Source: Microbacterium faecale
Lineage (GTDB): Bacteria > Actinomycetota > Actinomycetes > Actinomycetales > Microbacteriaceae
NCBI RefSeq assembly: GCF_014640975.1
Contig: NZ_BMHO01000001.1
Span: 382,166 to 446,165 of the forward strand
Length of the DNA: 64,000 nt
Reading direction: 5' to 3'
A model generated the notes under the pieces. That model was not told the origin of the DNA. It saw only the letters and a list, made by a program, of their open reading frames with translations, and made no database searches. Each line of letters starts with the position of its first letter. Positions within the stretch are counted from its first letter, which is position 1. Position numbers and translations under genes: made by a program. Of the stretch, positions 1-64,000 are shown piece by piece.

Positions 1-504
1 GCCGAGGTCGCGGAGCGCGCGGCGGACCGCGATCCGGACCGCCCCCGCATCGTGTTCTACTTCGGCGACGGCGAGCAGACGGCCGAAGGCGAGCCCGGAT
101 CCTTCGCTGACGCGGCCGGTTCGATCGACGGCGGCGCGGTGTACGGCTACGGCACGGCCGACGGCGGTCGGATGCGCGTCGTCGACGGTTTCGACGGGGT
201 GACGGAGTACCTCACGTATGAGGGCTCCGACGCCCTCTCGATGATCGACGAAGACAATCTGCGCGCCGTGGCGGAGGAGCTGGGCGTGCCGTACGAGCAC
301 CGCGCCGCGGCGAGCGCGCCGACCGTGCCGGATCCGCCGCCCGCGGCCACCCGGGCAGCCGAGGCCGAGTCGCTCGGCGCGCGGACCGAGCTGTCCTGGG
401 CGGTCGCGCTCGCCGTCGGCGCCCTCGCGCTGATCGACCTCGGCCGGGCGGTGCGGCTGCTGCGACGCACGGCGAACGTGCCGCGGACGGGAGGCGCGTC
501 GTGA
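1..504 (+). CDS. vWA-domain membrane protein, C-terminal part (5' end outside window)
   Basis: The frame is open from base 1, so this is the 3' end of a longer gene. The visible part begins in the second half of a von Willebrand A fold (RIVFYFGDGEQT, a beta strand followed by a DG turn), continues through an Ala/Pro linker and ends with one membrane segment (SWAVALAVGALALIDLG) and a short basic tail. Such proteins usually sit in MoxR/DUF58/vWA operons of actinobacteria. That neighbourhood is inferred, since it would lie upstream of the window. The next gene starts inside this stop codon (GTGA), so the two are translationally coupled. Confidence 0.8.
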   Translation, partial: AEVAERAADRDPDRPRIVFYFGDGEQTAEGEPGSFADAAGSIDGGAVYGYGTADGGRMRVVDGFDGVTEYLTYEGSDALSMIDEDNLRAVAEELGVPYEHRAAASAPTVPDPPPAATRAAEAESLGARTELSWAVALAVGALALIDLGRAVRLLRRTANVPRTGGAS

Positions 505-1202
505 CGCCGCGTACGCGAACCTGGGTTGCTGCCGGCTCGCTCCCCGTCGCGCTCATCGCGCTCGTCCTGGTCGTGAAGCTGCTGTCGATGTACCTGCTCG
601 CACAGACGACGATCGCGGCGCACGCGCGCGACGACCCCACAGGCGCGATCCGCGCCGCCGAGGCACTGCAGCCTGCGAACTGGTTCGAGCCGTGGAAGGC
701 GCCATACAACCTCGGCGTCGCCTTTGCCGGCGCCGGGCTGCTCGCGGAATCGCGCGGCGAGTTCGAGCGCGCGCTCCCGCTGGTCGAGGGCGTCGACGCG
801 TGCTCCGTGCACATCAACCTCGCCCTCGTCATCGAGCGTATGGGCGACCGCGCGCGGGCCTCCGACCCGGCGGGCGCCGCGCAGCACTACGCCGACGCCC
901 TCGAGGTATCCGCGGACACCCCGGCTCACTGCCGCACCGACGAGGCTCGCCAGCAGTCGCCGGATCCCGAGCGGGATCCCGCAGAGACGCTCGACGAGCT
1001 CATGGAGCGGCTCCGCGGGAAGCTGCAGCAGGAGCCAGCGCCGGAGGACGGGGGCGGGCAGGACGACGGGGACGCGCGCCCCGACGGCGACAGCCTCGAC
1101 GAGATCGAAGAGCGTCTGCAGAACGGTCAGCGCTCGCGCGACGAGCTGCGCGAGGATCGGGCGCCCGACGAGGGCACCGGCACCGGAGGGCGACCATGGT
1201 GA
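501..1202 (+). CDS. membrane-anchored TPR-like protein
   Basis: The 233-residue protein has one N-terminal membrane segment (about residues 12-34), a helical domain with TPR-like spacing (PWKAPYNLGVAFAGAGLLAESRGEFERAL, then HINLALVIERMGDRARA), and a long acidic, low-complexity tail rich in D, E, G and R. It starts with GTG inside the stop of the vWA gene and its own stop overlaps the following ATG. It probably acts as an extracytoplasmic partner of the vWA protein. Its exact role is unknown. Confidence 0.75.
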   Translation: MTPRTRTWVAAGSLPVALIALVLVVKLLSMYLLAQTTIAAHARDDPTGAIRAAEALQPANWFEPWKAPYNLGVAFAGAGLLAESRGEFERALPLVEGVDACSVHINLALVIERMGDRARASDPAGAAQHYADALEVSADTPAHCRTDEARQQSPDPERDPAETLDELMERLRGKLQQEPAPEDGGGQDDGDARPDGDSLDEIEERLQNGQRSRDELREDRAPDEGTGTGGRPW

Positions 1203-2296
1203 GGATCCCCGGAACCGGACGCGGCTACACAGGGGGGCACGCGGGCGCGCCGCCCGTGCCCCCTCCCGGCGGCTACCGCGGCGAGCGCCGCTTCCCGGAG
1301 CACCCCGTCGCGGGCCACTTCCTCGCGCAGGCGCCGCCGCCGCGATCCGGCCCTCGCCTCCACCCGGTCGGCTGGATCGCGCTGCTCGCCGCCGGGCTAT
1401 TCTCCGCACTGCTCCTCGCCCTCGCCGCGGCCGGGGAGGCGCACAGCGCGCTCGGCACGTCGATGCTCGTGCTGCAGGTCGTGGTGGTGGCCCTCGTCGT
1501 CGCGGCCCTGTGCATCCGCCGCGCCCGCCTGGGCGCGGCGATCGCGCTGACCGTCTCGCTGCTTGTCAATGTCGGCACCGTCGGCGCCGTGGGCGCGCTG
1601 TTCGGCGATCCGCCGGTCCCGCCGTCCGCGGGAACGACGACCGAGGGCACCGCCGACGGCGACTACGCGGGCATCAAGGACGTCGACCCGCAGTCCGTGC
1701 TCCGGGCGCCGTCACTTGAAGACGTCCAGGACCACACGAACGAGCTGTCAGAGCGGATCCGCGAGCGTCTCAGCGCGGAGTTCGGCTTCACGTGGACGCG
1801 CATCGCCGACGCGAGCGAAAGGCCGGAGCGCAACGGGTACGGCGGCGAATCGATGCTGCAGCAGTACACCTCGTCGACGTGGCGAACCGACCAGCCGATC
1901 CGCGAGCACGACCAGAAGATCGAGGTGATGGCCGCGATCGACCGGGAGCTCGCGGTCGCGGGCGAGTACTACGCGCTGTATCCACTGAACGAGCCGGACG
2001 GCTCCATCGATCCGCGCGCACTCGAGTCGCTGTACGGCAGTGCGGATCCACGCGAACAGACCGTCTGGGAGTATGTCGCCCAGCGGTACGGGACCGCCGG
2101 GATCTCGAGCCCCTCGCCCACCCTGCTGTACGCGACGCTGACGGATCTCAGTAACGATGACGACGGCCAGGTCCGGGCGCGCGAGGAAGCCGAACGGTCC
2201 GACGGCGAGCCGCTCGAGGGTCTGAACCTGATGTTCATCTCTGCGCAGCTGCTCGCCGAGGGCGACCGCGACGCCTTCTCCGATGCCGTTCGCTGA
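1196..2296 (+). CDS. conserved membrane protein of the vWA/TPR operon, function unknown
   Basis: The start ATG at 1196 overlaps the upstream stop, giving 366 residues. After a Pro/Gly-rich cytoplasmic stretch there are three hydrophobic segments (about residues 60-80, 84-104 and 108-130), then a soluble domain of about 230 residues with many charged residues and several Tyr/Trp. I do not recognise the soluble domain. It forms a three-gene overlapping unit with the vWA and TPR proteins, which suggests a shared membrane complex. Longer in-frame extensions upstream run antiparallel to real coding sequence and were not used. Confidence 0.75.
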   Translation: MVRIPGTGRGYTGGHAGAPPVPPPGGYRGERRFPEHPVAGHFLAQAPPPRSGPRLHPVGWIALLAAGLFSALLLALAAAGEAHSALGTSMLVLQVVVVALVVAALCIRRARLGAAIALTVSLLVNVGTVGAVGALFGDPPVPPSAGTTTEGTADGDYAGIKDVDPQSVLRAPSLEDVQDHTNELSERIRERLSAEFGFTWTRIADASERPERNGYGGESMLQQYTSSTWRTDQPIREHDQKIEVMAAIDRELAVAGEYYALYPLNEPDGSIDPRALESLYGSADPREQTVWEYVAQRYGTAGISSPSPTLLYATLTDLSNDDDGQVRAREEAERSDGEPLEGLNLMFISAQLLAEGDRDAFSDAVR

Positions 2297-2314
2297 CGGG
2301 CGGCGCTCACCCCA

Positions 2315-3061
2315 TCAGGAGCGGGCGAGCCAGCTCACCGCGTTGCCGAAGAGCGTCGCGTATCCCGACCACTCCATGAACTCCGTCGGCGCCCAGTGCG
2401 GCGATACGTCCGAGGCGAACGCCAGCGTCCGGCCATCGCCGACCTCGCGGACGGCGACCAGCGGGTCGCCCTCGACGGTCGCGAGGACCGTCGCGTCGTC
2501 TCGCGCCTCGAGGCGCTGATATCCGAGCAGGATCGGCCAATCGGCGTCGAGCCCGCGCGTGACGTCGTGTTCGACGTCGGTGAGAGCGCCCGTGACGCCC
2601 TCCGGGGTCTCGACGCGGTCGTCGTACCGAGAGATGGTCACGGGCAGGACGTCCTCGAGGGGCGTGCCCGCGTAGTTGGCCTTCGCCTGGAACCCCTGGA
2701 AGCTCAGGTAGCCGCCGGCCATCATCAGGCCACCGCCGCGCTGCACCCACTCGCGCAGGAGCTTGAGGCGGTTCGGCGTCGGGCGCCCGTGCGTGAACAC
2801 GGACGGCGGGAGCAGCAGGGTGTTCGCGCCGACATCCGAGAGCAGCACCACGTCGTACGCGTCGAGCTCCTCGAGGGTGAGGGGAAACTTCTCGGCCACG
2901 TCGTGGGAGAGCATGTGCGTGACCTCGTGCCCCGCCCCGTCGAGGGCCTCGAGGAGCTCGGCACACCCGATCTCGACCTGGGTATGGGGGAACGGGTCGA
3001 ATCCCTTGTGGTCGACCGTCGCGCTCACCCAGGACTCGCCCGCAAGCAGTACCTTCGCCAT
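2315..3061 (-). CDS. glutamine amidotransferase-like (ThuA/GATase1-like fold) protein
   Basis: 248 residues, full length. It shows the class I GATase-like alternation of strands and helices (YDVVLLSDVGANTLLL, then GGGLMMAGGYLSFQGF, then TLAFASDVSPHW). The nucleophile position after GGGLMMAGG is Tyr rather than Cys, so it is probably not a glutaminase. It resembles the stand-alone GATase1-like family (PF07090 type) found near carbohydrate genes. The start ATG has a GGAG about 10 nt upstream. It is convergent with the preceding operon (18 nt gap). Confidence 0.75.
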   Translation of the reverse strand: MAKVLLAGESWVSATVDHKGFDPFPHTQVEIGCAELLEALDGAGHEVTHMLSHDVAEKFPLTLEELDAYDVVLLSDVGANTLLLPPSVFTHGRPTPNRLKLLREWVQRGGGLMMAGGYLSFQGFQAKANYAGTPLEDVLPVTISRYDDRVETPEGVTGALTDVEHDVTRGLDADWPILLGYQRLEARDDATVLATVEGDPLVAVREVGDGRTLAFASDVSPHWAPTEFMEWSGYATLFGNAVSWLARS

Positions 3062-3235
3062 TCGTACATCACTCCATCACACTCATGCGCATGCCATGCG
3101 CGAAGGCTTATGTCCTCCCATCCTAGGTCGGCCCGCGAGCGCGGCTGCGCCTCGACAGGAGCATTGCGCCTCGCCGGGCCGGATGCAGGGTTCTGACCCT
3201 TCCGAAGGCGAAATCTCCTTCCGAGGCGCGGTGCG

Positions 3236-6200
3236 TCAGCGACCCTTGGGCGGGGCGAGCTCCGGAGCGGTCGCGGCGGGCACCTCCTCGAGGTGTGCCA
3301 GGGCCTCCGCGATCGCGCGATCGAGCTGCGGATCCGCGTCGGAGAACAGCGCCGACGGATCGTGGATCACCTCGATGTCGGGGTCGACGCCGTGATTCTC
3401 CACGCCCCAGCCCTTGCCCTCGAGCCAGTAGCCGTAGCGCGGCTGCGTGACGCGCGTGCCGTCGACGAGGTCGAAGCGGCCGTCGATGCCGACGACGCCT
3501 CCCCACGTGCGCGCTCCGACGACGGGCCCGAGCCCGAGCGCCTGCGCGCGGGCGTTGACGATATCGCCGTCGGATCCCGAGAACTCGTTCGCGACGAACA
3601 CGACGGGCCCGCGGCGAGCGCGATCCGGATCCGGGACGAGATCATCGAACTGGCGCGCCTTCGTCCACGCCACCACGCGCGCGGCGAGGCGTTCGATCAC
3701 GAGCTGGCTCGTGTGACCGCCGCGGTTGTACCGCACGTCCGCGACCACTCCCTCGGCGGTGCTCGCGGTGCGCAGGTCGCGGTGCAACTGCGCCCAGCCG
3801 GGCGCCCCCATGTCCGGAACGTGCACGTAGCCCAGCCGGCCGCCCGACTTCGCGGCGACGTAGTCGCGGCGCGAGTGCACCCAGTCCTGGTAGCGCAGCG
3901 CGTTCTCATCCGCGAGTGGCACGACGACGACCCGTCGGTCCTCGCCATCGCGACGCAGCGTGAGTTCCACGGGCTTGTCGGCGGCGCCGATGAGCGACGC
4001 GCCGGGCCCGTACGCCGGATCCACGGGCGCCCCGTCGATCTCCGTGACGAGGTCGCCCTCCTGCGCGCCGACTCCGGCCGCGCGCAGCGGCGAACGCGCC
4101 CCGGGGTCGCTCGACTCGCCCGGCAGGATCCGATCGATGCGCCACCCTTCTGCGGCGGGAGACAGGTCGGCGCCCAGGAACCCGATCGCGCGCGACGGAT
4201 CGCCGAGCGGCGAGGCGGGCATCACGTACGCGTGCGACGTGTTGAGCTCGCCGACGTGCTCCCACATGAGGTCGACGAGGTCGTCGTGCGTGCGCACGCG
4301 GGAGACGACTTCGCGCCAGCGGGCGGTGACCCGGTCCCAGTCGATGCCGTCCATGTCCTCGCGCCAGAAGTGGTCGCGCATCAGGCGGGCGTTCTCGTCG
4401 AACATCTGGTGCCACTCGGCAACGGGATCCAGCTGGAAGCGCAGGCGTGCGAGGTCGACCTGCACGGGGTCGTCTCCCCCGTCGGCCTTCCGCGTCGCGC
4501 GCACGATCGAGACGTCGTCGTCCTTGCGCACGACGATGCGCTCTCCGTCGCCGGACACGTCGAACGAGTCGATGCCCTCGACGACCGTCCAGCCCTCGCG
4601 GTCGTCGAACGACCAGCGCACGAGACGATTCGGCTGCTTCTCGCCCGGCACACCTGCCCGACGCGAGCCGAGGGTGCCGACGTCGCCGCCCTCCGCGATC
4701 CATACGACCCCACCGGCGGTCGCCGACAGGTCGCGGTAGTCATCCGAGACGACGGGAAAGGGAACGATGCGCTGCTCCGCGCCCTCGACGTCGAGGTCCG
4801 CCGAGGAGGGAACGCGCTTGGTCGGCTTCTTGGGCGTGGACAGTCGCCAGCCGTCCGACGACGGGCCGAACGGCGCGGGCTCCGTCGCCGACAGCGGCAG
4901 GAGCCACGGCCGGGTGACCCCCGTGAACGACAGGTCGAACGCCTGCCCGTTGTAGGCGGGGTCGAAGGTGCGATTCGACAGGAACACGAGGTGCTTGCCG
5001 TCACGCGTGAAGTCGGGGTCGTGGTCGTGGAAGCGCCCGTCGGTGAGCTTCACGGGGGCGTCGTCGGACGCCGCCTCGACGATCCACAGCGCGTGGAGTT
5101 CGCCCTCGCCGTCTGTCGGCTGCGACCAGACGAGGTAACGGCCGTCCGGCGAGAATCGCGGCGAGAGGGCCTCGCCCTGCGTGCTCCGCGCGACATCGCG
5201 CGCGGTCGCGGCCTCGACGTCGATCAGGCGAACCGCACCGTCGTGCGAGATCGCCGCGAGGCGCTCGCCCTTCGGATCCGCCGCGAGGTGCAGAACTCGC
5301 CCGAGCTGGCCCGTGAGGACCGGCAGCGGCGCGTCGGATCCGTCGACTGCGGCCACCTGGATCCCATCCTCGCCCTCCACGTCGGTCACGTAGGCCACGC
5401 GGCCGGTCGTGCCGAGGACGACGGGCTCGCGCGTGCGCACGCCCGAATCGGCGCCGGGCAGGGCGCGCGCCGGACCCGACCGGTGCGTGAGCCAGAACGG
5501 CTTGCCCCGCCAGATCGCCACGCTGCCGTCGGCGCCCGCGTCGGGGGCAACCTGCGTGAGGTTCTCGTTCGGGTCCAGCGCGACGGGCTCGGGGGTGACG
5601 CCGGGCACGTCGATCTCGATCGTGCGTGGCTCGGCGTCGAGCGCGTCAAGGATCCGCAGCTGGCCGCGACTGTGCCACACGATCCGCTGGCCGTCGGTCG
5701 TGGCGTCGCGCACGTAGCCCTCGGCCGCGGTCTGGAAGGTGAGCTGGGTGGGCGCGCCGGTTCCGGGCTGGTCCCAGATCCACACGTTCGCCTGCTCGTC
5801 AGCCGTGTCGGGGAAGCGCGCGGCGCGGTCGGACACGAAGCAGAAGCGGTCGCCGATCCACATCGGGTCGACGATCGAGGCCGTGTCGTCCGCGAGCAGG
5901 CGGGCCCAGTCGCCGCCCTGCGAGCGGATCCACAGTCGCGGGGCGGTGCCGCCTCGATAGCGCTTCCACCATGCCGGCGGGCGGCTGCCGGGTGTGACGA
6001 GCGCGTCGCGCCCGTCCGGGTGTCGCGCGACGCCCGACGCCATCCCGAGATCGAGGCGCTCGGCGGCGCCATCGAGGGCGACGGCCTTCACGACCGTGTG
6101 TCGCATCTCGGATTCTCCGGCGCTCGACCCGACCAGCACCGTGTTCTCGTCGCGCCAGCCGAAGACCTGCAGCATCGTGCTGCCCCAGTAGGTGAGGCGG

Positions 6201-6436
6201 CGCACCGCGCCCGTCGCGATGCTCGCGACCATCCCCTCGGGCTGGCCGTCTCGGTGAGAGACGAAGGCGATGTGCGCGCCATCAGGAGAGAATCGCGGCT
6301 GCCGCACGGGGGCGCCATCGCTCGTGAGCCGCCACGCGCGGCCGCCCGTCACCGGGGCCAACCAGATGTCATCTGCCGCGGTGAAGGTGACGTAGTCGCC
6401 GTGAACGTGCGGATACCGAAGGTAAGCGGATGCCAT
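3236..6436 (-). CDS. tricorn-type S41 serine protease
   Basis: 1066 residues from the ATG at 6436. The N-terminal half carries repeated WD/beta-propeller blades (FSPDGAHIAFVSHRDG, FSPDGRYLVWSQ, FTRDGKHLVFLSN), followed by a tricorn C1 domain, a PDZ domain (GDLVTEIDGAPVDP) and the S41 catalytic core. Likely active-site residues are Ser/His in NTSHAY (about 734/735), Ser/Asp in FSGSDGD (about 955) and Glu in GVENHGVDPD (about 1012). Their order and spacing match archaeal tricorn (S745, H746, S965, D966, E1023, from memory). No signal peptide is seen, so it is cytosolic and probably degrades peptides from upstream proteases. A GTG nine bases further upstream is possible, but the -10 box position favours the ATG. 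Confidence 0.9.
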   Translation of the reverse strand: MASAYLRYPHVHGDYVTFTAADDIWLAPVTGGRAWRLTSDGAPVRQPRFSPDGAHIAFVSHRDGQPEGMVASIATGAVRRLTYWGSTMLQVFGWRDENTVLVGSSAGESEMRHTVVKAVALDGAAERLDLGMASGVARHPDGRDALVTPGSRPPAWWKRYRGGTAPRLWIRSQGGDWARLLADDTASIVDPMWIGDRFCFVSDRAARFPDTADEQANVWIWDQPGTGAPTQLTFQTAAEGYVRDATTDGQRIVWHSRGQLRILDALDAEPRTIEIDVPGVTPEPVALDPNENLTQVAPDAGADGSVAIWRGKPFWLTHRSGPARALPGADSGVRTREPVVLGTTGRVAYVTDVEGEDGIQVAAVDGSDAPLPVLTGQLGRVLHLAADPKGERLAAISHDGAVRLIDVEAATARDVARSTQGEALSPRFSPDGRYLVWSQPTDGEGELHALWIVEAASDDAPVKLTDGRFHDHDPDFTRDGKHLVFLSNRTFDPAYNGQAFDLSFTGVTRPWLLPLSATEPAPFGPSSDGWRLSTPKKPTKRVPSSADLDVEGAEQRIVPFPVVSDDYRDLSATAGGVVWIAEGGDVGTLGSRRAGVPGEKQPNRLVRWSFDDREGWTVVEGIDSFDVSGDGERIVVRKDDDVSIVRATRKADGGDDPVQVDLARLRFQLDPVAEWHQMFDENARLMRDHFWREDMDGIDWDRVTARWREVVSRVRTHDDLVDLMWEHVGELNTSHAYVMPASPLGDPSRAIGFLGADLSPAAEGWRIDRILPGESSDPGARSPLRAAGVGAQEGDLVTEIDGAPVDPAYGPGASLIGAADKPVELTLRRDGEDRRVVVVPLADENALRYQDWVHSRRDYVAAKSGGRLGYVHVPDMGAPGWAQLHRDLRTASTAEGVVADVRYNRGGHTSQLVIERLAARVVAWTKARQFDDLVPDPDRARRGPVVFVANEFSGSDGDIVNARAQALGLGPVVGARTWGGVVGIDGRFDLVDGTRVTQPRYGYWLEGKGWGVENHGVDPDIEVIHDPSALFSDADPQLDRAIAEALAHLEEVPAATAPELAPPKGR

Positions 6437-6443
6437 AGCACTC

Positions 6444-6449
6444 ACGCTA
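6444..6449 (-). promoter_or_regulatory. -10 element TAGCGT, leaderless start of the tricorn gene
   Basis: On the minus strand TAGCGT stands 7 nt before the ATG at 6436, with no Shine-Dalgarno. This matches the TANNNT-N6-8-ATG layout seen at several other genes in this window and suggests leaderless transcription. No clear -35 is visible. Confidence 0.45.
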
Positions 6450-6843
6450 ACCCCTCCCGGCTTACGTGCGGGGGCAACGAACGCTTCGTTCCTCCTGGCC
6501 GGCAGCCTCCGCGCGCGACAGACCTAGTCGGTATGTCCCGGAACTGGGCGTCTCACGCCGGTTCGCGTGCGCGGGCTGCCACAGGCTGACACGTCACCGG
6601 ATCATCGTGTCGCGCCGCGGCGGCTGTGGACCAGCCGTTCAATCGCGACATCACCGTGGGCGCTCTTACGGATCCGCCCTCGGTGATGTCGCGAATCGTC
6701 ACGACGCACCCTGTTTAGGTTCCGTCTGGACGACACGATATCGGCCTCCTCGCAGCCCTCGCGGGCGATACCGTCCGCGTCTAGACCTGCCCACGTGCAC
6801 CGACCAGGTTCGATCCGCGCCCTCCCCGCCGCCACACAGCAGG
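6450..6843. other. gene-free stretch of about 390 bases
   Basis: No open frame here has coding character on either strand. Its clearest content is the inverted repeat at 6643-6694 and the tricorn promoter at its left edge. It separates core DNA from the carbohydrate island on its right, so it may be an old junction. No tRNA or integrase is seen. Confidence 0.5.
6643..6694. repeat. 14-bp inverted repeat with extended stem
   Basis: The arms TCGCGACATCACCG (6643-6656) and CGGTGATGTCGCGA (6681-6694) are perfect. After one T/T mismatch the stem continues five more pairs (GGGCG/CGCCC), leaving a 12-nt loop. It lies about 150 nt past the stop of the minus-strand gene at 6844. No U-tract follows on either strand. 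It could be a terminator or a protein-binding site. Confidence 0.55.
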
Positions 6844-8997
6844 TCACGCTCGCGCGTTGCCCGCGGTCGCGACAAGGTCAACAGCGATGACTTCGAAATC
6901 GGTGATCCCCTCGACGGTCATCAGAATCTGATCGTCGATGATCTCGTAATCAGGTGTCGCAGACGCGCGCAGGCATCGGACCATCTCGACCCGCGAGCCC
7001 TGCGGGATCCGAATGCGCACATCCTGGGGTGGGCTGGGCAGGAGTTCGTGAAACGGCCCCTTCAAGTACATCGGGTTCGTGTGATTCACGAGGAACACGG
7101 TCATTGAATCACGTTGATGCCATCCAGTGACTTCGATGACGCCCGCACCGTTGACAACGACGTCACGCTCACGCGCACGCGCCCACTCCACAACGCCCGT
7201 CATCAGCAGAAAGTGATCGCGCGCCAACACGCTGTGGAAAGCCCTGTCGAGCGCCGCGGGAAGATACGCGACGCGACCACGTCCGTGCTCGCTCAGATAG
7301 ACCTGCGGCGACCCTTCCGTTCGGTCGCGGATGAATACCTCTTCCATGGGCAGATCAGGAAAGCTGTCCACCAGCGTCACGGGCGCGAGCGCATCGGTAT
7401 CTGGACGGGGAGCAGTCGGCACGAGAACCTCGGCGTTGATGATCCGACGGGTCGAGCTGAGACCACGCAGAATCGGGCGGACTCCGTCATCCCGATCGTG
7501 ATGCAACTGTAGATAGGAGTTCATGACGCCCTCACGGAGGTCACCGGTGACGCGGGCGCCGAACAGATCGCCAAGGGCGAAGTCCTCTCGGCGGCTGCCG
7601 TCCTCGCGATAAAGCGATGTCTCCGCTGTGGCGACGAGCGCGCCGCCGGATGCCACGAAGTCCCCCAGCTGTTCCACCTGTTGGTCGTCCAGTACCGCGA
7701 TGTTCGGCAGGATGAGAGCACGAAGGCCTTCGAGACCGTCAGCATCCAACCGTCGATCGTGAATCATCCGGAATGGAACACGAGCTTCGGTGAGTGACTG
7801 ATACCACCCCGAAATCGGAGCCTCCACACGCTCAATCGCCTCATCCCGCGAGTAGATGCTGGCTGTTCTCTGCGAATAGACCAGGCCCACATCGGCAATC
7901 GGCGCGGTGTTGCGCAGGTATCGTTCGTTGTCCGCGTGCCAGTGGTACATCGACTCAATCACGGGAAGCCACCGTCGGTCGACAAGCACCCCACCGAACT
8001 TCGTGAACCATGGCCGGAGGCCGTTCGCGGTCGCAGACGCGATCCACATTCGGATCTCTTCTGCAGTCTGCACGGAGTCCTTCCACCGCGCGCGCTCTTC
8101 GATGCCCACACTGACGATTCCGCCGACAGGCTTGTTCCCCATAACAGCGAGAAACTCTTTACCGTGTCGTCCCGCCGTCCATGACGGGCTCAGACCGCTT
8201 CGTGCCTGCTTGTCAGCGAAGAGAGTCTCGACCTGCGCGGCAAGACTGCTCATGTCGAGTTCGCTGAGAACGCCACCGCCTGAGTTCGGTACAAATCGCG
8301 CTTCCGGTCGGATCTCGCGGGCTTCTCGATCCCAGCGCTGCGCGATCTCCAGAAGGGAGATCTCGCGCCATTCACGATACGCCCGCTCGTCCGCAGGGAG
8401 TCGGCCGCCGCGAGCGGGCACATCGGAAGACTCGGGAATACCCAGGCCCGTCGCCTCACGAAAGCCGTCGCGGCACCAGGCACAGAAACATCGCACGCTC
8501 CCCGCCCAACGGTTTGCGAAGATCGCGTCGACATCATATGAGGTCAAGATCTCGCGATTGACGTCGGAGATGAACTGATTCCAAGGCCCGAATGGGCACG
8601 TGAGCCACACGCCGGGCGCAGACCAATGCGGCACCGGATCCCCGGCCGCATCACGTGCGACCCACTCCGGATGCTTCTGAAACACCTCGTCGTGGATGGC
8701 GTGCGGATCGACGCGCGCCATGACGACCATGTCGAGCTCTCGACACCCGCGAACAAGATCTCCGAACGGGTCGCTCGCGCCGAGATGCGTGCTTCGCCGG
8801 TGATCGGCTACCTCGGTCGGGTAAAAGGCCAGATATCCACCGGCGGACAAGCACGCCGCATCAGCCCTGATATCCCGAATATAGTCAATCCACTCTCGTG
8901 TCGAGTACCCGCTATCGGGTCGAGTGTCATCGTCGACAAGTGTGAGCTGCGCCCAACGTGTCGCGCGTTCCCACCATGGCAGCCGCGCGCCTGTCAT
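6844..8997 (-). CDS. GHL6-type glycoside hydrolase-like protein with beta-galactosidase trimerisation-like domain
   Basis: 717 residues, no signal peptide, so cytoplasmic. The N-terminal ~350 residues look like a TIM-barrel hydrolase of the 'hypothetical glycosyl hydrolase 6' type (WIDYIRDIRADAACLSAGGYLAFYPT near the start; VMARVDPHAIHDEVFQKHPEW; a Cys-rich loop VRCFCAWCRDGF). The middle resembles a Rossmann-like trimerisation domain of GH42-type enzymes (LILPNIAVLDDQQVEQLGDFVASGGALVA, split here by eye), and the end is a beta-sandwich. Similarity to alpha-L-fucosidase or GH42 proteins is only at fold level, so the substrate is unknown. It overlaps the isomerase gene by 4 nt and is co-transcribed with it. 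GC is visibly lower than in flanking core genes. Confidence 0.75.
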   Translation of the reverse strand: MTGARLPWWERATRWAQLTLVDDDTRPDSGYSTREWIDYIRDIRADAACLSAGGYLAFYPTEVADHRRSTHLGASDPFGDLVRGCRELDMVVMARVDPHAIHDEVFQKHPEWVARDAAGDPVPHWSAPGVWLTCPFGPWNQFISDVNREILTSYDVDAIFANRWAGSVRCFCAWCRDGFREATGLGIPESSDVPARGGRLPADERAYREWREISLLEIAQRWDREAREIRPEARFVPNSGGGVLSELDMSSLAAQVETLFADKQARSGLSPSWTAGRHGKEFLAVMGNKPVGGIVSVGIEERARWKDSVQTAEEIRMWIASATANGLRPWFTKFGGVLVDRRWLPVIESMYHWHADNERYLRNTAPIADVGLVYSQRTASIYSRDEAIERVEAPISGWYQSLTEARVPFRMIHDRRLDADGLEGLRALILPNIAVLDDQQVEQLGDFVASGGALVATAETSLYREDGSRREDFALGDLFGARVTGDLREGVMNSYLQLHHDRDDGVRPILRGLSSTRRIINAEVLVPTAPRPDTDALAPVTLVDSFPDLPMEEVFIRDRTEGSPQVYLSEHGRGRVAYLPAALDRAFHSVLARDHFLLMTGVVEWARARERDVVVNGAGVIEVTGWHQRDSMTVFLVNHTNPMYLKGPFHELLPSPPQDVRIRIPQGSRVEMVRCLRASATPDYEIIDDQILMTVEGITDFEVIAVDLVATAGNARA

Positions 8998-9794
8998 CGG
9001 GCCGTCTCCAATGCCGCTGCCAGCTCCCCGGGTGTCGGAATCGACCCCTCGGCGACGAACTCCGCTCCCACATAGCCCTCGTAGGCGATCCCACGAAGAG
9101 CGGTCCCAATCGCGACGAAGTCGATATCGCCTGTTCCCGGCCTCCCACGACCAGGAAAGTCAGCGATCTGCACGTGACCGACGTGATTCGCATGAGCGGC
9201 GATTGCAGCCGGCACGTCCACTCCGTTCGCCGAGAGGTGAAATGTATCCACGAGCAGCTCGACATTGGGTTCACCGATCTCAGAGCGCAGATCATCCGCG
9301 TCATCGAGCGTGAGTACGGGATAGTGGCCGTTGTCAGGGTACTTGAGGGGCTCGATCACCACGGTTCCTCCGACGCTTGCGGCGGCTCGCGCTGCTTCAC
9401 GGTAGTTGGCGACGGCGACTTCCCTGCGCTGGGTCTCCGATGCTCCAGACCGGCCCTTCCCATAGAGTGCGTTGAAGGTGCGGCAGCCTGTCCGCCGCGC
9501 AATGCCGATCACGATGGCGATATTCTCCCGAAAATCCGACAACTGCTCTACATCGTCCATGACGCCACGGTCGCCCGCTGCCATGTCTCCCGCCCAGAAG
9601 TTGAGGGCACGAAGCGAGACCCCGGAGTCCCTCAAGGCGGTAACGAATCGGTCGATCTCCGCGTCACTGGGGTTCGCATCAGGCCACGGCCACCAAGATT
9701 CAACGTTCGCGAAACCCGCGCGCGCTGCCGCATTGAATCGTTCCGGTATGGGGAGATCGCCGAAAAGCATCGACGTATTCGCTGATATCTGCAT
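8994..9794 (-). CDS. sugar phosphate isomerase/epimerase (hydroxypyruvate isomerase/IolE-like TIM barrel)
   Basis: 266 residues from ATG 9794; an in-frame extension to 9866 would run through the operator and is not used. The xylose-isomerase-like TIM barrel is clear. Candidate metal ligands are E148 (VVIEPLKYP), D183 (LLVDTFHLS), Q209 (HVQIADFPGRG) and E245 (VGAEFV), the same order and nearly the same spacing as in hydroxypyruvate isomerase Hyi. The family is broad (keto-sugar isomerases, epimerases and C-glycoside lyases), so the reaction is open. It is the first gene of a two-gene operon with the GHL6-like protein, divergent from the ABC importer. Confidence 0.85.
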   Translation of the reverse strand: MQISANTSMLFGDLPIPERFNAAARAGFANVESWWPWPDANPSDAEIDRFVTALRDSGVSLRALNFWAGDMAAGDRGVMDDVEQLSDFRENIAIVIGIARRTGCRTFNALYGKGRSGASETQRREVAVANYREAARAAASVGGTVVIEPLKYPDNGHYPVLTLDDADDLRSEIGEPNVELLVDTFHLSANGVDVPAAIAAHANHVGHVQIADFPGRGRPGTGDIDFVAIGTALRGIAYEGYVGAEFVAEGSIPTPGELAAALETAR

Positions 9795-9805
9795 CACAAG
9801 CACGA

Positions 9806-9816
9806 TTGTATGACAA
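9806..9816. promoter_or_regulatory. candidate GntR operator TTGTATGACAA
   Basis: TTGT-N3-ACAA dyad in the divergent intergenic region between the isomerase and the binding-protein gene. An almost identical copy (TTGTATAACAA) lies at 16665 before the other minus-strand operon of the cluster. Its size and symmetry suit GntR/FCD repressors, and such a gene lies at 17127. Confidence 0.55.
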
Positions 9817-9822
9817 GAATGC

Positions 9823-9851
9823 TTGACGTACCAGTACTCTCGTAGCACTAT
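9823..9851 (+). promoter_or_regulatory. promoter of the CUT1 importer operon
   Basis: TTGACG (9823-9828), 17-nt spacer, CACTAT (9846-9851), about 40 nt before the ATG at 9892. The candidate operator lies just upstream of the -35. On the other strand, TACAAT inside the operator could be the -10 of the isomerase operon. Confidence 0.5.
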
Positions 9852-9891
9852 GGTTGATACGGCCACGATTCAATGAAGAAGCGGACACGAA

Positions 9892-11121
9892 ATGACACGC
9901 AGCAAGCTATCTCGACCCGTCACGTTCCTCGGCATCGCCGCACTGACCATCGGTGTCAGCGGCTGTGCGGCATCGGAAGCGACCGATACCGCCGGCGTAA
10001 CCATCAGCGTGGTGGACTCCATCACGAGCGAACCGGGAAGTACAGACCTCGCGGCAATGCTCGATGCATGCGGCGAACCCGAAGGCATCACCATTGCCCG
10101 AGAACAAGTGCCATCTTCGGAAGTCGTTCAGAAGGTCCTACAGCGCGCGTCGTCACAGACGCTCCCCGACCTCTTGCAACTCGATAACCCCGACGTCGTG
10201 CAGTTTGCCGACATCGACGCCCTACACCCTCTCGCTGACTTCGGCATTGATCTCGAGGCATACAACGAGGGAATGCTCGGAGCCTCGACGCTGGACGGGG
10301 ACGTCTACGGTTTGGCGCCCAGCATCAACACTCTCGTGCTCTTCTACAACAAGGATCTCCTCGCCGAAGCGGGCGTTGATGTTCCGGCTACATGGGATGA
10401 GCTTCGCGACGCCGCGGCCGCTCTCACCACGGCGGACAGGTATGGCTTCTCGATGTCTGCAACGGCAAGCTATGAGGGAACTTGGCAATTCCTCCCCTAC
10501 ATCTGGTCGAATGGCGGCGACGAGAAGGACATCACAAGCCCAGAGACCGTGGAGGCGCTCGAATTCGTAGTTGACCTCATGAAGGACGGATCGATGTCCC
10601 AAAGCGTCGTCGGCTGGGGTCAAGGCGATGTGCTTGACCAGTTCACCGCTGGTGAAGTTCCCTTGGTCGAGGGTGGAATTTGGACCTTCAAAACGCTGAA
10701 CGCTGTGGAGGACCTCAACTGGGGTGTGTCGACATTCCCCACGCCCGACGGCGGTAATCTCGCCACCCCACTGGGCGGAAAAGTCTGGACTCTGCCTGTC
10801 ACCGGCGACCCTGAGAAGGCAGCGGCCGCGGCGAAGATTCTCGAATGCCTGAACTCCGACGAGAACCAGACGGCGAACGCAGAATCTAACGGTGCGATTC
10901 CGTCGAACGTCTCCGTTGCGGCGGAATTCGCCAAGCAAAATGAGTTGGATTACATCGAAACGTCCGTTGAAGCGGTTAAGCATGTTCGCGCCCGCACCCG
11001 CGAACTCGGCGTCGATTGGCCTGCGACAGCGACCGCCATCCACACGGCACTCCAATCCGCTCTTACAGGGCAGCAGACCGCTGAGGAAGCTCTCAACTCT
11101 GCCGCCAGCACGATCCGCTGA
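9892..11121 (+). CDS. ABC sugar importer, substrate-binding lipoprotein (CUT1)
   Basis: 409 residues. The signal peptide ends in a lipobox VSGC with Cys25 as the lipidated residue. The mature part is a family 1 binding protein (LYNKDLLAEAGVDVPATWDEL-type motif: FYNKDLLAEAGVDVPATWDE). It delivers a carbohydrate to the two permeases encoded next. No ATPase gene is in the cluster, so it probably uses a shared MsiK-type ATPase encoded elsewhere. First gene of a five-gene plus-strand operon. Confidence 0.92.
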   Translation: MTRSKLSRPVTFLGIAALTIGVSGCAASEATDTAGVTISVVDSITSEPGSTDLAAMLDACGEPEGITIAREQVPSSEVVQKVLQRASSQTLPDLLQLDNPDVVQFADIDALHPLADFGIDLEAYNEGMLGASTLDGDVYGLAPSINTLVLFYNKDLLAEAGVDVPATWDELRDAAAALTTADRYGFSMSATASYEGTWQFLPYIWSNGGDEKDITSPETVEALEFVVDLMKDGSMSQSVVGWGQGDVLDQFTAGEVPLVEGGIWTFKTLNAVEDLNWGVSTFPTPDGGNLATPLGGKVWTLPVTGDPEKAAAAAKILECLNSDENQTANAESNGAIPSNVSVAAEFAKQNELDYIETSVEAVKHVRARTRELGVDWPATATAIHTALQSALTGQQTAEEALNSAASTIR

Positions 11122-11129
11122 GGTCGACA

Positions 11130-12044
11130 ATGAGCGATCCTTCCGTCATTTCACTACGCCGGCGCGCGATCGTGCGCGACAGGTCAGTGAAATGGGCCTT
11201 CCTCCTGCCCGCAATGATTTTCGTCGCGATCTTCTTCGGGTATCCGATCGTGCAGAACGCGGCCATGAGCTTCCAGGAGTACACGACGCGAACCTTCTTT
11301 ACGGGTGAAGCGCCCTTCATCGGCCTTCAGAACTATATCGACGCCTTCACCGCCCCCGTATTTCCTCGGGCTCTGATGAATACCTTCCTATTCACCGTCG
11401 GCAGCATCGCCCTGCAGTTCTGCATCGGATTGGGGCTGGCGCTGTTCTTTAATCGCCGGTTTCCGCTCAGCATCATCCTGCGCTCTCTGCTCCTGCTGCC
11501 TTGGCTGCTACCCTTGCTGGTTTCGAGCACTGTCTGGCGCGGCATTCTCGACACCGACAGCGGCATCTTCAACGCGGCGCTCGAATCACTCGGGCTGTCT
11601 GCCATACCTTGGTTGACGAACCCAGATGTCGCGCTGCTGGCGGTGATCCTGGTCAACGTCTGGATCGGCATCCCATTCAACGTCGTCATCCTCTATTCGG
11701 GGCTCCAAGACATTCCGACCGAGTTGTACGAGGCCGCCTCTTTGGATGGCTCATCACGCGCGCAGACATTCTGGTGGATCACGCTTCCGATGCTTCGTCC
11801 GGTCGTGATGGTGGTCCTGCTGCTGGGTGTGATCTACACGGTCAAGGTATTGGATATCGTCCTGGCATTGACTGGCGGAGGCCCGGCGAACGCAACCCAG
11901 ACACTGGCGCTGCAGGCGTACGAAGCGTCCTTCGTCAACTTCAACTTCGGCCTGGGTGCGGCGTTCGGCAACGTCCTCATCGTGATCTCACTCATCTTCG
12001 CGGCTGTCTATCTGCGTCTGAATCGGAAGGCGATGAACTCATGA
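11130..12044 (+). CDS. ABC sugar importer permease 1 (MalF/UgpA-like)
   Basis: 304 residues with six membrane segments and the permease EAA loop near residues 200-220 (ELYEAASLDGSSRAQTFWWI). A basic N-terminus precedes the first segment. It starts 8 nt after the binding-protein stop, and its own stop overlaps the ATG of permease 2. It forms the membrane channel with permease 2. Confidence 0.92.
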   Translation: MSDPSVISLRRRAIVRDRSVKWAFLLPAMIFVAIFFGYPIVQNAAMSFQEYTTRTFFTGEAPFIGLQNYIDAFTAPVFPRALMNTFLFTVGSIALQFCIGLGLALFFNRRFPLSIILRSLLLLPWLLPLLVSSTVWRGILDTDSGIFNAALESLGLSAIPWLTNPDVALLAVILVNVWIGIPFNVVILYSGLQDIPTELYEAASLDGSSRAQTFWWITLPMLRPVVMVVLLLGVIYTVKVLDIVLALTGGGPANATQTLALQAYEASFVNFNFGLGAAFGNVLIVISLIFAAVYLRLNRKAMNS

Positions 12045-12913
12045 CCACCACCATGGCGCATGCGAGAACGTCACCGTCCCTTGATCGGCGCAGCCGACTC
12101 AGTCCGCGCCAGGCAAGGCGCATCGGCAACACTGTCCTTGGTTTCGCCCTCGTGGTAGCGATGCTGTTCCCGTTCTACTGGATGGTCAACAGTTCATTCG
12201 CCCCTACCGGCACCACGTTGACCCGCAGCATCATTCCGCTCGAGCCGACCTTCGACGGTTATATCAAGGCGTTCTCCCAGCAGGGAAAGGCGCTCGCGAC
12301 CAGCGCCACGATCGCGGTGAGTTCGGTCGTGCTATGCCTGGCCATCTCCGCACCGGCCGCGTTCGCCGTGGCGCACTTCCGATTACGAGGCATACGACTC
12401 ATCCTCGGGTTCATCCTGATCACGCAGATGATCCCGGGCATCATCGTCGCCAACTCCCTGTACACCCTCTACAACTCGTGGGGTCTGCTCAATTCCATAC
12501 CGGGGCTCGTCCTCGCGAACGCGACCACGAGCATTCCGTTCGCCGTGCTTGTCATGAGCGCTTATATGCAGGCCCTTCCCAGAGAGCTGATCGAAGCCGC
12601 CCGCGTCGACGGAGCCAGTTACTTTCGCGCGTTCGTGTCCATCGTGCTACCGGTCAGCAAGAACGCGATCATGACAGCCGCCATCTTCACCTTCATGGAT
12701 GCATGGGGCGATTTCCTTTTCGCGCTCACACTGACCACGACCGACGACGTGCGACCGGTGACGCTGAGCTTGTACAACTACATCAGTTCCGACTACATCG
12801 AGTGGAATGCGGTGATGGCAACAGCGACACTTGCCTCCATCCCCGCTCTGGCATTCCTCCTTTTCGCCCAGAAATACATCGCGGCTGGCACGTCCTCGGG
12901 CGCGCTGAAGTGA
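12041..12913 (+). CDS. ABC sugar importer permease 2 (MalG/UgpE-like)
   Basis: 290 residues from the ATG at 12041, which overlaps the previous stop. Six membrane segments are visible, with the EAA motif LIEAARVDGASYFRAFVSIV and a typical C-terminal cytoplasmic end. A longer reading of this frame upstream is antiparallel noise inside permease 1. It pairs with the MalF-like subunit. Confidence 0.92.
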   Translation: MTTTMAHARTSPSLDRRSRLSPRQARRIGNTVLGFALVVAMLFPFYWMVNSSFAPTGTTLTRSIIPLEPTFDGYIKAFSQQGKALATSATIAVSSVVLCLAISAPAAFAVAHFRLRGIRLILGFILITQMIPGIIVANSLYTLYNSWGLLNSIPGLVLANATTSIPFAVLVMSAYMQALPRELIEAARVDGASYFRAFVSIVLPVSKNAIMTAAIFTFMDAWGDFLFALTLTTTDDVRPVTLSLYNYISSDYIEWNAVMATATLASIPALAFLLFAQKYIAAGTSSGALK

Positions 12914-12935
12914 CCTCACAACCGAAAGGCACGTA

Positions 12936-13703
12936 ATGTTGACCACTTCAACACGCACGACCACCAACGTCATCGTCTGGGTGGAGGGGCGCCATGAGCA
13001 GACCGATGCCATCGTGCAGCAGCTCTACCCTGACGGCATGGCAGCCGCGATCGCCGAGGGCCTTGAGAATCATTTCGATGGTCCGATCTCGATCCGCACG
13101 GCCTCGATCGACGAACCTGAACATGGGCTCAGCGAAAGTGCCCTCGCCAACGCGGATGTTGTGCTGTGGTGGGGCCACAAAGCTCATCATGAGGTGTCCG
13201 ACGAAGTCGTCGCGAGGGTGAAAAGACACGTCCTCGGAGGAATGGGACTCATCGTGCTCCATTCTGGGCATTGGTCGAAGATCTTCATGTCGCTCATGGG
13301 CACGACGTGCACGCTCAAGTGGCGCAACGAAGCCGACCGAGAACTCGTATGGACGGTCGACCCCAGTCACCCCATCACTCAAGGAGTGCCGAGCCCCATC
13401 GTCCTTCCAGAGCAGGAAATGTATGGTGAGTTCTTCGACATCCCCACCCCGGATGAACTTGTCTTCATCAGTTCATTTTCGGGAGGCGAGGTGTTCCGCA
13501 GTGGGTGCACATTTCGCCGCGGGAAGGGGAGGATCTTCTTTTTCAGCCCCGGCGACCAGGCCTACCCTGTGTACTTTCACTCGAATGTCCGGCAGGTTCT
13601 CGCCAACGCGGTGAGGTGGGCGCGTCCCGATTCGCGCGAAAGGGACGTGCCGACGCTCGCCCGCTTCTCCGAGGGCTGGTTCGAGTCGCAGGTGGACGCG
13701 TGA
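12936..13703 (+). CDS. ThuA-family protein (trehalose-utilisation type)
   Basis: 255 residues of the ThuA/GATase-like fold: N-terminal strand NVIVWVEGRHEQ, the YPDGM motif, VVLWWGHKAHHEV, GLIVLHSGHWSKIF and a C-terminal RGKGRIFFFSPGDQ. In rhizobia ThuA works with the Gfo/Idh/MocA protein ThuB on 3-keto-disaccharides. Here too a Gfo/Idh/MocA gene follows, overlapping by 4 nt (GTGA), which supports a shared pathway. The biochemical role of ThuA proteins is still poorly defined. Confidence 0.85.
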   Translation: MLTTSTRTTTNVIVWVEGRHEQTDAIVQQLYPDGMAAAIAEGLENHFDGPISIRTASIDEPEHGLSESALANADVVLWWGHKAHHEVSDEVVARVKRHVLGGMGLIVLHSGHWSKIFMSLMGTTCTLKWRNEADRELVWTVDPSHPITQGVPSPIVLPEQEMYGEFFDIPTPDELVFISSFSGGEVFRSGCTFRRGKGRIFFFSPGDQAYPVYFHSNVRQVLANAVRWARPDSRERDVPTLARFSEGWFESQVDA

Positions 13704-14845
13704 CGTCGTTGAAGCTGGACGAGCCCGGTAAATTCTCACCCGTGGTCGATGACGGCCCGCTACGACTCGTCGTCGCGGGCGCCGGCCCGATGGGAAAGCG
13801 GTGGATCGATGCGATTGCGCGCAACCGCGAAGTCGACCTCGTCGGAGTGGCAGATCTGGTCCCGGAAGTAGCAGAACGCGCGCTCACCGAACTCGGCGTG
13901 GAAGCACGCGTTGGCTCGGACGCAACGGAACTGGCCACGGAACTAGGAGCGCATGCGATTGTGGACGCTACCGTCCCAACTGCTCATCACGCTGTCACCT
14001 GGAAGGCACTGCGTGCACACATTCCGGTGCTCGGCGAGAAACCAGCGGCCGCGACCGCGGCGCAAGCTCTCTCGCTCGCCGCGACGGCGCGAGACAGCGG
14101 AACCCTGTTCGTCGTCAGCCAGTCGCGTCGCTATAACCGGAACGTGCACGCGCTCCGCGGGACCGCGCGTGCGGTCGGGGAGGTGGGCATCATCTCAGTC
14201 CAATTCTTCCGCGCACCGCACTTCGGCGGATTCAGGGAGTCGATGTCGCACCCGCTCCTGCTGGACATGGCAATCCATCCGTTCGACACCGCACGCTATC
14301 TCCTCGACGCCGAACCCGTCTCCGTGGTGTGCGAGGAGTTCAACCCGTCCTGGAGCTGGTACGCCGGCGACGCATCGGTCGTGGCCACGTTCACGATGTC
14401 GAACGGCGCACGGCTCGCCTATACCGCGAGCTGGTGTAGTCCGGGACTCGAGACGTCGTGGAACGGCGAGTGGCGGCTCAGCGGACAGCGTGGCACGACG
14501 CTCTGGGATGGCGAGGGAGCCCCTCGAATTCAATATGACGACGGGCCCGAGCAAGTGGCCGAAGTTCCCGACGTACCGGGCGAGAGCATCCACGGCTCCC
14601 TGATCGAATTCGTCCGAACCCTTCGAACCGGCAAGGCGACGCGCGGCGAGATCGGCGAAAACATCCAGAGCTTACTCATGGTCGAAGCCGCCGTCCGCGC
14701 GTCGGAGACGGGGGAGCGCGTGATCATCGCGGACCTGCTCAACGAGGCTCTGGCAGATGCCCTTCACGACGAGGCGGATGCGTCGACTCGCCAGGTCCTC
14801 GAGAATTGGTCCCGCAATGGTCTCCTCGCACGAGGAAAGGACTAA
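13700..14845 (+). CDS. Gfo/Idh/MocA-family oxidoreductase
   Basis: 381 residues from the GTG at 13700, which overlaps the ThuA stop. The N-terminal Rossmann fold has GAGPMGKRW (residues 27-35). The family's EKP motif is present (LGEKPAA, about 113-115), followed by the alpha/beta substrate domain (HPLLLDMAIHPFDTARYLL), where the Asp and His are likely catalytic. It is predicted to oxidise or reduce a sugar or cyclitol hydroxyl with NAD(P). It is the last gene of the importer operon and converges with the aldo/keto reductase gene 7 nt away. Confidence 0.9.
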   Translation: MTSLKLDEPGKFSPVVDDGPLRLVVAGAGPMGKRWIDAIARNREVDLVGVADLVPEVAERALTELGVEARVGSDATELATELGAHAIVDATVPTAHHAVTWKALRAHIPVLGEKPAAATAAQALSLAATARDSGTLFVVSQSRRYNRNVHALRGTARAVGEVGIISVQFFRAPHFGGFRESMSHPLLLDMAIHPFDTARYLLDAEPVSVVCEEFNPSWSWYAGDASVVATFTMSNGARLAYTASWCSPGLETSWNGEWRLSGQRGTTLWDGEGAPRIQYDDGPEQVAEVPDVPGESIHGSLIEFVRTLRTGKATRGEIGENIQSLLMVEAAVRASETGERVIIADLLNEALADALHDEADASTRQVLENWSRNGLLARGKD

Positions 14846-14852
14846 GTTCACT

Positions 14853-15713
14853 TCACGGCGCGGTGAGGCGCGCAAGCTGTTCCGCACTGAGGACCAAGTC
14901 AACGGCAGCCGCGCAATCGATGGCCTGCTCCGGTGTCGTTGCTCCTGGTATCGGTATTGTCGTGCCGCTCACCGTCAACTCCCACGCCAGCGCGACGCGC
15001 TGCGGGCTCACGCCCAGTTCCTCGGCAACCGACCGGAACGCGCGCGCAGCTTCGCCGAGAACAGCAGCCTGTCCGACGCCGCCAAGCGGTGCCCACAAGA
15101 GGTAGGCGAGGCCTCGGCTGTCCGCATACCGTAACTCCGCCTCATCAACACGTGCCAAAGGTGAGTACTGATTCTCGATCGACACCAGGTGCTCACCGAG
15201 AACCGACTGAGCGATCTCGATCTGCGCCACGGTGACGTTCGAAAGGCCCACCCTCCTCACCGTGCCGTTCGCGACGAGGTACGCCAGTGCATCGACTGAG
15301 GCACTGAAGTCGCGATCGGGATCCGGACGGTGGAAGTGGTAAAGGTCAATAGTGTCGACGCCGAGACGATGGCGGGACGCCCCTGCGGCATCGATGAGAT
15401 GCGCTGGTGACCCGTCCCGAATCCACGGCCCTTCATCTCGGAAGATGAGTCCGCCTTTGGTTGCGACCAATACGTGCGAAGAGTCGCCGGAATACGATGC
15501 AAGTGCTTCGGCGATCAGCAACTCATTGTGCCCCTGGCCATCAGCCTCTGTCGTATAGGCGTCGGATGTATCGAGCAGGCTGATACCGGAGTCGAGCGCC
15601 GCGTGGATCGTCGCAACGGCCGTCTCTCGGTCTGGTCGACCCGCGACCGATAAGTTCTGCGTCCCGAGACCAATCGGCCCGACGAGGCGGTCGCCCACTT
15701 TCCGCTGCTTCAT
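14853..15713 (-). CDS. aldo/keto reductase
   Basis: 286 residues. The AKR tetrad can be read as D48, Y53 (DTSDAYTTEA), K86 (VATKGGL) and H128 (DLYHFHRPD). The C-terminal NADP-binding part (ALAWELTVSGTTIPIPGAT) is also present. It probably interconverts an aldehyde or keto group and an alcohol on a sugar derivative. Its ATG overlaps the stop of the upstream dehydrogenase gene by 4 nt, so the two are one operon. Confidence 0.9.
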   Translation of the reverse strand: MKQRKVGDRLVGPIGLGTQNLSVAGRPDRETAVATIHAALDSGISLLDTSDAYTTEADGQGHNELLIAEALASYSGDSSHVLVATKGGLIFRDEGPWIRDGSPAHLIDAAGASRHRLGVDTIDLYHFHRPDPDRDFSASVDALAYLVANGTVRRVGLSNVTVAQIEIAQSVLGEHLVSIENQYSPLARVDEAELRYADSRGLAYLLWAPLGGVGQAAVLGEAARAFRSVAEELGVSPQRVALAWELTVSGTTIPIPGATTPEQAIDCAAAVDLVLSAEQLARLTAP

Positions 15714-16633
15714 CGCGTAGTCCCGTTTAGCTCACGGGCCAGAAGAAGGAGAGCTCCATGATCGAGGTCGCCCCGCCCGGTGGCTTTGAGAGAGGCCACG
15801 ATCTGACTCACAACCGCGAAGAGCGGCAGTGCGATTCCTGCGCTTCGCGCGGTGGATTCGACGATCGCAAGATCCTTGTCATGAAGCGCAATTCGAAACC
15901 CCGGCCTGAAGTCATCCGAGAGGAATGCCTTCTTCTTGCGCTCCAGCGCAGTCGAACCGGCCAGCCCTCCACCGATCGCCGTGAGAGCGGCTTCCACATC
16001 GACACCGGTCGCCTCGAGCAAGACGATCGCCTCGGCCAGAGCCTGAAGGTTCGCGGCGACGACAAGCTGATTCGCGGCTTTCGTCGCTTGTCCTGCTCCG
16101 GGGCCACCGACATGAGTGATAGTTGTCCCTAAAGACGTCAAGATCGGCCGGACCTGATCGAGTAGGCCAGCATCGCCACCAACCATGATGCTCAGAGTTC
16201 CATCGATCGCGGCGGCCTCGCCGCCGCTGACCGGGGCATCCAGCATTCCAACTGATGCGGGCGCAAGCGCAGCGTGGATCTGCCGCGCCATATCTGGCCG
16301 TATCGTGCTCATATCCACGACAATCGTGCCTCGGCGCAAATGGTCGATGAGGCCAGAATCAATCACGGCGTCGTGCACGTCCGGACTGTCGGGAAGCATC
16401 GTGATGACGACGTCGGATTGCTGAGCAAATTCGACAACTCCGTGTACCTCCATCGCCCCAGCCTCGGCGGCGCGTTCTCGCGACCTGTCGGAACGCGGCA
16501 GAGTCACCACCTCGACCCCTGCCTTGGTGAGGTTGGCGATCATCGGCGCACCCATCACGCCAGCACCAATGAACCCGATCCGTGGAAGCACACGTTCTCC
16601 AATCATGACGGCTGGGAATGTTGGCTTGAACAT
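15710..16633 (-). CDS. 3-hydroxyisobutyrate/tartronate-semialdehyde reductase-family dehydrogenase
   Basis: 307 residues. It has an N-terminal Rossmann motif GFIGAGVMGAPM (about 20-31), the substrate motif DAPVSGGEAAA (about 132-142) and the catalytic Lys in GAGQATKAANQL (about K185). It belongs to the GarR/GlxR/MmsB family of beta-hydroxyacid dehydrogenases. With a Hyi-like isomerase in the same cluster, tartronate semialdehyde reductase is one option, but family members have many substrates. An internal ATG at 16606 is an alternative start. Transcription from the promoter at 16647-16675 would give a very short leader for ATG 16633. Confidence 0.85.
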   Translation of the reverse strand: MFKPTFPAVMIGERVLPRIGFIGAGVMGAPMIANLTKAGVEVVTLPRSDRSRERAAEAGAMEVHGVVEFAQQSDVVITMLPDSPDVHDAVIDSGLIDHLRRGTIVVDMSTIRPDMARQIHAALAPASVGMLDAPVSGGEAAAIDGTLSIMVGGDAGLLDQVRPILTSLGTTITHVGGPGAGQATKAANQLVVAANLQALAEAIVLLEATGVDVEAALTAIGGGLAGSTALERKKKAFLSDDFRPGFRIALHDKDLAIVESTARSAGIALPLFAVVSQIVASLKATGRGDLDHGALLLLARELNGTTR

Positions 16634-16646
16634 CCAGATTGGTTAG

Positions 16647-16675
16647 AGTGTATTGCAAATGCACTTGTATAACAA
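16647..16675 (-). promoter_or_regulatory. promoter of the dehydrogenase/AKR operon
   Basis: On the minus strand TTGTTA (16675-16670), a 17-nt spacer and TACACT (16652-16647). The -35 lies inside the candidate operator, so a bound repressor would block RNA polymerase directly. Confidence 0.55.
16665..16675. promoter_or_regulatory. candidate GntR operator TTGTATAACAA
   Basis: TTGT-N3-ACAA dyad, differing from the copy at 9806 by one base. It overlaps the -35 of the minus-strand promoter here and lies 20 nt before the small plus-strand frame at 16695. Predicted binding site of the GntR/FCD protein encoded at 17127. Confidence 0.55.
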
Positions 16676-16694
16676 TCAATACATTGGGGTCTCA

Positions 16695-16862
16695 ATGACG
16701 ACGACGTTGCGGGTGGTGATATGGGGGCATGGGTTCGCGCACGCGGCGCGCCCGTACGGTCGGCGATCCACGCACAAAGTCCATCCTCCAAAGATCACCG
16801 CGGCATCACGGCAACCCAGCGCGCCCTCGAGGCGATCGGACGTCACAAAGCGTTCGCCATGA
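16695..16862 (+). pseudogene. short divergent frame, probably the decayed start of a lost gene
   Basis: ATG at 16695 is preceded by TTGGGGTCTC and opens with a plausible strand (TTTLRVVIWGHG), as in a Rossmann or ThuA-like N-terminus. The frame then becomes Arg/Pro/Ser-rich and stops after 55 codons. A second frame (about 16721-17119) stays open longer with more protein-like content (ATQRALEAIGRHKAFAM, GADRILVALETLQ), so one or more frameshifts are likely. I cannot name the ancestral protein. No other gene is seen between 16634 and 17126. Confidence 0.3.
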
Positions 16863-17126
16863 CTCAGATCGGGTGCGAAGACCCAATCCTCGTCGACTCG
16901 GAAGACACCGGGGCGGATAGAATTCTCGTGGCCCTCGAAACGCTCCAGTTTGTCAACGCCAACGCTTTCGAAGCACCTTCAGTCGCGTTAAACACCGCTT
17001 CAGCACGCGCCGGCGAAGCAAGTCGCTTTCGTCACAGGGCGGCCGTGTCCGGGTGGGCAAGCGTCGTGGTCGGCTGCCCGCGTGAGATATTCAATGATCA
17101 AATCTGGAGTGTGAGAAGGTAAGCAA

Positions 17127-17807
17127 ATGGCAGCAGATTCAGGATTCATGCTGAGTACTGCATCGCTAACGGATGCACTGTATGACGCCGTACGCCGACG
17201 CATCGTCGAAGGCGACATCGCGCCGGGAGAGAAGGTCACCGAGGCACGCCTGGCGGCCGAGTACAACGTGGCTCGTCCGACAGCACGCGCAGGATTGGAA
17301 CGTCTCGCCGCCACAGGCCTCCTGACTCGATCGGCCCACAAGACAGCAACCGTGCCAACGCTGAATGGGGCTGACGTTGTCGATATCTTCGTGGGTCGTC
17401 AGGCGGTCGAATCCTGCGCCGTCAGTCTCCTGGCGGGTTCGAACATGGCACCCCGTGCCGCATTGCGGGCTCATGCGGACTTGGAGGCAGCCGTGGAACG
17501 CTCCGACTTCTCCGATCAGGTGACTGCCGACATGCGTTTTCACCGGTCTCTCGTCGCCGATTCCGGCAGCACCCGCCTGGCAAGAATGCACGAACTCATT
17601 ATGGGTGAAGTGGAATTGACGATGGGGCAGTATCTCGCCCATCGAACGAGCCCCTCGGAGACGATCGTGAGCGAACACGACCAGATCCTCGCTGCGATCG
17701 CCACAGGAGACTCTGCAGCAGCGCAAGCGGCATTGCTCGCGCATTTGGAGCGCGCGAAGACACGACTCTTGGATCGAATCGAGTCGACGACGGGCCCCTC
17801 AACGTAG
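17127..17807 (+). CDS. GntR-family regulator, FCD (FadR C-terminal) subfamily
   Basis: 226 residues from ATG 17127, with GAGAAGGT as Shine-Dalgarno 7 nt upstream. The N-terminal winged helix (ALYDAVRRRIVEGDIAPGEK, ARLAAEYNVARPTARAGLERL) is followed by an all-helical FCD domain with the usual acidic/His ligand positions (ADMRFHRSLV, SEHDQILAAI). It probably represses the island by binding TTGTATRACAA at 9806 and 16665 and is released by a pathway intermediate. It ends the island on the right. Confidence 0.9.
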   Translation: MAADSGFMLSTASLTDALYDAVRRRIVEGDIAPGEKVTEARLAAEYNVARPTARAGLERLAATGLLTRSAHKTATVPTLNGADVVDIFVGRQAVESCAVSLLAGSNMAPRAALRAHADLEAAVERSDFSDQVTADMRFHRSLVADSGSTRLARMHELIMGEVELTMGQYLAHRTSPSETIVSEHDQILAAIATGDSAAAQAALLAHLERAKTRLLDRIESTTGPST

Positions 17808-17908
17808 CGAGGCTGATGCGGTGAGGTAGAGCCAGCGCCCGCTCCTCACGTTACCCGTCGCTCGTGGACCTGATTGCGCTGAATCGCCTGCACACACATG
17901 TGACGTAG

Positions 17909-17933
17909 GCCGGTACCCCACCCCCATACCGGC
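17909..17933. terminator. hairpin between convergent genes
   Basis: GCCGGTA / TACCGGC (17909-17915 and 17927-17933) with an 11-nt C-rich loop, touching the stop codon of the response regulator. It lies between the GntR gene and the response regulator, which converge. No U-tract is seen. Confidence 0.4.
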
Positions 17934-18589
17934 TATCGCAGACCGGCGTCGTGGACGTGGCGCGCAAGCTGCACCCGGTTCGCCGCTCCGAATTTCGTGA
18001 ACAGGTTGCCGACGTGGGTCTTCACTGTCGCGACGCCGATGAACAACTCCGCGGAGATCTCGCTGTTGGACAGGCCGCGTGCAACCGCCGCGGCCACCTC
18101 GCGCTCGCGCTCGGTCAGCGACGCGACGACCTCGCGCACGCCGTCGTTCGGGACGTGGGCGTTATTCGTCGCGGCGGCGATGAGCTGGGTCGTCACGCTC
18201 GGCGAGAGCATCGGCTCGCCCCGCGCGACCCGATGCACCGCGTCGACCAGGTCGGCCGGGGGCGTGTCCTTGAGGAGGAAGCCGGCGGCGCCGTCCCGGA
18301 GCGCGTTCAGCACCATGTCGTCGGTGTCGAACGTCGTCAGCACGATGACGCGCGTCGGATACCCCGCCGCCACGATCTCGCGCACCGCGGCGAGGCCGTC
18401 CATGATCGGCATCCGGATGTCCATGAGCGCGACGTGCGGTGTGTGGCGGGCGACGAGCTCGACGCCCGCGCGACCGTCCGGAGCCTCGCCGACGACCTCA
18501 ATCCCCGAGCCGCCGCCGAGCATCATCGTGAGGCCGGCGCGCACCAGCGGATCGTCGTCCACCAGCACGACGCGCGTGACGTCAGTCAT
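17933..18589 (-). CDS. NarL/LuxR-type response regulator
   Basis: 218 residues. Receiver domain with acidic pocket D11/D12 and phospho-acceptor D57 (HVALMDIRMPIMDG), conserved Lys in FLLKDTPP, then a LuxR-type HTH (LTEREREVAAAVARGLSNSEISAELFI) at the C-terminus. The start overlaps the end of the kinase gene by 8 nt. It is probably phosphorylated by the adjacent kinase and controls the ABC exporter divergently encoded at 19962. Confidence 0.95.
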   Translation of the reverse strand: MTDVTRVVLVDDDPLVRAGLTMMLGGGSGIEVVGEAPDGRAGVELVARHTPHVALMDIRMPIMDGLAAVREIVAAGYPTRVIVLTTFDTDDMVLNALRDGAAGFLLKDTPPADLVDAVHRVARGEPMLSPSVTTQLIAAATNNAHVPNDGVREVVASLTEREREVAAAVARGLSNSEISAELFIGVATVKTHVGNLFTKFGAANRVQLARHVHDAGLR

Positions 18590-19832
18590 CGGTCTCCCCT
18601 TCCCATGGCAGCCAGGCTCTCACGGCGAAGCCGTGCTTGCCGTCCGGGCCGTAGTCGATCGTGCCGCCCGCGAGGTCCACCCGCTCGGCCAGGCCTGCGA
18701 GCCCCAGCCCCGACCCGTCTGCGACAACGGGGCGCACGCCAGGCGCGGCAGAGCCGTTCGTCACCTCGATCGCGAGCAGACCTCCGGGTCGCCCATCGAC
18801 GCGCACGCGGACCGGCGCGCCGGGTGCATGCTTGCGCGCGTTCGTGAGCGCCTCCTGCACGAGGCGGAACGCCGTGCGGGAGACGAGGTCGGGCGGGTCG
18901 CCCTCCGCGAGCGAGCCTTCGAGGTCGACGTCGACGCCGGCCTCGCGCACCTCGGCGATCAGGGCCGGAAGCACCTCGAGCGTGGGCTGCGGCGGCTCAA
19001 CGCCCGACCCATCGGGCCGCAGCACGCCGAGCACCTGTCGCAGTTCGGCGAGCGCGCGTCGGGCGTTGTCCTGGACGAGTCTCGCCGCGGACGCGGTCTC
19101 CTCCCGCGAGAGATCGTCACGATAGGCAAGGCCGCCGGCGTGCATCGCAACGAGCGAGATTCGATGTGCGAGGACGTCGTGCATCTCGCGTGCGATCCGC
19201 GTGCGCTCTCCCGCCTGCGCCGCGTGGACCTCGAGCGCCCGCTCGCGCTCCGCCTTGACGGCGCGCTCGTGCAGGGAGGCCAGCAGCGCGCGGCGCGCGC
19301 CGATGAACAGCCCGAACCCCGCCGGAACGAGGAAGGTGATGATCGCGCCGACGAACATCAGGATGTCGGGCGTCGGACCGAACGCCTGGGAGGGGAAGAG
19401 CACGTAGAAGGTCATCAGCGCCGCGACGAAGACGACGCCGTTGATCACGATCGGGCCCCACCGGCGATGCGTCGCGTTGGAGACTGCCGCCAGCATCGCC
19501 GGCCCGGATCCCGTCGCCGACGAGATGCTGCTCAATGCGGCGATGATCGTCGCGATCGTCGCCGGCGCCCGCCGCCGCAGCGGGAGGAGAGCGATTGCCA
19601 GTACGCAGACCAGCGCGTCGACGCCCGCCATCAGCAGAACGATCGCCATCTCGGGAACGTCCTCGGCGTTGACGGTGAGCGCACCGACTTCCGCGACCAG
19701 GATCAGGGATCCGTACATCATGGCATGGCCGAACACGGCCATCAGCACGACGAGCAGATAGCGCCACACGCGCGACCAGGCACGCAGGCGGGTGCCTGTC
19801 GCGTACTCGAATCGTGGATCCGCTGTCGTCAC
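18582..19832 (-). CDS. sensor histidine kinase (HisKA_3/DesK-like)
   Basis: 416 residues from a GTG start. The N-terminus has about five membrane segments (residues 23-180) with little extracellular domain. A coiled region leads into the HisKA_3 box ERTRIAREMHDVLAHRIS (His217), and an HATPase domain ends with DGSGLGLAGLAERV. This intramembrane-sensing design is common where the signal is a membrane-active antibiotic or the paired transporter. It forms an operon with the response regulator. Confidence 0.95.
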   Translation of the reverse strand: MTTADPRFEYATGTRLRAWSRVWRYLLVVLMAVFGHAMMYGSLILVAEVGALTVNAEDVPEMAIVLLMAGVDALVCVLAIALLPLRRRAPATIATIIAALSSISSATGSGPAMLAAVSNATHRRWGPIVINGVVFVAALMTFYVLFPSQAFGPTPDILMFVGAIITFLVPAGFGLFIGARRALLASLHERAVKAERERALEVHAAQAGERTRIAREMHDVLAHRISLVAMHAGGLAYRDDLSREETASAARLVQDNARRALAELRQVLGVLRPDGSGVEPPQPTLEVLPALIAEVREAGVDVDLEGSLAEGDPPDLVSRTAFRLVQEALTNARKHAPGAPVRVRVDGRPGGLLAIEVTNGSAAPGVRPVVADGSGLGLAGLAERVDLAGGTIDYGPDGKHGFAVRAWLPWEGETDD

Positions 19833-19961
19833 GCGTCGAGCCTACTGAGGTGGTGCGCGCGTCTCCTCCGCCTCGAGGCTCGAACCGCTCCGCCCATCGG
19901 TGGAGACGAACCAGCCTGCCGCGCGATGTGGCCGGGGGTCGTTCCGCGGGAACGTGGAGAC

Positions 19962-20681
19962 ATGATCGAAGCGAATCAACTCACCAAGAGGTATGGAAAC
20001 ACCGTCGCCGTCGACAACGTGTCGTTCACGGCGAAGCCCTACCGGGTCACGGGATTCCTCGGGCCGAACGGCGCGGGCAAGTCCACCACGATGCGCATGC
20101 TCGTGGGTCTCGCCCGACCGGACTCGGGCGAAGCCCGGATCCTCGGGGTGCCGTTCGTCGACGTCCCCAATCCCGGTCGCCATGTCGGCGTGCTGCTCGA
20201 CGCGTCCGCCATGCACAATGGCCGCACCGGCCACGAGACGCTGACGCTCGCGGCGATGACGATGGGCCTCGGGCGCGGTGCCGTCGACCGCGCCCTCGAC
20301 CGCGTCGGGCTGTCGCAGAAGGAGGCGAAGCGTCGTACCGGCGGCTACTCGCTCGGCATGCGTCAGCGGCTGGGCATCGCGCAAGCGCTGCTCGCAGACC
20401 CGGCCGTGCTGATCCTCGACGAGCCAGCCAACGGTCTGGATCCGTCCGGCATCCGCTGGATGCGCGACATCGTGCGCGACTTCGCGAGCGAAGGCGGAAC
20501 CGTCCTGCTGTCTTCGCACCAACTGGCGGAGGTCGATCAGACGGCCGACGACATCGTGATCATGGGCCACGGCCGCGTGATCACGCAGGGGTCGCACCAG
20601 GAGCTCACCGCCGACGGATCACTCGAGGACCTGTTCTTCACCGCCACGGCGGGAACCGACCGCGCGGAGAGTGCCGCATGA
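19962..20681 (+). CDS. ABC exporter ATP-binding protein
   Basis: 239 residues from ATG 19962 (GTGGAGAC upstream). Walker A GPNGAGKST (34-42), signature YSLGMRQRLGIAQ, Walker B VLILDEPANGLDPSG and the switch His (LLSSHQLAEVDQT) are intact. It is of the multidrug/bacitracin type (CcmA/BcrA-like). It overlaps the permease gene and is divergent from the two-component system that probably regulates it. Confidence 0.93.
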   Translation: MIEANQLTKRYGNTVAVDNVSFTAKPYRVTGFLGPNGAGKSTTMRMLVGLARPDSGEARILGVPFVDVPNPGRHVGVLLDASAMHNGRTGHETLTLAAMTMGLGRGAVDRALDRVGLSQKEAKRRTGGYSLGMRQRLGIAQALLADPAVLILDEPANGLDPSGIRWMRDIVRDFASEGGTVLLSSHQLAEVDQTADDIVIMGHGRVITQGSHQELTADGSLEDLFFTATAGTDRAESAA

Positions 20682-21454
20682 GCACCATGACCACGACACA
20701 CACACCGGCTCTCGAGGGGACCCGCCCGTCGTTCGCGCGCCTCGTGCGCGTCGAGCTGCGCAAGATGGTCGACACGCGTGCCGGGCTGTGGATCCTGATC
20801 TCGATCGCCATCATCACGGCGGGCGCGTCGGCCCTGCCTCTCTGGATCCTTCCCGCGGAGGGACTCACCTGGTCCGCGCTGATCGACTTCGCCTCGGCGG
20901 GGTGGGCGCTCCTGCTGCCGTTCCTCGGCGTCCTCGCAGCGACGAGCGAGTGGTCGCAGCGCACGGGGCTGAGCACCTTCACGCTCGAACCGCGACGCAC
21001 GCTCGTCAACATCGCGAAGCTCGTCGCGTCGCTGATTCTCGGTCTCGGGATGCTCGTGGCGACCTTCGGCGCCGCGGCGATCGCGAATCTCGTCGGCATC
21101 GCGGCGTTCGACGGCGGCGGGTCCTGGTCGCTGTCACTCGGATCCGCCCTCGGGTACGTCGGCGGCATGGCGATCTACGTCACGATGGGCGTCGGTCTCG
21201 GCCTCGCCCTGCTGAGCACCCCGCTCGCGATCGTCACGTTCATCATCGCCCCGGTGCTGCTGAGCGTGCTCGTCCTCGTGCCGGCGCTCAGCGACGTCAT
21301 CCCGTGGATCGATCTGTCAACGGCGAGCATGCCGCTGCTTGCCGGGACGTTGGCCGGTGAGGAGTGGGCGCGCCTCGCGACGGCGACGGCGCTGTGGTGC
21401 GGCGTGCCGCTCGCCCTCGGCCTCTGGCGCACCGCGCGGCGCGAGGTCGCGTAA
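20678..21454 (+). CDS. ABC-2 type exporter permease
   Basis: 258 residues starting at ATG 20678, which overlaps the ATPase stop. About six membrane segments are visible, with a cytoplasmic N-terminus (VRVELRKMVDTRAG) typical of BcrB-like ABC-2 permeases. It probably forms a complex with the preceding ATPase and exports a peptide or lipid-targeting compound. That substrate is inferred only from the adjacent two-component system. Confidence 0.9.
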   Translation: MSTMTTTHTPALEGTRPSFARLVRVELRKMVDTRAGLWILISIAIITAGASALPLWILPAEGLTWSALIDFASAGWALLLPFLGVLAATSEWSQRTGLSTFTLEPRRTLVNIAKLVASLILGLGMLVATFGAAAIANLVGIAAFDGGGSWSLSLGSALGYVGGMAIYVTMGVGLGLALLSTPLAIVTFIIAPVLLSVLVLVPALSDVIPWIDLSTASMPLLAGTLAGEEWARLATATALWCGVPLALGLWRTARREVA

Positions 21455-21534
21455 GCGGCAGGCGTGGCGGCGATGTGGGGCGGGTTCGCGAGTGCGGATC
21501 CGCCCCGCGTCCGTTCGCGAGTGAGGTTCTGGGG

Positions 21535-22080
21535 TTGACCCCGAATTCCGGACACTGACCAGGCGGGTTCTGCGTGTTCGCGGGCTTGTCGGGGAGGTCG
21601 TCCGTGATGGGCACGAGCAAGAGGAAGACGTATACGCCGGAGTATCGGCGTGAGGCTGCGCGTTTGGTGATCGATACTGGTCGCACGATCGCGGCGGTCG
21701 CGCGGGAGATCGGCGTCGGTAAGCAGTTGCTGGGCTGGTGGGTCCAGCAAGAATGTGCCCGCGCCGGGGATGGGTTGACGCGCGGCTGGATCTGGATGAG
21801 CGGTCGGAGCTGGAACGGTTGCGCCGCGAGGTGCAGGAACTGCGGATGGACAACGAGTTCCTGGGGAAAAACGGCCGCCTTCTTCGCATCGAAGAAGAAG
21901 CTGCGTCTTCCGCCGGACCGTCGTGCGTTTGGGAGGCCATTTGGCGCCGATATCGAGGCGAACGCACGGCATCACGCGGATTCGCCGCGGCGCAGAGAAA
22001 GAATGGCCTGCCGAACGCACGGGCGCTCACCCGGGCCATCCCGTTCTGCTGGCGCGAGCGTCAGTCACCCGTCTCCGACG
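21535..22080 (+). mobile_element. decayed IS3-family element (orfA with frameshifts, truncated orfB)
   Basis: The left end resembles an IS3 terminus (TGACCCCGAATTCCGGACA from about 21538). OrfA begins at ATG 21607 (KRKTYTPEYRREAARLV, GVGKQLLGWWV) and then shifts frame: its continuation, ERSELERLRREVQELRMDN, is read in another frame near 21785-21865. Traces of orfB follow (MACRTHGRS; PFCWRERQSP). The rest of orfB and the right end are missing. The coordinates of the right edge are approximate. The element is inactive. Confidence 0.8.
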
Positions 22081-22158
22081 GTGGTGTTCGAGCTATCAGG
22101 GCGGGTGCGGCCGCTCGATAGCGTGGGCGGCACCACTGATCTGTCGAGGAGACCCACC

Positions 22159-23082
22159 ATGACCGATGTCGTTCATGACGCCCGGGCGCGCGCAGAGCGC
22201 ACCGCACGAATTCGCCAACTAGGGCAGAATCTGAGCCCCGACATGGTGGTGGGCACGCAGAAAATTTGCGCCGAAGCGCTGCCGACGGCCCCCTTTGATG
22301 ACGTCGCAATTGTGCGCGACATCGCATACGGCTTGCACGAGCGCCACGTTCTCGATGTGTACTCACCGGCACCCCCGGCCTCGCCTGGTGGACGGCCAGT
22401 GGTTGTGTTTGTGCACGGCGGCGGATTCGTCGCGGGCAACAAGGGAAGCGATGATTCCCCGTTCGGCACGAACATCGGGGTGTGGGCTGTGCGCCATGGC
22501 CTGGTCGCGGTCGGAATCAACTACCGACTCGCCCCCGAGGCGTCGTGGCCCGACGGCGCGGATGACATCGCGGCGGCGCTGGAATGGGTACGCGATGAAA
22601 TCGGATCGTTCGGCGGCTCCGCCGACTCAGCGTTTTTGATCGGGCAGTCGGCCGGTGCCATGCACGTGGCCGACTACCTCGGTCGGGCGTCTCGCGTTGC
22701 CCCGCCACTCGAGCTCGTGGGGGCGGCGCTGATTTCGTGCCTGTACGACGTCGGCTCGGCCGCAGACCTTCCCATGCACCGCGCCTACTGGGGCGATGAG
22801 TTGAGCCGATGGGCCGACATGGGGTCGCTCTCGACGGTCATCGAAACGACCACTCCGCTGTTTCTCGCCGTTGCGGAGTTCGATGAGCCGCAGTTTCTCG
22901 CGCACGCGCTCACAATGGCTCAGCAGTGGACCGACACTCACGGCACCTTCGCGCCGCTGCATCTCGTGCCGGGCGAGAATCACCTCTCGACGGTGTACCG
23001 GCTCGGTTCGACGGATGACATTCTCGGACCCCCCCTGCTGACATTCATCAGCGAAGCGCTGGCGATCAGTCCAAGCCGATAA
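22159..23082 (+). CDS. alpha/beta hydrolase (HSL-type esterase/lipase family)
   Basis: 307 residues from ATG 22159 (GAGGAGA 8 nt upstream). The oxyanion-hole motif HGGG (86-89) and nucleophile motif GQSAG (Ser164) place it with hormone-sensitive-lipase-like or arylformamidase-like esterases. A likely acid is in AEFDEPQF and the His in GENHLS. No signal peptide, so it is cytoplasmic. It lies at the left edge of the aromatic-type region and might open an ester before further degradation. Its last 17 nt overlap the end of the convergent ATPase gene. Confidence 0.88.
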   Translation: MTDVVHDARARAERTARIRQLGQNLSPDMVVGTQKICAEALPTAPFDDVAIVRDIAYGLHERHVLDVYSPAPPASPGGRPVVVFVHGGGFVAGNKGSDDSPFGTNIGVWAVRHGLVAVGINYRLAPEASWPDGADDIAAALEWVRDEIGSFGGSADSAFLIGQSAGAMHVADYLGRASRVAPPLELVGAALISCLYDVGSAADLPMHRAYWGDELSRWADMGSLSTVIETTTPLFLAVAEFDEPQFLAHALTMAQQWTDTHGTFAPLHLVPGENHLSTVYRLGSTDDILGPPLLTFISEALAISPSR

Positions 23083-24157
23083 GCGACGTCGTCTCCACGG
23101 CGAACTCGTGCGTTGCGCCCAGATACTTCTCCTGCACCTGTTCGCGAGACGAGTCGGGAATCGTCGCGATAACGCGAGTGTCGGGGGCGACCTCGACTTC
23201 GACGCGGTACGCGTCACCGAGGTAGCTTGACGCACGCACGACTCCTCGGAATGTGACGCACGACGAAGGCGCCAGCTCTTGGGCAAACCGCACGTCAGCA
23301 CTCCGGAATGCGATGGATCCGTGCCGCCGGAGCGTTGACTGTGACACATCGCCCGCGAGTTCTCCACCGCCCACGAGAGCGATGCGCTCTTCTGAACTGT
23401 TCGCGGTGTCGACCTCGAAGATGTTGTCAAAGCCTACGAAGTCGGCGACCCAGGGTGAGACCGGCTTTGCGAAGATCTCGTGCGGACTGCCTGCCTGCTC
23501 GACGCGCCCCTGATTGAGCACGACGATGTAGTCGGAAATCGCGAGCGCCTCTTCTTGGTCGTGCGTGACGTACACCGAGCTGTAGCCGAGTGCGTCATGC
23601 AGGCGACGGATTTCGGTGCGCATGCTCAATCGCAACTTGGCATCGAGGTTGGAGAGAGGCTCATCGAACAGAAGAAGGCCCTGTGCCGAAACGAGCCCTC
23701 GGGCGAGAGCCACTCGCTGTTGCTGGCCGCCCGACAATTCGTGCGGGTAGCGGTGCTCGTATCCGACGAGCCCTACCGTGCTCAGCGCATCCCGCGCCTT
23801 GCCCTCTGCGTCGGCGCGGCCGGTGCCGCGCAGACGCAGAGGGTAGGCAACGTTCGCCATGACACTCTTGTTGGGCCAGAGTGCATAGCTTTGAAACACC
23901 ATGCCCAGGTGACGCTTGTTCGGGGCGGTGTAGTGACCGGCCTTCACGTCAACGAACACGTCGTCGCCGAAGGTGATGCGCCCGGCATCCGGCACCTCGA
24001 GTCCTGCCAAGCAGCGCAGGGTTGTCGTCTTTCCGCACCCGCTCGGCCCGAGCAGGGTCGTGAACGACCCCGGCTGCAGGTTGAGGCTGATGCCTTCGAC
24101 GGCGACGCTGCCGCCCGGAAAGTGCTTGGCGAGACCTTCGATGCTGAGCGCATGCAT
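23066..24157 (-). CDS. ABC importer ATP-binding protein (FbpC/PotA-like)
   Basis: 363 residues. Walker A GPSGCGKTTTLR, signature LSGGQQQRVALARGL, Walker B LLLFDEPLSNLDAKLR and the C-terminal TOBE-like domain are all present. A GGAG lies 8 nt before the ATG at 24157. It is the third gene of a binding protein, permease and ATPase unit read on the minus strand, of the ferric-iron/polyamine/2-aminoethylphosphonate transporter class. Substrate unknown. Confidence 0.93.
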   Translation of the reverse strand: MHALSIEGLAKHFPGGSVAVEGISLNLQPGSFTTLLGPSGCGKTTTLRCLAGLEVPDAGRITFGDDVFVDVKAGHYTAPNKRHLGMVFQSYALWPNKSVMANVAYPLRLRGTGRADAEGKARDALSTVGLVGYEHRYPHELSGGQQQRVALARGLVSAQGLLLFDEPLSNLDAKLRLSMRTEIRRLHDALGYSSVYVTHDQEEALAISDYIVVLNQGRVEQAGSPHEIFAKPVSPWVADFVGFDNIFEVDTANSSEERIALVGGGELAGDVSQSTLRRHGSIAFRSADVRFAQELAPSSCVTFRGVVRASSYLGDAYRVEVEVAPDTRVIATIPDSSREQVQEKYLGATHEFAVETTSLIGLD

Positions 24158-24196
24158 GTTGTTTGCTCCGGAGAAGTGGTCGTTGACAGCGATGGA

Positions 24197-25342
24197 CTAG
24201 TTTTTGAACGCCTGCTCGATGAGTGGCAGCAGGCGGCTACGTGACTCGTCGATGACGGTGTGGTCGACGATTTCGGTCGCTCCGCTCTCGGTGATCGAGG
24301 TCCACGGTGCGGCCGGGTCGGCGGCGCGTTCGTCGAGAGGCATGAAGCCGACCTCAGCGAGCAGTTCTTGCGCGCTGAGCAGGTTCATGAACTCTATGTA
24401 GAGCTTGGCGGTGTTTGGGTTCGGTGCGCCCTGCAGCAGCACGTGCTTGTGCGAGATGAGCGGGTTGTACTCCGAGAAGACGCGGAACTCGACCGGGGCG
24501 CCGGCATCCGCTGCCTTCACGACGGCCGATACAGGAGCTCCGAACATGAACGGGAACTCGCCCTGCATGAGGCCACCGATCGCCTGACCGTAATCGCCCT
24601 TGAGGCTGGCGTTTGCGCCGAGACCTGTGAGGTCTTCTTCGGTCAGCCCACCGCTGTTGAGCAGGTAGAGAAGCGCGGCCTGCTGCGGGCCGGGGATGGT
24701 GGGGTCACCCATGCCGATCAGCCCTGTGAATCGCGGGTCTGAGAGGTCGGCGAACGACTCGGGTGGCGCACCGGCTTCGCTCGACCGCGGCAAGAAGGTG
24801 CCCAACCCGAAATACCCGAGGAAGGGCACATTGAACCGGTGCTCGGGGTCGATGATCGAGTCGGCAGAGCCCGCGAGTGCCTCCGGCACCTCGAGCGTCT
24901 GCACTTCGTACGGCTCGCCGAAGTCGCCCGCCGCGTTCTCGTTGACGTAGAGCTGCGCGTCGGGGTTGTGCAGGATGTCAGCGACGTGATTGTTGGATGC
25001 ATTTTCGGTCGAGAGCGCTTGCACGAGCGGGGCGCCAATCAGGCCCTCGGCGGTGACCGAGACGCCCGGGAAGGTTTCTTCAAAGAGGGCGTAGACCTCG
25101 ACGAGGTCGTCTGGGGTGCCGGAGTAGATGGTGAGGCCACCCTCGTCCTGTGCGGCTTCATACAGTTCGGTCAGGTATGCGGCCTGCTCTTCGGTGATGC
25201 CTTCGGCCGCGGCATCGACGATGTAGTCGGTGTCATCGGGGGTGCTGGTGTCGCTGGGTGCGTCTGTCGTGCCCGCGCATCCAGAGATGACGAGGGCGGC
25301 ACCGAGTAAGAGCGCTGCGGTAGACAGTTTCTTGGATTTCAT
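24197..25342 (-). CDS. ABC importer substrate-binding lipoprotein (FbpA/PotD-like)
   Basis: 381 residues with a lipobox ending in Cys22 (LVISGCAG). The mature protein looks like the FbpA/AfuA-type binding proteins (GGLTIYSGTPDDLVEVYALFEE). I could not identify the adjacent Tyr pair that binds iron in FbpA, so a different cargo is likely. It lies between its permease and ATPase genes. Given its neighbours, an aromatic or carboxylic acid is a reasonable guess, but no more than that. Confidence 0.9.
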   Translation of the reverse strand: MKSKKLSTAALLLGAALVISGCAGTTDAPSDTSTPDDTDYIVDAAAEGITEEQAAYLTELYEAAQDEGGLTIYSGTPDDLVEVYALFEETFPGVSVTAEGLIGAPLVQALSTENASNNHVADILHNPDAQLYVNENAAGDFGEPYEVQTLEVPEALAGSADSIIDPEHRFNVPFLGYFGLGTFLPRSSEAGAPPESFADLSDPRFTGLIGMGDPTIPGPQQAALLYLLNSGGLTEEDLTGLGANASLKGDYGQAIGGLMQGEFPFMFGAPVSAVVKAADAGAPVEFRVFSEYNPLISHKHVLLQGAPNPNTAKLYIEFMNLLSAQELLAEVGFMPLDERAADPAAPWTSITESGATEIVDHTVIDESRSRLLPLIEQAFKN

Positions 25343-25375
25343 GTGAATTACTACTCCATCGGGGTGGCCGGGTGG

Positions 25376-27235
25376 TTATCGGGTGTGGGTGGATGTCTGA
25401 CCTCGAGGAGCCGCGGGTGCAAGCGCGCTCTTCGAGTCGTGCGGGGGAAGGGCGACGCGGGTGGCGCCGGTCCAGTCGCGGTCGACGTCTGCTGAGGGGA
25501 GTCGCCGGGGGAGGCGCGCGCGGGTGAGGAGGCGCTTGGCGATCTCGACGAGAAGGGTGATGACGAGGATCTCGACGACGAACAGCACGAAGATGGCGGC
25601 GGCGGTTACCACGTTGGCTGACGTGTAGAGGTCGTACACCTTGACCGCGAGCAGGGTCTGCCCACGGGGGCTAAGCAGCAGCGGGACGGCGAGCGAGCCC
25701 GAAACGACGACGAAGCAGAGCAACCAGCCGTTGAGGGCGCTCGGAAGCAACAGGCGGAAGACGACGCCCACCAGGGCGCGACCGCGAGATGATCCCGAGA
25801 CGCGAGCGGCTTCTTCGAGTTCTTCAGGTATCTGCGCGAGGGCGCCGGCGACTGCGCGGCTCGCGAGCGGAACGATGGCGATAAAGAGAGCGACCATCAG
25901 CAGCCAGTACGTGCCGTATGCGCTCGCGAGCGGGGTGAACAGCACCACGGTGATGAGTCCGATACCCAGCAGCAGACCGGGCACGATCATCGGTGCGACC
26001 TGGCTGGTGTCGATCACCGTCGCGAGGGGGCCGCGGCGCATCCGCGTGGCCCACCCGAAGACGATCACGGCGACGACGGCGATGGCGGCGGCGGCCGCAG
26101 CGACGCTCGCCGTGTAAGCGAGGATGCCGATAATTGCCGGGTCGCCGAGCACAGTGGCGAAGTTGTCGAGGGTGAACACTCCCTGAGCGCCGAAGTACGG
26201 GGCAAGCGAGGTCAACACGAGCTGCAGTGTCGGCATGATGACGACGACGAGGGAGAACACGATGATGGTGATCGCGATCGGCATCCGCCATGCGCCAAGC
26301 TTCCAGAGCGCGGTGCGTGCGCCCTTGCCGCTCACCGTGGTGAAGCGCCGTCGCCCGTGGAGTCTTCGTTCGACGATGAGCAGCGCGATCAAAATCAGCA
26401 GGAGGATGACGGCGACGCTGCTCGCTTGCCCGTAGAGAGGCCTCGTGGAGTCATACAGATATGTGAAGACTTCAGTGGGCAACACGTAGATGCCCGCGGG
26501 AACCCCGAGCACAACCGGAACGTCGAACGCTTCGATCGATGCCACCGTGGCGATGATGAGCACGCTCGTGAGTGTCGGCAGAAGCAAAGGCAGCTGCGTG
26601 CCGAAGAAGGTGCGGATGGCGCCGGCGCCGCTCACGCGCGCTGCCTCTTCGAGGGAGCGATCCATCTGGCTGAATGGCCCGAGCAGCAGCAGGTACATAA
26701 ACCCCGTGCCGCGGAAGATCGACACGAGAATGAGACCCAACCACGATTCGACGTTGAGGGGACCCGAACCCCACGGCTCACCGCCGCGCAAAATCACGTT
26801 GAGGATGCCGACCGTGCTGTTGCCGAGCAGGCCCCACGCCACGGCATAGAACATCGGCGGGGTTGCCACCAGAATCGCCATCGTGATGGTGACGACCCAC
26901 TTGAGGGGCGAGTCGGTGCGGGTCACGAGCACCGCGAAGAAGGTCGCGATGATCATGCTGGGGATGACGCTGGCGACCGTGAGCAACACGGAGTTGCCGA
27001 GAGCGACCCAGGTGTCGGAATCGGAGAAGACCTGAGTGATGGGTTCGAGTGACCATTCACCGTTGAACGGGGTGGTGCGAAAGGCGCTGATGACAACGGC
27101 GATGACGGGCGAGGCGAAGAGCGCAAGGGCAACGATCGCGATCGCGATCTGAATGTTGCGCACGGGGTAGAGCGCCCACTGGCGCCGCCACCAGTTCGCC
27201 TGATGCGAAGGTGGGGGTGCAGAAGTGCGGGTCAT
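25376..27235 (-). CDS. ABC importer permease, fused two-domain type
   Basis: 619 residues from ATG 27235 (GGAGAGGAAG just upstream). Two BPD_transp_1 units of six helices each are joined in one chain, each with an EAA loop (EEAARVSGAGAIRTFFG near residue 220 and EEAARVSGSSRGRALVG near residue 500). This double permease is usual in FbpB-like systems. First gene of the importer operon. Confidence 0.92.
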   Translation of the reverse strand: MTRTSAPPPSHQANWWRRQWALYPVRNIQIAIAIVALALFASPVIAVVISAFRTTPFNGEWSLEPITQVFSDSDTWVALGNSVLLTVASVIPSMIIATFFAVLVTRTDSPLKWVVTITMAILVATPPMFYAVAWGLLGNSTVGILNVILRGGEPWGSGPLNVESWLGLILVSIFRGTGFMYLLLLGPFSQMDRSLEEAARVSGAGAIRTFFGTQLPLLLPTLTSVLIIATVASIEAFDVPVVLGVPAGIYVLPTEVFTYLYDSTRPLYGQASSVAVILLLILIALLIVERRLHGRRRFTTVSGKGARTALWKLGAWRMPIAITIIVFSLVVVIMPTLQLVLTSLAPYFGAQGVFTLDNFATVLGDPAIIGILAYTASVAAAAAAIAVVAVIVFGWATRMRRGPLATVIDTSQVAPMIVPGLLLGIGLITVVLFTPLASAYGTYWLLMVALFIAIVPLASRAVAGALAQIPEELEEAARVSGSSRGRALVGVVFRLLLPSALNGWLLCFVVVSGSLAVPLLLSPRGQTLLAVKVYDLYTSANVVTAAAIFVLFVVEILVITLLVEIAKRLLTRARLPRRLPSADVDRDWTGATRVALPPHDSKSALAPAAPRGQTSTHTR

Positions 27236-27394
27236 CGCTTCCTCTCCATTGAGGTGTGAACTCGGCGATCGCGACGTGCCGGAGGTATCGTGCGGGATCG
27301 GGGTGTGGTCAGTATGACTGCGGCGGGCGGCGGCTTCGCTGGTGTCTCGCACCAAGGGGCCGCGAGTCGTTGTGTCTGCGCACCAGTCGAGAGT

Positions 27395-28501
27395 TCACCC
27401 GGCGTCAGCGAAGGTGATCACGGGTTTGACCGTGCGGCCGGATGCCATATCGGCGAACGCCTCATTGATGTTTGCCAGCGGATAGGTGGTGATCAGGCGG
27501 TCGATGGGATAGTCCCCCGCCTCGTACGCGGCGACCAGGTCGGCGAGAAAGACGAGTCCGGTCGCGTCGCCGCCCATGATGCCGCGAAGCTGCGCGCCCT
27601 TGACGAGCATCGGGCCGAGATCGATGTCGATGTGCGCGCCCATCCCTGCGACGAATCCGCACACGCCGCGGATGGCGAGCGCATCGACGGCTGACGCGAT
27701 GAGCGCGGGGACACCGGTCGTATCAAGGGCGCGATCGGTGCCTCCACGAGTGAGGTCTTTCAGTGCCGTGGCGATGTCGGACGCCTCGTCTGTGTTGAGG
27801 GTGGACGTCGCGCCGAGTGTCTTGGCGAGCTCGAGGCGCTCGGGATGCCGATCGATGGCGATGATCGACCGCATCCCCGCCATCCGTGCGGCCATGATCG
27901 CAGCTAGACCCACTGTCCCTACACCGAAGACCGTGAAGGAGTGCGCCGGACGCACATCGAGGGCGAGAAGGGCCGATGCTGCCCCGGTGCTGACGCCGCA
28001 CGCGAGTGCGGCGAGCTCGTGCCACGGGGCATCCGTTGTCACCTTGAGAACGTTGCGCTCTGTGACCAATGCGTAGCGCGAGAAGGAGGACTGACCGAAG
28101 AAGCCCGCCCGCACGGGCGCACCATCGCGGTGCGCTTTCGTGGAGCCATCTTCGCGCGTGCCGGCAAAGATGAGTGCGCGCGACTTCTCGCAGTAAGTCG
28201 TGAAGCCGGTACGGCACTGGTCGCAGCGCCCGCAGAAGTCGGGCGCGAGAATCACACGGTCGCCGGGGGCGACGCTGGTGATGAGCGAGCCCACCGCCAC
28301 CACGACACCCGCTCCTTCGTGCCCCAGCACGACCGGCATCTGGACCCCCAGGCGTCCCGCCGCGGCCGACATGTCGGTGTGGCAGATGCCGGTGGCGCGC
28401 ACATCGACGAGTATTTCGTCATCGCGCGGGTCGTCGAGCGTGATGTCTGCAATCTGAAGGGGTTGACCCGGTTCGACGGCGATGGCAGCTGAGGTCAGCA
28501 T
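27395..28501 (-). CDS. zinc-dependent alcohol dehydrogenase (aryl-alcohol type)
   Basis: 368 residues of the medium-chain family. Catalytic zinc ligands are C40, H61 and C168. The structural zinc cluster C90, C93, C96, C104 (FCGRCDQCRTGFTTYC) is complete. The cofactor motif is GVGTVG (193-198). It resembles class III/benzyl alcohol dehydrogenases, so an aryl alcohol/aldehyde is a likely substrate given the two aldehyde dehydrogenases nearby. It is divergent from one of these, with a perfect inverted repeat over its ribosome binding site. Confidence 0.9.
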   Translation of the reverse strand: MLTSAAIAVEPGQPLQIADITLDDPRDDEILVDVRATGICHTDMSAAAGRLGVQMPVVLGHEGAGVVVAVGSLITSVAPGDRVILAPDFCGRCDQCRTGFTTYCEKSRALIFAGTREDGSTKAHRDGAPVRAGFFGQSSFSRYALVTERNVLKVTTDAPWHELAALACGVSTGAASALLALDVRPAHSFTVFGVGTVGLAAIMAARMAGMRSIIAIDRHPERLELAKTLGATSTLNTDEASDIATALKDLTRGGTDRALDTTGVPALIASAVDALAIRGVCGFVAGMGAHIDIDLGPMLVKGAQLRGIMGGDATGLVFLADLVAAYEAGDYPIDRLITTYPLANINEAFADMASGRTVKPVITFADAG

Positions 28502-28510
28502 GCGCGGGCT

Positions 28511-28539
28511 CCTTCCGGTGAGCGATGGTCACCGGAAGG
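28511..28539. repeat. perfect 10-bp inverted repeat covering the ADH ribosome binding site
   Basis: CCTTCCGGTG (28511-28520) and CACCGGAAGG (28530-28539) with a 9-nt spacer. Read on the minus strand, one arm supplies the GGAAGGAG Shine-Dalgarno of the dehydrogenase. It may be an operator for a dimeric regulator, or an RNA hairpin that hides the ribosome binding site. Confidence 0.6.
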
Positions 28540-28692
28540 CATCGGCGCCCATCGGTTGAGATGGTGGTGGAGTTCCGACACTCGATCACTGTCGTCGACA
28601 CCCGAGGTCGCGCCGGTTTCTGCGCGCCGCCCACAGTGACGGGGCGCAGGTCGCTGCATGAGAGTGTGCGGGTGACACACATTCCCAGCGCA

Positions 28693-30240
28693 ATGGTGCG
28701 CCCGCAGTGGCGCGATGCAACCGCCTACATCAACGGCATCTCTCGCGACGAGGGCGCGTATGTGCCCGTGCTTGATCCGGCATCCGGCCAGCAAGTCGGT
28801 CGTGTTCAGTTGGGCGATGCGGATGCCGCCGACGACGCCGTCGCGGCGGCCGTCGCCGCTTTTCCCGCATGGCGAGACCTCTCCCCGGCGGAGCGCGGTC
28901 AGCAGCTTCGCCACGCCATCACGGTGGCCGAGAAGGAGGTCGGTGAGCTCGCCGCGACCGTCAGCTTCGAGGTCGGAAAGATCCGACACGAGGCGTTCGG
29001 CGATGTCGCGGGGTCGCTCGCGCTGCTTCGCGGCTTCATCCGGCTTGTCGACGAGGAATCTGGGCGCGAGGACTACACGGGCGAAGACGGCACGTCGGGG
29101 GCGACTCTCGTGCGAATCCGTCACGTGCCGGTGGGCCCCGTGAGCGTGATCGGGCCGTGGAACACACCCCTCTTCTTAACGTTCAATGGTGTGGCGCCCG
29201 CGCTCGCGTCGGGCTGCACCGTGGTCGTGAAGCCGCCCGTCGAGGCACCGTTGGCGCTCACCGCACTCGTGCGCATTCTCGCCGCTGAATTGCCACCCGG
29301 CGTGCTCAACATCGTGCCCGGACGGGGTGCCGTCGTGGGGCAGAGACTTGCAGAGCATCCCGACGTGCGCGCCGTCATCTTCACCGGTGGCACCGCGACA
29401 GGCCGCTCGATTGCCGCTGCCGCGTCGAGCACGGTCAAGAAGGTGGCGCTCGAACTTGGCGGCAACGACCCCGCGATCGTTCTCGAATCCGCGACTGTCA
29501 CGCCGCAGCTGATAAGCGAACTCATCGCCGGCGCGTTCTCGATGACCGGTCAGATCTGCTTCAACATCAAGCGACTGTATGTGCACCGCGACCGCTACGA
29601 CGAGGTCGTGGTGGGTTTGCGCGACGTGCTCTCGCGAGTCGTTGTGGGCGACCCCAACGACGAAGCCACACATATCGGCCCGCTCACCACCCGTGACGGG
29701 TATGAGAACGCACTGCGCCTGCTTGCCGCCGCACGGGATGCCGGAGCGCGAGTCGAAGAGCTCGGCACTCGCGGCGCGACCGCCCGGTGGGAAGACGGGT
29801 TCTACGTGCGCCCCACCCTCGTCACCGACATCGCCGCCGATCACGAGCTGGTGCTCGACGAGCAGTTCGCGCCGATCTTGCCGATCATTGCGTTTGACGA
29901 CGATGACGACGCCGTGCGAGAGGCCAACCGCACGGAGTTCGGACTGGCGTCGAGCATCTGGTCAGACGACCTCAGGCACGCCGAGGCTGTGGCGCGCCGC
30001 ATTGAGGCCGGGAGCACCTTCATCAACGCGCACCGCCTCGGCGCTTCGGTGCCGCGTACACCATTCGGCGGGGTGAAGCAGTCGGGGCTCGGGCGCACGC
30101 ACGGCCTGTACTCACTGCACCACTGCACGCAGGAGCACGCGATTGTCGGGTTTGAGGATGCCGCTCGGACGCTACCGGGCTTGGACCGCTGGATGCAGCT
30201 CGCCCAGAAAGAAACCACGGTCAAGGGAGATCAGAAATGA
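28693..30240 (+). CDS. aldehyde dehydrogenase (NAD(P)-dependent, aryl-aldehyde type)
   Basis: 515 residues from ATG 28693; upstream in-frame codons to 28525 have no conserved content. Catalytic Cys289 (MTGQICF), general base Glu254 (LELGGNDP) and Asn157 (GPWNTPL) are intact. Closest by eye to benzaldehyde/vanillin-type dehydrogenases. The next gene overlaps its stop (ATGA), so it works with the LigW-type decarboxylase. Confidence 0.9.
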   Translation: MVRPQWRDATAYINGISRDEGAYVPVLDPASGQQVGRVQLGDADAADDAVAAAVAAFPAWRDLSPAERGQQLRHAITVAEKEVGELAATVSFEVGKIRHEAFGDVAGSLALLRGFIRLVDEESGREDYTGEDGTSGATLVRIRHVPVGPVSVIGPWNTPLFLTFNGVAPALASGCTVVVKPPVEAPLALTALVRILAAELPPGVLNIVPGRGAVVGQRLAEHPDVRAVIFTGGTATGRSIAAAASSTVKKVALELGGNDPAIVLESATVTPQLISELIAGAFSMTGQICFNIKRLYVHRDRYDEVVVGLRDVLSRVVVGDPNDEATHIGPLTTRDGYENALRLLAAARDAGARVEELGTRGATARWEDGFYVRPTLVTDIAADHELVLDEQFAPILPIIAFDDDDDAVREANRTEFGLASSIWSDDLRHAEAVARRIEAGSTFINAHRLGASVPRTPFGGVKQSGLGRTHGLYSLHHCTQEHAIVGFEDAARTLPGLDRWMQLAQKETTVKGDQK

Positions 30241-31292
30241 GTACTGAAAGCTCAACCGCGCGCGCGTACCGCCGGATTGCCACCGAAGAGGCCTACGCGC
30301 CGCAAGAACTCATCGATGAATATCTGCGTCTGTTGAAGACGGACAACGTCGAGATCGGCTTTCGATCACTCATGGGCTACTTCTTGCAGTCGTCCCACCC
30401 GCAACCCCAGCAGGTCGTGTCGCGTCTCGCCGATCTCGGCGAGCGACGCATCGCCGACATGGATGCTGCGGGCATCGACCACCAGATTCTCTCGCTCACC
30501 TCGCCCGGCACTCAGGTGCTGTCGGTGGATGCCGCCCGCGACTTTGCGAGACTCGCGAATGACCGCATCGCAGAGGCGGTGCGGGCACATCCCACGCGCT
30601 ACTCGGGCCTTGCCGCCGTCGGATTCGAAGACGCGCCGTCGGCCGTTGAAGAGCTCGAACGCGCTGTGACAACGCTTGGCCTGAAGGGCCTCATCGCGAA
30701 CTCGCATATCAAGGGCACCTACCTCGATGCGCCGCAGTACCTGCCGATTCTGCAGGCGGCCGCCGATCTTGATGTGCCGGTGTACCTGCATCCTCAGACG
30801 CTTCCTGATGCGGCGATCTCGCCGTATGTCGAGGCTGGTCTCGACGGTGCCGTGTGGGGTTTCGCCGCTGAGACCGGCCTGCACCTGCTGCGCATGATCA
30901 CGAGCGGCCTGTTCGATCGCGTGCCGAATCTGCGTGTCGTGGTGGGGCACCTGGGTGAGGGGTTGCCGTACTTCTTGTCGCGTATTGATCACATGCATCA
31001 GAAGCAGGTGGCATCCGGTCGCTATGAGGCGATCAAGCCTCTGCAGCAGAAGCCGAGTGAGTACCTGCGCACGCACATCTGGTTGACGACGAGTGGGATG
31101 CCGTGGGAGCCCGCGATTACCTTTGCGCGCTCGGTGCTCGGCAACGACCGGGTGATGTATGCGATGGATTACCCGTACCAGTACGAGCTGGACGAGGTGG
31201 CGCAGATGGATGCGCTGTCGTACAGCGAGCAGGAGCGGTACGAGTTCTTCCAGGGGATCGCGGAGCGGGTGTTCAAGCTGCCGCGATTGTAG
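30237..31292 (+). CDS. amidohydrolase-family aromatic-acid decarboxylase (LigW/gamma-resorcylate decarboxylase-like)
   Basis: 351 residues of the amidohydrolase_2 fold. The start RRIATEEAYAP is typical of 5-carboxyvanillate decarboxylase LigW. Candidate metal ligands and catalytic residues are E17 or E18, H185 (VYLHPQT), H238 (VVGHLGEG) and D311 (YAMDYPY), at nearly the spacing reported for LigW (E19, H188, H241, D314, from memory). It should remove CO2 from a hydroxylated benzoate without an organic cofactor. The exact substrate is unknown. It is coupled to the aldehyde dehydrogenase that could form its acid substrate. Confidence 0.85.
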   Translation: MSTESSTARAYRRIATEEAYAPQELIDEYLRLLKTDNVEIGFRSLMGYFLQSSHPQPQQVVSRLADLGERRIADMDAAGIDHQILSLTSPGTQVLSVDAARDFARLANDRIAEAVRAHPTRYSGLAAVGFEDAPSAVEELERAVTTLGLKGLIANSHIKGTYLDAPQYLPILQAAADLDVPVYLHPQTLPDAAISPYVEAGLDGAVWGFAAETGLHLLRMITSGLFDRVPNLRVVVGHLGEGLPYFLSRIDHMHQKQVASGRYEAIKPLQQKPSEYLRTHIWLTTSGMPWEPAITFARSVLGNDRVMYAMDYPYQYELDEVAQMDALSYSEQERYEFFQGIAERVFKLPRL

Positions 31293-31322
31293 CCCCCGCG
31301 GCTGTAGGCGGCGACAAACGCC

Positions 31323-31338
31323 CCGACCGTGCGGTCGG
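31323..31338. terminator. small hairpin after the decarboxylase gene
   Basis: CCGACC-GTGC-GGTCGG, 31 nt past the stop at 31292, followed by a mixed sequence without a clear U-tract. Weak terminator candidate. Confidence 0.35.
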
Positions 31339-31385
31339 TGAATCGGCCTGAATTTCGTTCCGTTTTCAAGCAACGATGGAACTCG

Positions 31386-31861
31386 ATGAACAGGAAGTAT
31401 TCGCCGGAGATGCGTGAGCGGGCGTTGCGGATGCTCGTGGAGGCGCGGCCCGAGCATCCGAGCATGATGAGCGCAGTCCGGCACGTCGCGGGTGTGCTGG
31501 GGATGAGTCCGGAGACGTTACGGTTATGGCAGCTGGGGCTCCCCTGATCCATGCGGACCTGCAGGTTGCCGGGGTGGCGATCGCACGTAAGACCGTCGCG
31601 AAACTCATGCAGGCAGACGGGATCACCGGAATCAGTCCGGCCACCTGGCACCCATAGACATCGATCCACGCCGCCCGCCGCGGCGCCTACGTCTGGATCG
31701 ACGGCTGGTACAACGCCCAGAGGCGCCACTCCGCGATCGGCTACCGCAGCCCGCTATCGTACGAACGACGCCAGCTCACGCTGGCAGCCGGACCAACCAA
31801 CCACCTGTCCGGGAAACGAGGTCAGCCTCACCCCGAGCGGTGTCGAGATTCACTTCACTGA
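31386..31861 (+). mobile_element. second decayed IS3-family element with internal deletion
   Basis: ATG 31386 opens an orfA fragment (NRKYSPEMRERALRMLVEAR, GVLGMSPETLRLW) that stops by 31547. An orfB fragment in another frame follows (IHADLQVAGVAIARKTVAKL, ending in TAG at 31655). The same frame then resumes at the orfB C-terminus (YVWIDGWYNAQRRHSAIGYR) up to a stop near 31861. The catalytic core of the integrase is missing, so it cannot move by itself. Its orfA differs from that of the copy at 21.6 kb. The 654-base gap between the decarboxylase and oxygenase genes holds this remnant and two hairpins and no intact gene. Confidence 0.8.
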
Positions 31862-31907
31862 GTTCGGCGGCAGCGGGGTGGAGCTTCACCGCCCCTGAGC
31901 CCCCGGC

Positions 31908-31938
31908 GCAGCACCCGCTGAAGGATCAGAGGTGCTGC
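31908..31938 (-). terminator. hairpin after the carotenoid oxygenase gene
   Basis: GCAGCACC (31908-31915) and GGTGCTGC (31931-31938) form an 8-bp perfect stem with a 15-nt loop, 8 nt past the oxygenase stop. No U-tract follows on the minus strand. A second hairpin (GGGGTGG/CCGCCCC) lies just beyond at about 31875-31895. Confidence 0.45.
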
Positions 31939-31946
31939 ACCCCGCC

Positions 31947-33377
31947 TCACACGTTGTGCGCGAAGCTGCCGTGGAATGTGAAGTGCGGTGCGAAGGGGAT
32001 CTTCGCCCGTGCGATGGGGCCGGCAGCCAGGTCGGTCGCATCGAGGATCAAAAGCTCGCCGCGGTTGGTGTGATAGTGATTGACCACCGTCACGATGAAC
32101 CCGTCGCCCTCGGCTGCGTCGGCCGATCTCGGCACAAAAATCGGCTCGTGCGCGAGTGACGGGGGAGCCATGGGGAACGTCGCGATCTCACGCGTGGCCC
32201 AGTCGATGCGGGAGATCCCCTCGGCACTCTTGAAGAACCCGTAGCGGTACTTCTCCATCGCGAAGCGGTCATCGATGCGGGGCATCTCGCCCACTGCACC
32301 CTCGATGGGCTCGACGGTGGGTTCGTCACCGTCTGCGCCCAGGTCAAAGGTGAGGCGAGTGATGAGACCGAAGCTTTCGTCGACCGGGGTCGGGTTGCCG
32401 TCCACTCCGGTGAAGAAGGGGAATGGGTTTCCGGGCGAGACGGGAGCATCTACGATGACGGTCGATCCCTCGGTGTACGCGTTCATGATGTGACCAACAA
32501 CGACGTCGGGGGCGCGGAACCAACGGATGTCGGCGACGGTTCCAGAGCGCGGCATGATGCCCCACATCGACGGCAACTCGGGATCGTAGGCGTAGAAATC
32601 TCCGCCCGCCTTCGCGCGCTCGATGTCAACCGTCAGCGGTTGGATGTCGAAGATGACGTGCTCGCGAGTGACGGCGAAGTCGTGCATAAGGCCCGGATAC
32701 GGAGCCTGGAATTGCTCTTCGCGGATCAGGTTGCCATCGGCATCCGCCACGATCAGCGCCACCTCGCCATCGAAACGGCGGTCGGCGAAGAGGCCGAACG
32801 CCCACCACTCACCGGTGACGGGGTCGATCTTGGTGTGTGCCGAGAGGGCCTTGCTCTTGAGTTTGCCGTCGAAGTCGAACTTCTCGAGCGTCTCAAGGGT
32901 GTCCGGGTCGATCTCGTACGGGTGCGAGTCTTCACGCAACGCGAAGAGTCTGCCGTTGAACCACTGCGCGAACGTGTTGCCGGTGTTGTCGCGGTCGGCG
33001 ATCTGCGGGGCGTCGGGCTCGTCGGTGTAAGGGTTGCGGTATTCGTTGTAAAGGCGGCGGCGCGCAGCGCGCTGGGTGAGGTAGCGCTCGGTCTTGACGT
33101 ACCGCGAACGGAAGTCGACGTGCCCGTCTTCGATGCGGAACTTGAGCATCAGCCCGTCGCCGTTGATGATGTTGTCGTCGTCGCCAAGCACCGGATACAG
33201 GGTGTCGCCACCAAGACGGTAGAGCGTGCCGTTGAGCTCGGCCGGCACGATGCCCTCGATCTCGCAGTCGTAGACATCCGCTTCCAACCGCACGGTCGGG
33301 AGGCTCTTGCCGTAAAAGCTCGGAATCGGGTGGAAGGCGGCTTGCCGGTACGAAGCCGAGGCAGTGCGATCGGTCAT
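31947..33377 (-). CDS. carotenoid oxygenase-family, lignostilbene-dioxygenase-like enzyme
   Basis: 476 residues from ATG 33377, chosen because GAGGAG lies 9 nt upstream; a start at 33413 would add 12 residues. The four His that bind Fe(II) in this seven-bladed propeller are visible: H181 (LSAHTKIDP), H232 (MHDFAVT), H296 (GHIMNAY) and H469 (FTFHGSF). Their spacing is close to NOV1 (167, 218, 284, 476, from memory). No signal peptide. Bacterial family members mostly cut the central C=C of 4-hydroxystilbenes with O2 to give two aromatic aldehydes, and the aldehyde dehydrogenase in the same operon fits that. Retinoid or carotenoid cleavage is less likely, since no carotenoid genes are nearby. 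Last gene of the operon. Confidence 0.88.
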   Translation of the reverse strand: MTDRTASASYRQAAFHPIPSFYGKSLPTVRLEADVYDCEIEGIVPAELNGTLYRLGGDTLYPVLGDDDNIINGDGLMLKFRIEDGHVDFRSRYVKTERYLTQRAARRRLYNEYRNPYTDEPDAPQIADRDNTGNTFAQWFNGRLFALREDSHPYEIDPDTLETLEKFDFDGKLKSKALSAHTKIDPVTGEWWAFGLFADRRFDGEVALIVADADGNLIREEQFQAPYPGLMHDFAVTREHVIFDIQPLTVDIERAKAGGDFYAYDPELPSMWGIMPRSGTVADIRWFRAPDVVVGHIMNAYTEGSTVIVDAPVSPGNPFPFFTGVDGNPTPVDESFGLITRLTFDLGADGDEPTVEPIEGAVGEMPRIDDRFAMEKYRYGFFKSAEGISRIDWATREIATFPMAPPSLAHEPIFVPRSADAAEGDGFIVTVVNHYHTNRGELLILDATDLAAGPIARAKIPFAPHFTFHGSFAHNV

Positions 33378-33434
33378 CAGTGGGTACTCCTCATCGTTGA
33401 GTGCGGTTGTCAAGCGAGCGGGTTCGAGCGCGTG

Positions 33435-33956
33435 TCACGCCGTGCGATGCACGTCGCTCGCGGGCGGCATCGTGTACTTCGGGCGGCCCTTGAGGTGCAG
33501 TTCCCCCTGCCAGGGCACCTGGTCGAGCGAGGTCCACGCGTTCACGGTCAGCGACTGGAACAGCCACCGGCCGTCGCGCTTGGTCACGTGATCGGTGCGA
33601 GTGCCGATGCCGAAAACAAAGTTCGTGCCGTAGTCGACGTTGAACTGCAGAATCTGAAAGAAGCACCGCACCTTCGCCTCGCCAGGCTGATCGAGGGGAT
33701 CCATGATGAAGTGATCCATCAGGTGCTGGCGTCCGTACCACCAGTGCTGGCGGTCGTTCCACAGCGAACGCAGGTTCTCGCGGATCGCATCGTGACCCTG
33801 CACGCGCCCCTGCCAGAGGTGCTCAAACCAACCGTCGTCGGCGAACGCCGACAGCGCCATCTCTTCATCGGCGAGATCGATGCCCCACGCGTACCGCGCG
33901 TAGAGCTCCATGATCTCAAGGCGGTCTTCTGCGGTCAGCTTCCAATCGGCGGTCAT
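33435..33956 (-). CDS. NTF2-like (SnoaL_4) protein, candidate cofactor-free lyase or isomerase
   Basis: 173 residues. An N-terminal helix pair (DRLEIMELYARYAWGIDLAD) and a cone-shaped sheet with RQHLMDHFIM (H78, H82), QFNVDYGTNF and RWLFQSLTVNAW are typical of the SnoaL-like/NTF2 superfamily. It overlaps the aldehyde dehydrogenase gene by 4 nt and is followed by the stilbene-dioxygenase-like gene. Known aromatic relatives of this fold include ring-hydroxylase beta subunits (no alpha subunit here) and the diarylpropane lyases LsdE/LdpA, which release formaldehyde to form lignostilbene. The second option fits the neighbourhood but is an inference. Confidence 0.8.
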   Translation of the reverse strand: MTADWKLTAEDRLEIMELYARYAWGIDLADEEMALSAFADDGWFEHLWQGRVQGHDAIRENLRSLWNDRQHWWYGRQHLMDHFIMDPLDQPGEAKVRCFFQILQFNVDYGTNFVFGIGTRTDHVTKRDGRWLFQSLTVNAWTSLDQVPWQGELHLKGRPKYTMPPASDVHRTA

Positions 33957-35398
33957 TGCTTCACTCCAAATCGGTCGTTCTGAATATCGGCGGGCGTGCC
34001 GTGGTTGGTCATGAGCGCCTTGCGCCGCAGAAACCGCAGGATCGCGTCGGGCCCGGTGCGCGCGCCGCCGATCCCCGAGTTGCCGAACGCATTCGTGCCG
34101 ACCGTGCGCATCTTGCCGAACGTGAGAAACGTGTCTTGCAAGAAGAGTGACCCTGCATTGATCTGTCGCCCAATCGCGAGAGCTTCGCTCTCGTCGCCCG
34201 CGATGACGGATGCCGTCAACCCAAAGTCGGTGTCGTTTGCGAGCGCGATGGCCTCGTCGATGTCGCTGTAAGCCATGACCGGGATCGTCGGCCCGAACGT
34301 CTCATCGCGCATGATCAGCATGTCGTGAGTGACGTCGACCAGGATCGTCGGTCGCAGGTATAGGCCCCCGCCGAGCGTTTCGATCTGACCGGCCTCAACG
34401 ATGCGCGCCCCCCGCGCCACCGCGTCATCGAGGTGGCGCTGCACGACCTCGGCCTGGCGTTCGAAGATGAACGGGCCGAGGTGGCCGACCTTGACATCCT
34501 CGTCGTTAAGCGCGACTGCGCGCGCCTTCTCGGCGAGCAGCGCTACGAACTCGTCATGGATGCTCTCATGCACGTAGACGCGCTCGATCGAGTAACAGAC
34601 CTGGCCGGTGGCGTAGACGCCGCCGCGGAGCACGGCCATCACAGCACGGTCGAGGTCTGCTGACGCCGTGACGATTGCGGGATCTTTGCCGCCCAGTTCG
34701 AGATACGCCGGAATCAGGCGTTCGGCGCACGCTACGGCGACCTTGCGGCCGGTCGGGACGCTCCCGGTAAAGCAGACCATGTCGACGTGCTCAATCAGCG
34801 TCGCACCGACCGGCCCATCGCCCTCGACGTAATCAAAGACGGCCGCCAGCTCGGGCACCGCGCGCACCGACGCGAACAGCGGCTCCAAGAATCGAGGTGT
34901 GACCTCCGAGGGCTTCAGCAGCACGGCCGAGCCCGCGAACAAGGCGGGAATCGCATCGAGAAGAGCGAGCATCATCGGCGCATTCCACGGCGAGATCACT
35001 CCGACGAGCGAGTAAGGCACAAGCTGCGTGCGCACCTCGACGTCGGGCATGGATGCCGAATGCCGGTGCACGGATGCGCGATTCAGCGCCTCTTCGGCAT
35101 CCTGCACCCAGCCGTCGATGTTGGTCATCGTGATGTACCCCTGTGACCACGAGGTGGAGACACCACCCGTATCAGCGGCATCACGCTCGCCGATCTCAAC
35201 CGCACGTTGAGCGACCTCGCCCAACCACCGGCGCATCACGGCGACGCGCCCGGCAATGCCGAGGGCCTCCCACGCGGGCTGCTGCGCGCGAAGCGCTGCG
35301 GCCTTGGCTGCGACCTCATCGGGCGTGGCCACCGTGATCGTTGTGTCGGGCGTACCCGTGCGGGGGTTTCGTACCGGAAGCGTTCGTGCGCTCACCAT
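33953..35398 (-). CDS. aldehyde dehydrogenase (aromatic-aldehyde type)
   Basis: 481 residues from ATG 35398, with GAGGAGACGG upstream; the longer reading to 35614 would overlap the regulator and the operator. Catalytic Cys268 (ATGQVCYS), Glu234 (LELGGKDP) and Asn139 (SPWNAPM) are intact. First gene of the operon with the NTF2-like and oxygenase genes. It would oxidise the aldehydes made by stilbene cleavage to carboxylic acids. It is clearly different in sequence from the second aldehyde dehydrogenase at 28693, so the two may each handle one aldehyde. Confidence 0.9.
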   Translation of the reverse strand: MVSARTLPVRNPRTGTPDTTITVATPDEVAAKAAALRAQQPAWEALGIAGRVAVMRRWLGEVAQRAVEIGERDAADTGGVSTSWSQGYITMTNIDGWVQDAEEALNRASVHRHSASMPDVEVRTQLVPYSLVGVISPWNAPMMLALLDAIPALFAGSAVLLKPSEVTPRFLEPLFASVRAVPELAAVFDYVEGDGPVGATLIEHVDMVCFTGSVPTGRKVAVACAERLIPAYLELGGKDPAIVTASADLDRAVMAVLRGGVYATGQVCYSIERVYVHESIHDEFVALLAEKARAVALNDEDVKVGHLGPFIFERQAEVVQRHLDDAVARGARIVEAGQIETLGGGLYLRPTILVDVTHDMLIMRDETFGPTIPVMAYSDIDEAIALANDTDFGLTASVIAGDESEALAIGRQINAGSLFLQDTFLTFGKMRTVGTNAFGNSGIGGARTGPDAILRFLRRKALMTNHGTPADIQNDRFGVKQ

Positions 35399-35494
35399 CG
35401 CACCCGTCTCCTCGTCGTTGAAGTGTGTGCCGTCGAGCGCGTTCGGAGCCCGACGGCACTGAGTGAACCAGCCGCGACTTCGGGGTGTCACGGT

Positions 35495-35532
35495 GCCCAC
35501 GACATGACTTTCTCGATGCTCATGTCGCGGGC
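35495..35532. promoter_or_regulatory. long inverted repeat in the divergent promoter region (candidate PucR-type operator)
   Basis: Arms GCCCACGACATGA (35495-35507) and TCATGTCGCGGGC (35520-35532) match at 12 of 13 positions around a 12-nt spacer. It lies between the aldehyde dehydrogenase start (35398, minus) and the regulator start (35613, plus), where a regulator of both would bind. Confidence 0.5.
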
Positions 35533-35612
35533 GACAGTGGGCAGAGATCACTATGGGCAAAGGCTTAGACTGTCCACGCCACCGGTACGAAGACGAACGG
35601 GATGGAGCACAC

Positions 35613-36920
35613 ATGCAGTGGCTGACGCGATTACAGCCCCGTGGCGGTGAGTGGTCGTACGATCAGCTACACGAACTCAGCGCCAGCACTCCCGTCTTGC
35701 TTGCGCAAGCGTTCGAGACGCTCGGTCGGCAAGCGACCGCGTGGGCGGTGGAAGCGAGCAGTCACGCGTCAACCAGCTTCTTCGAGCGGGAGCGTGTGCG
35801 CGGTCTCCCCGCATCGACGACAGGCCGTGCCCGGCAGGCCACCGAACGAGCACTCATGACGATGCTGATGTCGATGCGCGAGGGAAAGTCGGCATTCCGA
35901 TCGGGGTTGCCGGAGGAATTCGTCGACATCATCCGCGCGGATGTGCGCCATGGCATCCCCCTCGACGCCCTCATGAACCGGGTGTGGAGCGTGCATTCGA
36001 TGGCTAAAGACATCCTCGTTGAGTCGCTGCGAGAGGTGGTGGAGCCGACCGAGTTTCCGCAGGTCATGCGAAGCGTCGGAGACGCCGCGTTCGATTTCGC
36101 CAACGACTTCGTGCGGCATGTGTCGACCGCATACGACGCCGAGCAGCGTGCATGGCGCGGACGGCGCGGTGAGGAACAGTTTCAGATCGCCGAAGCCGTG
36201 GCGTTGGGATCTGACGCGGCTTCGGACTCGGACGGGGTGCTTCCCGCGCACTGGAGCGGCTGGCATGTCTATGCCGTGAGTTGGATCGAAGACCCTGGGT
36301 TCGCCAAGAAGTACGATACCGAGCTTGCCGAGTTCACCGCCGCTGTTGCGACCATGCTCGATGCATCGAACGTGTTTATCTTCGAGCGCGACGGATTCAC
36401 GCACCTGTGGTGGAACGTCGAGGCGAGAGCGTCGAAGCCCGAGGTTCAGGCGATCCTCGGAGTCGAGCGGCCCGACTGGCTGCGGCTCGCGGTCGGGCCC
36501 GCCGCCCGCGGCGTCGAAGGCTTTCGTGACACTTACGGGGCGGCGGTGCAGGTCGCCGACATTCGTGCGTACAACACGGTCGACACGGTCTTTTTCTCTG
36601 ACGAGGTCGGACACCTCCTGCTGATGCTCGCCGACCACGGACGTGCAGCTCGGTTTGTGCGCCGCGAACTCGGGGGCCTCGCATCGACCGAACCTCGCGT
36701 CGTCGAGATTCGTGAGACCGTGCGGCTGTACCTCAGCAGCGGCAACAGTCGCCTCGCGGTGGCTAACGCGCTGCACCTTGCCCCCAATACGATCGCCTAC
36801 CGGGTGGGTCAGGCGAACGAACTCCTGCCGCAACCCGTGAGTGAGCGGCCAACCACGATCCTTCTTGCGCTCCAACTGCTTTACCTCGTGCCGAATCTGA
36901 TCGCGGAGGCAGGCGAGTAG
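35613..36920 (+). CDS. PucR/CdaR-family transcriptional regulator
   Basis: 435 residues from ATG 35613, preceded by GGATGGAGC; an ATG at 35553 is an alternative. A helical N-terminal region (about 1-200) is followed by a GGDEF-like sensory part and a C-terminal PucR-type HTH (VRLYLSSGNSRLAVANALHL, APNTIAYRVGQANELL). Such proteins activate purine or aromatic catabolism genes in actinobacteria. It is divergent from the aldehyde dehydrogenase/NTF2/oxygenase operon and is its likely regulator. Confidence 0.87.
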   Translation: MQWLTRLQPRGGEWSYDQLHELSASTPVLLAQAFETLGRQATAWAVEASSHASTSFFERERVRGLPASTTGRARQATERALMTMLMSMREGKSAFRSGLPEEFVDIIRADVRHGIPLDALMNRVWSVHSMAKDILVESLREVVEPTEFPQVMRSVGDAAFDFANDFVRHVSTAYDAEQRAWRGRRGEEQFQIAEAVALGSDAASDSDGVLPAHWSGWHVYAVSWIEDPGFAKKYDTELAEFTAAVATMLDASNVFIFERDGFTHLWWNVEARASKPEVQAILGVERPDWLRLAVGPAARGVEGFRDTYGAAVQVADIRAYNTVDTVFFSDEVGHLLLMLADHGRAARFVRRELGGLASTEPRVVEIRETVRLYLSSGNSRLAVANALHLAPNTIAYRVGQANELLPQPVSERPTTILLALQLLYLVPNLIAEAGE

Positions 36921-36997
36921 GTCACTTTCCGAGGCCGCGGGGGTCATAACTGGCGTGCGTTGACCCCGAGTAGGCCTTTCCACGCCCCGGCGGTGTG

Positions 36998-37039
36998 GGG
37001 TCTGATGCAGGAACTGTCACCTGTTCCTGCATCAGACCC
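36998..37039 (+). terminator. strong 17-bp hairpin terminator after the PucR-type regulator
   Basis: GGGTCTGATGCAGGAAC (36998-37014) and its exact reverse complement (37023-37039) flank an 8-nt loop, followed by TTTATC. It lies 77 nt past the regulator stop and separates the catabolic region from the envelope-stress operon. Confidence 0.75.
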
Positions 37040-37163
37040 TTTATCGTTCCGGCTTTCTTGTGACGTTTGGCCCTGTCGCCTCGTCCTAGTTGTAGAGCGT
37101 TTCCCTTCGCTCGTTGGATGGTGCGGTTCCAAGCCGTGCTAATTGATTGTGGAGGTAGTTCAG

Positions 37164-37682
37164 ATGGCTGCGGATGAGACGAGCACGGCGGTTACTGCTG
37201 AGGACGCCGTGCCGGAGACGCGGCCCGCGAAAGCTCCGGGCTACACTTCGCGGGTTGACCGCGCGCCTTCGACCGCGCGTGTCCCTGCAGGCGGCGAAGC
37301 TCAGCCGGCGGGTCGTACGACGATCGCCGAGGGCGTCGTTGCGAAGATTGCGGGTATCGCTTCGCGCGAGGTGCCCGGTGTCCACGCCCTCGGTGGGGGC
37401 GGCGCGCGGGCTCTGGGCGCGATCCGTGACGCGGTAAACGCGACGGATCTGTCGCAGGGCGTGAAGGTCGAGGTCGGGGAGACCCAGGCTGCGGCCGACA
37501 TCACCATCGTCGTGGAGTATCTGGCGCCGATTCAGGCCGTTGCGGAGGATGTCCGCACGGCCGTGACGGACGCGATTATCCGCCTGGTCGGTCTGCAGGT
37601 CGTCGAGGTGAACGTCAATGTCAACGACGTGCACCTGCCCAACGACGACGCTGACGACGACACCGAGTCCCGCGTCTCATGA
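37164..37682 (+). CDS. Asp23/Gls24-family envelope stress protein
   Basis: 172 residues from ATG 37164, with GGAGG 8 nt upstream. After a charged, disordered N-terminus of about 45 residues comes the Asp23 core (GRTTIAEGVVAKIAGIASREVPG, AADITIVVEYLAPIQAVAEDV). These proteins coat the inner face of the membrane through an AmaP-like anchor. The next gene overlaps its stop. First gene of a multi-gene Asp23 locus. Confidence 0.88.
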   Translation: MAADETSTAVTAEDAVPETRPAKAPGYTSRVDRAPSTARVPAGGEAQPAGRTTIAEGVVAKIAGIASREVPGVHALGGGGARALGAIRDAVNATDLSQGVKVEVGETQAAADITIVVEYLAPIQAVAEDVRTAVTDAIIRLVGLQVVEVNVNVNDVHLPNDDADDDTESRVS

Positions 37683-37870
37683 GCGCGACACTGACCGGGG
37701 CGCTGGTCGGCGCGATCCTGGCATTCACGGGGCTGATCTTCGGATTCTGGGGATTCCTGCTGGTCGCGTTGCTGATGGGAATCGGTGCTCTCACCGGACG
37801 GATGCTGTCCCGGCAGTTGGATCTGCGTGCTCTTGCGGGCGCGTTCACAGGTCGGCGCACCTCGTCGTGA
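37679..37870 (+). CDS. small membrane protein (DUF2273-like)
   Basis: 63 residues with two hydrophobic helices joined by a Gly-rich turn, ending in a basic tail. Size, composition and place between Asp23-type genes fit the DUF2273 family found in Asp23/AmaP operons. It overlaps its neighbours at both ends (ATGA, GTGA). Confidence 0.8.
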   Translation: MSATLTGALVGAILAFTGLIFGFWGFLLVALLMGIGALTGRMLSRQLDLRALAGAFTGRRTSS

Positions 37871-38241
37871 GCACGCTGATCGCTGATTCGCCCAGGGGGG
37901 CCGTGCCCGTGGTTCGGGGTTCGGTGCACGTGCGAGAGCGGGTGTTCGAAAAGACCTTCCGCGAAGTGTCTGCGGCCACGATCGGCGTCTCACGTGGGGA
38001 TGTGGACGTCGAGGTGGCCGAGTGGGGTGGCGGTCTCGCCGTGCGTGTCGCGGCGAGACTGCCGATCCCAGAACTGGACGACACCGGAGCCATCCAGGCC
38101 GCGACGCCCGTGATCGAGAGAGTTCGGGAAATGCAGGCCGAGCTCGCCAGCGAGCTCGGCCGGTTGTCCGGGCGGGATATTCAGCGAGTGTCGTTCATTG
38201 TGACGGGCGCGGTGGTTCCGGAGCGAAGGCGGGTGAGATAG
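37867..38241 (+). CDS. second Asp23-like protein
   Basis: 124 residues from GTG 37867, which overlaps the previous stop. The chain (RGSVHVRERVFEKTFREVSA, GGLAVRVAARLPIPELDDTG, RVREMQAELASELGRLSGRD) follows the Asp23 strand-helix pattern, with less sequence similarity than the first copy. It is probably a partner subunit in the same membrane-associated layer. Confidence 0.75.
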   Translation: MSTLIADSPRGAVPVVRGSVHVRERVFEKTFREVSAATIGVSRGDVDVEVAEWGGGLAVRVAARLPIPELDDTGAIQAATPVIERVREMQAELASELGRLSGRDIQRVSFIVTGAVVPERRRVR

Positions 38242-38826
38242 ATGACGAACCCGGTGTTGACGCGTGTCGTGCGTCGCGAGGCGCACTCTCCGCGCACGGT
38301 GATGACGGTGGTCGTCCTCGTCCTTGTCGTGGCGGCAGCCGTCTATGCGGGGATCGAGATCGTGCTGCATCTATTGCGAGCGGCTCCGTTGCTGGTCACG
38401 CCAGGTGCGGCGCTCGCATGGCTGGCGGCGCTGCCCACGGCCGAGTCGCGCGCGGCAATCATCCTCGGCGCGGGAGTGGTGGCGGTGGCCGGTGTGATCC
38501 TGCTCTGGTTCGCGGTCGCTCCGGGCCGCCGTCCTCAGCATGCTCTGGGGGTGTCGGGGCACGCGGTGATCGTGGACAACGGGGTGATCGCATCAGCGGT
38601 CGCCGAGCGGGTGCGGCTCGAGCTCGACCTCCCGAAGGGGGCCGTGAACGTGGGGGTCGGTCACCGCACCGCGGATGTGACGGTTCGTCGGGCGACCGGC
38701 CAGGTTGTCGACCGAGCGCGTGTGCGTTCGGTCGTGGAGCGCGAACTGGATGGGTACGCGTCGTCTCCTCGCTTGAAGGCGCGGGCACGGGTACGGCGAA
38801 GCGCGGAGAGGGGCGGTGTGTCATGA
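38242..38826 (+). CDS. DUF6286-like membrane protein of the Asp23 locus
   Basis: 194 residues. Two membrane helices (about 20-42 and 72-95) precede a cytoplasmic domain of about 90 residues with alternating strands (GHAVIVDNGVIASAVAERVR, VGVGHRTADVTVRRATG). It starts directly after the previous stop and overlaps the next gene by 4 nt. It probably anchors Asp23-like proteins. Confidence 0.75.
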   Translation: MTNPVLTRVVRREAHSPRTVMTVVVLVLVVAAAVYAGIEIVLHLLRAAPLLVTPGAALAWLAALPTAESRAAIILGAGVVAVAGVILLWFAVAPGRRPQHALGVSGHAVIVDNGVIASAVAERVRLELDLPKGAVNVGVGHRTADVTVRRATGQVVDRARVRSVVERELDGYASSPRLKARARVRRSAERGGVS

Positions 38827-39440
38827 ACTCGACGAATCGGGGCGTGAACCGGACTGTCCTCTTCGGTCTCGGACTGGTTCTTCTCGTGGCCGGAGGCGGC
38901 GCGGTTCTGGCGTCCGTGTGGTCGGTCGCGACCGGGATCTGGGAAAGCTGGACGGCGACCGCGGTGTCTTGGATGCAGGACGCAGCTCACGCGTCCCGCG
39001 TGTCTGAGGCGACGACGTTGAGCGGGGTCACGATCGCCGCGCTGGCTCTCGTGCTGGTCATCGTCGTGGGAGCGATGGTGGTGATCGTCAGTCTGGGCGG
39101 TGGTCGCAGCAGCGTGGTGGTCCGGGACGAGACCGGAGACGGTGCTCAGGGGCCGGTAGTGATCCGCCAGCGTTTCGCATCCGACGCGATCACCCGCTCG
39201 CTTGCCGCTCGGGGAGAGATCCTCACGTCCCAGGTGAGCGCGAGCAGGGTGCGTGGGACGGACGTGCTGCATGTGAGCGTCACACCGAGGCGAAACACTT
39301 CGCCCGTCGATGTCGCCGCAACGGTGACCCGACTGGTGGACAATCTCGCGACCCTGACAGGCCGAGAGACTCCGACGCTGATCTCGATCCACTCCAGCGT
39401 CCGAGCACGGCTCGCGGCCGATCAGTCACGGGTCGACTGA
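38823..39440 (+). CDS. AmaP-like membrane anchor protein
   Basis: 205 residues from ATG 38823. Two membrane helices (about 12-32 and 66-90) flank a short loop, followed by a cytoplasmic domain (QRFASDAITRSLAARGEILT, VTPRRNTSPVDVAATVTRLV). This topology matches alkaline-shock membrane anchor proteins. It ends the five-gene overlapping operon. Confidence 0.75.
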   Translation: MNSTNRGVNRTVLFGLGLVLLVAGGGAVLASVWSVATGIWESWTATAVSWMQDAAHASRVSEATTLSGVTIAALALVLVIVVGAMVVIVSLGGGRSSVVVRDETGDGAQGPVVIRQRFASDAITRSLAARGEILTSQVSASRVRGTDVLHVSVTPRRNTSPVDVAATVTRLVDNLATLTGRETPTLISIHSSVRARLAADQSRVD

Positions 39441-39505
39441 CCCCTCATTTGCACAGAGAAGAGAACACCGCGATGAGCGGAAACAAAAGAAAGGGAAACA
39501 ACACC

Positions 39506-39679
39506 ATGGGTGCTGAAAACAAGATCAAAGCCGCCGCCGACAAGGCCACCGGCCAGGTCAAGGAGACCATCGGGAAGGCCACCGACAACGACAAGCTCGT
39601 CGCCGAGGGCAAGGCCGAGCAGGCCAAGGGTGCGGTCAACGCCAAGGTTGAAGACGTCAAGGACGCCTTCAAGAAGTAG
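39506..39679 (+). CDS. CsbD-family stress protein
   Basis: 57 residues from the ATG at 39506, where the family N-terminus begins (GAENKIKAAADKATGQVKE). In-frame starts at 39473 and 39449 would add a short unrelated lead. Small, highly charged and helical, as usual for CsbD proteins, which are general stress proteins of unclear mechanism. The preceding ORF-free gap is only 65 nt. Confidence 0.85.
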   Translation: MGAENKIKAAADKATGQVKETIGKATDNDKLVAEGKAEQAKGAVNAKVEDVKDAFKK

Positions 39680-39684
39680 CCACC

Positions 39685-39712
39685 GTGGGGTGGGCATCAT
39701 CGCCCACCCCAC
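39685..39712 (+). terminator. GC-rich hairpin after csbD-like gene
   Basis: GTGGGGTGGGC / GCCCACCCCAC, 11 perfect pairs with a 6-nt loop, 5 nt past the stop. There is no U-tract, which is common for actinobacterial terminators. Confidence 0.6.
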
Positions 39713-39759
39713 CCCGCCCCTCCACATCTTCATCCGATTCCTTCAAAAGGACTGCTCTC

Positions 39760-40026
39760 ATGGGCTTCTTCAGTTTTCTGCTTCTCGGTCTGATCGCCGG
39801 CGCCCTCGCGAAACTCATCCTCCCCGGCAAGCAGGGCGGCGGATGGTTTGTCACCCTGCTGCTGGGTGTCGTCGGTGCCATGCTCGGTGGGTGGGCAGGC
39901 GGGCTGATCTTCGATGTCAATCTGCAGGGGTTCTTCCACCTCTCCACGTGGCTGCTCGCCATCGGCGGATCCATCGTGGTGTTGCTGATCTACGGCCTGC
40001 TCACTCGACGGCGCGCGAAGCACTGA
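39760..40026 (+). CDS. GlsB/YeaQ/YmgE-family membrane protein
   Basis: 88 residues from ATG 39760 (AAAAGGA upstream). Three hydrophobic segments rich in Gly (FLLLGLIAGALAKLILPGKQ, LLLGVVGAMLGGWAGGLIFD, LLAIGGSIVVLLIYGLLTRR) match the transglycosylase-associated GlsB family, whose members often accompany Asp23/Gls24 stress genes. Confidence 0.85.
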   Translation: MGFFSFLLLGLIAGALAKLILPGKQGGGWFVTLLLGVVGAMLGGWAGGLIFDVNLQGFFHLSTWLLAIGGSIVVLLIYGLLTRRRAKH

Positions 40027-40149
40027 CGATTCGCACAATGCCAAGCGACGTGCTGATGGTTCTCGACACAAGCTGGAGTCAGCGGGCAGCGACGACGCTG
40101 TCCGCTAGCCCTTCTCGGGGAGGGCGCCTTCGCAGAGGGGGGACGAAGG

Positions 40150-40710
40150 ATGAGCGACTACCGTGATCCGTTGGAATCGGCGGACGACAGAATCGTTGCT
40201 GGCCGCGCGGCCGACGGCGATGCCGCAGCATTCGCCGTGCTCGTGCGCAGGTATACGCCGATGATGCGCGCGTACGCCCGCCGAATCCTGTCCGGCACCG
40301 CGGATGTTGATGATGTGGTCCAAGATGCGTTCATCACCGCCTGGGGACAGTTGCCGAAACTCGACGACCTCGGCAGGGTGAAGAGTTGGCTGATGCGAAT
40401 CACCAGCCGAAAGGCCATCGACCGCATCCGCGCGACACGTCCACGGGCCGACCTTGAGGGAATCGACCCGCCCGCTCCGGACGTGTCCGCTCCTGCCAGG
40501 CAGGCAGAAGCGCGAGCCGGGGTAGCAGCGTTGAGCGACGCGCTGCAGGAGCTGCCGGGGTCGCAGCGCGAGTGCTGGGTGTTGCGGGAGATCGGCGGGT
40601 ACACGTATGAGGAGATCGCCGAGGAGCTCGGCATCCCCCTCGCCACGGTGCGCGGGCTGCTGGCCCGGGCGCGAAAGGACATCATTGTCCGGATGGAGGA
40701 CTGGCGATGA
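40150..40710 (+). CDS. ECF-type RNA polymerase sigma factor
   Basis: 186 residues. Region 2 (FAVLVRRYTPMMRAYARRIL, DVDDVVQDAFITAW) and region 4 (LQELPGSQRECWVLREIGGY, EEIAEELGIPLATVRGLLAR) are complete, joined by a Pro-rich linker. A purine-rich GGGGGGACGAAGG precedes the ATG. The following gene overlaps it by 4 nt and looks like an anti-sigma fusion, so the pair probably controls the surrounding envelope-stress genes. Confidence 0.93.
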   Translation: MSDYRDPLESADDRIVAGRAADGDAAAFAVLVRRYTPMMRAYARRILSGTADVDDVVQDAFITAWGQLPKLDDLGRVKSWLMRITSRKAIDRIRATRPRADLEGIDPPAPDVSAPARQAEARAGVAALSDALQELPGSQRECWVLREIGGYTYEEIAEELGIPLATVRGLLARARKDIIVRMEDWR

Positions 40711-41321
40711 ACACGCACGACACCTCCGGCCCCCTGGGCATGGAGCCGGAGCACCTCGACGGACACACCATCGAAGAGCTCTCCGACTACCTCGACTCCG
40801 GGCGCTCTCCTGCGGACCGATCTATTGACGAATCTGCGGGATGTCAGATCGCCCTGGACGCGTTGGAACGTCTGCGGACGCTCACGCCGGAGCTGATTGC
40901 TGCCGACACGGCCGCCGAGCCGGAAGCTGACGAAAGCTGGGTGCACAGCATCCTGGCGGGTATCGCTCTGGACGCGCGCGCTGGACGCCGCATCCCTCTC
41001 GTCGTCGAGCCTTCGGACGCGGACGCGGGGATCACGGAAGGAGCCGTCCGGGGCGTGATCCGCGCGGCGGAGAACACCGTACCCGGCGCCCTGGTCGGCA
41101 GATGCCGGCTCGACGGTGACGTCACCGTTCCCGGCGAGCCTGTCCTCGTACGAGTGGACGTGAGCGTGCCATACGGGACGCCGATCCCGGACCTCCTCGA
41201 CCGCCTGCGCGCCGAGATCAGCACCCGTCTCGCCGCACACACCACACTGAATGTGACAGGAATCGACATCACGGCCACAGACCTCCGGCAATTTCCGAAC
41301 CGGATCGGGGAGGACCGATGA
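40707..41321 (+). CDS. apparent anti-sigma-like / Asp23 fusion protein
   Basis: 204 residues. The N-terminal ~65 residues (HLDGHTIEELSDYLDSGRSP, then CQIALDALERLRTL) resemble the helical N-terminus of anti-sigma factors, although the His-x3-Cys-x2-Cys zinc motif is not complete. The C-terminal half (about 110-195) has the Asp23 strand pattern (VLVRVDVSVPYGTPIPDLLD). It is translationally coupled to the ECF sigma gene. No membrane helix is seen, so any membrane link would be through other Asp23 proteins. The assignment as sigma regulator is inferred from position and N-terminus. Confidence 0.65.
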   Translation: MNTHDTSGPLGMEPEHLDGHTIEELSDYLDSGRSPADRSIDESAGCQIALDALERLRTLTPELIAADTAAEPEADESWVHSILAGIALDARAGRRIPLVVEPSDADAGITEGAVRGVIRAAENTVPGALVGRCRLDGDVTVPGEPVLVRVDVSVPYGTPIPDLLDRLRAEISTRLAAHTTLNVTGIDITATDLRQFPNRIGEDR

Positions 41322-41665
41322 CCGCTTCACAGGAGCACACCCTCGCGACCGATGTCGAAGTTGCGGTCCGAGCGGTCCCCGGAGTCTCCACCCTCTTCCG
41401 CGCCGGGACACTCGCCTCCAACGCGATCGATGTCGGTGCGCGGGTCATCGGCATCCGCGACAAATCCGCACCGCTCATCCGTGTCGAGCAGGACTCAGAC
41501 GGCCTGCGGGCGGACATCGTGATCGGCGTCGAGGAGGATGCAGGTGCGGTGGAGACCATCCGACGTGTCCAAGCAGCTGCGAGAGCCGTCCTCGCAGAAC
41601 AGCACCCCGCACCAGCAGATATCCGCATCACCGTCGTCCACATCAACGAGACCGCAACGATGTGA
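41318..41665 (+). CDS. small Asp23-like/hypothetical protein, third gene of the sigma operon
   Basis: 115 residues, starting in the previous stop. Alternating strands and helices (VEVAVRAVPGVSTLFRAGTL, LRADIVIGVEEDAGAVETIR, IRITVVHINE) suggest a degenerate Asp23-type fold. It has no membrane segment. Its role is unknown, but it is co-translated with the sigma factor and fusion protein. Confidence 0.65.
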   Translation: MTASQEHTLATDVEVAVRAVPGVSTLFRAGTLASNAIDVGARVIGIRDKSAPLIRVEQDSDGLRADIVIGVEEDAGAVETIRRVQAAARAVLAEQHPAPADIRITVVHINETATM

Positions 41666-41801
41666 CGAATCCGGTGCTCCCCACGTCCTAGAGGTAACCG
41701 GCCGCTCGGCGCCGTGTCGCCGCTACGGGTGTGCCAGCACCGGAGACGGTTCACTTCGAGGTGTGGCGTTGGGCGGATCCGCACTCGCGAACGATGGACT
41801 G

Positions 41802-42248
41802 CTACCCGAGTGGCCGGAACTCGACGATGGGGATCCGGGCATCATGCCCCTGCACGACGTCCATCGCGCCTTTGAGTCGCTGCGCCGCGTCGGGATGGGC
41901 GTCACGATAGCGAGCGAGCACCTCGTCAGACGCCTCTTCGTCGAGCAGCTCGACGGCGACGCGCGCGCGTCGCACGCCACCGGTGCTGACGTAGGCCACG
42001 CCGTTCGCCCGCAGATTGCGATACCACTGGGCCTTCGTGCCGAACCCGGAAGCGACGCGCAGGGCGCGCCCTTCTCGCTCGACGATCTCCACGACGACGA
42101 AGCGCGGCTCACCCGATGACCGTCCGAGGTGCTCGATCATGACGAAGCGCGGCCCGAGGAGCCGACCGAGCCCGGCGCGGTAGATCGGGATGGGCAACCG
42201 CATCAGCCACCGCGTGCCGAGCAGGCGGGCGATTATCCGATCAATCAT
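41802..42248 (-). CDS. deazaflavin (F420)-dependent nitroreductase-family oxidoreductase
   Basis: 148 residues from ATG 42248 (GGGAGA upstream); a longer reading to 42317 lacks support. The split beta-barrel signature (FVMIEHLGRSSGEPRFVVVE, then GFGTKAQWYRNLRANG) is typical of the DDN/DUF385 family, which binds F420 or FMN and reduces diverse substrates. It stands alone and converges with the sigma operon. Confidence 0.85.
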   Translation of the reverse strand: MIDRIIARLLGTRWLMRLPIPIYRAGLGRLLGPRFVMIEHLGRSSGEPRFVVVEIVEREGRALRVASGFGTKAQWYRNLRANGVAYVSTGGVRRARVAVELLDEEASDEVLARYRDAHPDAAQRLKGAMDVVQGHDARIPIVEFRPLG

Positions 42249-42370
42249 CGTGCCATTCTCCCGCACACACGATGGAGGCGCATCGCACTCGAGGACGAAA
42301 CTGCCTGATCCCGGCATGGAAAGGGCGCCCGGGTCGGCGTCGGACCGTCAGCGAACGCGCGGAGACCGCG

Positions 42371-43657
42371 TCAGTCGATGAGGTCGTGGCGCACGATGAC
42401 CTCATCGCGGCCGGGGCCGACGCCGATCACCGAAATACGCGTGCCGCTCATCTTCTCGAGGGCGAGGATGTAGTCCTGCGCGTTCTTCGGCAGGTCGTCG
42501 AAGGTCCGGGCGGAGGTGATGTCTTCGCTCCAGCCGGGGAAGTTCTCGTAGATCGGCGTCGCGTGGTGGAAGTCACTCTGGTTGACGGGCACCTCGTCGA
42601 TGCGCTCGCCGCCCACGTCGTACGCGACGCACACCGGGATCTCGTCGAGCCCGGTGAGCACGTCGAGCTTCGTGACGACGAGGTCGGTGACACCATTGAT
42701 CCGGGTGGCGTAGCGGGTGATCGGAGCGTCATACCACCCGACGCGGCGTGCCCGACCGGTCGTCGTGCCAAACTCGTGGCCCTGCGTCGCGAGCCACTCG
42801 CCCTGCTCGTCGAACAGCTCGGTCGGGAAGGGGCCCGCGCCGACGCGGGTCGTGTAGGCCTTCACGATGCCGACGATGCGGTCGAGGCGGTTCGGGCCGA
42901 CACCGGATCCGGTCGCCGCGCCGCCCGCGGTGGCCGACGACGACGTCACGAACGGGTAGGTGCCGTGGTCGATGTCGAGCATCGTGGCCTGTCCGGCCTC
43001 GAAGACGACGACCTCATCGCGCTCGAGCGCCTCGTGCAGCAGCAGGCTCGTGTCGCACACCATGGGACGCACGCGCTCGGCGTAGCTCAGCAGGTCGTCG
43101 ACGATCTCGTCGACCGTGATGTCACGTCGGTTGAAGACCTTGACGAGCAGGTGGTTCTTCTGGTCGAGGGCCCCCTCGACCTTCTGGCGCAGGATCGACT
43201 CGTCGAAGAGGTCCTGCACGCGGATGCCCACGCGGCTGATCTTGTCGGCGTAGGCCGGGCCGATGCCGCGACCGGTCGTGCCGATCTGCCGCTTGCCGAG
43301 GAAGCGCTCCTGCACCTTGTCGAGCGTGCGGTGCGCCTGCGTGATGATGTGGGCGTTCGATGAGATCTTCAACTTCGACGTGTCGACGCCGCGCGCCTCG
43401 AGCGCCTCGATCTCCTCGAACAGCACGGCCAGGTCAACGACGACACCGTTGCCGATGACCGGCGTAACGCCGGGCGAGAGGATGCCGGACGGCAACAGGT
43501 GCAGCGCGTACTTCTCGTCGCCGATCACCACGGTGTGGCCGGCGTTGTTGCCGCCGTTGAACTTCACGACCCATTCGGTTCGCCCACCGAGCAGGTCAGT
43601 GGCTTTGCCCTTGCCCTCGTCGCCCCACTGGACGCCGACGATCACGATTCCTGGCAT
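42371..43657 (-). CDS. purA: adenylosuccinate synthetase
   Basis: 428 residues from ATG 43657. It joins IMP and aspartate with GTP in AMP synthesis. The N-terminal GTP/IMP loop [12 protein letters not shown] (Asp12, Lys15), GGNNAGHTV (His catalytic), the [11 protein letters not shown] segment, [12 protein letters not shown] and the C-terminal guanine-binding TKLDVLTG are all present. The length is normal. The weak SD and a TTG/ATG choice upstream leave the start slightly open, but the family N-terminus [15 protein letters not shown] decides it. Confidence 0.98.
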
Positions 43658-43730
43658 GGGTCTTCCCCCTGAGACTCGGGTGTTGGACACCCCATCCTAT
43701 CCGGGCGGGGCGGGCGACGCGACGGCGCAA

Positions 43731-43736
43731 TATGAT
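43731..43736 (+). promoter_or_regulatory. -10 element TATGAT, leaderless start
   Basis: TATGAT lies 6 nt before the ATG at 43743, with no Shine-Dalgarno, so the transcript probably begins at or next to the start codon. Confidence 0.45.
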
Positions 43737-43742
43737 GGCGGC

Positions 43743-46439
43743 ATGGACGGCCGCGCGCTCGTCGGGCGTGAACGCGAACTGCAGCTGGCGTCTCTCGTCC
43801 TCGGCGAAGCGATGGGCGGCGAGGCGCAGGCTGTCGTTGTCCGCGGTCCGGCGGGCATCGGAAAGAGCGCGTACCTGAGGGTCGTTGCCGCCTCGGCGAA
43901 TGGTTTCCGCGTCGTCCGCATCGCGGGCCATCCGGCCGAGTCCGAGATCCCGTACGCGGGCGTCGCGCAGGTGCGCACCGCCCTCGGTGAACCGGATCCG
44001 CTCACCGCGACCGCGGATCCGCTCGCGACCGCGACGGCGCTGCTGCGGCTGATCGCCGCGAGCGCCCCGCTCCTCCTCATCGTCGACGACGCGCAGTGGC
44101 TCGATCCCGCGTCACGACGGGCGCTCGTCTTCGCCACGCGACGCCTGGACGCGGACGCGGTGTGCGTGATCTTCGGCGAACGTACCGACGGCGAGGAGAC
44201 AGCCGAGCTCGCGGGCCTGGGAAGGGCGCTCGACCTCACGCCCCTCTCCGACGACGCCGCGACAGAGCTGCTGCGCCGCGTCGCGCCCGACGCGGCCGCG
44301 CTGGTCGTGCGGCGTCTCGTCGCGCACGCGGCCGGGGTCCCGCTGACGCTGACCGAGATCCCTGTCGACCTCGCCCCCGCGCAGCTCTCCGGCGCCGCGC
44401 CGTTGCCCCGAGAGCTGCCGCTCGGCGGACAGCTCGGACGCCTCTTCGATCGCCGCATCGGCGCGCTCTCCGATATCGCGCGGCTCGCGCTGCTCGCGCT
44501 GTGCTTTGACCCGGTACCACGGTCCGAATGGGGCCGGCTGCTCGCGCGACTCGACGTGTCGCCGTCGGACACGGATCCGGCCGAGCGCGCCGGCCTCATC
44601 GACCTCACCGGCGAGACGCAGGCGTTCGCGCACCCGTCGATTCCCGCAGCCGTGCGACGCGCGGCCCGGAGGACGGAGGTCGCGACGGTCCACGCCGCCC
44701 TCGCCGCACACTTCGCCCCGGATCCGTTGCGGCACGCCTTCCACCTGCGTCGCGTCGACGATCAGGATCCCGCAGTCGTCCGGCGCGCACTGGTCGCCGC
44801 AGCCGAACACGCCGCGAGCCGCGACGGCCTCGCCGAGGCGGGGGACCTGTTCGAACAGGCGGCGCGGCTGGCGGATCCGCCGGACGGGGAGCTGCTGCGG
44901 CGCGCGGTCGACGCCTGCACGCGGGCGGGAGCAGGGCCGGCCGCCGAGCGTCTGCTGATCGAGTTAGCGGAGCGCACGCCGGACGCGACGGACCGCGCAC
45001 GCCTCGGTGCGGCGCGTGCGTACGTGTCGATGTGGACGCGCGCGGTGCCGCCGCCGGACACGGCAGAGCTGCTGTCGCTCGGGCTCGGCCTGCTGCCCGG
45101 GCCGGCACAGGAGGAGGGCCGCCGGCTGGTCACGGCGCTCGCGACGACGTCGTTCGGTGCCGCGCGGTATCGGGACGCGCACGAGATGTGCCGCCAGCTC
45201 GACGCTGGCCTGACGGGGGCGCTGTCGCTGGACGAGTCGCTCATCGCCGACGTCGCCGCCGTGATGGTCGGCGCGGCCAGCGCCGGCCAGGTGCTGCGCG
45301 GCGACTGGCCGGACCGCTACCCGTGGCAACGGATGGCGACCGGGATGACGCCGGTCCCCTTCGCTGCCTTCGTGCTCGTCTGGCTCGGCGAGCTCGATCA
45401 CGCGGAGGACGTAGTCCGGCGCCACACGGCAGCCGGGTCTGCGCCGACCGCGGAGGGCACCTATCTCAGCGGCACGGTCGCAGCTCTGGTGGCGCGTGCT
45501 CGCGGCGAGTGGGACCGCGCCGACCACGAGTTCGAGGCGCTGGAGAGATTCGTGATCGAGACCGATTCGATCGGTCCGTATCCGTTCATCGCGCTGCATC
45601 ACGCGCACCTGCTCGCATCGCGCGGCCAGGGCGCCGCATCCGACGACCTGCGCGAGCGGGCACGGCGACGGACTCCGGTCTGGACGCAGATGATGGACCA
45701 TCTCAGTCACCGCGTCGCCGGCCACGCGCGGCTGATCGAGCGCGACTTCGCCGCGGCCGCCACGCATCTCGCCGCGTCGAGTGCGATCGAGCAACAGGTC
45801 GGGCTCGTCCCGTCGGGCTATCTCACGGCGTTCACCGATCGATACGAAGCGGCGTGGCACCTCGGCACGTCGAGCGAGCTCGCCGAGGACCTCAACCGCT
45901 ATGAGCGCGCGGCCGAGGCCGTGGACCACGACGAGATGCGGGCGCTCGCGCTGCGGTGCCGCGCGCTTGAGGCGTCGCACAGATCCGCGCCGCGGGCACG
46001 CGCGGATACGCTGTTCGCCGAGGCCGTTGAACGCCTCGACGACGTCAGCGCCTTCGAAGCCGCGCGCACGCGCCTGCTGTGGGGTCAGGTCCTGCGGCGC
46101 GCGAAACGCAAGGCGGACGCGGTCGCGCAGCTGGCACAGGCCGAGATCGCGTTCGCCCAGCTGGGGTGTTCGATGCTGCGCGAGACGACGCGCGGCGAGC
46201 TCGCCGCGTGCGGGCGGCGTCAGGCCGCGGTTGGTGCGGCGGGCTCTCTCGTCGCCCAGCTCACCCCACGTGAGTTCGAAGTAGCGCGCGAGGTGGCCGC
46301 GGGGGCGAGCAACGCCGACGCCGCACGGCGCCTATTCATCTCCGAGCGCACCGTGGAGTTCCATCTGTCCCGCGTGTTCCGCAAGCTGCAGCTCGCCGGA
46401 CGCGGCGAGCTCGCGGGTGTCCTGGGTGATCCGACTTGA
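43743..46439 (+). CDS. large ATP-binding LuxR-family (LAL-type) regulator
   Basis: 898 residues. An N-terminal AAA/NACHT-like ATPase has Walker A GPAGIGKS (36-43) and Walker B LLLIVDDAQW. A long helical TPR-like sensor region fills the middle. The C-terminus has a LuxR HTH (LTPREFEVAREVAAGASNAD, RTVEFHLSRVFRKL). Such proteins act as signal- and ATP-dependent activators of secondary metabolism or sugar genes, but here there is no adjacent target operon. It converges with the lipoprotein gene over a shared terminator. Confidence 0.92.
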   Translation: MDGRALVGRERELQLASLVLGEAMGGEAQAVVVRGPAGIGKSAYLRVVAASANGFRVVRIAGHPAESEIPYAGVAQVRTALGEPDPLTATADPLATATALLRLIAASAPLLLIVDDAQWLDPASRRALVFATRRLDADAVCVIFGERTDGEETAELAGLGRALDLTPLSDDAATELLRRVAPDAAALVVRRLVAHAAGVPLTLTEIPVDLAPAQLSGAAPLPRELPLGGQLGRLFDRRIGALSDIARLALLALCFDPVPRSEWGRLLARLDVSPSDTDPAERAGLIDLTGETQAFAHPSIPAAVRRAARRTEVATVHAALAAHFAPDPLRHAFHLRRVDDQDPAVVRRALVAAAEHAASRDGLAEAGDLFEQAARLADPPDGELLRRAVDACTRAGAGPAAERLLIELAERTPDATDRARLGAARAYVSMWTRAVPPPDTAELLSLGLGLLPGPAQEEGRRLVTALATTSFGAARYRDAHEMCRQLDAGLTGALSLDESLIADVAAVMVGAASAGQVLRGDWPDRYPWQRMATGMTPVPFAAFVLVWLGELDHAEDVVRRHTAAGSAPTAEGTYLSGTVAALVARARGEWDRADHEFEALERFVIETDSIGPYPFIALHHAHLLASRGQGAASDDLRERARRRTPVWTQMMDHLSHRVAGHARLIERDFAAAATHLAASSAIEQQVGLVPSGYLTAFTDRYEAAWHLGTSSELAEDLNRYERAAEAVDHDEMRALALRCRALEASHRSAPRARADTLFAEAVERLDDVSAFEAARTRLLWGQVLRRAKRKADAVAQLAQAEIAFAQLGCSMLRETTRGELAACGRRQAAVGAAGSLVAQLTPREFEVAREVAAGASNADAARRLFISERTVEFHLSRVFRKLQLAGRGELAGVLGDPT

Positions 46440-46460
46440 CCGCTGGTCAGCCCGCGGTCA
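46437..46460. terminator. bidirectional hairpin spanning both convergent stop codons
   Basis: TGACCGC (46437-46443) and GCGGTCA (46454-46460) with a 10-nt loop. The arms contain the stop codons of the LAL regulator (plus) and the lipoprotein (minus). Confidence 0.5.
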
Positions 46461-47432
46461 CTCCAGCTCCTGCGCGACGAGCGCCGCGAGGGCGATCGCT
46501 TTCAGCTGCTCGGCGTCGCGGTCGCCGGTGCGCACGGACGCGTGCACCACGGTCTCGCCGACCGTAGCGACCGCGGTGCGCCCGCCACTGGCGCGGAATG
46601 GCCCGACAGCGCCGTCGTACACTTCGACGTCGACCCCGTCCGCCGCGACGGTGTCGAGAAGCGCGGCTTCGCCGAGAATCTGCCCGGACACCTCCGCTGC
46701 GCTCACCGTCAGCCCCACGCTGTTCTCGCCGTCATCCCATGTGCAGTCGGAAGTCGCGCCCGCCCACCGCATCGATTCGCCCTCCGGCACCTCACCGGCG
46801 AACACCGAGGAGAGGTGCATGGGATCCACTGCGATGCACGCGTCATCGAACGCCGGTTCCGTGAGCCCGAGGTCGAGGCCGCATTCGCGCTGGAGTTCGA
46901 CGCCGATCGCCTCCATGAACCCCGGTGCGGTCAGCACGAGGAAGAACGCATCCTCGCTGTCGGAGGAAAGCGCGTCCCTCACGTCATCCTCCGTCGCGAC
47001 CTCGGCATCGGCCAGGGCGTCCGCAGACAACGTGAGCAGCTCAGACACGGCACCCCATTCGCGCTCGACGTTCGCGGGCGGTTCCACCGACGTGAACAGC
47101 TCCGCGGAGGACATCATGCGCTCACGGTAGGCCGCGGGATCTGCGATCGAGTCGGTGCTGACGATGTCGAGGGTGCTGGCGATGTCCTCACCGGCCGCGC
47201 AGAACGCATTCTCGCCGTCGGGCGCCTCCGTCGGCTCCGTTGCGGCGCCCTCCTCGCCGCTCTCGGCGCCCTCTTCGCTCCCGCCGATGTCCTGGGCGGC
47301 GGTGGTCGCCTCGGGGCCGACGCCGGCGGGCTCTGGCTGCGTCGCGCACCCCGGAGCGGCGGCGATCGCCACCGCGAGGATCCCCACGATCACGCGGCCT
47401 GCGGGGGTGTTCGCCGCCTCTGAGACGCTCAT
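46458..47432 (-). CDS. secreted lipoprotein, DUF3558-like
   Basis: 324 residues from ATG 47432. The hydrophobic signal ends in AAPGC (Cys29), a slightly weak lipobox. An acidic Glu/Thr-rich linker follows, then a domain with paired Cys and a SDCTWDDGENSVGLTV segment that resembles DUF3558 lipoproteins of actinobacteria. Function unknown. It appears to be transcribed alone from a leaderless promoter. Confidence 0.75.
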   Translation of the reverse strand: MSVSEAANTPAGRVIVGILAVAIAAAPGCATQPEPAGVGPEATTAAQDIGGSEEGAESGEEGAATEPTEAPDGENAFCAAGEDIASTLDIVSTDSIADPAAYRERMMSSAELFTSVEPPANVEREWGAVSELLTLSADALADAEVATEDDVRDALSSDSEDAFFLVLTAPGFMEAIGVELQRECGLDLGLTEPAFDDACIAVDPMHLSSVFAGEVPEGESMRWAGATSDCTWDDGENSVGLTVSAAEVSGQILGEAALLDTVAADGVDVEVYDGAVGPFRASGGRTAVATVGETVVHASVRTGDRDAEQLKAIALAALVAQELE

Positions 47433-47438
47433 GGCCCG

Positions 47439-47444
47439 ACGGTA
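47439..47444 (-). promoter_or_regulatory. -10 element TACCGT before the lipoprotein gene
   Basis: On the minus strand TACCGT stands 6 nt before ATG 47432, the same leaderless layout as at other genes here. No SD is seen. Confidence 0.4.
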
Positions 47445-47496
47445 TCCACGCGGCGAGCGCCCGGAATCCGTGGACGCCACCAGAGCGTGCGTCGTG

Positions 47497-48678
47497 CTAT
47501 GCGATCCGGCTGCCCGGAGGGGTGCGTCGCGCGGGCGTCGTCGTGCGCGCGCCGCCCCACAGCATGAGGCCCACCGCGAGCAGCACCTGCACGCCGAGAC
47601 CCACGAACCAACTCGGCACCGAGCGCTCGATCAGCTCCCGCGAGGTCTCGCGGTCGGCATCGCTGCCGTAATACTCGCCCTCTCGCGGCGGCTCGCCATC
47701 GCAGGGATCAATCCAGTCCTGTTGCACGAGCTCGGGCGCGTGCTGCGCGCTGCGCACGCCGTACTTGATCTGCCCGAAGAGGTCGATCGGATACCCCTCG
47801 CGGTTGTACGTCGTCGGCGTCGCGTCGGCGAGCACGACGAACGGGTTAGCCGCCAGCAGCCACCAGACATGGTCGTAGCGCGGCACGTCGCCGGTGCCGT
47901 GCACCGCGACGCACTGTGCCGAGACATCCGGGCGCGGTTCGACGCACGGCTCCCCCGCGTCGTCACACGAGGGCAGGGATCCGAGCACGCCGTCAGCCAC
48001 GTACACCTCGTCGGGGCTCTCGCTCAGCGTCACGGTCGAGGAGCGTGTCGCGAAGGTGCCGAGCGCGAACGCGATGACCGTGCCGATCACCAGCAGCATC
48101 ACCACGAGGTAGGTCGCGGCGACGGAGAACAGCGGGCGGGCGATGATCGCGCTGAGCCCGACGCCGATCGCGGCGATGATGCCCACCTCGACGATCAGGA
48201 CGACGATCGCGACCGCGAGCATGGCGGGGCTCGTCGCCCCCATCTCGTCGGATCCGAACCATCCGGCGGGCACCGGATCCACCAGACCGCGCAGGAGCGC
48301 AAAGAGGAGCGCTGGCAACGCGACGATCAAGTAGACGATGCCCGCCGCCCACCCCGCGAGGAGCTTCGCCAGGAGAATCTCCGTCGTCGTCGCGAGCGTC
48401 ACCTGCACGGGAGCGAGGGTCGCACTCTCGCGGTCGCCGTTGATCGCGTTGCCGGTGAACGTCGGCGTCACGAGTGTCGCCATGAGCAGGACACCGTATA
48501 TCGCGACCGAGATCATGCCCGACGACCCAGAGCCGTCGCCGCCGAAGATGAGGGAGCCGAGCCAGGTGATGCCGACGACGACGAGGAAGAAGACGCCGAG
48601 CAGCACGTAGAAACCCGGTCGGCGGAGGCGTTGACGCAGCTCGAGCTGGGTGAGCACGCCAATGCGGGTCACGTTCAT
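47497..48678 (-). CDS. ABC-2 family transporter permease
   Basis: 393 residues. The N-terminus (IGVLTQLELRQRLRRPGFYV) leads into a first helix, a large domain, and then a cluster of helices (about residues 60-220). A Cys-containing extracellular region follows (SCDDAGEPCVEP) and a last C-terminal helix. It overlaps the ATPase gene by 4 nt. The large extracellular loop is typical of NatB-like permeases. Substrate unknown. Confidence 0.88.
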   Translation of the reverse strand: MNVTRIGVLTQLELRQRLRRPGFYVLLGVFFLVVVGITWLGSLIFGGDGSGSSGMISVAIYGVLLMATLVTPTFTGNAINGDRESATLAPVQVTLATTTEILLAKLLAGWAAGIVYLIVALPALLFALLRGLVDPVPAGWFGSDEMGATSPAMLAVAIVVLIVEVGIIAAIGVGLSAIIARPLFSVAATYLVVMLLVIGTVIAFALGTFATRSSTVTLSESPDEVYVADGVLGSLPSCDDAGEPCVEPRPDVSAQCVAVHGTGDVPRYDHVWWLLAANPFVVLADATPTTYNREGYPIDLFGQIKYGVRSAQHAPELVQQDWIDPCDGEPPREGEYYGSDADRETSRELIERSVPSWFVGLGVQVLLAVGLMLWGGARTTTPARRTPPGSRIA

Positions 48679-49640
48679 CGCGGTCCCTTCTCGAGGTCAA
48701 GGAACGCGTTCTCGAGCTCGCCCGCTGCCGGCGCGAAAACTGCCACAGGCACACCGGCGCCGACGAGCGCCGTAAGCCCGGTGGCGGCGGCGGTCTCGTC
48801 GGCGAATGCGAGCAGCAGGTCGCGTCGCTCGACGCGCACCTGCGCATGCGGCAGGATCCGTGCGATCTCGTCGCGCCAGGGCGCGGATCCGGAGTGCGTC
48901 GCCCCCGCGATGCGGAGCCGCCAGTCGCGCCGGCCCACTGTCGCGCCCACGTCGCGCGCGACCGTGGCTCCCGCGGCCATGAAGACCGCATCGTCGACCA
49001 TCTCCTCCAGCTCACTGAGCACATGGCTCGAGACGAGGATCGCCGCGCCGCCGTCGGCCAGTCGTCGCAGATGGTTTCGCAGTGCGATCCGCGCGGCGGG
49101 GTCGAGACCGGACGCCGGCTCGTCGAGCAGCAACACGGAGGGACGATGCACCAGGGCGCGCGCGAGCCCGAGCAGCTGCTTCTGGCCTCGCGACAGCACA
49201 CGCGCGGGCGAACGTCCGTGGTCGGCGAGACCGACTTCCTCGAGCAGTTCCTCAGCGCGCTGGCGCGCCTCGTGTCGCGTTGCGCCGTACAGGCGGCCCG
49301 CGGTCACGAGCGTCTCGAGCGCGGTCAGCGAGTCCCACGCGCCCAGCGCGTCGGGCATCCACCCGATCCGCGCGCGTGCGGCAGCCGGGTCGGCAACCGG
49401 GTCGGCGCCAGCGATGCGGATCTCGCCGTGGTCCGGGGCAAGGAGCGAGGCGAGGAGGAGGAAGAGCGTGGTCTTGCCCGCGCCGTTCGGTCCGACGAGT
49501 CCGGTAATCCGACCGGGGCGCGCGTCGAACGTCACGTCGCGCACAGCGTGGATCGCCCCGAACGAGCGCGCGACGTCACGCGCGACCACGCCCTCGTGCG
49601 CGACGGTCGATGGGGCCGCGCTGGGCGGTGGCGAGCTCAT
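48675..49640 (-). CDS. ABC transporter ATP-binding protein (NatA/CcmA-like)
   Basis: 321 residues. Walker A GPNGAGKTTLF, signature LSRGQKQLLGLARAL, Walker B VLLLDEPASGLDPAAR and the switch His (LVSSHVLSELEEM) are intact. A C-terminal extension of about 90 residues follows the ATPase core, as in many exporter ATPases. First gene of a two-gene operon with the ABC-2 permease. Confidence 0.93.
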   Translation of the reverse strand: MSSPPPSAAPSTVAHEGVVARDVARSFGAIHAVRDVTFDARPGRITGLVGPNGAGKTTLFLLLASLLAPDHGEIRIAGADPVADPAAARARIGWMPDALGAWDSLTALETLVTAGRLYGATRHEARQRAEELLEEVGLADHGRSPARVLSRGQKQLLGLARALVHRPSVLLLDEPASGLDPAARIALRNHLRRLADGGAAILVSSHVLSELEEMVDDAVFMAAGATVARDVGATVGRRDWRLRIAGATHSGSAPWRDEIARILPHAQVRVERRDLLLAFADETAAATGLTALVGAGVPVAVFAPAAGELENAFLDLEKGPR

Positions 49641-49646
49641 GCGCTC

Positions 49647-49652
49647 ACGCTA
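49647..49652 (-). promoter_or_regulatory. -10 element TAGCGT before the ABC ATPase
   Basis: TAGCGT on the minus strand, 6 nt before ATG 49640. A leaderless start is likely. The palindrome at 49661-49676 covers the expected -35 region. Confidence 0.45.
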
Positions 49653-49660
49653 GCGGCAAA

Positions 49661-49676
49661 CTCCCCGCGCGGGGAG
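49661..49676. terminator. perfect 16-bp palindrome CTCCCCGCGCGGGGAG
   Basis: It lies directly after the stop of the gene at 49679 and is followed on the minus strand by TTT, so it could terminate that transcript. It also overlaps the -35 region of the next promoter, so an operator role is possible. Confidence 0.5.
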
Positions 49677-49678
49677 AC

Positions 49679-50212
49679 TCACGCGTCGTCGACGACTTCG
49701 AGCCCGACGAACTTCATGCGGTCTTCGCCGTAGAAGCACGTCTGCAGCGCAAGGTCGCCCTGGAGGCCGACGAGGTCGTCGGTCGAGGCCCAGATCTTGG
49801 ACGTGTAGCGAATGTCGATGACCTCGTACACCTCGTCGCGGCCCTCGATCTGGATCTGCTGGCCCTCGTCCCACGGCAGGAGCACGTCGCCGCCGCAGTT
49901 GTTGTGCGCGGCCGCCGTCTCAGGCACACCCTCGCGTTCGTACGAAGACATGATCACGAAGGAATTGTCAGCGCACGCCTGGTCGAGTTCCGGCATGCCT
50001 CCCTCGACGCCGATCTTCACGGTCGGCAGATTCTCGAAGACGTCCTGCTGCACCTTGTCGACGGTGCCCGTCACCTGCGTCTTGAGCGTTCCGTAGGTCT
50101 TCTCGACCGCCTCGGGAGCGAGCGCGACGGCCACGAGCAACGCTCCGCCGCCGACGATGAGAACGCCGCCGAGCGCACCGAGGATCAATCCTCCGCGCTT
50201 CTTGCGTGCCAT
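49679..50212 (-). CDS. membrane-anchored hypothetical protein
   Basis: 177 residues from ATG 50212 (GGAGGGGGGAAC upstream). A basic N-terminus (MARKKRGG) and one membrane helix (about 8-30) are followed by an extracytoplasmic domain with Cys residues (DQACADNS, AAHNNCGGDV, LQTCFYGED), which may form disulfides. I do not recognise the family. Confidence 0.75.
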   Translation of the reverse strand: MARKKRGGLILGALGGVLIVGGGALLVAVALAPEAVEKTYGTLKTQVTGTVDKVQQDVFENLPTVKIGVEGGMPELDQACADNSFVIMSSYEREGVPETAAAHNNCGGDVLLPWDEGQQIQIEGRDEVYEVIDIRYTSKIWASTDDLVGLQGDLALQTCFYGEDRMKFVGLEVVDDA

Positions 50213-50324
50213 GCGTTCCCCCCTCCCGGATGCTCCAGCGGCGATTCTACCGTCATTTCGGACCCGACTCGAGGCCTTCCCAGCGAGCGCATAGGAGCGG
50301 GCCTCGAAAATGGTCACCGCCTCA

Positions 50325-50669
50325 TCACGCTGGCACGCGATCGCTCCGCGTCGAGGGTGCGCTGATGACGAGAAACCGCACGTCCTCGGGACCGGCGTTC
50401 GTGAATCGGTGGGCGAGCCCCGGCTCGATTTCGACCCCCGTGCGCGGTTCGAGCGCGACGTCGCCCTGGGAGGTCTGCATGACGGCGTGGCCCTCGAGCA
50501 CGTAGAAGAACTGCCGCGCGCGTTCGTGGACGTGCCACTCCTCCGCGCCGTGCGGAGGCACGCGCTCCTCGATCACCGAGAGATCGCCGCGGTCGACGAG
50601 GCGCCAGCCGTCGCAGACGGCGCCCCACACGTAGTGCTCCGCGAAATCTCTCTCGATGCGATGCGGCAT
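50325..50669 (-). CDS. cupin-domain protein
   Basis: 114 residues from ATG 50669. The cupin motifs are clear: EWHVHERARQFFYVLEG (motif 1, with His/His/Glu positions) and IEPGLAHRFTNAGPEDV (motif 2, with His). It is a small single-domain metal-binding barrel. Many such proteins are unassigned isomerases, dioxygenases or regulators. An extended reading to 50876 would run antisense into argG. Confidence 0.85.
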   Translation of the reverse strand: MPHRIERDFAEHYVWGAVCDGWRLVDRGDLSVIEERVPPHGAEEWHVHERARQFFYVLEGHAVMQTSQGDVALEPRTGVEIEPGLAHRFTNAGPEDVRFLVISAPSTRSDRVPA

Positions 50670-50682
50670 CTGCCGAGCGTAG

Positions 50683-52182
<1,500 letters not shown>

Positions 52183-52199
52183 CGCGCGACGCGCCGTCT

Positions 52200-52240
52200 C
52201 CGTCCGAACGCGCCAGACCCAAGGGGCGTTGATCGGACGG
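52200..52240. terminator. imperfect hairpin between convergent argG and permease genes
   Basis: CCGTCCG (52200-52206) and CGGACGG (52234-52240) form the base. Inner pairs ACGC/GCGT extend it with small bulges. It is a likely bidirectional terminator. Confidence 0.5.
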
Positions 52241-52260
52241 CAGAGCTCCCGACGCGTGAC

Positions 52261-53055
52261 TCAGGCGCCGGTGGCGACGGGCCTCCCGTCGCGGGACGCT
52301 CCGCGCTGCCATGGCAGCAGAACCGGCTCGAGCACGCGGAAGACGAGATTGATCAGCAACCCGAGCACGCCCGTCAGCACGAGGCCGGCGTACATCTGAT
52401 CGACCGCGAACTGCTGACCGGCCCTCCGGATCATCGCCCCAATACCGGTCTCCGCCCCGACGAACTCCGCGGCGATCAGCGTGATCAGGCACGTTGCCAT
52501 GCCGAGCCGCAGGCCGTTGAACAGCGGGCCCGAGATCGCGGGGAACAGCAGTTTCGTGACGTACTTCCGTCCAGTCGCGCCGAAGTTGCGCCCCGCCTCG
52601 ATGATCTCTCGGTCGATGTCTCTCACGCTGCTGCGCGTGCTGATGATGATCTGGAAGAACGCCGTCGCGAAGGCGGTCAGGATGTAGGCGATCTCGCCGC
52701 GCCCAACGATGATGATGAACAGCGGCAGCACCGCGATCTTCGGCAGCGGATACAGGGTGTCGGTGACCGGGCGGATGAGCAGTTCGAAGGTGCGCCACAC
52801 GCCAGAGGCGATGCCGATCCCGACGCCCAGCGCCGCCGCGATCCCGAATGAGATCACAAGCCGCTGGATCGTGATCGCGATATCACCGCCCAGGCGCCCC
52901 TCGGACAGCTGCTCGACGATCGTCACGACGACCTCGCTCAGCGGCACGAAGAAGCGCGGGTCCAGCAGGCCCACCCGCGTGATGATCTCCCACACGGCGA
53001 TCACTGCGACAGGGATCGTCCACGTCTGCAGCGTTCGCAACGCGGCCGGCCTCAC
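52261..53055 (-). CDS. ABC importer permease (SsuC/TauC-like), second copy
   Basis: 264 residues from GTG 53055, which overlaps the previous stop (GTGA). Six helices and a permease loop (DREIIEAGRNFGATGRKYVT) are typical of the nitrate/sulfonate/taurine family. It is the last gene of the operon and probably forms a heterodimer with the preceding permease. Confidence 0.9.
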   Translation of the reverse strand: MRPAALRTLQTWTIPVAVIAVWEIITRVGLLDPRFFVPLSEVVVTIVEQLSEGRLGGDIAITIQRLVISFGIAAALGVGIGIASGVWRTFELLIRPVTDTLYPLPKIAVLPLFIIIVGRGEIAYILTAFATAFFQIIISTRSSVRDIDREIIEAGRNFGATGRKYVTKLLFPAISGPLFNGLRLGMATCLITLIAAEFVGAETGIGAMIRRAGQQFAVDQMYAGLVLTGVLGLLINLVFRVLEPVLLPWQRGASRDGRPVATGA

Positions 53056-53837
53056 GAGGTGCTCCCCGCGTCGGCCTGCCACGGCAGGATGCGGCCGGCG
53101 ACGCCGTCGAACCCGACCGTCGTGAGCAGGCCCAGCACCGCGATGCACAGCAGGGCGACATACATGTCCGTCACCCGCAGGATCTGCCAGTTCTCCCAGA
53201 GGAAGTTGCCGAGACCGGAGGGCGCGCCAACCATCTCGATCGCGATCACGGCGATCAGCCCGAAGCCCAGCGAGATCCGGATCCCCGTGACGATCGAGGG
53301 CAGCGCGCCGGGAACCAGGATCCGGAAGAACCGCCGCGCGCCGCGGCAGTCGTAATTGTCCGCCACCTCGATCAGCGTCTTACTGATGCTGTTCACGCCC
53401 GCGACGGTGTACAGGATCATCACGATCAGCGGCGTCACGAGCGCCGTCAGGAGCACCGCGGTCTCCGTGCGTCCGAGGATGAAGGTGAGGAACGGGAAGA
53501 ACAGCACCCCGGGGATCGGGTAGACGAATGCCAGCACGGTGCTGATGCCGCGCTCCGTCCACTGCGACGCCGTGATCGCGATCCCGATCCCGACGCCGAT
53601 CAGCACGGCGAGCACGACCGTCACGATGAGCCGGAAGACCGTCATCATGAGGTCGATGCCGAGGCCGGTCTCCGCGTCGGCGATGATCGTGATCCCCGCG
53701 ATGATCCGCGTCGGTTCTGGGAAGAACGTCTCCGGGATCACCCCCGTGCGCGACAGCAGCTCCCACACTGCGAGCAGTGCCAGCGGACCGACGACGAGCG
53801 CCCACCGCTCGCGCAGGAACCGCGCGATCGACGTCAC
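53052..53837 (-). CDS. ABC importer permease (SsuC/TauC-like), first copy
   Basis: 261 residues with six helices and the EAA-type loop (KTLIEVADNYDCRGARRFFR). It overlaps both the ATPase gene and the second permease by 4 nt. Two different permeases with one binding protein and one ATPase are found in some SsuABC-like importers of pyrimidines or aromatic compounds. Confidence 0.9.
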   Translation of the reverse strand: MTSIARFLRERWALVVGPLALLAVWELLSRTGVIPETFFPEPTRIIAGITIIADAETGLGIDLMMTVFRLIVTVVLAVLIGVGIGIAITASQWTERGISTVLAFVYPIPGVLFFPFLTFILGRTETAVLLTALVTPLIVMILYTVAGVNSISKTLIEVADNYDCRGARRFFRILVPGALPSIVTGIRISLGFGLIAVIAIEMVGAPSGLGNFLWENWQILRVTDMYVALLCIAVLGLLTTVGFDGVAGRILPWQADAGSTS

Positions 53838-54628
53838 TGTTCCCCGCCGGTCATCGCCGCCTGCACCTCGTCGCGCAGGTGGTTCCAGATGTTCTGCGAG
53901 AGCTTCGCGAACTCCTCCGTTCCGCGCAGCTCGGGGCCGCGATCGAGCGGGAAGTCCAGCTCGATGATGTCGCGGATGCGGCCGGGTCGCGCCGACATCA
54001 GCATGACGCGGTCGGAGAGGAACACCGCCTCGTCGATCGCGTGGGTGATGTAAAGCACCGTCGGCCGCGACTCCTGCCGAAGTTCGAGGATCTGCTCCTG
54101 GAGAAGCGTGCGCGTCTGTGCGTCGAGGGCGCCGAGAGGCTCGTCCATGAGCAGGATCTCGGCGTCCTGCGCGAGGGCGCGCGCGATGCCGACGCGCTGC
54201 TTCATCCCGCCCGAGAGCTGGTGCGGATAGAAGTCGCCGAAGCGGTCGAGGCCGAGCCGAGCGAGCTGCGCATCAGCGATCTCGGCCGCCTCCCGCTTCG
54301 ACACGTCGCGGTTGCGCGGCCCGAACGCGACGTTGTCGCGCACCGACAGCCACGGGAATAGCGCGTGCTCCTGGAACACCATCGCCGTCTTCGGCCGTCC
54401 GGGCTTCGACTGACGGATGTCGACCGTTCCGGCGGTCGGCGGCTGCAGACCCGCGACAAGTCTCAGCAGCGTCGACTTGCCGCATCCGGACGGCCCCACG
54501 ATCGAGACGAACTCCGACTCGTGGATCTCCAGAGAGACGTCCTCGAGCGCCGTCACCTCCTCCGCTCCGGGGAATCGCTTCGTGACGCCCGTCAGTCGCA
54601 CCTTGGCGTCCACCGTCCGGTCGCTCAT
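53834..54628 (-). CDS. ABC importer ATP-binding protein (SsuB/TauB-like)
   Basis: 264 residues. Walker A GPSGCGKSTLLR, signature LSGGMKQRVGIARAL, Walker B EILLMDEPLGALDAQT and the switch His (LYITHAIDEAV) are intact. It belongs to the nitrate/sulfonate/taurine class. It sits between the binding-protein gene (18 nt upstream) and the permeases. Confidence 0.94.
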   Translation of the reverse strand: MSDRTVDAKVRLTGVTKRFPGAEEVTALEDVSLEIHESEFVSIVGPSGCGKSTLLRLVAGLQPPTAGTVDIRQSKPGRPKTAMVFQEHALFPWLSVRDNVAFGPRNRDVSKREAAEIADAQLARLGLDRFGDFYPHQLSGGMKQRVGIARALAQDAEILLMDEPLGALDAQTRTLLQEQILELRQESRPTVLYITHAIDEAVFLSDRVMLMSARPGRIRDIIELDFPLDRGPELRGTEEFAKLSQNIWNHLRDEVQAAMTGGEQ

Positions 54629-54646
54629 CCGCGCTCACCCTTCCTG

Positions 54647-55717
54647 TCAGTTCCCGAGCGCGGCGTCACGCCACGAGAAGTCCCAGATCTGCTCTTCCGG
54701 GATGAGCTCGTCGTAGTTCAGCGAGCCCTGTTCCATGTAGAACTCCTGAAGTTCGAGCACCTGAGCGAGGTCGACGGTCAGGTCGCCGTGGATGTGATGC
54801 TGGCGCGACTGGGCGACGATCTCCGGGTCGGCACCCGTGTACTGCTCGATAAGGTCGAGCATCTCCGGGGTGTCCCAGCCGCCGGTGTCGAGCTCCTCGG
54901 CCGCCATCGCGTATGCCCGCATGAAGTCGGTCGCCGCGTCGGGGTTCGCCTCGGCCCAGTCGGTGTTGAACAGGATGCCCGTGAACGGGATCGGCGGCTC
55001 ATCGGGCGTCGACCAGGGGCGGTATCCGGCGTCGTTGTTCTCGGCCTGCGTCGGGAACGGCTCGGAGAGGATCCCTCCGACGATGCCGCCGTTGGCCAGC
55101 GCGGGCACCTGATCGGGGAACGGGATGTACTCGAGGTTGATGTCGGACATCGACAGACCGACTTGCTCGAGCGCGAGCCCGAGCACAGCCTCGGTGACCA
55201 CGCCCGGTCCGTTGACGGCGAACGTCTCGCCGGCATAGTCGGACATGTCTTCGGCGATCTCTGCGCCCTCTTCTGCGGAGCCGGCGACCTGCGAGGACAG
55301 GATGAAATAGTCCTCGACGTAGCCCATGTGCATGGGGGCGACATAGCGCACCGGCAGGTCCTCGGCGAACGCGTTGTACGCCGCCGACCCGATCCCGGCG
55401 AAGCCCGTCTCGTATTGCCCGGTCGCGACGCCCGTGATCGAGTCGTTGCCGCTCGAGACCTCCACCATCTCGACGTCGATCCCGACCTCATCCGCGTACT
55501 TCTCGGCCATGAGGAACAGCGGAAGCGACGACCCGGTCGCGAGATACGCGATCTGGATCGTGTCACCTCCGCCGTTCTCGCCGCCCTCGTCCTCGCCGCC
55601 TCCCGCGGCGTTGCCGAGCCCGTCTCCCTCCGCGCATCCGGCGAGGACGAGTGCCGTGGCCGCGCCGATCGCGGCGAACGCGAGGCGCCGTTGTGTCTTC
55701 TTGCTGCTGCTGATCAT
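54647..55717 (-). CDS. ABC importer substrate-binding lipoprotein (SsuA/NMT1-like)
   Basis: 356 residues with lipobox Cys28 (LVLAGCAEG), then an acidic/Gly linker and an NMT1/SsuA-like fold (IQIAYLATGSSLPLFLMAEK, YETGFAGIGSAAYNAFAEDL). It likely binds a small carboxylate, sulfonate or pyrimidine. The ligand cannot be told from the sequence. Confidence 0.9.
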   Translation of the reverse strand: MISSSKKTQRRLAFAAIGAATALVLAGCAEGDGLGNAAGGGEDEGGENGGGDTIQIAYLATGSSLPLFLMAEKYADEVGIDVEMVEVSSGNDSITGVATGQYETGFAGIGSAAYNAFAEDLPVRYVAPMHMGYVEDYFILSSQVAGSAEEGAEIAEDMSDYAGETFAVNGPGVVTEAVLGLALEQVGLSMSDINLEYIPFPDQVPALANGGIVGGILSEPFPTQAENNDAGYRPWSTPDEPPIPFTGILFNTDWAEANPDAATDFMRAYAMAAEELDTGGWDTPEMLDLIEQYTGADPEIVAQSRQHHIHGDLTVDLAQVLELQEFYMEQGSLNYDELIPEEQIWDFSWRDAALGN

Positions 55718-55779
55718 GCCGAAACTCCCTTGTTCCTGCGGTGCGTACTTCTGGGGGTGTGGAGGCGGTGATGCCTCGT

Positions 55780-57441
55780 TCAGGTGTGGTCAGGACCGTC
55801 GCCGGCGGCCATCAGCCATGACGCCCGGCCGGTGATCTTCGCGTCCACGATGAGCGGACGTTCGCGCGGTGAGTCGAGCCAGGCGCGCACGGGGGCGAGG
55901 TCGTCCATCGACCGGACGGTCACGCCGTCGCAGCCATACCCGCGGGCGATGGCGGCGATGTCGGTGTCGGGGAAGCGCACGATCTCCTGTTCCTCTTCCG
56001 TCGAGTCAGGAAACAGGTGGACCTCGGCGCCGTATGCGCTGTCGTTGTACACGACGATGAGCATGCCCAGCCCCAGCCGGGCGGCCGTCTCGAGCTCGGC
56101 GGCCGCCATCAGCAGCGAACCGTCGCCCACGCCCAGCACGGTCAGCCGGTCGGGGCGTGCGATCGCCGCGCCGACGGCGCTGGCCAGTCCCATTCCGATC
56201 GCTTGGAACGACAGCGGCAGCACGAAGCCCGCGTCATCCGGCACCCTCAGATGCGCGCCGGGGTAGCAGTTGACGTTGCCGCCATCGACGACGACGGTGC
56301 GCTCCATCGGCGCAAGCGCGTCGATCGCGTTGGTGAGCTCGGCGGGGTCGACGAAACCGGGCTCGTCGACCTTCTCGACCGGCTGATCCTTCCAGTAGCG
56401 CACGGACTGCACCCGCTCGGCGATCTCCGGTGTGCGGTAACCCGTGCGAGGGGGGCCCGCCGACAGCAGTGCCTCCTGGGTCGCCCGCGCGACCGCCCCC
56501 GCGTCGCCGACGATTCCGAGATCGACGAGGCGATGCATGCCGATCGCCTCGGCGCGGTCGTCGATCTGCACGAGACGGATGCCATCGGTCAACGACCCGT
56601 TGCGGGTCGTCCACGTGTTGAGCGCTGCGCCGAAGACGACGATCAGGTCGCTCTCACTCACCAGTTCGGCTGCGCCGTCGGTGGCGAATCCGCCAATGAT
56701 GTCGAGGGCCCAGTCGTCGCCCTCGAAAACTCCGCGACCGCCGCCCGAGGCGATCAACAGCGCACCGGATGTCGCCGCGAGCTCGCGGATGTCGCGCTTC
56801 GCCAGCCGCGAGCCGCGACCGCCGATGATGACGGGGCGTTCGGAGGAGCCGAGCAGGCCGGCGAGGGCCTCGACGTCGGCGGGCGCGACGGCGACGGCCG
56901 GTTGGCTCAGTTCGGTCGCGGGGCGCGCCGCCGGGTACGCGGTCTGCTCCTCTTGGAGGTCGATCGGCATCGACAGTACGACCGTCTTCCGCTCCACCTG
57001 CGCGACGCGATACGCGCGGGCCGCGTCGGCGACGGCCGAGGCGGCGGAGTGGATCCGCATGGGCGTCGCACCGACCGCCGCCACCGCCGCGTCCTGGTCG
57101 ATGTAGAAGTTCGAGGTGACGTCACCCTGCGCCGTATCCGCCGCCAGCACCAGGACCGGCGTGTGACACTTCGCGGCCTCCGCGATGCCAGTGAGCCCGT
57201 TCGTGAGACCGCAGCCCTGATGCAGCGAGACCGCAGCGACGTCGCCGGTCACCCGCGCGTAGGCATCTGCCATGGTCGCGGCGCCCATCTCGTGGCGAGC
57301 GGCCGTGAACGCGACTCCCCCGCGCAGTAGCGCGTTCGTCACCCGGAAGTTGCCGCTGCCGACCACGCCGAAGATCTGCGCAAGCCCCAGCTCACTCAGC
57401 ACGCGTCCTACTGCGTCGGCGACCCTCATCGTCTTTGCCAT
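55780..57441 (-). CDS. thiamine-diphosphate-dependent enzyme (acetolactate synthase/benzoylformate decarboxylase family)
   Basis: 553 residues. The cofactor-activating Glu lies in AARHEMGAATMADAYAR. The central domain has GGRGSRLAKRD, and the diphosphate-binding motif is GDGSLLMAAAELETA followed by VVYNDSAYGAE. The family covers 2-oxo-acid decarboxylases, carboligases and lyases, so the substrate is open. It leads the operon of the SsuABC-like importer and is divergent from a LysR regulator, which suggests it processes the imported compound. Confidence 0.88.
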   Translation of the reverse strand: MAKTMRVADAVGRVLSELGLAQIFGVVGSGNFRVTNALLRGGVAFTAARHEMGAATMADAYARVTGDVAAVSLHQGCGLTNGLTGIAEAAKCHTPVLVLAADTAQGDVTSNFYIDQDAAVAAVGATPMRIHSAASAVADAARAYRVAQVERKTVVLSMPIDLQEEQTAYPAARPATELSQPAVAVAPADVEALAGLLGSSERPVIIGGRGSRLAKRDIRELAATSGALLIASGGGRGVFEGDDWALDIIGGFATDGAAELVSESDLIVVFGAALNTWTTRNGSLTDGIRLVQIDDRAEAIGMHRLVDLGIVGDAGAVARATQEALLSAGPPRTGYRTPEIAERVQSVRYWKDQPVEKVDEPGFVDPAELTNAIDALAPMERTVVVDGGNVNCYPGAHLRVPDDAGFVLPLSFQAIGMGLASAVGAAIARPDRLTVLGVGDGSLLMAAAELETAARLGLGMLIVVYNDSAYGAEVHLFPDSTEEEQEIVRFPDTDIAAIARGYGCDGVTVRSMDDLAPVRAWLDSPRERPLIVDAKITGRASWLMAAGDGPDHT

Positions 57442-57502
57442 ACCACCCGATGCCTCTCAGCCGGTCCTCGTCGACCGGTTGCTGAACACGCTAGGGACCT
57501 GA

Positions 57503-57517
57503 TTGACGTGCGTCCAA
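57503..57517. promoter_or_regulatory. candidate LysR-type box TTGACGTGCGTCCAA
   Basis: An imperfect dyad TTG-N9-CAA that contains a T-N11-A core, 45 nt before the LysR start and 62 nt from the TPP-enzyme start on the other strand. This is the expected place for a LysR binding site. Confidence 0.4.
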
Positions 57518-57561
57518 TAGATATTCAGCATCGCTCTTATGCAGGTGACTAATATCAAGGG

Positions 57562-58470
57562 GTGGAGCTCACCGTTGATCTCAACCTGCTGCGCACCTTC
57601 GTGGTCGTCTATCGCGCGCGCAACATCACCCGCGCCGCCGAGACGCTTCATCTGTCGCAGCCCGCCGTCAGCCACGCGCTGAAGCGACTGCGCGATCACT
57701 TCGATGACCCGCTGTTCATCCGCACGCGCGCGGGCGTCGCGCCGACCCGATTGGCGACGAGCGTCTACGCCGAGGTCAACGGGCCGCTCTCGCAGCTCGT
57801 CGCCAGCACAGCGGACCGCACCCGCTTCGATCCCGCGAGCTCCACCCGGCGCTTCCGCATCGCGCTCACGGATCTCGGCGAGGCGGGGCTCCTCCCGCGC
57901 ATCCTCCAGGCGACCGGGAGCGCGGGGTCGGGTATCGAGATCGAGACCGTTCCCCTCGACATTGCGACGGTGGCGAATGACGTCCTCTCCCGCGACGTGG
58001 ATGCCGCGATCGGAAGCTCGCCCGTGCCGGGGCCCGTCGCCCAGGAGGTGCTGTTCCACGACCGATACGGCTGTCTCGTGCCGGAGGACCTTGAGGCGCA
58101 GGACAACACGGTGAGCGTCGAGGATCTCCGCCGCCTTCCCGAGGTGCGGGTCGGTCCCTCGGCCGGTCACCGGACAATCACGGAGGCCGTCACGACCCTC
58201 GGCGCCGGCATCCTGTCGGACGTGCCCCACGTCGAGGTGAACCGCTTCACCTCACTGGCGCGCATCGTCGCGCAGTGCGGGTTCTTCGCGATCGTTCCGG
58301 TCGACGCGTTCTCCCGTCTCATCACAGGTCTCGAGGGAACCAAGCTGCTCGAGCTGCCCTTCGCCTCACCGCGCACCGGCGTGCACCTCATCTCGCACCG
58401 CGACGCCGAGGGGTCCTCAGCGCACGCCTGGTTCCTCAGCACCGTGCGCAGAGCGCTCATCAACAGCTGA
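57562..58470 (+). CDS. LysR-family transcriptional regulator
   Basis: 302 residues from a GTG start. The N-terminal HTH (LNLLRTFVVVYRARNITRAA, LHLSQPAVSHALKRLRDHF) and the periplasmic-binding-like effector domain are normal. AAGGGG is directly before the start. It is divergent from the TPP-enzyme/importer operon and probably activates it in response to the imported compound. Confidence 0.92.
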   Translation: MELTVDLNLLRTFVVVYRARNITRAAETLHLSQPAVSHALKRLRDHFDDPLFIRTRAGVAPTRLATSVYAEVNGPLSQLVASTADRTRFDPASSTRRFRIALTDLGEAGLLPRILQATGSAGSGIEIETVPLDIATVANDVLSRDVDAAIGSSPVPGPVAQEVLFHDRYGCLVPEDLEAQDNTVSVEDLRRLPEVRVGPSAGHRTITEAVTTLGAGILSDVPHVEVNRFTSLARIVAQCGFFAIVPVDAFSRLITGLEGTKLLELPFASPRTGVHLISHRDAEGSSAHAWFLSTVRRALINS

Positions 58471-58487
58471 CGCCCGCTCCGTATCGC

Positions 58488-59462
58488 TCACCCCGGCAGC
58501 AGTGCGGCCCCGATCGCGGGCACGTGCGAGAAGGCCGGTTCCCGTTCGATCCGGTCGGCGAGCCGCAGTTCGGTGAGGAACGGGGAGGCCGCCGCCGCGC
58601 GGTCGAGTTCACGGGCGACCGCGCCTCGCAGCCGCTCACCGAGGCGGGAGACGCCGCCGCCGAGCACGACGCGCTCGACGTCGGTCGCGAGCACGAGGAT
58701 CCGTGCGGCCGCCGCGATCGCGTGCACGGCGTCATCGCGGATCCGGATCGCGCGTTCGTCGCCCGCGTCGGCCGCGTCGAAGACGACCAGCGGCGCGGGC
58801 GGGATCGCGGGAGGGCGGTCGGTGGCTGGCAGCACTGGCGAGACGTCGGTCGGTGTCCGCGCGGCCGCGTGCGCGCCGACGACCTCGGCGAGCGCCGGTT
58901 CTGTCGCATGCCAGCGCCGCGCGATGGCCGCCCCGCCCGCGAAGGCCTCGATGCAGCCGCGCTGGCCGCAGGCGCAGACCGGGCCGGCGGGGTCGACCGG
59001 GATGTGGCCGATCTCGCCCGCGGCACCGGAGGCGCCGCGTCGGACCGTCCCGTCGGTCACGATCCCGGCCGCGATGCCCGTGCCGAGATTCAGGTAGGCG
59101 AGCGATCCGCCCCGCGTCGCGTGCGCGCCGAGTGCCGCGGCCCGCACGTCGTTGTCGATCGCGACCGGCACGGCCAGCCGCCCGCGCAGCGCGGCCGCGA
59201 GATCCGTCTCCCGCAGATCGAGGTTCACGGCGTGCCGCACGATGCCGTCGGCGACGATCCCGGGGATACCGACGCCCACCGAGACCAGCTCACGGCGCCC
59301 GTCGGCGAGCTCCGCGACCAGCCCGCGCACGGTGTCGACGACGCCGTCCGGTCCGATGCGCGTCGCCCGCCGTGCCGACGCGACGACGCGACCGCCCGCG
59401 GCGAGCGCGACCGCTTCGGCGTTCGTTCCGCCGACGTCGACGCCGATACGGACCCGGTTCAT
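58488..59462 (-). CDS. ROK-family sugar kinase
   Basis: 324 residues from ATG 59462, which overlaps the previous stop. The phosphate-binding start GVDVGGTNAEAV, catalytic Asp in VAIDNDVRAAALG, the ROK signature YLNLGTGIAAGIV and the zinc motif CACGQRGCIEAFAGG are present. It probably phosphorylates the imported sugar (glucose or an N-acetyl-hexosamine). Last gene of the importer operon. Confidence 0.9.
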   Translation of the reverse strand: MNRVRIGVDVGGTNAEAVALAAGGRVVASARRATRIGPDGVVDTVRGLVAELADGRRELVSVGVGIPGIVADGIVRHAVNLDLRETDLAAALRGRLAVPVAIDNDVRAAALGAHATRGGSLAYLNLGTGIAAGIVTDGTVRRGASGAAGEIGHIPVDPAGPVCACGQRGCIEAFAGGAAIARRWHATEPALAEVVGAHAAARTPTDVSPVLPATDRPPAIPPAPLVVFDAADAGDERAIRIRDDAVHAIAAAARILVLATDVERVVLGGGVSRLGERLRGAVARELDRAAAASPFLTELRLADRIEREPAFSHVPAIGAALLPG

Positions 59463-60358
59463 CCCTTCACCGCGCCGGCGACCATGCCCTGGGCCATCCG
59501 CCCCTGCACGATGAGGAAGAAGATCACGACGGGGATTGCACACAGCGTCGACCCGGCCATGATGACGGCCCAGTCGGTCTCCTTCGTCGCCTGCACGAAC
59601 GCCCGCAGCCAGACCGGCAGCGTGCGGGTCTCGGGGCGGGTCATGATCACGAGCGCGTAGATGAACTCGTTCCACGCCTGGATGAAGCAGAACACTCCCG
59701 TCGCCGCGAACCCCGGTCCGAGCAGGGGGAACGTCACGCGCCAGAAGGCGCCCATGCGCGTGCACCCGTCGATCATCGCCGCTTCCTCGAGCTCGATCGG
59801 CACGCCGCGGACGAAGCCGCGCAGTGTCCAGATCGTGAAGGGAAGCACCATGGCGACGTACACCGCGGTGAGTCCGACGGCGCTGTTGAGCAGCTGCCAT
59901 CCGTCGAGCACGCGGTGTGTCGAGATGATCAACGCCTCGACGGGGATCATCTGGATCACGAGGATTCCGACGATGATCGACTTCCGACTGCGGAAGCGGA
60001 AGCGGCTCAGGGCGAGCGCAGCGAAGAACGCGAACAGCAGCGCGACGAGGACCGCCGTGACGGTCACGACAATGCTCATCGCGAGCGCGGGCAGGAAGAT
60101 GATGCTGCCGCTCGGCTGCGTGATCACCTCGGCGAAGTTCGACAGTGTGAACTCATCGGGCCAGAAGTGCGGCGTCTGCTCGCGCACCGCCGAGTTCGGC
60201 AGCAGCGCGGAGTTGATCATCCAGTAGACGGGGAACGCGCTCGCGAGGATGACGATAGCCGCCGCGGCATTCAGCAACGCACGTGAGGGGCGCGCCCGTC
60301 GGCCACGAGGGGCCCGGATCCGTGCGTCGCCCGTGACGAGCGTCCGGGTCTGGCTCAC
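59459..60358 (-). CDS. ABC sugar importer permease 2 (CUT1)
   Basis: 299 residues from GTG 60358, overlapping the previous stop. Six helices and the EAA motif ELEEAAMIDGCTRMGAFWRV are present. It pairs with the MalF-like permease encoded upstream. Confidence 0.92.
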   Translation of the reverse strand: MSQTRTLVTGDARIRAPRGRRARPSRALLNAAAAIVILASAFPVYWMINSALLPNSAVREQTPHFWPDEFTLSNFAEVITQPSGSIIFLPALAMSIVVTVTAVLVALLFAFFAALALSRFRFRSRKSIIVGILVIQMIPVEALIISTHRVLDGWQLLNSAVGLTAVYVAMVLPFTIWTLRGFVRGVPIELEEAAMIDGCTRMGAFWRVTFPLLGPGFAATGVFCFIQAWNEFIYALVIMTRPETRTLPVWLRAFVQATKETDWAVIMAGSTLCAIPVVIFFLIVQGRMAQGMVAGAVKG

Positions 60359-61323
60359 AGTTCCTCTTCCTTCACGGTGGCGAGCACGTAATAGCCCGAG
60401 ATGACGAGCATGATGGCGACGAGGATCACGGAGATCGCACCGGCCGCGCCCTGGTCTCCGCCGGCGGTCGCGACCTCGTAGATGTAGGTGCCGACGACGT
60501 TCGTCTCGCTGCGCAGTCCGCCGATGGTCTGCAGCGTGTAGATCTGCGTGAAGACGCGCATGTCCCAGATGATCTGCAGCACGAGAACGACGAGCACGAC
60601 GCCCCGGATGAACGGGAAAGTCACGAGCCGGAAGCGCTGCCACGGGCTGGCGCCGTCAAGCGCGGCCGCTTCCAGCACCTCCTCGGGGACCTGACTGAGC
60701 GCCGCGTAGGTCGTGAACGCCGCGAACGGCACACCCATCCACGTCACGATGATCGTCGCGACGAAGAAGAAGCTCAGCGGCTCGTACAGCCAGGAGTGCC
60801 CGATCATGTCGACGCCCGGAATCAGCGACAGCACGTAGTTCGCGAGCCCGGACCGGGCCTCGAAGATCCAGCCCCAGATCGTCGTCGCCGAGATCGGTGG
60901 CATGGCCCACGCCAGCAGGAGGCTGAGCGACACCGCCACGGTCATCACGCGTCCGAGCTTCGTCATCATCACCGCGATGCCGACGCCGAGCACCATGGTC
61001 AGCGCGACATTGACGCCGGCGAACGCAATCGATCGCGTCAGGACGCCCCAGAACACGGGATCCGCGAGCACGCGCGCGTAGTTGTCGAGGGCGACGAACT
61101 CTGGCTCGGCGCCGAAGATCTGCGCGCGGCCGAACTCCTGGAACGACATGATGACCAGCTGCAGGAGCGGCCATCCGGTCAGCGCGGCGACGATGAGGCC
61201 GGCCGGGATGAGCAGCGGAGCCGGTCCGCGCAACAAGGACCCGCGGCCGGCGGGGCGCCTCGGTGGACGCGGCCCCGGCGCGGTCGTCGCGCCGCGCCGG
61301 GGTGGGGAAGCGGTCAGGGTCAT
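60355..61323 (-). CDS. ABC sugar importer permease 1 (CUT1)
   Basis: 322 residues with a long basic Pro/Arg-rich N-terminus, six helices and the EAA motif EVLEAAALDGASPWQRFRLV. It starts 4 nt after the binding-protein stop. As in the first CUT1 cluster, no ATPase gene is present. Confidence 0.92.
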   Translation of the reverse strand: MTLTASPPRRGATTAPGPRPPRRPAGRGSLLRGPAPLLIPAGLIVAALTGWPLLQLVIMSFQEFGRAQIFGAEPEFVALDNYARVLADPVFWGVLTRSIAFAGVNVALTMVLGVGIAVMMTKLGRVMTVAVSLSLLLAWAMPPISATTIWGWIFEARSGLANYVLSLIPGVDMIGHSWLYEPLSFFFVATIIVTWMGVPFAAFTTYAALSQVPEEVLEAAALDGASPWQRFRLVTFPFIRGVVLVVLVLQIIWDMRVFTQIYTLQTIGGLRSETNVVGTYIYEVATAGGDQGAAGAISVILVAIMLVISGYYVLATVKEEEL

Positions 61324-61327
61324 GCGG

Positions 61328-62611
61328 TCAGCCGTTCAGGACCTGTTCGATGTCGGCGTCGAGCGCCTCGGCGAGCGCCGGTATGTCGCCGCCATTGGCG
61401 ATCTGCACGAAGAAGTCCTGCAGCAGCTGCGCGGCCTCGACGTCCGCCCACATGGGCGAGGCGGGCGTGAGCTTCGCCTCGGCGGCGGCCGCCGCGACGT
61501 CGGCGGCGAGCTCGGGCGTTGCGCCCGCCGTCTGGTCGCCCATCGAGGCGAGCGCCGGGACGAGGCCGTTCTCCGCGAGGATGGCCTGGTACTCCTCGCT
61601 CAGCATGATCTCGAGCGCGCTCTTCGCCTGCTCGGGGTGGGCCGAGTTCGCGGAGATCGCGATGTTGGATCCACCCGCGAACACCTGTGCCGCGCCGCCG
61701 TCCGCGCCCGGCAGGGCGAAGGACCCGAGCGACTCGGTCAGGTCGGTGTCGTTGCCGTCGTCATCCGCGACGATCGACCAGTACGCCCAGCTCGGCGCCG
61801 ACAGCATCGCCGCCTCGCCCTCGCGGAACGGCACCCACGCGTCGGTCTCGTCGCCATCCTTCGGCGCCGTCGACGTGTTCATCAGTCGCGCCACCTGCTC
61901 GAGACCCGCAATCGACTCCGGACTCGACAGCTGCGCGTCCCACGTGTCGCCGTCGAGAACGGCGACCTCGCCGCCGTTCTCCCAGATGAAGGGCAGCGCG
62001 TTGTACCAGTCCTTGCCGGGGTACCAGACGCCGGAGACGCCCGTCGCCTCGGCGAGCTGTTCGGCGCCGTCGACGTACTCGTCGAGAGTGGTCGGCTCCT
62101 CGAGCCCGGCCTCGTCGAACATCGCGGTGTTGTAGAACACGACCCGCGATCCGGAGTAGTACGGCGCCGCGTAGAACGTGTCGTCGTACGTACCCGCCTC
62201 GACGAATCCGGGGAGCAGGTCGCCGCCGCCCAGCCCGTCGTACATGTCGCTGATGTCGAGGAACGCGCCCGCCGAGGTGAAGGCTGCCGCCTGCGTGTTG
62301 CCCACCTCAACGACGTCCGGGCTGTCGGATCCGGACAGACTCGTCGTCAACAGGTCGACGAGACCGGTCCACTGCTGCTCCTCAATGGTGAGGGTCCAGC
62401 CATCGTTGTCGGCCTCAAAGGTGTCGATGAGGTGCTGCCGTGCGTCGTCGGGAGTGTCAGCGCCGACGAGCCAGACGCGCAGCTCGCCGCCGTCCGCCGT
62501 ATCCGAGCCGCCCCCGCCGCCGGCGTCGGCATCGGAGGCGGAGCCACAGCCACTCAGGACGAGGGCCGAGGCGCCGAGCAGGGCAGCGCTGCCGATGATC
62601 GTTCGCTTCAT
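61328..62611 (-). CDS. ABC sugar importer substrate-binding lipoprotein (CUT1)
   Basis: 427 residues from ATG 62611, with AAGGAG 7 nt upstream. Lipobox Cys22 (LVLSGCGS), then a Gly/Asp linker and a family 1 binding protein (VVFYNTAMFDEAGLEEPTTL, PFREGEAAMLSAPSWAYW). The neighbouring hexosaminidase and ROK genes suggest an N-acetylglucosamine-containing oligosaccharide as cargo. Confidence 0.92.
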   Translation of the reverse strand: MKRTIIGSAALLGASALVLSGCGSASDADAGGGGGSDTADGGELRVWLVGADTPDDARQHLIDTFEADNDGWTLTIEEQQWTGLVDLLTTSLSGSDSPDVVEVGNTQAAAFTSAGAFLDISDMYDGLGGGDLLPGFVEAGTYDDTFYAAPYYSGSRVVFYNTAMFDEAGLEEPTTLDEYVDGAEQLAEATGVSGVWYPGKDWYNALPFIWENGGEVAVLDGDTWDAQLSSPESIAGLEQVARLMNTSTAPKDGDETDAWVPFREGEAAMLSAPSWAYWSIVADDDGNDTDLTESLGSFALPGADGGAAQVFAGGSNIAISANSAHPEQAKSALEIMLSEEYQAILAENGLVPALASMGDQTAGATPELAADVAAAAAEAKLTPASPMWADVEAAQLLQDFFVQIANGGDIPALAEALDADIEQVLNG

Positions 62612-62667
62612 GATTGCTCCTTGGTGTCGCGCCCGCGGCCATCGCGGGCGATTCTGCATGTGTCGGG

Positions 62668-63798
62668 TCACGAGACGCCGAGGCGCCCCGAGATGACCAT
62701 CGCGACAGCGCCGTGGGCGACGATGTCGTCGCCGTGCGACGAGCGCACGACCCGGATGCCATCGCTGAACGGCCAGAGGGTGCGATCGCGGATGGTCTCG
62801 AAAGTGCGGGTGAGGAAGTCGTCTCCGAACGGGTCCCGGGGCGCGGCGACAACGATCTCAGTGATGTCGAGCATGCCGATGACGGGCGCGAGCGCAATCC
62901 CGAGGCGTTCGGCGGCCTCGCGGACGACGACGCCCCGATCTTCGCCCGCGGCGATGCGATCGGTCACGGCCTGCGTAGAGACCCACGCCTCGAGGCAGCC
63001 GTCCTTGCCGCACGCGCATGCCGGTCCGCCGTCGGTGCCGACAGTGACGTGACCGATCTCGCCCGCGGCGAATCGGGATCCCGCGACCGGCTCGCCGTCG
63101 GACAGAAGCGCCGCGCCGAAGCCGCGGCCCGTGCGCACGAGCAGGAGGTCCGGTCCGCCGTCGCCGAGGACCCGCTCGGCGAGCGCGGCGGCGTTCGCGT
63201 CGTTCGCGACGAGCGTCGCCTGACCCGTGGCCTCGTGCACGCGGTGCTGCAGGTCCACGCCGGTCCAGCCGAGATTCGGCGAGGTGAGGACGCGGCCGTC
63301 GTCGTCGATGACACCCGGCGCGCCGATGCCGATGCCGAGCACCGTCGTCGTCGCTGCCTGCGTCAGGCGGCGGGCGAGCTCGATCGTCGCCTCCACCGCG
63401 GCCTCGCCCTCGCCATCGGCGGGGCGGGGCACGCTGTCTCGTGCGACCTCGTCGCCGTCGAGATTGAGCACGATGCCCACGAACCGGTCCGCGCCCGAGA
63501 GGTCGAGGCCGACGACCTGGTGGCCGGGGCGGTCGATATCGACGAGGATCCCCGGTTTGCCCGGACCCGCGGCCCGCTGCGCGCCGTGCTCGACGACGAT
63601 GCCACGGTCGATGAGCTCACCGATGAGATCGGAGATCGTCACCCGCGTCAGCTCGGTGCGGCGCGCGAGATCGGCGCGGCTGAGGGCGCCGTCGCGGAAG
63701 AGCGTCCGGAGGACGAGAGCGCGGTTGTGGAGCCGTGCGTGGGCCGGCATCACCTTCGCTCCGCTGCGCGGCGATCGGGTCATCTGCGTCGATGGCAT
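62668..63798 (-). CDS. ROK-family transcriptional repressor (NagC/XylR-like)
   Basis: 376 residues. An N-terminal winged helix (RALVLRTLFRDGALSRADLA, RTELTRVTISDLIGELID) is fused to a ROK sugar-binding domain with the zinc motif CACGKDGCLEAW. It heads the importer operon and is divergent from the hexosaminidase-like gene, so it probably represses both until the sugar binds. Confidence 0.9.
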   Translation of the reverse strand: MPSTQMTRSPRSGAKVMPAHARLHNRALVLRTLFRDGALSRADLARRTELTRVTISDLIGELIDRGIVVEHGAQRAAGPGKPGILVDIDRPGHQVVGLDLSGADRFVGIVLNLDGDEVARDSVPRPADGEGEAAVEATIELARRLTQAATTTVLGIGIGAPGVIDDDGRVLTSPNLGWTGVDLQHRVHEATGQATLVANDANAAALAERVLGDGGPDLLLVRTGRGFGAALLSDGEPVAGSRFAAGEIGHVTVGTDGGPACACGKDGCLEAWVSTQAVTDRIAAGEDRGVVVREAAERLGIALAPVIGMLDITEIVVAAPRDPFGDDFLTRTFETIRDRTLWPFSDGIRVVRSSHGDDIVAHGAVAMVISGRLGVS

Positions 63799-63813
63799 GT
63801 TTGGAAGTAGACC

Positions 63814-63868
63814 TTACAAACTCGACGCGCGCAACCCTTTCCCTCGAAAAGGCAGGGCTCTTTACAAA
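63814..63868. promoter_or_regulatory. two TTACAAA boxes in the divergent promoter region
   Basis: TTACAAA occurs at 63814-63820 and 63862-63868 in the short gap between the ROK repressor and the hexosaminidase-like gene. The second copy overlaps the -35 of the plus-strand promoter. They are candidate ROK-repressor half-sites. Confidence 0.35.
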
Positions 63869-63890
63869 ACCGTGACCTCGCTGTTAGCGT
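63861..63890 (+). promoter_or_regulatory. promoter TTTACA-N18-TAGCGT, leaderless
   Basis: TTTACA (63861-63866) and TAGCGT (63885-63890), 8 nt before the ATG at 63899. No SD is present, so a leaderless transcript is likely. Confidence 0.5.
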
Positions 63891-63898
63891 GCCTCGCT

Positions 63899-64000
63899 AT
63901 GAGCCCTCCCCTCGTACCCGCGCCCGCCTCGGCCGTCGTGCGAGACGCCCCCGCGCCCGACCTGTCCGCAGGGATCCGTATCGAGGCCGACCCGGCGTTC
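63899..64000 (+). CDS. N-terminus of a probable beta-N-acetylhexosaminidase (GH20), cut by the window end
   Basis: The ATG at 63899 opens 34 codons. The start SPPLVPAPASAVVRDAPAPD followed by GIRIEADPAF resembles the N-terminal domain of GH20 hexosaminidases (LVPAP near the start, then a propeptide-like beta domain). There is no signal peptide, so the enzyme would act on imported oligosaccharides. Only the first residues are visible, so the call is tentative. Confidence 0.5.
   Translation, partial: MSPPLVPAPASAVVRDAPAPDLSAGIRIEADPAF

Follow-up and report, generated by a model that had tools for sequence, protein, structure and literature searches.

The window, a stretch of 64,000 nucleotides from Microbacterium faecale, contains three minus-strand genes in tight order, encoding an aldehyde dehydrogenase (ALDH), a SnoaL_4/NTF2-like protein and a dioxygenase of the carotenoid oxygenase family. 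The ALDH and SnoaL_4 genes share a 4-nt ATGA overlap, and 57 nt separate the SnoaL_4 stop from the oxygenase ATG, the layout given in an earlier sequence-only reading of this DNA. That reading also assigned the operon a PucR-type regulator of its own, which is borne out by a divergent gene whose product is 61% and 54% identical to its copies in loci L001 and L157 (see below). The evidence supports an actinobacterial operon in which ALDH, an NTF2-fold protein and a stilbene-type dioxygenase come with a PucR-type regulator of their own. The three-gene core (31947..35398) is embedded in a larger island (about 22159-36920) that holds all five genes of a conserved cassette, a second aldehyde dehydrogenase (ALDH2) paired with a LigW-like gene, and an ABC transporter:

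22159..23082, plus strand: alpha/beta hydrolase, esterase type, fifth cassette gene (PF07859, 69 bits on 22183-23082)
23066..24157, minus strand: ABC transporter ATPase (PF00005, 108 bits)
24197..25342, minus strand: ABC transporter solute-binding protein (PF13343, 31.6 bits, cut-off 24.6)
25376..27235, minus strand: ABC transporter permease (PF00528, two stretches)
27395..28501, minus strand: zinc alcohol dehydrogenase (ADH), perhaps aryl-alcohol type (best PDB matches 5tnx and 1f8f, benzyl alcohol dehydrogenase)
28693..30240, plus strand: ALDH2 (PF00171, 452 bits; 4-nt overlap with the LigW-like gene)
30237..31292, plus strand: LigW-like decarboxylase, amidohydrolase superfamily, convergent with the oxygenase (PDB 4inf LigW, E 1.3e-113, 51%)
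31947..33377, minus strand: stilbene-type carotenoid oxygenase family dioxygenase, LSD-like (476 aa, ATG at 33377; RPE65 PF03055, 388 bits)
33435..33956, minus strand: SnoaL_4/NTF2-like protein (173 aa, stop at 33435; PF13577, 63.4 bits, cut-off 24)
33953..35398, minus strand: ALDH, first gene of the operon (481 aa, ATG at 35398; Aldedh PF00171, 344 bits)
about 35613..36920, plus strand (longest ORF from 35553): PucR-type regulator, divergent (HTH_30 PF13556, 36.6 bits, cut-off 27)

The core ALDH scores under the cut-off of every NCBIfam model among the 25 of 42 listed, and the alpha/beta hydrolase is 44% identical to the cassette hydrolase of locus L002. ALDH2 was considered as an orthologue of FerD and rejected, being only 29% identical to the ALDH that adjoins ligW2 in the model strain SYK-6 and is taken as FerD by position. 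The LigW-like enzyme resembles the 5-carboxyvanillate decarboxylases LigW and LigW2 (51% and 48% identity) and keeps Glu19, His188 and Asp314, described as the LigW metal ligands (PMC8187880), as well as Phe212, His241, Arg252 and Tyr317. It differs from LigW at Arg58, described as part of the active-site pocket (PMC6031855), and at Tyr51; all three island copies (window, L001, G235) have Gln and Phe, respectively, at these positions.

The oxygenase is nearer to the lignostilbene dioxygenases (LSDs) than to carotenoid enzymes by sequence, family scores and fold. Its four His, already recognised as iron ligands in the sequence-only reading, align with LSD4 His167, 218, 284 and 476, and its second-shell acids with LSD4 Glu135, 353 and 418, so that the four His and three acidic residues of lignostilbene/stilbene dioxygenases are all present. 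The PDB match is 5v2d (E 3.6e-107); the NCBIfam LSD model gives 435 bits (under its cut-off of 800) against 157 bits for the carotenoid model; and ranks 1-33 by fold are stilbene/aromatic dioxygenases, with an apocarotenoid oxygenase first at 34. In a phylogeny, proposed earlier as a check, the enzyme falls in a separate clade of 28 rows with support 100/100. It thus shares iron ligands, second-shell acids, Tyr101 and fold with known enzymes (LSD1-8, 5v2d, NOV1), but stands in its own clade, at 33-41% identity to the eight SYK-6 LSDs, and of the 4-hydroxyl-binding pair Tyr101 and Lys134 keeps the Tyr and has Arg for the phenol-binding Lys. This position is Lys in 8/8 SYK-6 LSDs and Arg in 27/27 aligned relatives of the window oxygenase. 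The nearest active site among the SYK-6 enzymes is that of LSD7, identical at 14 of the 15 positions compared, the exception being Lys134. We know of no measured activity for the Arg-type clade. LSD7 is described as cleaving lignostilbene better than DCA-S, on which it is poor (PMC8191317).

The 173-residue protein belongs to the SnoaL_4/NTF2-like superfamily by a Pfam match over cut-off and by fold, its AlphaFold model (pLDDT 91) adopting a SnoaL/scytalone-dehydratase-type fold. The sequence-only reading had suggested that it may act as an LdpA/LsdE, an identity that is not supported: SYK-6 LdpA (242 residues, identical to PDB 8abv) gives no BLAST match to it at E<1, and a profile-profile comparison with hhalign returns a probability of only 15% (E 0.0018). 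The four LdpA PDB entries are likewise absent from the PDB matches to its sequence or profile at E<=1. The protein resembles LdpA (8abv/8abt) only at the level of the SnoaL_4/NTF2 fold, with an Asp near the end of helix 1 that aligns, whereas the invariant residues are others. Because the protein lies outside the LdpA family, the outcome that the sequence-only reading had named as telling against this assignment is, at family level, what was found. SYK-6 carries both LdpA and the 173-type protein as separate genes, and the window's genome has no close LdpA homologue (best 34%, within a tandem SnoaL_4 protein). The lyase PcfL, in comparison, is reported as an LdpA homologue (44%) with eight of eleven LdpA active-site residues (PMC11323797). 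In an alignment of 28 sequences of the 173-residue subfamily, 46 columns are invariant, 8 of them Trp. Judged by sequence, the protein is a member of a strongly conserved SnoaL_4 subfamily other than LdpA, for which, to our knowledge, no activity has been measured; we infer a lyase, with deformylation to a stilbene as a possible candidate reaction.

The association of this protein with the oxygenase was assessed in 79 genomic loci, collected with the 173-type NTF2 protein alone as query. An oxygenase is present in 71/79, within 3 kb in 70/71 and at a median gap of 143 bp, which argues for a linkage beyond chance; it spans phyla, two oxygenase clades and differing gene orders. As a comparison, SYK-6 has 61 SnoaL_4 matches and 8 oxygenases, and 3 of the matches are found no more than 3 kb from an oxygenase. 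LSD7 accounts for two of the three, including the cassette protein. Relatives of the core ALDH (63-78%) occur in 44/79 loci, of the ADH in 54/79 and of the alpha/beta hydrolase in 59/79; oxygenase, ALDH, ADH and hydrolase are found together in 44/79. LigW-like relatives occur in only 4/79, so the LigW-like gene falls outside the wider cassette. Genes for DUF3237 proteins, which we take PhcF and PhcG to be, are present in 21/79 loci, for a GMC oxidase in 11/79 and for an MFS transporter in 19/79. The oxygenase is missing from 8/79 loci, 4 of them with full flanks, and no oxygenase was found among the genes called around a 41% NTF2 relative in G206.

SYK-6 holds the cassette directly before LSD7 (SLG_09440), its tags being inferred from this position and possibly off by one. 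By tag order it falls after phcG (SLG_09370) and before phcC (SLG_09480) and phcD (SLG_09500). Identity to the window genes is 63% for the ALDH, 74% for the NTF2 protein, 41% each for ADH and oxygenase, and 39% for the hydrolase; the SYK-6 cassette differs in its MarR-type regulator and in an oxygenase with Lys134. LigW-like, PucR or ABC homologues were not found in its 16.5-kb locus, nor was a paper on SLG_09400-09430 in the literature. SYK-6 is described as making DCA-S by PhcF/PhcG, so there is no obvious need there for a 173-type protein, and since LSD7 is poor on DCA-S, the cassette may serve another dimer.

Among actinobacteria, the same three core genes lie in the same order in Microbacterium sp. 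18062 (L001) and G235 (L157); these are the two other actinobacterial genomes with the island, one of them visible in part only. The LigW-like gene adjoins ALDH2 in 3/3 actinobacterial islands, and the G235 island has an extra enzyme close to eugenol/vanillyl-alcohol oxidases.

The enzyme classes of the island (NTF2 lyase, ALDH, LigW, LSD) are those of the F199 beta-5 cluster pcfL-ferD-ligW-lsdD. However, PcfL is an LdpA homologue whereas the window protein is of another subfamily, and the window oxygenase and ALDHs are not orthologous to the SYK-6 counterparts of LsdD and FerD; orthologues of F199-type PcfL, FerD and LsdD were thus not found in the window, as judged through stand-ins (SYK-6 FerD by position, LSD4, and for PcfL only LdpA). 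Elsewhere in the genome are 5 matches to SYK-6 LigM, two at 67%, and a pcaH over cut-off; VanA has no match there. LigM works with tetrahydrofolate. The SYK-6 genes named here as LigM and FerD are placed by their position next to genes tabled in PMC12997858.

From the gene content, conserved linkage, family placement and active-site residues observed, we infer a substrate and an NTF2 reaction. We give a probability of roughly one half to the reading that the island (about 22.2-36.9 kb) serves to import an aromatic dimer derived from lignin and to degrade it via a stilbene; the dimer would most likely be of beta-5 type, a phenylcoumaran of the dehydrodiconiferyl kind. It would be imported by the ABC transporter, de-esterified if needed by the alpha/beta hydrolase, and oxidised at its side chain by ADH and ALDH. 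A cofactor-free elimination by the NTF2-fold protein would then form the stilbene, perhaps with release of formaldehyde as with LdpA and PcfL, and the Fe(II) dioxygenase would split it into two aromatic aldehydes. ALDH2 would oxidise the ring-formyl fragment, the LigW-like enzyme would remove the resulting carboxylate, and LigM-type demethylases and protocatechuate 3,4-dioxygenase encoded elsewhere in the genome would complete the route. Counted for the beta-5 reading were the linkage of NTF2 protein and oxygenase, the likeness of the oxygenase active site to LSD7, the stilbene-side fold ranks, the DUF3237 genes in the loci, the LigW-like/ALDH2 pairing, the F199 enzyme classes, the eugenol-oxidase-type enzyme of G235 and the LigM and pcaH matches of the genome; counted against it were the poor activity of LSD7 on DCA-S, the PhcF/PhcG route to DCA-S in SYK-6, the LigW-like enzyme without Arg58 and with relatives in only 4/79 loci, an ALDH2 that is no FerD orthologue, the missing VanA match, oxygenase loss in 8/79 loci and the G206 relative without an oxygenase.

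The same enzyme classes, in order, would also suit the beta-1 route of the sequence-only reading, in which the NTF2 protein turns 1,2-diarylpropane-1,3-diols into lignostilbene by deformylation, the oxygenase releases two vanillins and the ALDH makes vanillate, and LSD7, with the nearest active site, prefers lignostilbene. We regard this route as decidedly unlikely: the NTF2 protein is outside the LdpA family, LdpA and the 173-type protein coexist in SYK-6 as separate genes, and beta-1 cleavage has no use for a LigW-type step, although all three actinobacterial islands carry the ALDH2-LigW-like pair. This pair favours beta-5 over beta-1, as does the position of the SYK-6 cassette between the beta-5 genes phcFG and phcCD. 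Of the sequence-only reading, the operon, PucR-type regulator and stilbene-side oxygenase therefore stand, while the LdpA/LsdE identity falls and beta-1 becomes less likely than a beta-5 type.

Somewhat less doubtful than beta-1, though still improbable, is that the oxygenase cuts another styryl compound (a plant stilbenoid or 4-propenylphenol) and that the NTF2 protein, instead of being a stilbene-forming lyase, works on the product or serves as an isomerase or dehydratase. The invariant Arg at position 134 points to an altered ring-binding site, and the eugenol-oxidase-type gene in G235, the resemblance of the NTF2 fold to scytalone dehydratase and the loss of Arg58 from the LigW-like enzyme fit as well; the remaining 14 compared oxygenase residues, however, are those of a lignostilbene cleaver, and the DUF3237, GMC oxidase and MFS transporter genes of the loci also speak against it. 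Least probable is mere co-inheritance in a general aromatic-degradation island, where the NTF2 protein would serve in binding or as an accessory. The window's genome has 20 SnoaL_4 stretches and one oxygenase, leaving 19 stretches apart from it, but tight linkage across phyla, oxygenase clades and gene orders argues otherwise, and the 46 invariant columns suggest a catalytic pocket.

At lower confidence, we tentatively propose that the 173-residue subfamily represents a third type of stilbene-forming lyase, distinct from LdpA/PcfL and PhcF/PhcG and of independent origin, which opens beta-5 or related C-C linked dimers in Actinomycetota and sphingomonads, works together with a dioxygenase clade whose specificity is new and would explain the SYK-6 LSD7 locus. 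Descriptions of stilbene routes for C-C linked lignin dimers come mainly from sphingomonads (PMC12997858); a five-gene cassette common to actinobacteria and sphingomonads would extend them to another phylum and, for lignin use, bring in a cofactor-free aromatic lyase of a new type. The role of LSD7 and its neighbours in SYK-6 would become a question about one small protein.

The 173-type protein occurs in just 3/398 genomes sampled from the host's family, and the actinobacterial gene set was probably transferred. For an adenylosuccinate-synthetase-type protein of the host, identity is 86% with the Microbacterium sp. 18062 protein and 44% with its SYK-6 counterpart.

The three-gene core had been described accurately: positions agree, as do the overlap of 4 nt and the gap of 57 nt, Pfam assigns the products to Aldedh, SnoaL_4 and RPE65, and a PucR-type regulator lies upstream, divergent from the operon. 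The oxygenase, the only RPE65-type member in the window's genome, retains a complete iron site, with all four His ligands and all three acidic residues. It belongs with stilbene rather than apocarotenoid enzymes, on which PDB sequence matches and Foldseek ranks agree: the best sequence matches are stilbene dioxygenases (5v2d, LsdA, LSD4, NOV1, CAO1), with apocarotenoid oxygenase far lower, and Foldseek ranks 1–33 are stilbene or aromatic dioxygenases, the first apocarotenoid oxygenase appearing at 34. Entry 9g88, within ranks 1–33, is titled carotenoid cleavage oxygenase, its molecule being named lignostilbene dioxygenase in the PDB matches.

With the NTF2 protein as the only query, a search of 84,980 species, one genome each, returned at least 79 loci, mainly in Sphingomonadales; the remainder, among the matches listed, fall in Steroidobacteraceae, Nevskiaceae, Azospirillaceae, Caulobacterales and one Microbacterium. 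The oxygenase is found by tblastn in 71 of the 79 loci listed (50/54 where the flanks are full), at a median gap of 143 bp and within 3 kb in 70 of the 71. An ALDH (≥45% identity) occurs in 52, an ADH in 54, an alpha/beta hydrolase in 59 and all four partners together in 44 of these 79 loci, which do not count as independent (Erythrobacteraceae make up 30 rows of the tree). The cassette hydrolase was traced back to window gene 22159–23082, so that all five cassette genes are found in the window. Gene order differs between loci, and the oxygenases paired with this NTF2 subfamily come from two clades, which argues for a functional tie between the two proteins.

At 15 pocket and iron-site positions, the window oxygenase differs from SYK-6 LSD7 only in Arg for Lys134; its Ile in place of Phe59 has no diagnostic value, because LSD5, LSD6 and LSD7 also lack Phe. 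Among 69 locus oxygenases scored, 29 carry Arg and 40 Lys at position 134. In a midpoint-rooted tree without a carotenoid outgroup, Arg-type enzymes form a 28-row clade (100/100) with all eight SYK-6 LSDs outside, and the LSD7 clade holds 19 rows (100/100). Both the Arg and the Lys clade partner the same NTF2 subfamily (loci L001, L018–L046 and others).

The proposal that the 173-residue protein is an LdpA failed. SYK-6 LdpA (242 residues; SLG_12650, PMC12997858) was placed at L082:1456-2181 by gene order and confirmed by 100% identity with PDB 8abv. The window protein gives no BLAST match to it at E<1, and profile–profile comparison yields a probability of 15%, with 25% identity across 137 columns; the fold and one helix 1 Asp are in common. 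PcfL belongs with LdpA because the two share a published 44% identity (PMC11323797), the window protein having been compared with LdpA alone. The window's genome holds no close LdpA homologue, its best match (34%) lying within a tandem SnoaL_4 protein. About 26 kb after the window (L141:6003-7934), a protein of 643 aa contains three SnoaL_4 stretches, and single open frames with several SnoaL_4 matches occur near G000:C1:245120 and G000:C2:98070 of the same genome, and in SYK-6.

An actinobacterial island for stilbene-type dimer cleavage is well supported, as the sequence-only reading proposed; its beta-1 assignment is less likely, since the ALDH2–LigW-like pair and the SYK-6 locus favour beta-5, our best guess for the dimer chemistry. 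This gene pair converges on the oxygenase, and the nearest solved relative of its LigW-like product is LigW, which decarboxylates its substrate at the position ortho to a phenol (PMC8187880). A carboxylate in that position would be expected once a beta-5 stilbene had been cut and oxidised, but not after beta-1 cleavage. The LigW-like enzyme keeps the metal ligands, Phe212, His241, Arg252 and Tyr317 of LigW, whereas Arg58 and Tyr51 are absent from all three island copies; judged by these residues, its substrate may therefore differ from 5-carboxyvanillate. A second copy in the genome, 56% identical to that of the window, keeps Arg58 and Tyr51; its region (G000:C1:693559-714100, partly L155) also holds pcaH and a probable pcaG.

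In SYK-6, the ALDH, NTF2, ADH and hydrolase genes sit directly before the LSD7 gene. DUF3237 genes, the kind to which we take PhcF and PhcG to belong, appear in 21/79 NTF2 loci listed and GMC oxidase genes in 11/79. LSD7 (SLG_09440) lies less than ~5 kb from phcCD and phcFGH, and is upregulated on DCA and poorly active on DCA-S (PMC8191317). With phcG at 09370, phcC at 09480 and phcD at 09500 (PMC12997858), the SYK-6 cassette falls between phcG and LSD7 by tag order. The tags SLG_09400–09430 found no mention in open-licence literature, and titles and abstracts there on lignostilbene (actinobacteria, Microbacterium) or phenylcoumaran (actinobacteria) do not describe the cassette. One paper reports all four beta-5 enzymes only in 82 Alphaproteobacteria and counts actinobacteria among organisms with at least two homologues (>50% identity), so partial actinobacterial sets had been predicted before (PMC11323797).

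Among 398 genomes sampled from the host's family, its own included, the NTF2 profile (E≤1e-30) hits three, including the distant G206, the LigW-like protein (E≤1e-60) four and the oxygenase (E≤1e-40) four, exceeding 80% only in the window's genome and G235. The latter, of a different genus, carries the entire island plus two flavoproteins, one of the eugenol/vanillyl-alcohol oxidase type. In Microbacterium sp. 18062, whose counterpart of a housekeeping-type protein is 86% identical, the island is present throughout the locus covered, whose end falls short of the hydrolase. Mobility of the island is possible, as it is rare, syntenic where found, bordered on one side by a transposase remnant and host to a weaker one in its interior:
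Window 21604–21783, HTH_Tnp_1 remnant (38.6 bits), upstream of the alpha/beta hydrolase at the island edge
Window 31706–31849, rve_3 tail (20 bits, below cut-off), between the LigW-like and oxygenase genes

VanA has no match in the window's genome; SYK-6 LigM has five (44–67% identity, two at 67%), distributed over three regions:
G000:C1:179677-188183
G000:C1:649971-654604
G000:C1:916702-917973
The protocatechuate 3,4-dioxygenase beta subunit (pcaH) also scores above cut-off, and together with the LigM matches suits the use of methoxylated lignin aromatics. A minus-strand run ~25–29 kb before the window (L138:10983-16375) encodes a 260-aa SnoaL_4 protein alongside the beta subunit of a C-glycoside deglycosidase (CGDB, 53.5 bits) and a GMC enzyme resembling pyranose oxidase (below cut-off), and likely serves plant C-glycoside use.
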